The notes beneath the pieces are model-generated. The model did no database searches, had not been told where the DNA came from, and worked only from the letters and a program-made list of their open reading frames with translations. Shown piece by piece: positions 1 through 25,934 of a stretch of DNA of 25,934 bases. The stretch covers positions 1 through 25,934 of the IMG/VR virus record IMGVR_UViG_3300020470_000187; one strand, given 5' to 3'. Position 1 is the stretch's first letter; each line of letters begins with the position of its first letter. A program made the position numbers and the translations under genes. This DNA is from a virus.

Positions 1-27
1 CACATCAACATCATTAGTTTGTGTCAT
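1..27 (-). CDS. start of a further gene, cut by the window edge
   Basis: An ATG at 27-25 opens a frame that stays open to the window edge and reads MTQTNDVDV. It begins three bases after the stop codon of the 541-residue fibre-like gene. A purine-rich stretch GGCGGGAC (45-38) lies 10 bases upstream and is made of the last codons of that gene, the same arrangement as at the two preceding gene junctions. Nine codons are too few to identify a product. From its place behind fibre-like genes it is probably another virion fibre or structural protein, but that is inference from position only. Confidence 0.5.
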
Positions 28-30
28 AGT

Positions 31-1656
31 TTAAAAAGTCCCGCCATCGAGAGTATCTGTCCATTTTGGTATGCCAGCGGCATTGGTTGTAAGTACAAAG
101 TTTGAAGTACTTATACCAGCAGCAGTGCCAGCAGCACCAACTTGCTTACCTGTTGTATCGAAGTAAACGATACCATTTCCAGTGGTGTCATAATCACCAG
201 TTTGGAAATATATTCCTTTAATATCTAGGAAACCTTTTGTACCACTTACCAGATTATTTACGATTGTAGCATCAGGTATGTAAGTAAATGATCTTTCTGG
301 TGCGTTACTTGCATCACCAGCTAAATCATGATATCCAAAGAAACCTTGTTTGTTGTTACCTGCACCTGCACTTGTATTGTAATTAAATGCTACACCACGA
401 TCAGTGCTTGTGTCAACATTTGATGTGACTGTTAGTTGAGTAGTTGTTGCAATACCACCAACTTGAACAGATCCGTTAATTGTAATTAACTTTTCAGTTA
501 AATCATAAGTTGCAATAGTTGTACCAGAACCTATGTTAGTACCAGTTATACCATCACCTGTGTTTATACCAGCAGTTGTATCAACCTTGATTGTACTGAC
601 ACCAGCAAGTGCTGTTGCCATTACAGTTCTTGTGCTAGTTGTAACACCTAAGTTAATTATTGGATCATTTAAGTTTACAGTGAATGAGTCAACTGTTGTA
701 GTTGTACCATCAACTTGTAAGTCACCTTTAACAATAACTGTACCTTCATTACTTAAACCATCTGGATATGGGTCAATATACAGAAGATTACCATGTCCTT
801 CTTTAGTTGAAATTATATTAGATGAAATACCAACACCACCCAATCTTGCATCTAAAGCAGTAAGTGTTCCTCCAGTTTGGAAAATATCACCTTGAAAAGT
901 TGATACACCAGTCACTTTGAGGTTACGCATTGTTGCTTCATCAAAGAAGATATCATCTGCTACATGAAGATCTCCTCCAACAAATAAGTCACCAGTTGTT
1001 GTAACTACACCAACAAATGTAGATACTCCAGTAACTTTTAGATTACCACCTATATTAACACTCTTCTCTATACCTACTCCACCTTCAACTATAAGGGCAC
1101 CTGTATCCTTTGTAGCAGAATCAGTCGTGTCTTCAACTAGGACTGCTACACCATTAAGATATGCCCAATCTGCATTAGTTGGAGAAGATACCTCTACTCT
1201 ATTATCACCATCCTCATCATATTCTATTTTTACATCTTTACTATCACCAAAGGTAAGAAACGTGTCATCTGGAATAATTACTTCGCCTGTGCCATTAGGT
1301 GATATGAATAAATCTCCGTCTGTATTTGTAGTTGAAAGTACGTTTGAGTCTAATCTTAAGTTATCTACATTCCATTGATCTACTTTTCTATTTTGATCAA
1401 CAATCGCAACAAATCCATTTGCAGCAGTTGATGCGTTAGCAGCACTTGCAACTGAACCTGCTGTGTTTGATAATAAATCTGTGAAATATCTACCACCAAC
1501 AACTTGTGGATTACCTCCATTATCACCAACAAATAATCTATCACCACTATTTCCTTGTGTACCAGATCCACTCAGCGTTACACCAAGTTCACCAAATTGT
1601 AAAGATGATGGTGCGGATGTACCAGTCGATCTTTTTACTCTTATAATACTTGCCAT
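31..1656 (-). CDS. tail-fibre-like virion structural protein (541 aa)
   Basis: Probably a minor tail fibre or fibre-like decoration protein. The N-terminus (about residues 1-65, starting MASIIRVKRSTGTSAPS and containing RLFVGDNGGNPQVVGGRYF) resembles the conserved attachment region of many marine T4-like fibre proteins. Residues of the middle part carry the widespread fibre module DTGALIVEGGVGIEKSVNIG, followed by GNLKVTGVSTF, which recurs about 45 residues later as RNLKVTGVSTF; these short-strand repeats suggest a trimeric beta-structured shaft. The C-terminus ends LDGGTF, echoing the INGGSF end of the 75-residue neighbour upstream. The start is supported by a strong Shine-Dalgarno GGAGGT 11 bases upstream, inside the end of the preceding gene; the gap is two bases. 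No enzymatic motif, signal peptide or membrane segment is visible. The family assignment is from recognised motifs; receptor binding is inference. Confidence 0.8.
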   Translation of the reverse strand: MASIIRVKRSTGTSAPSSLQFGELGVTLSGSGTQGNSGDRLFVGDNGGNPQVVGGRYFTDLLSNTAGSVASAANASTAANGFVAIVDQNRKVDQWNVDNLRLDSNVLSTTNTDGDLFISPNGTGEVIIPDDTFLTFGDSKDVKIEYDEDGDNRVEVSSPTNADWAYLNGVAVLVEDTTDSATKDTGALIVEGGVGIEKSVNIGGNLKVTGVSTFVGVVTTTGDLFVGGDLHVADDIFFDEATMRNLKVTGVSTFQGDIFQTGGTLTALDARLGGVGISSNIISTKEGHGNLLYIDPYPDGLSNEGTVIVKGDLQVDGTTTTVDSFTVNLNDPIINLGVTTSTRTVMATALAGVSTIKVDTTAGINTGDGITGTNIGSGTTIATYDLTEKLITINGSVQVGGIATTTQLTVTSNVDTSTDRGVAFNYNTSAGAGNNKQGFFGYHDLAGDASNAPERSFTYIPDATIVNNLVSGTKGFLDIKGIYFQTGDYDTTGNGIVYFDTTGKQVGAAGTAAGISTSNFVLTTNAAGIPKWTDTLDGGTF

Positions 1657-1658
1657 CT

Positions 1659-1886
1659 CTAGAAGCTACCTCCGTTTATGTCCAAATTCTGTGTTGCACC
1701 TGGAGTCAACTCCAAAGTTCCAGTCCACTGGCCAGTGGTGCTGTTGTACACTAAAACCATTCCATTCTGTGGGTTACTGGCGTTCACATCACTTAGTTCA
1801 CCAATAGTTCCTGCTGAAGAACCTGCTAATGAGGACGTAACCTTTATAGCATTTTTTTGACCTACCCTTACTTTAATGTCTGCCAT
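1659..1886 (-). CDS. small fibre-associated virion protein (75 aa)
   Basis: A short protein starting MADIKVRVGQKNAIKV, a beginning seen in small fibre-type proteins of marine T4-like phages. The middle contains GELSDVNASNPQNGMVLVYN followed by STTGQWTG, a common fibre motif (LSDV...NGxVLVYN...GxW) found in tail-fibre shafts or tips, and it ends INGGSF. The start codon overlaps the stop of the 112-residue gene by one base (TAATG), and GAGGGAG lies 10 bases upstream, so coupled translation is likely. Its last codons supply the Shine-Dalgarno of the next gene. It is probably a structural partner of the two flanking fibre-type proteins; no precise role can be read from the sequence. Confidence 0.72.
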   Translation of the reverse strand: MADIKVRVGQKNAIKVTSSLAGSSAGTIGELSDVNASNPQNGMVLVYNSTTGQWTGTLELTPGATQNLDINGGSF

Positions 1887-2224
1887 TATTTTGTAACTCC
1901 CTCTCTAACTAAAACAGCACCCTCTAAAACTCTAGTAACTTCACCAGATGTGTCTGTGATGAGAACATCATACATGAATCTACCAGGTTTTAGTGTCGAT
2001 GTTTGACTTGTTGTAAGACCAACTCTTATCTTTCCAGCAGTTGCATTAATGATAGAAGTTTGAAAGTCAGTTGCTGTGCTACTACCAGGATGCTTTCGCA
2101 TCTGTGCAGCTGCAGTGAAACCAGTCAAATCTGTAGCAGAGTTTGTGGAAGCACTTTCTAAAGTAAAAATTTGAGAAAATGTAGTTCCAGTATTAACAGT
2201 TAGATTACTTACGTAAACTGCCAT
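1886..2224 (-). CDS. fibre adaptor-like virion protein (112 aa), BppU N-terminal-like
   Basis: A small all-beta protein with the pattern of phage fibre or baseplate adaptor domains: GTTFSQIFTLE near the N-terminus, then DLTGFTAAAQMRKHPGSS at about residues 32-49, and GRFMYDVLITDTSGEVTRVL at about residues 81-100. This 'G-x-x-F ... D-L-T-G-[FY]-x-x-x-x-Q-[IM]-R ... G-x-x-x-Y-D-[VI]' layout resembles the BppU N-terminal/adaptor family that joins receptor-binding parts to a baseplate; the resemblance is by pattern only. The gene is the first after a 50-base gap holding a perfect T4-type late promoter, so it probably starts a late transcription unit with the 75- and 541-residue genes. I see no good Shine-Dalgarno upstream of its ATG, unlike the two genes after it. 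Confidence 0.75.
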   Translation of the reverse strand: MAVYVSNLTVNTGTTFSQIFTLESASTNSATDLTGFTAAAQMRKHPGSSTATDFQTSIINATAGKIRVGLTTSQTSTLKPGRFMYDVLITDTSGEVTRVLEGAVLVREGVTK

Positions 2225-2274
2225 TTAAAAACAATATCAGGATCTAAGATATATTTATATTTAATATAATCCGT
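2225..2274 (-). other. intergenic spacer with late promoter
   Basis: This 50-base, extremely A+T-rich spacer separates the 64-residue gene from the fibre-type genes. Apart from the late promoter octamer it holds only an A+T-rich near-palindrome (2256-2268, six-base arms around one base), which is too weak in G+C to be called a terminator. Confidence 0.6.
2252..2259 (-). promoter_or_regulatory. T4-type late promoter TATAAATA
   Basis: The minus strand reads exactly TATAAATA, the consensus of the T4 late promoter recognised by the phage sigma factor gp55 (known from T4). It sits in the intergenic gap 27 bases before the ATG of the 112-residue gene. By the T4 geometry, transcription would begin about six bases downstream of the octamer, leaving a leader of about 20 bases. 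Confidence 0.75.
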
Positions 2275-2469
2275 CTACTTTTCTACTATCATTCTTAGTA
2301 AATTTTTTATTTCTTCAATATCTTTTTTCATACCATCTATCTCTTCTCTTTGACTCTTTCTTTGATTTCTAGTTTTTTTATATTGAGAATATCCAAGACT
2401 ATCAGTATTAATGATAGCCCCAGATTTTTCATCTCGATATAAGTGTTTGTGTCCTTCTACTGGTATCAT
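2275..2469 (-). CDS. small conserved phage protein with C-terminal coiled coil (64 aa)
   Basis: The N-terminal half contains GHKHLYRDEKSGAIINTD (residues 6-23), a motif I recognise from small proteins of unknown function in many T4-like marine phages. The second half (from about residue 35) is charged and helical, with a heptad-like pattern in DGMKKDIEEIKNLLRMIVEK, so a short coiled coil is likely. The start overlaps the stop of the DUF4815 gene by four bases (ATGA), which implies translational coupling. No enzymatic motif, signal or membrane segment is present. Its place among virion genes suggests a small structural or assembly protein, but function is unknown. It ends 50 bases before the next gene. 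Confidence 0.8.
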   Translation of the reverse strand: MIPVEGHKHLYRDEKSGAIINTDSLGYSQYKKTRNQRKSQREEIDGMKKDIEEIKNLLRMIVEK

Positions 2470-5400
2470 GCTAATGCTACAACTCTAAGATCCTTTAATC
2501 TAGGTGCAAATGCTTCATTAGTTCCACTGAATACAATTTTAATTTTAAATCCAGTAAATTCTTCTAAATCATCAGCAGTAAATTGATAATCTCTAAACAC
2601 ACCTTCTTCACTTGCAGGAACAAATGAATCTGCTCTACCTGTATTTTTAGTAATGTCTATGACTTGATCACCAAATCCATCACCATCAGTATCATTCATG
2701 TTATCAAAACCAGGCATTAATTCGTATGCAAGTTCGGTATCAGCACCATCTGATCTGAATAATTGATACAATACACGGAAGTCAGCAGATGAATCACGAT
2801 AAGCACCAACAATAACTTTTAGAGATGTTGCTGCATTTTTAAGATCAACTCTTTCACTAATGTAAACTCCTGCATGAGGATCACCAGATGTTCTGTTAGA
2901 TCTATCATCTTTAACAAAATCTGAAATTGGTGTATTTAACCTAGATCTTTCATAAATCATAGTTCCATTCATAGTATCTAATATTGGAGATAAATTAGGA
3001 TTTGTTGTTTCAAATATCACTCCAATAGTAAATGATCTATTTAAAGGCATTTCAGTCAATCTAGTAGTTTCATTAATCCTAGAGCATACAAGTCTAGGAG
3101 TATCAAGTCTATTTCTTTCATTCAGGGTTATATTTTCATAACCTTGATCAATAAATGGCACTTCTCCTCCACCAGCACTTGTTCCAGAAACAGTTCGTAT
3201 TTGTGATTCTATCGTTGTACTATCAGCAGGAGTGAATACATTAAATTGTGGAATAATTTGGTTAAATTGATAATTTTGTGAAGCAAAAATATTACTTCCA
3301 CCAACATTTTGTTCACTTACAAAACTAACTTGACTATCACCACTTGTTTGTGCACCTCGATTTATCTCAAGATAATATTTGTCAATGTCTTTTGCATCAG
3401 ATAGTGCAGTAGTAGTTGGCATATTATGATCAGTGTTAATTTGTCTTAAATCAAAACCATTAAGTTCATATTTAAACGCACTACTATTGACATCATGAGT
3501 TCTTACAACTGTACCATCAACACCTCTAGTTCCAATGCCTAAATTATCGACACCAATACTATTATAGAAAATTATCTCACTATTAACTTTAAGATAACCT
3601 TGAGATGTTGAAATTCCATTGTAAGTTGCAAATTCAGATGTACTTGCCACTGAAATAATTTGATCCTGTACGTCTATTGAGTTTGTAACAACAATTGGAT
3701 TTGTGTCAGGTAAAACATCTTCGATAGTCACTAAATTTGTATCTGCAGTCATACCATGATTGTAATGATCAACTTCGATTACATTTCCAGTAAACTTGTC
3801 GTCATAAGTAGCAGATGAAGTTATAGTTGTGCTTCCATAAGATGTAGCAGTTGAACCTTCATATACTACAATTGGTTGTCCTGAAGTAAACTCTTCACCC
3901 TGAACATTACTTAAGTATAAAGTTCCTGTTCCGTTAGTAGCTGATACTGTAATTTGTGCATCAGATCCTTGTGTAACACTATTGGTTGTTATACCAACAA
4001 CATCACCAACAGCATATCCATTTCCACCAACATTACTTGTAATTGAAACAGATGAAACTTGTCCAGCACTATTAGTAGCAACAGTTGCAGTCGCACCAGA
4101 ACCATTACCTGTTATTGGAAATAAAGGAACTCCATTATACGTTTGACTTGGATTAAAACCTGTTCCACCATTTGTAACAGCAAGAGTTTGTATTGGTCCA
4201 CCAACTCTTTCAATGAATCCTTGTATCGCAGTAGCAGATGTACTATCACTAACCTGTTTACCTATTGCTAAATTTGCAACTGATGATGCATGAGTGGTAG
4301 TTTGAATACCAACTTTTAATTTTCTAGGTAAAGTTTTGATTGCGTTTGGAGTTAACCTTCTGATAATTGCAGAACGTTTTTCCATTTTTGGATTATAGAA
4401 GTACGCAGTTCCTGTTGTTGCAGTAAACTGTGCTTTATATAATCTAAATTTAAGATCTTCAAACTGAGATGGTGTCCAAATTGTACCATTTTGTGATTTA
4501 AACAAACTACCACCAACATACTGACGAGTTACGATCACAGATTCAGCATCAGGTAAACTTTGAGTATTAACAGTTCTCTCACCCATTTGAGCAATCCATG
4601 CTTCATACTCATTTGTTGTAGGTGCTAATATTACAACTGCATATTCAGTGTTTGGTTCTAAGTATACAGGTGATTTAAATTTAACATTTGTTGCAACCTC
4701 TGCGTTATTAGAAACATTAATGTCATCTGGATGCACAACTACACGAGCATAATCCTGTAAGACTTGATTAGTTGGAATACCTAATTCAACTGTTCTTAAT
4801 TCAACTGTTAATTTTTCTTCTGGATCTTTATTTCCAAAGAACAAATCAATAGATGTAATAAAGCAACCTGTGTCATCAGTTGTAAATGTCTGTGCAAGAG
4901 GGTCAACTGGTTGTGGAGGTGGTGGTGGTCTTCTAACAATAATTAACGTGTTACGATAAGTATCAACAAATCCTGTTGCACGATAAGTTGTTTCTCCTGC
5001 ACTCAAACTTACTGTTAATCCACCAGGATTATTTTCTCTATTTGTTGGACTTGTCGTTAATCTAAATGTGCTTGTTCCTGTTCTAAATCTTAAGGGTGGT
5101 GGAGGTGATGCTAAAGGATCACGGAAGAAGAATGAACCTGATAAATCTCCAAAAGTATCAGCAACTAATCTAACATTTGTTACCTCTGCTTGTGCTCCAC
5201 TTGATCTTCCTAATACAGTTATTCCACTTCCTGTTGGAATATATCCAAAGAATCTTCCCTGTGCTTCATCTGCTAATGAATTAACATCAACATTTAATAC
5301 GGTGGAGGATGCTGAATATACAGAACCTAATGCAACTGAAGTATTGTATGGATTAGCATTAAATGTTTCAAGTGGTTCAAGTATATTTCCTCTTTTATGA

Positions 5401-8400
5401 TCTGATTGTGCCAATCTAAATGTAGAAACATTAACACCAGTTGAATCAAATACATCTACAACTTCACCTTTTTGGAAAATACCATTCACCATATTAATTT
5501 CAATTAATTTGGGAACTATATCAATACCACTAGTGCTATCGAAAAATGGATAGAACCTTGCAACTGGTCTTAATCCTTGTGTATGGAAAACAACGTTTCT
5601 TGATCTTATATGAGTATCAGGAACACTACTTGTTCTAATTGTTTCAACAAATGAACCATCAAAACCTCCTGTTATTGTTCTTTCACCACCATCAACTTGA
5701 ATATTTCTAACCCAAGTATCATTTCTAGGATTAAGATCAATAATACCAGTGAAGTCAATCATGTTGAATGGGTTAACATTCTCAACTCTTGATGCTAATG
5801 GTTGATCTAAGAAAGTAGTCTCGGTGTAATCTAGTGTTAATATATCACCTGTTTTTCTAATATTAGGATCTAGTAATTCTAAATCTTCTGAGAAATCTGC
5901 AGTATCAACATTAGTTGAAAGATTAAGTGCTATTTCTGGTTGAATTGACCAAAAATCTAATGGAACATTTAATTCTTTATTTGCAATATCAATCGCACAT
6001 TTATTATCAGGATTATCTCTATCTAATAAATCAGTGTTTTTGAAATCATCAACAAAAAACCCTGTTTTAAATCTTGATAATCCATCAACATCCTGTACTT
6101 GTAAAGTCTTGGTGTCTAATTCAAGCAAACTAAGAGATGTTGTTTGTTCTAATACATCAATTCTACCTTCAAGTAGTCCAATGTCCCTCATTGTATATCG
6201 AACATTGTCAACCACTTTAACAATAGCATCATCTGGATCATAGAGATAAGCAGGTAATTCTATTGTTGCAATCTCCATTGCATTTTCAATTATTGGAGGT
6301 GCTTTAGGTGATAAATTAGAAGTTCCTTTTATGACAGACGCATTTCCGAGAGTATCTATAACCAACTTATCTGTTCTTGGTAGATAGAAATTATATCCTA
6401 TAATTGAACTTTCATTGGGTTTTACAATAAATGGTGGGTTAACATTACCAGCAGCACCAAATAATCTATTTTGGAATGCAAATGGTGACTCAGCACCACT
6501 ATATGTTGTAACTCTAGGTCTAAAGTCAATGGTATCAGAAGCTCTTAGACCATCTTCCAATTCTGGTATATCTGAACTAAATCTCTCTTCTGGGTATGAA
6601 GCAACACTATAAAAGTCTCCAATATCATTTGTAGGAACAGTGAATGCATCATATACAATTAATAATTTCTTAGTTGCAGGTGGGAAATTCTGTTTTCTAA
6701 CTAATCTAGAATAATCATAGAATTGTTCTCTTTGTCCCTTATCAAGTTCATATCTATTTGTAATATTTAAGAAACTACCGAGGGTTATGTCTTGTAAAGA
6801 AGTTATGATAGCAGACTCCTCAAAATCTACTGTCTCACCTATGGTGAATTTAGTAGGAGTTAAATATGCAATTTCAACTTGGGTGGCAGACAATTGTGCT
6901 GTAATTTGTGCTACTGCACCAGTTGTTCTACCTAATATTTTTTCACCAAGAATTGTTGCTGTGTTTAAACTTAATCCATCAGGGAATGTAAATTTATCAA
7001 GTATAGGTGAATTTGTGTCAACAGATTCAAATACACCAATAACTCTTGCAACATCAGGTATATTGAATGATATTTCTTTATCTTCAACTCTTAAACCATA
7101 CGCAGTGCTTCTCTCCATACCACTTGCAGTTGTATTAATTCCAACAGCTGTTTTAAGTATTTCAATTTTTTGACTTCTAATATAATTTTTTTGTTTACTC
7201 TTAAGTGCTTGTTTTTTAAGAGTTGTTGATACAACAACGTTACTTTCACTAGCAGTTAATCCATTAATTGTTACTGTTTGACTATCAGTATTAAGAACTA
7301 CTTGATCATTAGTTAAAGGTTCTATAGTTCCATCTGAGTAATGAACAGAGTATCTTTCTTCATCAAATGCTTCATAAAAAGCACTTCCAATTCCACTTGC
7401 TGCTAAATCGAAAGTAAGAACTCCACTACCATCTGTTGATTCACCTGTAATGTTAGTTCCTACAACAAGATTTGCGGTTGATAAATTAATATCTGATACG
7501 TTATCATTACCTATACGGGCATATAAACCTTTATTTTCATTAAGATTAATATTTGGTACTCCAAATGAAAACGTAGGGGTTACAGAAGCACCAGTGGGCA
7601 ATGCACCATTACATATACCAGTTACATTTTGCACTGCTGCTAATGTTAATGTGATTCCATCCGATGATACGTTTGTTATTCTATTAAATCTTTCAGTTGT
7701 TTCTCCTGGTAGTGTATATCTTACAATAGTGTCTGTTTTAATACCTGCAAAACTCTTACCAGCACATGTTGCGATACCTGCAGCATTTATATTAAGAACA
7801 TCAGATACATTGAATCCTGTTGGAATTTTACGATTTAATACTGTGTCTGCAACAAAATCACTTGCATATCCACTTAATGTTGATGCATGTTGATAAACAG
7901 ATTTTACATCTTCAACACCAAAAATTCTAACTGTTTGAATTGAACGTGATAATTCTGGATCTTCATTTATAATGATACCTTCACCAGCAATGAAAGAACC
8001 AGTAACTTGTGTTAATTTAATAATAGTGCTACCACCACCAGCTGCAGTTGCATAACCAGTAGCACCACTGCTTATTCCTCTAACATAAGAGGCATCAGGC
8101 ATTTGAGCATTGCTAACTGCTGAATTTAAAACAAGTCTTGTAAATGTCTGTATGTCAAATAAATGCAATTCCCACTCACTTGAATCATCTACATAAGCAG
8201 CATTACGAACATTAAATGAATAACATCTTGCTTGTCCAACCAATTCACCAGTACCAGCAGTATTTGAACTTGTTCTTTGATTGTATAATTCTACAAATTT
8301 AGAATCGTCTTTAATGTTAGGTGCTGGAACACCAAAAACATTATTAACTCTTAAAATAGTTCCCATTTGATATGGAACTAATGATGCATCAACTACTTGT

Positions 8401-9545
8401 TTTTCTCTTGGTTTTTCTACATCAATTATATTTGTTCCTGTTAATTCAATATCATATCCTTTAACATATGCCTTACCAGCAGATATTTTAACGCACATCA
8501 AATCATCAGATGGTGTATTTTGCTGATCTGTTATTTCATTTGATTTAAATATACCTTCATTAGATAATCCATCATTTAAAGAATTTTTAACTTGAACATC
8601 AAATTTTTGAACAGAATAATGACCCGATTCATCAAATGTCCTTTCTGCAAAGTAATCTCTAATTAAGGAATATTGTGATTTAGTAACAAGTTTCTTTATT
8701 TCACCATCATCAATTCTTAAAAGTTCAATAAAGTTTGTATCATTGAAATCTGTTAAACTCTTTTTAGCAAGAGTTGTGGTGATTTTTAACCTATCAGCAC
8801 CTGGTGCAGCAAAATTTGAGAATCCTCTTGCATTATCATATAGAGAATCTTCATCTTTGGCGGTGACTAACTGCTCATCAATATTAAGACCAACTCTATA
8901 AGAAGGTGTATTGGAATATGGATCTAATACAATTTTATCTGTAGATACATCTACAAAAGTTCCTCTAATAAAATATGTTCCAGATGATATACCAACAGCA
9001 GATCCAGTTGATGAAGCATTTGTATCTACAAGAGTTAATACGGTTTCACCTTCATTAACAGCAGTATTTCCATATACAAATGTCGATTCGGTTATTAATG
9101 TCTCTCCATCAGTTAAGGTAGATATAGAATTATCTGGTCCTGATTGCAAATATCTAACGTATATTGTTAAATTAGTAACATCATTCTCAAAACTAACAAA
9201 TTCAAAACTATCAATTGTTATTATTATACCCGATTGTTCTCCTCTTAATCTTAAACCTACTAATTGCTCTAAGTATAGAGATACTGGAATCCCTAAATGA
9301 CTATCGTTTACTTTTACTGAATAATATTGTGAATCGTAATTAATATTACCAGGTATAACCATAGACCCATCTTTAAAGATGTGACTACCAAATGTTTCAA
9401 TTTGATTTTGTAAAGAAGATTGAAGAGTTGTTAGTTCTCTTGCCTGTACAGGGAATCCTGGTTTAAATAGGACTCTGTAAAATTTATCTTCCTTATTAAA
9501 ATCATCATAATAAGGACTTATATTTAAATTCGTTTTTTGTGGCAT
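2466..9545 (-). CDS. DUF4815 large virion structural protein (2359 aa), in the gene 9/10 position
   Basis: The N-terminus (about residues 10-67, with YYDDFNKEDKFYRVLFKPG, QARELTTLQSSLQNQIE and HIFKDGS) is the hallmark of DUF4815, a family of large tail/baseplate proteins in T4-like and other big phages. Further visible features in order: modules of the type GEKILGRTTGAVAQI; two proline clusters, SPPPPL (about residue 1481) and RPPPPPQP (about 1540), flanking FRTGTSTFRLTTSPTNR; the family motif DPLAQTF just after the second; an NGGTGF/GGNGY module pair (about residues 1790-1845); an EIIFYNSIG...RGVDGT module; the motif FDLRQINTDHNMP; and a C-terminal part with an acidic loop DTDGDGFGD and the conserved end PRLKDLRVVALA. 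It starts three bases after gp8 and overlaps the next gene by four. Its T4 positional counterparts would be gp9/gp10, but sequence homology to them is not evident. Role as a baseplate-attached fibre or wedge extension is inferred. Confidence 0.88.
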   Translation of the reverse strand: MPQKTNLNISPYYDDFNKEDKFYRVLFKPGFPVQARELTTLQSSLQNQIETFGSHIFKDGSMVIPGNINYDSQYYSVKVNDSHLGIPVSLYLEQLVGLRLRGEQSGIIITIDSFEFVSFENDVTNLTIYVRYLQSGPDNSISTLTDGETLITESTFVYGNTAVNEGETVLTLVDTNASSTGSAVGISSGTYFIRGTFVDVSTDKIVLDPYSNTPSYRVGLNIDEQLVTAKDEDSLYDNARGFSNFAAPGADRLKITTTLAKKSLTDFNDTNFIELLRIDDGEIKKLVTKSQYSLIRDYFAERTFDESGHYSVQKFDVQVKNSLNDGLSNEGIFKSNEITDQQNTPSDDLMCVKISAGKAYVKGYDIELTGTNIIDVEKPREKQVVDASLVPYQMGTILRVNNVFGVPAPNIKDDSKFVELYNQRTSSNTAGTGELVGQARCYSFNVRNAAYVDDSSEWELHLFDIQTFTRLVLNSAVSNAQMPDASYVRGISSGATGYATAAGGGSTIIKLTQVTGSFIAGEGIIINEDPELSRSIQTVRIFGVEDVKSVYQHASTLSGYASDFVADTVLNRKIPTGFNVSDVLNINAAGIATCAGKSFAGIKTDTIVRYTLPGETTERFNRITNVSSDGITLTLAAVQNVTGICNGALPTGASVTPTFSFGVPNINLNENKGLYARIGNDNVSDINLSTANLVVGTNITGESTDGSGVLTFDLAASGIGSAFYEAFDEERYSVHYSDGTIEPLTNDQVVLNTDSQTVTINGLTASESNVVVSTTLKKQALKSKQKNYIRSQKIEILKTAVGINTTASGMERSTAYGLRVEDKEISFNIPDVARVIGVFESVDTNSPILDKFTFPDGLSLNTATILGEKILGRTTGAVAQITAQLSATQVEIAYLTPTKFTIGETVDFEESAIITSLQDITLGSFLNITNRYELDKGQREQFYDYSRLVRKQNFPPATKKLLIVYDAFTVPTNDIGDFYSVASYPEERFSSDIPELEDGLRASDTIDFRPRVTTYSGAESPFAFQNRLFGAAGNVNPPFIVKPNESSIIGYNFYLPRTDKLVIDTLGNASVIKGTSNLSPKAPPIIENAMEIATIELPAYLYDPDDAIVKVVDNVRYTMRDIGLLEGRIDVLEQTTSLSLLELDTKTLQVQDVDGLSRFKTGFFVDDFKNTDLLDRDNPDNKCAIDIANKELNVPLDFWSIQPEIALNLSTNVDTADFSEDLELLDPNIRKTGDILTLDYTETTFLDQPLASRVENVNPFNMIDFTGIIDLNPRNDTWVRNIQVDGGERTITGGFDGSFVETIRTSSVPDTHIRSRNVVFHTQGLRPVARFYPFFDSTSGIDIVPKLIEINMVNGIFQKGEVVDVFDSTGVNVSTFRLAQSDHKRGNILEPLETFNANPYNTSVALGSVYSASSTVLNVDVNSLADEAQGRFFGYIPTGSGITVLGRSSGAQAEVTNVRLVADTFGDLSGSFFFRDPLASPPPPLRFRTGTSTFRLTTSPTNRENNPGGLTVSLSAGETTYRATGFVDTYRNTLIIVRRPPPPPQPVDPLAQTFTTDDTGCFITSIDLFFGNKDPEEKLTVELRTVELGIPTNQVLQDYARVVVHPDDINVSNNAEVATNVKFKSPVYLEPNTEYAVVILAPTTNEYEAWIAQMGERTVNTQSLPDAESVIVTRQYVGGSLFKSQNGTIWTPSQFEDLKFRLYKAQFTATTGTAYFYNPKMEKRSAIIRRLTPNAIKTLPRKLKVGIQTTTHASSVANLAIGKQVSDSTSATAIQGFIERVGGPIQTLAVTNGGTGFNPSQTYNGVPLFPITGNGSGATATVATNSAGQVSSVSITSNVGGNGYAVGDVVGITTNSVTQGSDAQITVSATNGTGTLYLSNVQGEEFTSGQPIVVYEGSTATSYGSTTITSSATYDDKFTGNVIEVDHYNHGMTADTNLVTIEDVLPDTNPIVVTNSIDVQDQIISVASTSEFATYNGISTSQGYLKVNSEIIFYNSIGVDNLGIGTRGVDGTVVRTHDVNSSAFKYELNGFDLRQINTDHNMPTTTALSDAKDIDKYYLEINRGAQTSGDSQVSFVSEQNVGGSNIFASQNYQFNQIIPQFNVFTPADSTTIESQIRTVSGTSAGGGEVPFIDQGYENITLNERNRLDTPRLVCSRINETTRLTEMPLNRSFTIGVIFETTNPNLSPILDTMNGTMIYERSRLNTPISDFVKDDRSNRTSGDPHAGVYISERVDLKNAATSLKVIVGAYRDSSADFRVLYQLFRSDGADTELAYELMPGFDNMNDTDGDGFGDQVIDITKNTGRADSFVPASEEGVFRDYQFTADDLEEFTGFKIKIVFSGTNEAFAPRLKDLRVVALA
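2666..2697 (-). other. acidic calcium-binding-like loop (DTDGDGFGD) in the DUF4815 protein
   Basis: Around residue 2286 the protein reads NDTDGDGFGDQ. The D-x-D-x-D-G-x-x-D spacing matches metal-binding loops of the thrombospondin type 3 / EF-hand-like kind. It lies in the C-terminal domain, between MPGFDNM and VIDITKN. Metal binding is inferred from the pattern alone. Confidence 0.5.
4905..5115 (-). other. paired proline hinges around a small beta domain in the DUF4815 protein
   Basis: Two runs of four to five prolines (SPPPPLRF and RRPPPPPQPV) lie about 55 residues apart and bracket a compact segment with RTGTSTFRLTTSPTN and ETTYRATGFVDT. DPLAQTF follows directly. Such runs usually form stiff linkers, so this segment probably separates the N- and C-terminal halves of the protein. 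Confidence 0.6.
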
Positions 9546-9548
9546 TTT

Positions 9549-11117
9549 TTAAAATTCCAAGATGATTTTAATGTCTTCCTTTTGTCTAGAGTTTCTAGTA
9601 ATCAATGGACGATTATCTAAGTAAATTATTTCACCCGACCCTTTATTTATCTCAGGTGAAGCAAGACCATTTGTAAAATTGACTCCTAATGATATAACTT
9701 TATTACCAGTAGGATTGGTACTGATACCAGTAAAGTTTTGATCCACTGTTGCAGTGAATCCACTTGTAGGTGCAATTATACTTTCAGCAGATGATTCAAA
9801 TGATAAAACCTTTGCTTCAGTTGTAATTCCAACATAGTCAGTTTGATCTCCTGTTGTCTGATTGAAGTATAGGGATCTATCTTGATAATACTTAATTACA
9901 TTGGTATCAGTATCATAAGAAACAATATACCCCTCTGCTGTTCCTCCAGTTACAGTTTGTTGTATTTTTTCACCAATTGTTGGAGTACCAGTTGGTGATA
10001 TAATTTTAACTGCATTAACTGATGAAAAATCATTAGCAGTATATGTAGATGTTGATCCTATTGAGGTTGGATTTTTTATAATACTTATTTGTGCAAATTT
10101 TGTGTCAGTAGGAAAATCTTTTGTAGAATCATCAAACCTTGCATAAATTAAAAGTTTGTCTGTTCCTAATTCTTTATATAAATCAAATCCATGACCTTTT
10201 GAAGGTGGTATGATGGGTATTAACTTTGCATGATTTCCAACTGATACTCCAGAATTACCAAGTGGTCCTAAATCAACCATACCATAAGTGTAACCTTGTC
10301 CACCAGAAGACACGTTAGTTTTAATTATTTTACCATTACTATCGGTGTCAATAACAACTTTCGCACCACTTCCATCTCCAATAATATCAACTTCTCTACC
10401 AACAATATTTTGTGAGTATCCAAATCCCTGTTTATCTATATAAACTTTTTTAATTTGGTTGTTATTTATTGTTGAGTCACCATTTTCACGAACAGATTGT
10501 ATTTGTGTTTCCGATGATGTAGGCCAATCACCTGGTACAGAAATATATTCAGTTGAATCAAATTTAATAATATCACTTGGAGGAACTGTAAATAGATATT
10601 TCCAAATGTATCCATCTCCACTTTCACCTGCTCTTGATGGTTCTAAATCTGTAAATAGTGGTTCATCTTGAGATGCATTACCTGTAGTGCTTATTCCTGA
10701 TGATCCATTATCAATACAAACATAAACATCAAAGTTTTTATTCATTACATAATAATTTGATGCATATAATCTTGTTGAGTTTGTTACTGGTGAGGGACTA
10801 TTGACACTATAATCATGACGATACATTTCATATCTCGTTCCCTGTGTCCAATTTCTTCTTGTTATTAGTCTTCTTACATTCGCAGTAGTTACCTTCTTAC
10901 CAAATATCTGAGTATCACCTGCGTGATTCATATAGTTGATATTATCAGTTGGGTTTGGTGTATTTGTGTTCCATGCGGTGGTTCTACCAAAACCTACTGC
11001 AAGTGCTGGATTAGCAAGACCAACCACAACATAATATGAATTAGCAGAGTTATCTACAGTCTCTACGAAATTATTTGCATTTAGAATTCTAAATTGATCT
11101 GTTACAATTGCAGCCAT
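9549..11117 (-). CDS. 8: baseplate wedge protein gp8 (522 aa, enlarged)
   Basis: A homologue of T4 gp8, which bridges gp6, gp7 and gp10 in the baseplate wedge. Recognisable blocks: FGRTTAW (43-49), RRNWTQGTRY (87-96), GDGYIWKYLFTVPPSD (168-183), TEYISVP (189-195), FAQISIIKNP (341-350) and the end SGEIIYLDNRPLIT (494-507), each with a close counterpart in T4 gp8. At 522 residues it is well above the 334 of T4 gp8; the extra length lies in about residues 221-300, which carry an NGGxGY-type module pair, and 360-490, which include GEKIQQTVTGGTAEGYIVS. It follows the giant gene after a 26-base gap containing a late promoter. I see no convincing Shine-Dalgarno; the start is chosen because gp8 homology begins close to it (IVTDQFR matches the T4 AIVTSKFR region). 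Confidence 0.9.
   Translation of the reverse strand: MAAIVTDQFRILNANNFVETVDNSANSYYVVVGLANPALAVGFGRTTAWNTNTPNPTDNINYMNHAGDTQIFGKKVTTANVRRLITRRNWTQGTRYEMYRHDYSVNSPSPVTNSTRLYASNYYVMNKNFDVYVCIDNGSSGISTTGNASQDEPLFTDLEPSRAGESGDGYIWKYLFTVPPSDIIKFDSTEYISVPGDWPTSSETQIQSVRENGDSTINNNQIKKVYIDKQGFGYSQNIVGREVDIIGDGSGAKVVIDTDSNGKIIKTNVSSGGQGYTYGMVDLGPLGNSGVSVGNHAKLIPIIPPSKGHGFDLYKELGTDKLLIYARFDDSTKDFPTDTKFAQISIIKNPTSIGSTSTYTANDFSSVNAVKIISPTGTPTIGEKIQQTVTGGTAEGYIVSYDTDTNVIKYYQDRSLYFNQTTGDQTDYVGITTEAKVLSFESSAESIIAPTSGFTATVDQNFTGISTNPTGNKVISLGVNFTNGLASPEINKGSGEIIYLDNRPLITRNSRQKEDIKIILEF
9648..10040 (-). other. second insertion in gp8 relative to T4 gp8
   Basis: Between FAQISIIKNP and SGEIIYLDNRP, where T4 gp8 has only a few tens of residues, this protein has about 130 (360-490). 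They include GEKIQQTVTGGTAEGYIVSYD, written here as two parts GEKIQQTVTGG and TAEGYIVSYD, a module of the G-E-x-[IV]-x-[GQ]-x-T-[GS]-G-x-A type also seen in the DUF4815 protein. The boundaries are approximate because they rest on recalled T4 sequence. Confidence 0.5.
10218..10457 (-). repeat. NGGxGY-type module pair inserted in gp8
   Basis: Residues about 221-300 contain VYIDKQGFGYSQN, then GDGSGAKVVID, then VSSGGQGYTYGM. This is the same strand-turn pattern found many times in the giant protein and twice in the DUF4815 protein. T4 gp8 has no such segment at this place as far as I recall. Confidence 0.6.
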
Positions 11118-11143
11118 ATCATTAGCTTTTTTCTATATTTATA
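11118..11143 (-). other. 26-base spacer before gp8
   Basis: The gap between the giant gene and gp8 holds a perfect late promoter octamer immediately after the giant gene's stop codon. I see neither a hairpin terminator nor a strong Shine-Dalgarno; the only purine run is AAAAAAG. Confidence 0.6.
11136..11143 (-). promoter_or_regulatory. T4-type late promoter TATAAATA
   Basis: An exact TATAAATA on the minus strand lies directly after the stop codon of the giant gene and 18 bases before the gp8 ATG. With T4 geometry the transcript would have a leader of only about 13 bases. Position in a true intergenic gap makes chance occurrence less likely. Confidence 0.75.
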
Positions 11144-11310
11144 CTACCCAAGATCCTTTCTTAATGAACCAGTGTCTCTAAGACCAAAATCTCTTCTCTG
11201 AATAGATGGGTAAGTTGTTAATCCAGAGTCTATTGTCAACCCAGTAACCCCGATTGATATTGGATTTTCTCCTCTAGTGAATCCTGATAGTCTTCCCCAT
11301 GAGAATCCAC
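11144..11310 (-). other. conserved C-terminal tail of the giant protein
   Basis: The last ~55 residues contain GGFSWGRLSGFTRGE, then GLTTYPSIQRRDFGLRDTG. This ending is one I recognise from large structural proteins of cyanomyoviruses. The basic, non-repetitive end differs from the preceding repeat modules and could be a docking or trimerisation segment; that role is inference. Confidence 0.5.
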
Positions 11311-14300
11311 CAATCGCAGTTCCAAGTCCAACAGAAGTATCAATACCTGTGGTATTAACACCAGTCATAATATTGCAAGTAATAATACCAACACCTTCAT
11401 TAAATGCATTAATAAAGTAGATGTTGTCAACACATGTAGTCCCTGTAGCAACAACTGTGGAGTTGTCACTAACAACAGAAGTTACACCATGACCAACTTG
11501 TGTCTCAAATATGTATATAGGATAACCTTCTTTCAAATCACTAAGTGAAGAATTTGGGTTATTTGTAAGGTCTGCATTTAAAGTAAATTTAAGTGCAAGA
11601 GGATGACCTATACCATCAGTAACCGCAACACCTACGATATCACCATCAAAACCCTCTACTGTTGTTATTGTATCAATATCCTCCTTAACAGCATTTGGTA
11701 AAGCTGATAAAACTTGAGGAACTGCTGATCTTGTATATCCAAAACCAGGATTTGTTATTGTAGTAGATGTTATAACACCATTAGTTATTGTTCCTGTAGC
11801 AATTGCTGTTGTACCTACACCAACACCAATCGCATGAGGTGCTGATATAGAAATCGAGGTTGTAGAACCCACATAACCACTACCACCATTTGTGATAGAC
11901 AATGATGAAATTGTACCAGCAGCAGAAACAACTGCGGTAAATCCAGCAGCAACTGGGTTTGTTGAACCAACTATCAATCCACCAACACTACCTACAACTA
12001 AACTTGAGAAATCCTCTTCATAGTTAAAGAACCTTGCATTATCAACAAATAATTGTGTTCCTGTGGTAGTTACATCATCAATTATCTTTGCGGTTGGATA
12101 AACTTGTGATTCAATTGAATCTCTAACTTTTGATACTATTTCACCATTTACTTTCTTATCTACTTTTTGTTTTGTCCAACTAAGTGGTTTGAAGTTTCTT
12201 TCATCTACACCAAGTTCTGTGTATAAGTTAGTTTCTACTTCATCAGATGCAGAAATTGCATAAATTGTTCTCTGCTCCTGTGTTGTAGTAATTCCTGAAT
12301 TTTCTTTAAATACCTGAACTACATCACCTGTTTTAATTGTTGGTGATACGGAGGATCCAGCAGCAACTTGTACAGAGTCAACACCTGTAGTTCCTTTATA
12401 GAAGTAAATATCAATTATATCTTCAGGATCAGGTGCTTGTGCAAATTCAAATGATGTACCTCCATCAAATGTATATGCCTCACCAGGATCTTGAACAACT
12501 CCGTTGATGAATATTAGTAATAACGCATCTAGATTTATAAGTGATGAATCTGGACTATCTTGATCTACTTCAAAACTTAATAAGTTTGCGTTAAAAACTA
12601 TTGGGAATCTCTTTCTAACACCATCTTGCAAATCTTTTATTGAATCAATGAAATCAAACTCTCCAAAGTTCCATGATGAATATTGATCTCTGAACACATC
12701 AAGAACTGTTAATTCAAATTCAGATACTAAAGAAGACAATCCTTTTGCTGTAACTAATCCAACTGGTTTGAATACATCACCAACTTTAAAGTTATATCCA
12801 TTATTTTCAAGAACAAAATTATTTACTGTAAATTGAGTTGATCCTATGCCAACTGAGGTATTTGCTGCACCAACTTCTATAGTTAATGTAGCACCTGTTC
12901 CTGTATCAGTTGTTGAACCTATACCTCTTCTTGATACACCAGTGATTGGTAGATTTGAGTAAGAAGGTGTTGGTATTGTAATGACTGGATCTGTATATCC
13001 TGTTCCGTTACTATCAATAGTAAATGATAATGATCCACCTGCTCCGACTACAACAGATACAGATGCACCAGATCCAGAACCAGATCTATCAGTTACAGCT
13101 ACTGAAACTGGATGTCTATAACCAGAACCAAAAGTATTATCTGCCTGATATTCAAAAACTGTACCTGAACCAACATAAGCATGAGATACTGTACTTGTAC
13201 CTACATTAGTTGTAAATGTTGTTGTGGATAATATTCCAGTAACACTATATGATCTGTTTGTTTCAATTCCTAGAACAGGATTGAATACTAAACCATCTAA
13301 TCTAACAAACTCATTAATATTTCTAAAATTATGATTTGTAGATGTTGTAATTTCTAATTGACCAGTGGAATTATTAAATGACGCAGTTGAAATTCCAAAT
13401 GTTTGTCCAGTGGTTGGTACTCCAACAATACCTATGATTGATGTTCCAGCACCTGTGATTGCAGATACTTTTGCACCCTCTAGTGGAGCAACACCTAATC
13501 CACCAGTTGATCCTAACGAAACAATTACACCACCTCTTGGTAATTGGTTTTGATTAACATCAACATCACTAATAATCTTTGTTCCATTAGCTGATGTAAT
13601 TCCAGTAAACACTACATTACTTGCACCACCTGATTCTGCAAATTCATAATTATTACCTAAGTTATTAAAGGTAGATGGTGTTTGGAATATTCCATTAAGA
13701 AGAAGTATACTACTACCTGTTTGTATTCCTGCTGTACTTGCACCACCAACTTTTACTGGGAAAGTGGCACCAATACCTGTGAAACTATCTGAAATATCAT
13801 CAAAAATTGTATTTGTACTATAGTCTTGTCTTAAATAGACTCTACCATTAAATTTAGATCTTACAGGATCAACATTCGATGCTGTTTTCTGAGTTGTGTT
13901 AGTTCCTCTTGGTGGTTCAGTAAAATGAATTGTGCTATCTACAATATTATATCCACCAGAGAATAATCTACTTGTTGCTCCTGCAGTATGACTTGTAGCA
14001 GCAGAACCAATAGAACCTCTCTCAACAACTAGAAGATTTACTGAACCAGATTCTGATATTGGTCCAACTGATGTGGTTCCTAAACCAACATTCGTAATCT
14101 TCATAAATTCATTATCAACTTTAATAATATCACCTGATGTGATTGAAGATATTCCTGTAACACTGAATGTTGTAGCACTATCAGTAACTGCAAATTCCAA
14201 ATCAGTTGTTATTGGTGTAAACGCAACTGGAGATTGTATAACACCATCAATTGATAACAATGCCTTTTCATTCTTTTTAAACATCTCAAATTCATGAGCA

Positions 14301-17300
14301 TTTCCAGTGCCAGTGCCTGTAAATGTAACCGCAACACCTGCTAAAGCATCTGGATGTGATTTAGCAATTTTAAATGTATCTTTATTAATTCTTATGGCAT
14401 AAACTTCTGAACCTAACGTACCACCAGCAGTTGCTATACCAGATAAAGTTATGCCTGTAAATGTTGATCCTGGTGAATATACTAACCTCTCTCCTGTTTC
14501 AAAGAAGTGATCAATTATGGTAAAGACACCAGTTGATGCATTTAGAGTTGCAGAATCAGATGGGTTAAATTGTTTTTGGAATATTGGTTTTGAATTACTT
14601 TGTAAAGCAAAACTTGTTTTATTTGATCTAGAACCATTAATTGCATCGTATTGTGCAAATGATAATGATTCAGTCACAGTTCCATATTGTAAATCTGGTG
14701 GTATGTTTAGTAAATCTGTTTCAGAATAGAATGCTTCTGTGAAAGTTTGAACTTGTACACTATTAGTTCCACCACTATATAAAGGATCTGGATGGAAGTT
14801 AAGATTTAAATCATTACCTACAATTGTTGATGAGAATGTACCAATACCAGATGTACTTCCTATTGATAAGAATGGATATTGAGTTGTATGAGTGTCAGTA
14901 GAATCATGTGCAACTAAAACTCTATGAAGAGCACTTGTAGAACCACTTGAAACTCTAACAAAACCTTGAAGTGACGATATTACGTTTTCCGTAAATGTAG
15001 CAATAGTAGATGCTGTTGAAACATTTGAAAAATTAGATTCAAATCTACTTGTTCTCTCTGTTCCATCTAATTGTCCAGATAATTTAAATCTATATGTTCC
15101 TATACCTGCAGCGGTTGTACCAATACCTATGACCCTTGATCTTACTAGAACTTCATTTGCCTGATCATTTTCAAAATTTAATGATAATACATTTGATTCG
15201 ATACTTGAAATAAATGTTCCGATAAAGTTAGATGTAGGACCATCTTCAGTATCAGCATAAAACTCAGATATGAATGAATTTGTTCCATCATGAGTTACAT
15301 ACAAATCTACAAAATTAGTTTGTTCTGTTGTAACATTGTTAACCTCAATTGATGCAAAGAAACCATCTGTATTATTAATATCACTTGAAATTATAAGTGA
15401 TGTAGTTGCTGTAGAAACTGTTGTGTTAATACCAGATAAATTAACAAAACCAATTGATTGAGTTCCTATTCCTGTTAGATTAGTATTGTAGGAAGTTTCA
15501 AGTATTTTTAAATCATAATCATTATTTTCTGGATCATCTGGTGTAAAGTTAATACTAATATTACCAGAAGTATCAATCGCACCTACAATTTCTCCTAGTT
15601 CTGATGGAGTAGTATGTATTTTTGCTCTTTCTGCAGTAAACACATCGTTATCATCTTTATATAAAATAATATCAGATAATTGTGTATTACTATTATTTGG
15701 ATTTCTTACTTGTATTAAAAATGTTGCATATCTTGTATTGATTGATAAATCTAAGAATTGACTTAAACTTGATGCTGTATTTGAAAATAATCTACTTATA
15801 TCATCAATTTCAAGAACTCTGTTTGTTCTACATTCAATATAAGGTGATAATTTTGTATTTCTTAGTTTGAGGAATTTAGATTTACCTTCAACTGTATCAA
15901 TATCTAAAGCAAAATCAAAGTTATTGATAGTATCAACTCTCTTCTGATCAATAAAATCAAGAGCAAGAACATCTGTAAAACTTGAAGTTGTCACACCTGC
16001 ACTTGTTGTTGATGTTATTCCTACATCTGCAAAGTTCTTAAGACCAGTGGTATGAAGTAATCTATTTACGGGATTTATTAAATCTTCATAGGTTATTGGA
16101 CTTTTAACACTATATGATAAATTTTGGTAGTAATCATTATCAGGAGTTACTTGATAATCCTGATTTAATTTACCAATATTATCATTCCATCCTTGATCCT
16201 GTCTTAGTGAATAACTTATTTCAAATATACCACTATTTTTTGAAATATTATTAATTGTTGCTATGTTTCCAGAAACAAATCCTTTAATTAATTGTCCCGA
16301 AACTAAATTAAATGCACCAGGAACTATCTCTTCAATCTTGATTAATTCATTTGTAGACTCAGATACTTTAAGTTCAACTGGTACATATGAAGAACCAACA
16401 AATGCTAATAATTTTTCACCTACACTAAATTTAGATATTTCTTGTGTAACTTTAAATACTGGATAATCATTTTTACTTATTATAACACCAAATGAATTTT
16501 GTGTAGTTTTTGCTATACCTGCGTTACTTGTAAATGGTGATAAATCAAATTCAATTGTTGCTGGATTAGTGTTATTGACTGCTGTAATCTTAAAGAATTT
16601 AAATCCATTATCTGCAGAGTTAAATCCAGTTCCAGTGGTTTCAAATTTTTGAAGTCCTTCAACAAATATTTCCTCATTTACAGAGAAAGGTGCAGTTGTA
16701 AATCCTAAAACAGGAGTAACAAGTGTGCATGTTGCGATACCTGATGATGAATTATATTGTAACTGACTTACTGTTGATCCATTACTATTATTAATAGCGA
16801 ATATTTCATGAGTAATAGATTGTAAACCTTTAGGTGCTACAACAATATCAACTGTGGTTAATGAACTTCCATTTAATCTTCCTGCAATAATCGCACCAGA
16901 TTGATCCTGAACACCTGTCACAGGATTCACAATAACCAAATCAGGAACAGTTGTATAGTTTTTACCACCATCTTCAACATCAATGGATGAAATTGTATTT
17001 GAATTTATTATTGATATTACAGGTGATACAAATGCTTCTGGTTTTAGAGTGGGATCAGATGAATATTCAAAACCTGGATTTAATATTCTAACATCATCTA
17101 TTCTATTAATTGTCGTAGAATCTGGAAGTAAAGTTGCATTAGTTCCTTGAGTTGACGCAATACTAACAAAAGATGGTAAACTATCATACCCAACTCCACC
17201 AAAATCAATACCAACTTGATCTATAGGACCTTTAGCTCTGGAAGATTTAGTAGTATATTTTAGAACACTTGTTTCTGTTGATGCATAAGATAATTTTTCA

Positions 17301-20300
17301 GGAACCTGAGATAATGAAATACTAAAATTAGTATATGATACACCAACTACATGTGGAACATCAAAAATACTATATTGACCACTATAATCACTATCAATAT
17401 AGTTTATTCTATTGTAATTCAATACATCAGTATCTGATGTGCTTATAAAACCTGATTTTTTTAAATTGTAATAGAGTGTTGGTGGATTATCATTAGAATA
17501 ATTTAATGTTAGTGTAGCAGTTGAAGTTACTCCTACTGTACCAACCCCTATAACTTGTAGATTTGAAGTATTTCCTACGGATACAAATTGATTTTTGTAA
17601 TCTTTATCATAGAAAATATTTAATTCATAACCTTGAAGTGATGTATGACCCAATCCAAAAACTAAATTATTATCTCTAAGAATTGATATCGGTGGATTTA
17701 TTAATGAAAATTCATGTGTTCCACCAGTAGAACTTAACTCTATGACACTAGATGGATTGCTTGTTACGTCAATATAAGTTTCACCTAATTTAAAATTATC
17801 ATCATCGACTTTGAAAACATAATAAGATTCATTATTTGACAGACCCTCTGATACTGAGTCTGATGAATATTTAATTTTGTCACCAGTTTTTAAATTATGA
17901 TTACTAATATTAAAATTATTAGATGCAGTTGTAACTCCACTTGATGGGCATGTAATTGGATTTATTAATAAATTCTGTGTTTGATTATCAAATCTAAGAT
18001 CTATTGATCCAGATGTACCTATTCCAACAGATTGATCGGATGTTAGGTTAAGATTAATAATATCACCATTAATCAAATTATGTGCAGTTGATAATGATAC
18101 TACAGCATCAACACGTTGTAGAGTTCCTGTAATTTGTGTTGGGTTTGATTGTAAAAGATATTCAAAACTACTTGATCCAACCGTTGTGTCACCTACAAAT
18201 GCTAATCCATTAGTTGAAGTTGTAAAACCAACTTGTGTTACTATTCCAACATAATCTTTTGATTTTCTTATTATGAATACATCTTCACTATTTCCTGAAT
18301 TTGGTAATGTAAATGTAGAAACACCATCATCATCTGAAACTGTTATTCCATATCCTGATGCAGGTTTTGTTAAAGTAACTCTTTGATTTGTTTTAAATGG
18401 ATGATTAGGTAAGAAAATACTATGAGTTGGTGTAGATACAACTTTTACAATATCACCTAAAGTTGATGTTGCTGTTGATCCTAAACCAACAACCGTACCA
18501 ACACCTATGGATTCATGTGGATTAAAATAAATTAAATCACTTACTTTGGAATCAAATAAATCTGTTTCAAGTGGTATATTAAAATAACTAGGTATTAAAC
18601 TAACTTTTGTTGATACTGTATGAACACCTGATACAGCACCTCTTTTTACTCTTAAAATATTATTTTCATTGAAGGTATTTAAAACTAATAGTTTTTCTGT
18701 TCCAATACCAATACTACTACCAACAGAAATATGTTCTGGTATATGTGAAACGTAAATATCAGTCACGATACCAGTTGTTGCAGAATTTGGAACTTCTTGA
18801 TAAAGAACTGTTTGAGCAGTATCTATTCCTATTTGATGAGAACCTGCTAAACCTTTTATTAAAGATGTACTTAAACCAGATACAATGACATTATCAAGTC
18901 CATTTAAACTTGGAGCCGTAGAAATATAAGCAGCTACATGTTCTGGATTTCTCCACACAAAGACCACATTATTAAAAGTATCGACTGTTGTTTCAATTGA
19001 AGTTATTTCTTTTCCTTGTAATCTCTTAACAGATACACTTAATCCACCACCATTAGTTCCTGTATTGTTAAATATTGCAGAATCACCTATCTCATAATTA
19101 TCACCAGTGTTTATGATATCAATAGAATCTATAGATCCTGATGAGGTTGATTCAACTATTGAAGATTGTTGAGTTATTTCATTTGATTCAATAATGAAAT
19201 CATTATCGGCAAATTCATCAGATACCTTATACGGATAACTATTACGAATTAAATCAGAATTTACAAAATCAAAAGTATTTTGATTTACATTAAAGTTTTC
19301 TGTTGATGGGTCTGATCTGTAAGTTTCTCCAATAAAATATGGGAAAGAGGGTAATAGTGTATTAGTCTCAATCCCAACAAAATATGCATAAATTCCATTT
19401 GGATACTCTGGGGTTCTACCATATCTTCCATTATGAATATCTAAATCACCTGCGTTTGTAAATTTATAGTCTTCTACAAAAAATCCATTACTGAATCCAG
19501 ATGGTCTATCACTAACATTAGATGGATCTAAAATATATCCACTATTTAAAATTCTTATTGCAGAATCATCATCATTTGGATCACTATATCCATAAGGTCC
19601 ATATATTGGATTGCCATCATAAGCCCAACCAATAATAGGAGAATGTCCACTTCCAGTATCACCAAAAGTATCATTACCAATTTGTGTTGAGTACCCAACT
19701 ATTGAATATTCTAACTTATTATTTGTTTCTACTAGTGCTTCATTACTATATCTTGAAAAAGTATTAACTACTAATCCCCTAGTGCTTGCTTCTAATTTTG
19801 CACCAGTGCCTGGAGGAACAACTTTTATATTAACTTTATCCTGTTGATATTGTAAACCACCTTCAAGTATGATAACTTCACTTATTTTACCATCACTAAC
19901 AACTGCTCTTAGTTTTGCACCTAAACCAGTTCCTAATCCAACTACTTCAAGATCAGGAGCAGATGTGTATTCACGACCTCTTGTTTGAACTTCAACATAT
20001 GATATTTTACCATCAGTTATGATTGGTTTTAATTGTGCTTCTTTCCCTGTCTTAACGTTAACTGTAATTGATTTTTCTAAATTAAGAATATCAGATCCAT
20101 ATCCTGAACCATTTTCATAAAGTAAAATATCGGTTATTGATCCTCTCACAACTGGTGTAGCTGTTATAATGCCCACAGATGTGTTTGCAAGTTCATATTT
20201 AATATTTAATTTAACATCAGGATATTTAAATACTTGGAATCCAGTTCCTTGATCTGAAAACTTAATATAATCTTTGCGTCTATACTCAGATGTAATTGTT

Positions 20301-23300
20301 CCACCAAGACCAGCATTAGCAATTCTAAATGCATTATCATTAACTTTTAAAACCTGATAAAAGTTTGAAGTTGTAGTAATACCAGTAGATGTAGATAATC
20401 CAGTTATATTTGTTGGTAGTGTTGATCCTATTCCTACCGCAGTTGAATATACAATTTTATCACCTTGATTAAATCCATGATTATCAAAATGAATAGTATT
20501 TGTTATTGTGTTTATTCCTGTTGGTTTAACAAATACTTGTCTATTTTCATAACCACTTCCACCATTTATAACTCTTACATCCTTTAAAGTTTTTTCTTCA
20601 TTTAAAAGTCTAAATTTATGAACACCAATTTTGTTTGTTGTTGTAAATCCAACTGTATTAATACCTGCATTATAATCTGATAATGTCTGGAATAACTTTA
20701 TAGTGGTTGGATTTATGACTGATGGATAGTATGTTGATGCATTTACTAAAGTTGTTGTACCCAATCCAACAACGGATGTCCCTGCATCATTACCCACTGT
20801 CCCTATTCCAAGAGGAGGGTTATTATTTCTATCATAAATTAGTGGTTGTCCACTTACAATATTATGTGCATTTAAAAATGTAATAGTTTCATCTACGTTA
20901 TCAATTCCACCAGAATCTGTTAGTAGTCTAGCATCAAATGATATTTCTCTTCTTCTCTCCGATAACACTGGTTCCAAAATAGCACCAGATCCATTACCAC
21001 CTTCTATGGTTATTGATACAACCCTATTAATATCAAAATCTTGTGGATCAATTTGAACATCTTTAACACTTCCAGTTATAACAGGTCTTATCAATGCGTT
21101 TGTGCTACCAGCACCTGGTCCTGATAATTCTATTGTAGGAGGTTTTATAATATCATAATTACTACCTCCGTTCAGTAAATTAACCTTATCTAAAGGACCA
21201 AAAAATATTTTATCTTCTGATTTATAATTTCTTATTTCAACTCCATTTATCAACATACCAGTTGTGCCTGGTGTTGTAACAACTGATGTAGAATTTGTAA
21301 GATTAGGATTTAAAGGAAATTTCTTTAATAGTTTTTGAGCAGCTATTTCCTGTTCGATAATGCCAACTAAAGAAAATGTATGAGTTCCAGAACCAGATGG
21401 TAGTGCTTCAAACTCTTCAAAGTCAGCTATAGGTATAAATGATCTTGATCTGTAAAGACGTATTTGGTTTGGATTGCTTAATACTTCAACAAAATATGAT
21501 GCTTGTGGTAAATTTGGTAAAACTGTACCTTGAGCAGTGTAAAAAATCTCATCACCAGTTATAAATGGTACTGGACTTGGAAATGATAAAATACTATATT
21601 TAAGTGTGTTTGCATTATATCCAGACTGAGGTAATTGATTACCTGCTATCGCATTAGGTAGTATTGCCTTTGGTAATGATGCAGTAATTTGATATGATGG
21701 TAAAGAATTAGATGCAACATAAAAATTTGTATTTGATTCATTATATACATTTGTTATATCACTTGTTAATACATTATTTCCAAATTCTATGTCTGCTATT
21801 GCACTTGTTGCACGATTTATTACCCTTCTTAAGTCATATTCTCTATTTGGATCTGGGAATAATGTGATTCCTGGTTGATTTGTTAAATTATTAATTGAAA
21901 TAGTACCAGTTGGTTCATCAATATTCCCTACAGTTCCTGTGGCTATTTTAGTTTCTTCATTTCTAAATAATACTTCAATATTATCTCCTACTTTTAAACT
22001 CGATTTATCAATATCTCTTGTGAACAGAACAATATTAGAACCAGATACACTTTCAATTCTAAATCTAGATGATGTATTATAAATCCATGAATTTGCAAAT
22101 ATTTGTTTTTTAGTTTTACCCTCTATAGGATTTGTTATCTTTTCACCAACATTTCTGACAGATATTTTTTCTCCCTCAGTTAATAATCGAATATCTGAAG
22201 TTGGAACAAATTTTGATAAGACTCCTGTTAATCTAATTTCTACTTTTTTGGTTAAATCACCATTTTCATAACCATAATAAAATTCATCTGATCTTAAATC
22301 ATCAGAAGTTGATATATCATCAACAATATTCTCACAACCAAAGAATTGATTGACTGATTTATCACTATAAAAAATATTAGTGCTGATTCCAGACACTAAA
22401 GTTCCTGTTTGAGCAAATCCAACAGTAGAATCAACAGTTATTACAGAAGATCCTGCGGATACATTACCAATAACTTTTGTTTTGCCTGGTATATTAAAAG
22501 TTCCTTCAATTAAATCAACTTCATTAAATCCAACAAATAAAGCAATCTTATAATATACCTTTCCCTTTCGTGTTAAAGGTTCAACCTCGGATATAGAGGC
22601 TCTTGTTGCACTATCAGTTGATTTGATTATGGTTTGACCAACTAAATTTATTGGATTTCCAGATAATGCTTCTGCTAATACTATTTCTCTTCTAATATAC
22701 TCTGCTGAAGATGGTTTTATTAAAAATTGCTCTAAATCTACAATTGTAGGAGTTGTATTATATAAAACATTAAATAAAATTCTAAATGACTCTTCTGTTC
22801 CTTTTGATTGATATAATGATTTTGAATTTTTAATAAAATTACTTACATCTAGATTATTGACAAAATTTACATTTTCTAAACCAGGTGTGAGTAATTGTTT
22901 TGTTTTTTTATAAAACTCTTTAAGAAAAAGTGCACTTAAATTAACTACAGTTGCATCATTGTCATGATTAATTGCAGATGAATCTGTAAATACCAATTCT
23001 GTCGGATTATTTTCTGCATGATAAGTTGTAATACCACTAAAACCACGAATACAACCTGTAAAACTATTAGTTGTGATTCCAGTATATGTTATAACTTCAT
23101 TTTCAATCTTAAAAAGACCATATTCGTTTGGAAATCCTTTGGTACTAGTAACATTTACTGTGGTATCTGTTGTAGTAATACCACTTGTTAACTTAGTCTC
23201 TCCAACAACAACTTCAGGAGTTAAATTATCTAATTTTACATATTGATCTAAATTATCAGTAAGGTCAATTGCACCTCCCTGATATTCTTGGGAAATATAG

Positions 23301-23413
23301 TACTGCTTTAAAAAATCTACTGCCTTTGGGCTCTCAGATAAGAAAAACTCTGGGATTTGGTTTTCAATTATCTGTTGGACTTTGACTCTTTTATCAATTC
23401 CAGTGGTTATCAT
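11144..23413 (-). CDS. giant modular virion protein (4089 aa) with gp7-like wedge core, in the gene 7 position
   Basis: An uninterrupted 12.3-kb gene between gp6 and gp8. Residues ~20-310 resemble the C-terminal core of T4 gp7: AVDFLKQYYISQEY (31-44), FLKEFYKKTK (163-172), YQSKGTEESFRILFNVLYN (201-219) and NLVGQTI (256-262), so the wedge anchor is probably at the N-terminus. Then come about twelve NGGxGY-type modules, about eight H-x-F-x-x-GD modules, a YHYH-type domain (about 1235-1365), a conserved segment QGWNDNIGKLNQDY (about 2405), a threefold repeat (about 2560-2895), three [ND]G[VI]xQ modules, and a C-terminus with PTAKIIDDVTT, GGFSWGRLSGFTRGE and YPSIQRRDFGLRDTGSL, shared with large cyanophage structural proteins. 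Only about seven cysteines occur; no signal peptide or membrane segment. GAGG lies five bases before the ATG, inside the end of gp6, and the gap to gp6 is one base. T4 gp7 has about 1032 residues. Virion location is well supported; the gp7 assignment is moderate. Confidence 0.85.
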   Translation of the reverse strand: MITTGIDKRVKVQQIIENQIPEFFLSESPKAVDFLKQYYISQEYQGGAIDLTDNLDQYVKLDNLTPEVVVGETKLTSGITTTDTTVNVTSTKGFPNEYGLFKIENEVITYTGITTNSFTGCIRGFSGITTYHAENNPTELVFTDSSAINHDNDATVVNLSALFLKEFYKKTKQLLTPGLENVNFVNNLDVSNFIKNSKSLYQSKGTEESFRILFNVLYNTTPTIVDLEQFLIKPSSAEYIRREIVLAEALSGNPINLVGQTIIKSTDSATRASISEVEPLTRKGKVYYKIALFVGFNEVDLIEGTFNIPGKTKVIGNVSAGSSVITVDSTVGFAQTGTLVSGISTNIFYSDKSVNQFFGCENIVDDISTSDDLRSDEFYYGYENGDLTKKVEIRLTGVLSKFVPTSDIRLLTEGEKISVRNVGEKITNPIEGKTKKQIFANSWIYNTSSRFRIESVSGSNIVLFTRDIDKSSLKVGDNIEVLFRNEETKIATGTVGNIDEPTGTISINNLTNQPGITLFPDPNREYDLRRVINRATSAIADIEFGNNVLTSDITNVYNESNTNFYVASNSLPSYQITASLPKAILPNAIAGNQLPQSGYNANTLKYSILSFPSPVPFITGDEIFYTAQGTVLPNLPQASYFVEVLSNPNQIRLYRSRSFIPIADFEEFEALPSGSGTHTFSLVGIIEQEIAAQKLLKKFPLNPNLTNSTSVVTTPGTTGMLINGVEIRNYKSEDKIFFGPLDKVNLLNGGSNYDIIKPPTIELSGPGAGSTNALIRPVITGSVKDVQIDPQDFDINRVVSITIEGGNGSGAILEPVLSERRREISFDARLLTDSGGIDNVDETITFLNAHNIVSGQPLIYDRNNNPPLGIGTVGNDAGTSVVGLGTTTLVNASTYYPSVINPTTIKLFQTLSDYNAGINTVGFTTTNKIGVHKFRLLNEEKTLKDVRVINGGSGYENRQVFVKPTGINTITNTIHFDNHGFNQGDKIVYSTAVGIGSTLPTNITGLSTSTGITTTSNFYQVLKVNDNAFRIANAGLGGTITSEYRRKDYIKFSDQGTGFQVFKYPDVKLNIKYELANTSVGIITATPVVRGSITDILLYENGSGYGSDILNLEKSITVNVKTGKEAQLKPIITDGKISYVEVQTRGREYTSAPDLEVVGLGTGLGAKLRAVVSDGKISEVIILEGGLQYQQDKVNIKVVPPGTGAKLEASTRGLVVNTFSRYSNEALVETNNKLEYSIVGYSTQIGNDTFGDTGSGHSPIIGWAYDGNPIYGPYGYSDPNDDDSAIRILNSGYILDPSNVSDRPSGFSNGFFVEDYKFTNAGDLDIHNGRYGRTPEYPNGIYAYFVGIETNTLLPSFPYFIGETYRSDPSTENFNVNQNTFDFVNSDLIRNSYPYKVSDEFADNDFIIESNEITQQSSIVESTSSGSIDSIDIINTGDNYEIGDSAIFNNTGTNGGGLSVSVKRLQGKEITSIETTVDTFNNVVFVWRNPEHVAAYISTAPSLNGLDNVIVSGLSTSLIKGLAGSHQIGIDTAQTVLYQEVPNSATTGIVTDIYVSHIPEHISVGSSIGIGTEKLLVLNTFNENNILRVKRGAVSGVHTVSTKVSLIPSYFNIPLETDLFDSKVSDLIYFNPHESIGVGTVVGLGSTATSTLGDIVKVVSTPTHSIFLPNHPFKTNQRVTLTKPASGYGITVSDDDGVSTFTLPNSGNSEDVFIIRKSKDYVGIVTQVGFTTSTNGLAFVGDTTVGSSSFEYLLQSNPTQITGTLQRVDAVVSLSTAHNLINGDIINLNLTSDQSVGIGTSGSIDLRFDNQTQNLLINPITCPSSGVTTASNNFNISNHNLKTGDKIKYSSDSVSEGLSNNESYYVFKVDDDNFKLGETYIDVTSNPSSVIELSSTGGTHEFSLINPPISILRDNNLVFGLGHTSLQGYELNIFYDKDYKNQFVSVGNTSNLQVIGVGTVGVTSTATLTLNYSNDNPPTLYYNLKKSGFISTSDTDVLNYNRINYIDSDYSGQYSIFDVPHVVGVSYTNFSISLSQVPEKLSYASTETSVLKYTTKSSRAKGPIDQVGIDFGGVGYDSLPSFVSIASTQGTNATLLPDSTTINRIDDVRILNPGFEYSSDPTLKPEAFVSPVISIINSNTISSIDVEDGGKNYTTVPDLVIVNPVTGVQDQSGAIIAGRLNGSSLTTVDIVVAPKGLQSITHEIFAINNSNGSTVSQLQYNSSSGIATCTLVTPVLGFTTAPFSVNEEIFVEGLQKFETTGTGFNSADNGFKFFKITAVNNTNPATIEFDLSPFTSNAGIAKTTQNSFGVIISKNDYPVFKVTQEISKFSVGEKLLAFVGSSYVPVELKVSESTNELIKIEEIVPGAFNLVSGQLIKGFVSGNIATINNISKNSGIFEISYSLRQDQGWNDNIGKLNQDYQVTPDNDYYQNLSYSVKSPITYEDLINPVNRLLHTTGLKNFADVGITSTTSAGVTTSSFTDVLALDFIDQKRVDTINNFDFALDIDTVEGKSKFLKLRNTKLSPYIECRTNRVLEIDDISRLFSNTASSLSQFLDLSINTRYATFLIQVRNPNNSNTQLSDIILYKDDNDVFTAERAKIHTTPSELGEIVGAIDTSGNISINFTPDDPENNDYDLKILETSYNTNLTGIGTQSIGFVNLSGINTTVSTATTSLIISSDINNTDGFFASIEVNNVTTEQTNFVDLYVTHDGTNSFISEFYADTEDGPTSNFIGTFISSIESNVLSLNFENDQANEVLVRSRVIGIGTTAAGIGTYRFKLSGQLDGTERTSRFESNFSNVSTASTIATFTENVISSLQGFVRVSSGSTSALHRVLVAHDSTDTHTTQYPFLSIGSTSGIGTFSSTIVGNDLNLNFHPDPLYSGGTNSVQVQTFTEAFYSETDLLNIPPDLQYGTVTESLSFAQYDAINGSRSNKTSFALQSNSKPIFQKQFNPSDSATLNASTGVFTIIDHFFETGERLVYSPGSTFTGITLSGIATAGGTLGSEVYAIRINKDTFKIAKSHPDALAGVAVTFTGTGTGNAHEFEMFKKNEKALLSIDGVIQSPVAFTPITTDLEFAVTDSATTFSVTGISSITSGDIIKVDNEFMKITNVGLGTTSVGPISESGSVNLLVVERGSIGSAATSHTAGATSRLFSGGYNIVDSTIHFTEPPRGTNTTQKTASNVDPVRSKFNGRVYLRQDYSTNTIFDDISDSFTGIGATFPVKVGGASTAGIQTGSSILLLNGIFQTPSTFNNLGNNYEFAESGGASNVVFTGITSANGTKIISDVDVNQNQLPRGGVIVSLGSTGGLGVAPLEGAKVSAITGAGTSIIGIVGVPTTGQTFGISTASFNNSTGQLEITTSTNHNFRNINEFVRLDGLVFNPVLGIETNRSYSVTGILSTTTFTTNVGTSTVSHAYVGSGTVFEYQADNTFGSGYRHPVSVAVTDRSGSGSGASVSVVVGAGGSLSFTIDSNGTGYTDPVITIPTPSYSNLPITGVSRRGIGSTTDTGTGATLTIEVGAANTSVGIGSTQFTVNNFVLENNGYNFKVGDVFKPVGLVTAKGLSSLVSEFELTVLDVFRDQYSSWNFGEFDFIDSIKDLQDGVRKRFPIVFNANLLSFEVDQDSPDSSLINLDALLLIFINGVVQDPGEAYTFDGGTSFEFAQAPDPEDIIDIYFYKGTTGVDSVQVAAGSSVSPTIKTGDVVQVFKENSGITTTQEQRTIYAISASDEVETNLYTELGVDERNFKPLSWTKQKVDKKVNGEIVSKVRDSIESQVYPTAKIIDDVTTTGTQLFVDNARFFNYEEDFSSLVVGSVGGLIVGSTNPVAAGFTAVVSAAGTISSLSITNGGSGYVGSTTSISISAPHAIGVGVGTTAIATGTITNGVITSTTITNPGFGYTRSAVPQVLSALPNAVKEDIDTITTVEGFDGDIVGVAVTDGIGHPLALKFTLNADLTNNPNSSLSDLKEGYPIYIFETQVGHGVTSVVSDNSTVVATGTTCVDNIYFINAFNEGVGIITCNIMTGVNTTGIDTSVGLGTAIGGFSWGRLSGFTRGENPISIGVTGLTIDSGLTTYPSIQRRDFGLRDTGSLRKDLG
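12470..14265 (-). repeat. three [ND]G[VI]xQ fibre-type modules in the giant protein
   Basis: Three segments share a hydrophobic strand ending in [ND]G[VI]xQ and a following [YF]-x-F/F-x-x strand: LLSIDGVIQSPVAF (about residue 3055), ILLLNGIFQTPSTF (about 3240) and IFINGVVQDPGEAYTF (about 3640). The last is followed by FAQAPDPEDIIDIYFYKG, a pattern common in phage fibre proteins. The copies are diverged at DNA level. Confidence 0.6.
14729..15736 (-). repeat. threefold ~120-residue repeat in the giant protein
   Basis: Three successive units share the order strand [DV]L[YV]-x-[HD]D, then a long hydrophilic stretch, then a strand ending LN[FL]. Unit 1 has IILYKDDNDVFTAERA and GNISINFTPDDP (from about residue 2580). 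Unit 2 has VDLYVTHDGTNSFISEFYAD and NVLSLNFENDQ (from about 2700). Unit 3 has RVLVAHDSTDTHTTQYPFLS and NDLNLNFHPDP (from about 2825). Each is followed by a strand such as VLVRSRVIG or VQVQTFTEAFY. These are probably tandem beta-sandwich domains; binding function unknown. Confidence 0.65.
19320..19711 (-). other. YHYH-type domain in the giant protein
   Basis: About residues 1235-1365 contain GSGHSPIIGWAYDGNPIYGP, GYSDPNDDD, LDIHNGRYGRTPEYPNGIYA and FPYFIGETY. This order matches the YHYH domain family known from secreted bacterial proteins and from large cyanophage structural proteins. The tetrapeptide YHYH itself is not seen: the expected sites read GSGH and IYAYF. Confidence 0.75.
22484..23356 (-). 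other. gp7-like wedge core at the N-terminus of the giant protein
   Basis: Residues about 20-310 align by eye with the C-terminal part of T4 gp7 (recalled T4 segments YSTKGIEASYKFLFKVLYN and LVGQTIYTATGRC against YQSKGTEESFRILFNVLYN and LVGQTIIKSTDSA). A segment at about 73-155 (GLFKIENEVITYTGI...IRGFSGITTYH) has no T4 counterpart and appears to be a module inserted between helices of the core. Confidence 0.6.
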
Positions 23414-23414
23414 A

Positions 23415-25352
23415 TTATCCTCTTACCAGTGCTCCATTTGCATAACTTGATGTTATCTTATACCCGACACCTGATATCTGTTCACCAGAAGTAATTGTGT
23501 CTTTAACCATATTTATAGTGCTATCACCAACAGAAAAACTCAAATATAAGTCCTTCAATCCAATGACATCATTTGATTCGGGGAATGCTTGAATTTCTAT
23601 AATATTATTTGGTTTTATAGTTGAAGTTATGTTTACAGTTGAAATAATTACTTCACCATGATCATAATCAACAATTCCAGCTGATGCTACAACTAACTGA
23701 TTTCGAGATAATTCAGTATCTCCTTTGACAATTGCTAAAATACCTCTACCACTTCCATCTAAAGTGCCATCACTTCTTTTGTTAGGTATATCAGTAAAAT
23801 ATAAAGTATCACTTTGACCCTGAATGGTAAATCCAGTACTTTTAATATTTTTACCTTCTGGATTAATATGAAATTTGTTTCCGTAACATAATTCATATTG
23901 AGCAAATGTATTTGTTAATGCTCGAAGATTTCTTCTAATTCTTACCCTTGTAATATTTGAAGTAATTGCATCATCAATATTATCAATAACATTTAATATT
24001 TTACTATATTTAAATCTTCCACCAAATTTATTAATATCTGTTGATGATCCATATGTAAGTAAACCATTTGTGATACTAGTCTTTAATTCTGATACTGTGG
24101 TAACTTTTGATGCATCATAATATACAAAAGAGTCTAATTCAACATATAATAGCTTAAGATCAAGTATTTTTTGATTTATACCCGCTAACGAATAACTCTT
24201 TAAGTTTGATAAAATTGCACTTTTATCAAAATCAGAGACAAACTCACCATTTTTTGGTTTTATTGTAATAAAAACTGTTCCAAACTCAGGTGGATCAAGT
24301 TCTTCTCCTCCCACAACTGATACTGACTCAGTATTTGGATATATTTGTTGTATTATTGACTCGTAATCCCTAGCTGTAACTGCCCTGTATTGCGATGAAT
24401 ACAATCTAGGTGCAAAATACTTAATTGAACTAATTGTCTCAATGTCACCCCCATTAGCTGCGGCTGAGATTGTTGCAACAATTGGTGTGGTTGATGGTAA
24501 TTGTATTTGATTAGTAGATGATGTAACACTACCAGTATATTGGAATGATGCAGGACCATTTCCTTCAGTACCATCTGTGGTAATATAAGAAACTGTGATC
24601 ACTGCATCGTTTTCTAATTTTTTACCAAATACACCATCCCCAAATAATAACTCATATCTCTCATCAGTTGTTTCTTGTATTAAATATGTTTCTGATATAT
24701 CAGTAATGTTTAAAATATTATCTACTTTACGATATTCTCTACCTAAACCAGTATCAGATGCACCTTTTACGTAAACTTTAATGGTTGAAGTATCAATAAA
24801 TGAATTTTCAAGTATAAATCGTTGATCTAAAGACCCATCAACTAGGAAATTCTTTGATAAGTAAGTTCCTTGATATATGACTATGTTATTAAATGATCCA
24901 GTGCTACTTATTATATTGCCATCTGCATCAGTTGCCTGTGTTGTTGCAGTTGTAATTGACTCTGGAATTGAAAATACGTATGATGAGTCATTTGATGCTC
25001 CTACACACACCAAACCTGCTTGAAGAGTAAGAGTTGGTGTGTTTGTAGCAGTTGTAATGTTAAAAGAAACTGTTGCTTGAGCAGCAGTTCTTGATCTTGG
25101 CACATATCCAATGTTTCTTGCAAGAGAAACAACGTTTTCACGTAATGTAGCAGAGTCTAAGAACGACTCATTCACAATCATGTTAGAGTTAAACGCTGTA
25201 ATATACGTATTGTATGCTAAAGTATCAATTAGAACTGAAAAATTTGATCCTTCAAAGTCAAAATCGGTAAAATCTGAGTTTGCACGGAGATAATCTTTAA
25301 TTGAAGTCTTGATTTGATCAAAATCTAAATTAGTAAACTTAGTAAAAGGCAT
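23415..25352 (-). CDS. 6: baseplate wedge protein gp6 (645 aa)
   Basis: A homologue of T4 gp6 (about 660 residues), the baseplate J-like ring protein whose dimers link neighbouring wedges around the hub. The highly conserved N-terminal block is clear: DYLRANSDFTDFDFEGSNF (20-38), then VLIDTLAYNTYITAFNSNM (40-58), NESFLDSATLRENVVSLARN (61-80) and IGYVPRSRTA (81-90). The middle has LLFGDGVFGKKLENDAVITV, typical of baseplate J-like proteins, and the C-terminal half has ITARDYESIIQQIYPNTESV-type sequence (read here as VTARDYESIIQQIYPN), also characteristic. Length is normal for the family, with no truncation. The ATG directly abuts the gp25 stop (no gap), with only a weak AAGA upstream, so coupled translation from gp25 is likely. 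Its final codons provide the GAGG Shine-Dalgarno of the giant gene. Confidence 0.94.
   Translation of the reverse strand: MPFTKFTNLDFDQIKTSIKDYLRANSDFTDFDFEGSNFSVLIDTLAYNTYITAFNSNMIVNESFLDSATLRENVVSLARNIGYVPRSRTAAQATVSFNITTATNTPTLTLQAGLVCVGASNDSSYVFSIPESITTATTQATDADGNIISSTGSFNNIVIYQGTYLSKNFLVDGSLDQRFILENSFIDTSTIKVYVKGASDTGLGREYRKVDNILNITDISETYLIQETTDERYELLFGDGVFGKKLENDAVITVSYITTDGTEGNGPASFQYTGSVTSSTNQIQLPSTTPIVATISAAANGGDIETISSIKYFAPRLYSSQYRAVTARDYESIIQQIYPNTESVSVVGGEELDPPEFGTVFITIKPKNGEFVSDFDKSAILSNLKSYSLAGINQKILDLKLLYVELDSFVYYDASKVTTVSELKTSITNGLLTYGSSTDINKFGGRFKYSKILNVIDNIDDAITSNITRVRIRRNLRALTNTFAQYELCYGNKFHINPEGKNIKSTGFTIQGQSDTLYFTDIPNKRSDGTLDGSGRGILAIVKGDTELSRNQLVVASAGIVDYDHGEVIISTVNITSTIKPNNIIEIQAFPESNDVIGLKDLYLSFSVGDSTINMVKDTITSGEQISGVGYKITSSYANGALVRG
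23510..23517 (-). promoter_or_regulatory. candidate T4-type late promoter TATAAATA inside the end of gp6
   Basis: An exact TATAAATA on the minus strand, within the codons for NMVKDTI of gp6, 96 bases before the ATG of the giant gene. It could give the giant gene its own late transcript. It is inside a coding region, so it is less certain than the intergenic copies. Confidence 0.5.
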
Positions 25353-25754
25353 TTATCTTGTTGCTTCGAGCATGAATGTGAATTCTTGTGTAGGAACGTC
25401 TTGTCCAACAATGTTAAAGAACACTGTAACCTCAAATTCATTCAAATCTGGTCTTGGATCTACTTCAACTACTACATTATCTATTCGAGGTTCAAAATTT
25501 TCAAGTGTAATTTGAATTTGGTTCTGTATTACAGACGCAGTACCAAAATCTACAAAGTCAAATAGGCTATCACGTACCTCAGATCCCAATGCAGAGTTAA
25601 AAAACCTCTCAGTAGGGATTGTTTGGACTAAATTTCGTACAGATTTCTTAATTGCATTCTCATTTTTGAGAATTGTAAGATCTTTTGTGACTGGATGAGG
25701 GGTAAAAGACAAACTTATGTCCTTAAATGCCCTTGAAATCCGCTTTATTGCCAT
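25353..25754 (-). CDS. 25: baseplate wedge protein gp25 (133 aa)
   Basis: A homologue of T4 gp25 (132 residues), the small wedge protein with a lysozyme-like fold family name (GPW_gp25) that nucleates the sheath. The N-terminus ISRAFKDISLSFTPHPVTKD (6-25) and NENAIKKSVRNLV (31-43) are nearly invariant in marine T4-like phages, and the diagnostic EPR motif is at residues 88-90 (ENFEPRID), which in T4 contacts the sheath initiator/wedge core. Length is normal. The start gives an N-terminus that matches the family; AGGA lies 13 bases upstream, a weak and distant ribosome-binding site. The gene abuts gp6 without a gap, and together with gp6 and the giant gene it forms a tightly packed wedge operon headed by late-promoter-like octamers. 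Confidence 0.96.
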   Translation of the reverse strand: MAIKRISRAFKDISLSFTPHPVTKDLTILKNENAIKKSVRNLVQTIPTERFFNSALGSEVRDSLFDFVDFGTASVIQNQIQITLENFEPRIDNVVVEVDPRPDLNEFEVTVFFNIVGQDVPTQEFTFMLEATR

Positions 25755-25808
25755 ATTAACAAGAGTTTTCCTGTTTTATTTATGACACTTTTTTGTAAAT
25801 GTTATTAT
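25755..25808 (-). other. intergenic spacer upstream of gp25
   Basis: A 54-base A+T-rich gap with late-promoter-like octamers and no convincing hairpin terminator. Confidence 0.6.
25777..25784 (-). promoter_or_regulatory. near-consensus late promoter CATAAATA upstream of gp25
   Basis: The minus strand reads CATAAATA, one change from the T4 late consensus, 22 bases before the gp25 ATG. A second near match, GATAAATA, lies at 25813-25806 across the stop codon of the upstream gene. The first has the better spacing and lies in the gap; either could drive gp25, gp6 and the giant gene. Confidence 0.5.
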
Positions 25809-25934
25809 TTATCCTAAATTTGGTTCAATTTCGTCTTTTTGACTTCTTTCTTTGCTAGTTTTCCAAAAATAATTCTCTTCTGAACCCAATCCATCACGGT
25901 CATGACCGTTTTCTACCTGATAATAGACAGTTGA
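25809..25934 (-). CDS. C-terminal end of an unrecognised gene, cut by the window edge
   Basis: The minus strand is open from the window edge to a TAA at 25811-25809, giving 41 residues that begin STVYYQVENGHDRDGLG, continue SEENYFWKTSKERS and end DEIEPNLG. Codon use and coherent orientation with gp25 suggest a real gene end, and it leaves a normal 54-base gap before gp25. The tail is hydrophilic and charged. I do not recognise it; in T4-like phages the gene before 25 varies, so position does not identify it. Confidence 0.6.
   Translation of the reverse strand, partial: STVYYQVENGHDRDGLGSEENYFWKTSKERSQKDEIEPNLG

Follow-up and report, generated by a model that had tools for sequence, protein, structure and literature searches.

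Sequence analysis of a giant gp7 baseplate-wedge protein points to a core interrupted by a long insertion

Introduction

T4-like cyanophages are abundant ocean viruses, and our literature search found no solved baseplate for a phage of this kind. In the 25,934-nucleotide stretch of viral DNA analysed here (IMG/VR record IMGVR_UViG_3300020470_000187, positions 1 to 25,934; the window), the place that gene 7 holds in T4 is taken by an ORF of giant length. We asked whether its product is gp7 and, if so, where in the protein the additional residues lie.

Results

A giant ORF in the gene 7 slot

The ORF spans positions 11,144 to 23,413 on the minus strand, begins with ATG and runs for 4,089 codons without an internal stop. 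The 4,089-residue product has a calculated mass of 438.5 kDa compared with 119.2 kDa for T4 gp7, its baseplate counterpart, i.e. it is about four times as large. It is separated by 1 base from gp6 (23,415 to 25,352, minus strand; 645 aa; PF21379, E 2.2e-18; phrog_219, E 6.5e-200) and by 26 bases from gp8 (9,549 to 11,117, minus strand; 522 aa; PF09215, E 1.1e-15; phrog_438, E 1.2e-153), and the order gp6-gp7-gp8 is the same as in T4. The preliminary description of the window had placed a 4,089-residue ORF between gp6 and gp8, and ORF calling, Pfam and PHROGs confirmed this. The window also encodes gp25 (25,353 to 25,754, minus strand; 133 aa; PF04965, E 4.1e-11) and a DUF4815 protein (2,466 to 9,545, minus strand; 2,359 aa; PF16075, E 6.3e-57) of the kind named VrlC in S-SM1 and P-HM2. 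Moreover, phrog_2885, annotated as 'baseplate wedge subunit', matched the giant ORF with E 0 and 3,738 bits, the best stretch pairing giant residues 2-3358 with positions 2-3362 of 4179, most of the family length.

The giant ORF encodes gp7

When the giant protein was searched as a single sequence against the PDB with phmmer, gp7 gave the sole two matches at E<=10, both weak (0.18 and 0.20). With an N-terminal profile built from 91 sequences (A1), gp7 was again the sole match at E<=10 among all PDB sequences (E 7.1e-5 and 5.5e-4), the best alignment covering gp7 733-829. In the reverse search, a T4 gp7 profile matched the giant ORF alone in the window at E<=1 (E 3.8e-7), over positions 722-811 only. 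The region of T4 gp7 that is matched is its C-terminal third (about residues 644-897 of 1032); most of this part is carried by the front of the giant, where the peptides AVDFLKQYYISQEY, SKGTEESFRILFNVLYN and LVGQTI begin at residues 31, 203 and 257, respectively.

Two short proteins have a complete gp7 core with its N-terminal block first, that of Methylophilales phage Melnitz (896 aa) and that of Stenotrophomonas phage Yut2 (503 aa). Both pass the curated cut-off of 27 bits of PF23786 (Baseplate_wedge; 40 and 29.4 bits), which giant residues 1-320 match below that cut-off (21.3 bits, E 2.1e-4). The T4 gp7 profile gave no direct match to the P-HM2, Melnitz or S-PM2 proteins, and T4's own gp7 Pfam models were not among the matches of the giant protein at E<=0.1. 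A separate gene 7, which the preliminary description regarded as evidence against the assignment, was not detected in nine whole phage records; the window virus's own genome is represented by the 26-kb fragment only.

Structure models point the same way. Foldseek with a model of residues 1-610, which is of moderate confidence with low-confidence core-bundle helices, placed gp7 at ranks 1 and 2 of 350,542 PDB chains (E 7.2e-5 and 4.6e-4). VIA paired model residues 240..407 with 5iv5_BJ 765..851 in the same register as the sequence alignment (86 aligned, rmsd 3.8) at Z 7.3, and Z values of 7-8 are not decisive alone, those below 8 being able to reflect a common arrangement. For a 503-aa Yut2-type model, the top three of the 350,542 chains were gp7 (best E 9.1e-5, probability 1.00). 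Here, the VIA alignment of residues 61..429 to T4 702..888 extends into the C block described below (Z 8.3, 161 aligned); because the rmsd is 15.9, the aligned parts do not superpose as a single body, and a gp18-domain-I-like module sits between them. The two AlphaFold models were modest (pLDDT 60.3 and 64.1; pTM 0.26 and 0.37). Chains 5iv5_BJ and 9f4a_A0, for which only entry titles are given, were assigned to gp7 by length (1,004 and 1,031) and by agreement of their residue numbers; 5hx2_A, which is named gp7, ranked 6 for the residues 1-610 model and 2 for the Yut2-type model. The first ~300 residues had been proposed to match the C-terminal core of T4 gp7, and the profile searches in both directions and Foldseek agree, with N-terminal gp7 matches by A1 (E 7.1e-5), hhalign (probability 93) and Foldseek (top two). 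In total, we conclude that the giant ORF is the gp7 baseplate-wedge subunit of this phage.

The N block

The N-terminal block of the core consists of two parts. Part 1 (23,234 to 23,401, minus strand; residues 5-60) corresponds by order to the Gp7_helical region of T4 (643-689) and is predicted to be the core-bundle helix-turn-helix, with predicted helices at 5-19, 22-27, 29-44 and 49-59 at a low pLDDT of about 40-55. Its tie to T4 643-689 runs via the short forms only: hhalign paired giant 13-51 with Yut2 10-48 at a probability of only 20, and Yut2 8-210 with T4 644-828 at 93. Part 2 (22,484 to 22,966, minus strand; residues 150-310) comprises the helices with SKGTEESFRILFNVLYN and the equivalent of T4 domain V; hhalign linked it to gp7 with a probability of 93, and an N-block HMM built from short forms matched giant residues 188-246 (E 1.3e-9). 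Inserted within the block is a small beta module (22,994 to 23,212, minus strand; residues 68-140), recognized by its profile copies and by VIA, which gave Z 10.3 to the phage Chi tail-tip and a JBD30 baseplate domain. A second copy lies at giant residues 312-361 and another in the downstream DUF4815 protein; the E-values of these copies are not independent because the profile was iterated on the same proteins.

The C block lies beyond residue 2,400

The next piece of the T4 core, the C block (DYYQNLSYSVKSP...LLHTTGL; T4 ~860-897), is found at 15,983 to 16,231 on the minus strand (residues 2395-2477). An HMM whose training set comprised Melnitz- and Yut2-like proteins alone matched giant 2408-2477 in two scans (E 3.6e-8 and 4.1e-8), and hhalign aligned the giant C block to Yut2 with a probability of 95.6 (E 1.2e-8). 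The block has no Pfam match of its own and no direct profile link to T4 by hhalign (1.6%); the link to T4 runs through intermediate short-form proteins, the pooled C-block profile reaching T4 with a probability of 60 (E 8.5e-5). Conservation peaks locally at 87.6% in the bin 2401-2500. Among 14 relatives, second-codon-position differences per codon were 0.039 in the N block, 0.064 in the C block, 0.087 in the insertion and 0.091 in the tail to residue 3456.

The N- and C-block matches are 2,162 residues apart in the giant compared with 106 in T4. With the C part at residues ~2408-2477, ~2,160 residues therefore appear to part pieces that are ~106 apart in T4, and over half of the growth would thus be an insertion in the core, with the remainder in the tail. 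Since the two blocks are neighbouring pieces of the T4 core, the giant insertion would interrupt this core. Altogether, the sequence evidence supports that an insertion of ~2,080 residues splits the gp7 core and that a tail of 1,612 residues follows the C block. The preliminary description had the core coming first, followed by ~3800 residues of modules; this layout is incomplete, as the front holds only the helices and the equivalent of domain V, with the C segment at 2408-2477.

The insertion (16,232 to 22,483, minus strand; residues 311-2394) consists of beta-rich modules, and its last ~330 residues resemble a beta-module stretch also present in the 896-aa Melnitz form (profile of giant 2040-2600 to Melnitz-like 316-678, probability 97, E 6e-11). 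It includes a YHYH-type domain (19,229 to 19,666, minus strand; residues 1250-1395; PF14240 at 1255-1352, E 9.9e-27), which is also present as a single copy in S-SM1, P-SSM2, S-PM2 and P-HM2 (by Pfam for three of the four). The C-terminal tail (11,144 to 15,982, minus strand; residues 2478-4089) matched no Pfam family.

Both blocks recur in order in gene 7 slots

We scanned 1,167 ORFs (1,166 of at least 200 aa from fetched loci, and the giant) with two HMMs for the N and C blocks that were trained only on Melnitz- and Yut2-like short forms. The N block was detected in 356 ORFs, every one of them in a gene 7 slot and including 24/24 T4-type gp7s. The C block was detected in 229, of which 228 are slot ORFs and one is the third open frame of S-SKS1's own slot. 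Both blocks occurred in 227 ORFs, with spacings from 103 to 2,694 residues. Counting, in the five non-T4 groups, the slot ORFs that extend past the largest separation in their own group, the C block was present in 31/31 window-like, 36/36 P-HM2-like, 38/38 S-PM2-like, 80/80 Melnitz-like and 4/4 Yut2-like ORFs; for T4-type ORFs the count was 21/24. Moreover, PF23786 (284 positions) matched the S-SM1 protein in three ordered pieces within its single 6,180-aa frame (positions 4-53, at the equivalent of part 1 of the giant's N block, E 0.004; 160-221, E 6.4e-6; 235-280, E 2.8e-4). P-RSM4 shows the same pattern, and each piece singly is below the curated cut-off.

These data bear on an alternative in which the core is N-terminal only, the segment at 2408-2477 is an unrelated look-alike module and the protein has grown solely by extension behind the core, the layout of the preliminary description. 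That this segment lacks a direct profile match to T4, and that C-block scores in single T4-type proteins are weak (5.7e-3 in T4 itself) and 3/24 were missed, are in line with it. However, N precedes C in 227/227 ORFs, a single Pfam model spans both blocks about 15 positions apart, the single C block outside slot ORFs among the 1,167 belongs to the third frame of S-SKS1's own slot, and conservation peaks at the C block. We consider this alternative unlikely.

Relation to known gp7 proteins

T4 gp7 (phrog_964; PF21428 Gp7_helical, PF21427 domain V, PF21456 domain VI) follows gp6 and precedes gp8 like the giant, and has the helical part, the domain V equivalent and the C block in the same order; it has ~640 residues before the core and ~140 after, whereas the giant has about 0 and 1,612. 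The core is N-terminal in the giant as well as in the forms of 503 and 896 aa, and a counterpart of the first ~640 residues of T4 gp7 was not detected by sequence in the nine whole phage records, although a strongly diverged one may exist. An earlier suggestion that the core is conserved and the rest replaced stands for the core, and its direction of replacement may be the wrong way round.

Slot proteins range from 503 to 6,603 aa. The Melnitz and Yut2 proteins share with the giant beta modules between the N and C blocks, but lack the giant insertion (358-395 and 233-240 inter-block residues in their respective groups) and have short tails. P-SSM2 gp7 (5,195 aa, phrog_2885) aligns to giant 2-3363 at 42% and 3457-4085 at 46% identity and differs by carrying roughly 860 additional aa around giant residue 3450; its record is annotated gp7, the split core not being annotated. 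P-HM2 gp7 (4,454 aa), also annotated as such, is in the same slot and has both blocks, but only separate stretches align to the giant, mostly at 24-39% identity. The S-SM1 (phrog_701) and P-RSM4 proteins (6,180 and 6,603 aa) follow gp6 and have both blocks, but carry a further ~500-aa insertion within the N block, at the beta-module site in S-SM1; in S-SM1, two genes lie between the slot protein and gp8, and the tail has a lectin-like domain (PF13385, E 1.2e-21). Thus, the giant size class is not new, the P-SSM2 and P-HM2 records already saying gp7 and PHROGs having phrog_2885; as far as we searched, the interrupted-core anatomy is the new element.

Virion evidence and the DUF4815 protein

A second alternative is that the ORF encodes a polyprotein in which the gp7 core is fused to separate proteins of the fibre or decoration kind and cleaved post-translationally, leaving a short mature wedge subunit, as could be suggested by the spread of lengths in this slot (503 to 6,603 aa) and the module-sized length differences. 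In the part of PMC10665884 available to us (Table 3), S-CREM2 ORF122 (1,937 aa by coordinates) is covered to 27.2% under one ORF by 91 unique virion peptides, although this figure does not place the peptides along the ORF; judging from gene order and sizes in that source, ORF122 would lie between gp6 and gp8. Moreover, with the C block located after residue 2,400, excision of the insertion would split the core in two, and we regard cleavage as quite improbable. T4-GC969, the label of the 6,180-aa slot protein in the S-SM1 record, was detected in the S-SM1 virion according to the available text of PMC3037559, and both detections of homologues in virions favour the gp7 reading.

We find it very hard to sustain that gp7 is absent, with the DUF4815 protein (VrlC) substituting and the slot protein being another structural protein, as the accessible text of PMC7029224 states for pelagi- and cyanomyophages (gp7 absence and VrlC replacement) and as would fit the discussion of gp7 among the non-cyanophage core in the available part of PMC3037559 and the presence of DUF4815 in 8/9 records and not in T4: T4 gp7 and the slot protein match reciprocally, the best fold matches are gp7, neither Pfam, PHROGs nor the T4 gp7 profile links the DUF4815 protein to gp7, the A1 matches of three DUF4815 frames are confined to columns 50-145 (the beta module) and leave out 190-305, the two proteins coexist in eight non-T4 records, and the name VrlC is muddled, one ACG-2014h record labelling the slot protein 'VrlC protein'. 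The presence of gp7 in giant form contradicts the absence from cyanomyophages stated in that part of PMC7029224.

Discussion

Taken as a whole, a gp7 with a split core, docked blocks and two outer arms is probably the correct explanation. The N and C blocks would form one folded unit that binds the gp6 dimer, with a core bundle and a trifurcation like those of T4 and XM1 and one giant chain per wedge; the consulted text of PMC3004832 gives one copy of T4 gp7 per wedge and six per virion. By analogy with T4, six copies of the giant would be present and might make up a large share of the baseplate mass, as the preliminary description proposed. For Vibrio phage XM1, the available part of PMC10457771 describes gp17 (242 aa), far smaller than the giant, as the orthologue of T4 gp7, with an N-terminal helix-turn-helix in the core bundle and an internal loop and C-terminal end that bind tail spikes.

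The insertion would emerge from the wedge core and run back into it, forming a large beta-rich arm, so that what was an internal strut would probably make up a large part of the outer baseplate, and the tail would form a second arm. We infer that the additions are peripheral, with a fibre- or receptor-binding role. Both arms would build the outer baseplate, bear docking or sugar-binding domains and assume the structural work of the N-terminal 640 residues of T4 gp7 and of gp10, gp11 and gp12. Pointing the same way are the spike-binding loop and end of the XM1 protein, the lectin-like domain in the S-SM1 tail, and the gp9/gp10 N-terminal domain, for which 5/9 records gave no match, while the three non-T4 records that have it contain one copy compared with two in T4. 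More speculatively, gp7 might be the outer scaffold itself, the two beta-rich arms replacing the gp10-gp11-gp12 periphery, bearing receptor- or fibre-binding domains and wiring receptor sensing covalently into the (gp6)2-gp7 contraction trigger; since the arms would loop from the middle and the end of the core, sensing would in this scheme be wired via both sides of the insertion.

A gp7 that is there, though with an interrupted core, corrects the statement of absence in the available text of PMC7029224. The S-PM2 (phrog_4406) and S-SM1 (phrog_701) proteins, filed under 'head and packaging', and the Melnitz protein (phrog_3465), filed as 'head closure Hc2', are gp7. For cryo-EM modelling, both core blocks are expected at the gp6 dimer and therefore the two ends of the insertion must meet the core at this site, which provides an anchor. 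Finally, the series of lengths within a single gene slot, from 503 to 6,603 aa, offers a rare view of a structural core tolerating insertions of thousands of residues.

Locus and neighbouring genes

The large ORFs of the module lie on the minus strand of the window in the order gp25, gp6, the 4,089-residue ORF (11144-23413), gp8, a 2,359-residue DUF4815 protein, a 112-residue protein and a 541-residue protein. The giant ORF thus lies between gp6 and gp8, as the preliminary description had it, and the coordinates, length and peptides quoted there were all exact. A chance or misassembled frame was ruled out by the 4,089 open codons, by the alignment of 80 environmental relatives, and by most variation falling at third codon positions; from residue 3701 on, the giant is reached by none of these 80 relatives and is chiefly covered by P-SSM2. 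Among the matches listed, those closest to the window's gp6 were from Synechococcus phages (60-63% identity). At E<=1e-3, giant residues 1-320 matched 468 phage records, the names of which begin with Synechococcus in 371, Cyanophage in 61, Prochlorococcus in 24, Marine in 5, Methylophilales in 4 and Pelagibacter in 3.

A small beta module of the giant recurs in the DUF4815 (VrlC-type) protein (2466-9545, minus strand), at residues 1952-2012 of the latter. The 112-residue protein (1886-2224, minus strand) matched phrog_3304, "L-shaped tail fiber protein assembly", at 5.1e-36 and, below cut-off, the LtfC-like family PF23926. The 541-residue protein (31-1656, minus strand) spans all of phrog_15769 (function unknown; 1.2e-115) and carries LKVTGVSTF-type repeats.

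The giant ORF is gp7

With the giant as a single sequence, gp7 gave the sole matches in the PDB, and these were weak (E 0.18 and 0.20); with A1, a 91-row profile of the N-terminal part of the giant and its relatives, gp7 again gave the sole matches (E 7.1e-5 and 5.5e-4). A1 consists of the window and 90 ORFs kept from 316 candidates by redundancy limits; 5'-truncated ORFs, T4-type ORFs and the loci of the nine named phages had been excluded. Profile-profile comparison of A1 with T4 gp7 gave a probability of 93 and E 2.9e-7, and the reverse search of the window with A2, a 12-row T4 gp7 profile, found a single place, the giant ORF (E 3.8e-7, T4 positions 722-811).

A structure model of giant residues 1-610 was of moderate quality (pLDDT 60.3, pTM 0.26). 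Foldseek ranked 5iv5_BJ (E 7.2e-5) and 9f4a_A0 (E 4.6e-4), both assigned to gp7 from length and residue numbering, first and second among 350,542 chains, and 5hx2_A, named gp7 in the PDB search, sixth; global TM-scores were low (0.09). VIA placed model residues 240-407 onto T4 765-851 in the same register as the sequence (Z 7.3, rmsd 3.8, 86 aligned), and the module at 68-162 dominates the VIA results. The profile and Foldseek matches bear out the earlier proposal that the N-terminal part of the giant is gp7-like.

In nine whole phage records, A1 found the slot protein, i.e. the protein in the gene-7 position after gp6, in all nine, and in T4 this protein is gp7 (E 1e-6). A1 also matched other structural genes, among the matches listed only through columns 50-145 and 503-622, which are repeated modules. 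With A2, five of the eight non-T4 records gave the slot protein as a match (E 6.4e-5 to 7.2e-4), and the whole records of P-HM2, Melnitz and S-PM2 gave none; the slot proteins of these three are linked through A1, which holds close relatives of theirs. At E<=1, A2 matched no gene besides the slot protein in any of the nine. Because the two profiles reveal the slot protein, and A2 nothing else, a separate true gene 7, which the preliminary description had named as evidence against its reading, was not detected in these records; the window, a 25,934-base viral record, is a genome fragment, and this result rests on the nine other phages. In total, we conclude that the giant ORF is the gp7 of this phage.

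Predicted split of the gp7 core by an insertion

In T4 gp7, Pfam places a helical domain at 643-689, domain V at 766-861 and domain VI at 920-1012; by our own pattern and HMM comparisons, the segment ~860-897 lies directly after domain V and before domain VI. A pattern of this segment, YYQ..SY..S...LLH..G, recurs from residue 2428 on in the window giant, and at 2485 in P-SSM2, 3460 in S-SM1, 634 in Melnitz and 399 in Yut2. We refer to giant residues ~5-310 (helices and the domain V equivalent) as the N block and to the counterpart of T4 ~860-897 as the C block. A C-block HMM built from the short forms (Melnitz-like and Yut2-like) alone, with 86 training segments before identical ones were removed (81 and 5, respectively), matched the window giant at 2408-2477 (E 3.6e-8), P-SSM2 at 2465-2531 (1.6e-12), S-SM1 at 3436-3502 (1.6e-18) and S-PM2 at 1807-1876 (5e-21), and T4-type gp7s weakly (best 4.2e-4, T4 itself 5.7e-3). 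The preliminary description had the core first and the modules after it; the N block does stand at the front, but the C block, at 2408-2477 by this HMM, comes after the giant insertion.

A direct tie of the window C block to T4 gained no support from profile comparison, and Pfam found nothing in the window C-block segment. By sequence, the window C block is tied to T4 only through intermediate proteins.

The N-block HMM was trained on 74 segments (71 Melnitz-like, 3 Yut2-like). Over 1,167 ORFs, both blocks were found in 227, with N before C in 227 of 227. The N and C matches are separated by 103-107 residues in T4-type ORFs (from partial matches and, if anything, overstated), 233-240 in Yut2-like, 358-395 in Melnitz-like, 1,422-2,517 in S-PM2-like, 2,078-2,694 in P-HM2-like (including S-SM1 and P-RSM4) and 2,156-2,213 in window-like ORFs. 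In the five non-T4 groups, the C block was present in every ORF reaching beyond its group's largest separation; it fell below threshold in 3 of 24 T4-type ORFs. Among 126 ORFs too short to reach the C block, 125 run off their contig, and the other, the first piece of S-SKS1, is the sole short complete ORF of its group. Slot ORFs were selected by their similarity to six seeds, which for the giants were N-terminal, and the restriction of N matches to slot ORFs is therefore in part circular; neither the T4-type N matches nor the C-block results of the giants are affected. PF23786, a Pfam model built by others and independent of our block HMMs, matched S-SM1 in three ordered pieces within one 6,180-residue frame, and P-RSM4 likewise, every piece being under the curated cut-off. 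As read from these sequence comparisons, the gp7 core of the giant is split by an insertion.

In the S-SKS1 record (L083:19992-30183), the gene-7 slot consists of three slightly overlapping open frames in a stretch without Ns, with the C block in the last; this may be a real split or a sequencing error.

A further alignment, A3, had 77 rows after filtering, and still 77 after one Yut2-type row was exchanged for the lead sequence. S-SM1 and P-RSM4 were excluded from the family alignments owing to their N-block insertion. The giant and Melnitz-like groups are the best 80 of 280, 125, 145 and 237 relatives, i.e. the nearest end of each list. IMG/VR contig 2974739009 (121 kb; loci L340 and L341) contains two T4-type gp7 regions separated by ~13.6 kb, which may reflect a duplication in assembly.

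Growth of the slot protein at three sites

The slot protein directly follows gp6 and has 503 residues in Yut2, 896 in Melnitz, 1,032 in T4, 2,804-3,521 in the S-PM2-like group (3,048 in S-PM2, from a deletion-mutant record), 4,089 in the window, 4,454 in P-HM2, 5,195 in P-SSM2, 6,180 in S-SM1 and 6,603 in P-RSM4. In T4, P-HM2, P-SSM2 and the window, it is followed directly by gp8; two genes intervene in S-SM1 and one in S-PM2, and in Melnitz further genes precede the last wedge gene.

Growth occurred within the N block, between domain V and the C block, and past the C block. Within the N block, the window giant has a ~70-residue module and S-SM1 ~500 residues more. Past the C block lie 49 residues in Yut2, 140 in T4, 205 in Melnitz, 1,172 in S-PM2, 1,612 in the window, 1,788 in P-HM2, 2,664 in P-SSM2 and 2,678 in S-SM1. 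The stretch ahead of the C block shows similarity to the short forms (profile of window residues 2040-2600 against Melnitz-like 316-678, E 6e-11; S-SM1 3382-3498 against phrog_3465 653-773, whole-segment E 1.9e-16), and the insertion therefore probably grew beside pre-existing beta modules. In Yut2, this stretch includes a module like domain I of the T4 sheath protein gp18 (Pfam 3.6e-5, under cut-off; VIA Z 8.4).

Identity among window-like relatives was ~89-91% over residues 1-300 and, by 100-residue bins, 73-85% over 301-2400, 87.6% for 2401-2500 and 66-87% across the tail from 2501 to 3600; high values in two bins of the tail (87.2% in 2801-2900, 85.7% in 3201-3300) mean that the C block is not the only peak. 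Across 14 relatives, second-position codon differences increased from the N block through the C block and the insertion to the tail.

Virion proteins, annotation and naming

S-SM1 T4-GC969 is reported from purified virions (PMC3037559), and in the S-SM1 record this label belongs to the 6,180-residue slot protein. The candidate slot protein of S-CREM2, ORF122 (1,937 residues by coordinates), was assigned by order and size, S-CREM2 being absent among the tblastn matches listed; judging from gene size and order, it follows a gene that looks like gp6. ORF122 is listed with 91 unique peptides and 27.2% coverage (PMC10665884).

Several records already label the giant family gp7, and phrog_2885 already exists; an interrupted or giant gp7 core was not found described in the open-licence literature searched, within which the interrupted-core anatomy is new. 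In PMC7029224, T4 gp7 is stated to be absent from both phage groups, with VrlC as substitute, and an excerpt of PMC3037559 discusses gp7 within the non-cyanophage core. Against the former statement, we find gp7 present, as tested on cyanophages and, for pelagimyophages, from tblastn matches in three Pelagibacter records, one of which, Mosig EXVC030M, matched the window at E 3e-4 and Yut2 at 2e-8. In a table excerpt of PMC5349666, cyanophages and HTVC008M have values of about 4-7 in the row for gp7; therefore, others assigned gp7 there. VrlC naming appears in excerpts of PMC6630229 and PMC5587285. In Synechococcus phage ACG-2014h (KF156338.1, 58404-60212), the gene-7-slot protein is named "VrlC protein", which may explain the VrlC/gp7 confusion in print.

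Slot proteins are spread across PHROGs: T4 in phrog_964, the window in phrog_2885, Yut2 in phrog_26741 (unknown function), and, as best matches, S-PM2 in phrog_4406 and S-SM1 in phrog_701, both "head and packaging", and Melnitz (L088:13971-16661) in phrog_3465, "head closure Hc2". These head labels are likely annotation errors that will spread.

Domains in the additions and the baseplate periphery

A YHYH domain was present in all five giants examined (window, P-SSM2, S-SM1, S-PM2 and P-HM2); that of the window (19229-19666) seemingly lacks the eponymous motif, with GIYAYFVG at what we take to be its place. The S-SM1 tail has a lectin-like domain and matches phrog_5342 (8.2e-66) and phrog_4527 (1.2e-42), which bear the PHROGs names tail fiber and short tail fiber. 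A 45-residue Phycobilisome fragment (L085:23986-24120; PF00502, 2.6e-6, above the Pfam cut-off) lies near the lectin-like domain; it is an odd match in the baseplate of a cyanophage and may be spurious. In P-SSM2 residues 2501-5195, Pfam detected no family at E<=0.01. The repeat-module HMMs were iterated on proteins that they then matched and are used descriptively; the GxGY module seed did not spread past the window and P-SSM2.

T4 gp7 is described (PMC3004832) as a 119.2-kDa monomer present six per tail, with domains contacting gp9 and gp10. With the T4 copy number, six chains of the giant would amount to 2.6 MDa; the T4 wedge proteins and gp9 come to ~4.5 MDa, hand-summed from a table excerpt (PMC3004832). 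In the gp7 orthologue of XM1, according to excerpts of PMC10457771, an N-terminal helix-turn-helix joins gp16 in forming the core bundle, and tail spikes are bound by an internal loop and the C terminus. The additions of the giant are likewise internal and C-terminal, a parallel to these excerpts by order only.

Among the nine records, T4 has two copies of the gp9/gp10 N-terminal domain, S-SM1, P-RSM4 and Melnitz have one each, and none was detected in the remaining five. All eight non-T4 records contain DUF4815, which went undetected in T4. We suggest that the giant retains the core and grew at internal sites and at the C terminus; the domains in the additions, the function of which we infer, are consistent with surface roles, and the baseplate periphery appears to have been rebuilt from other parts.
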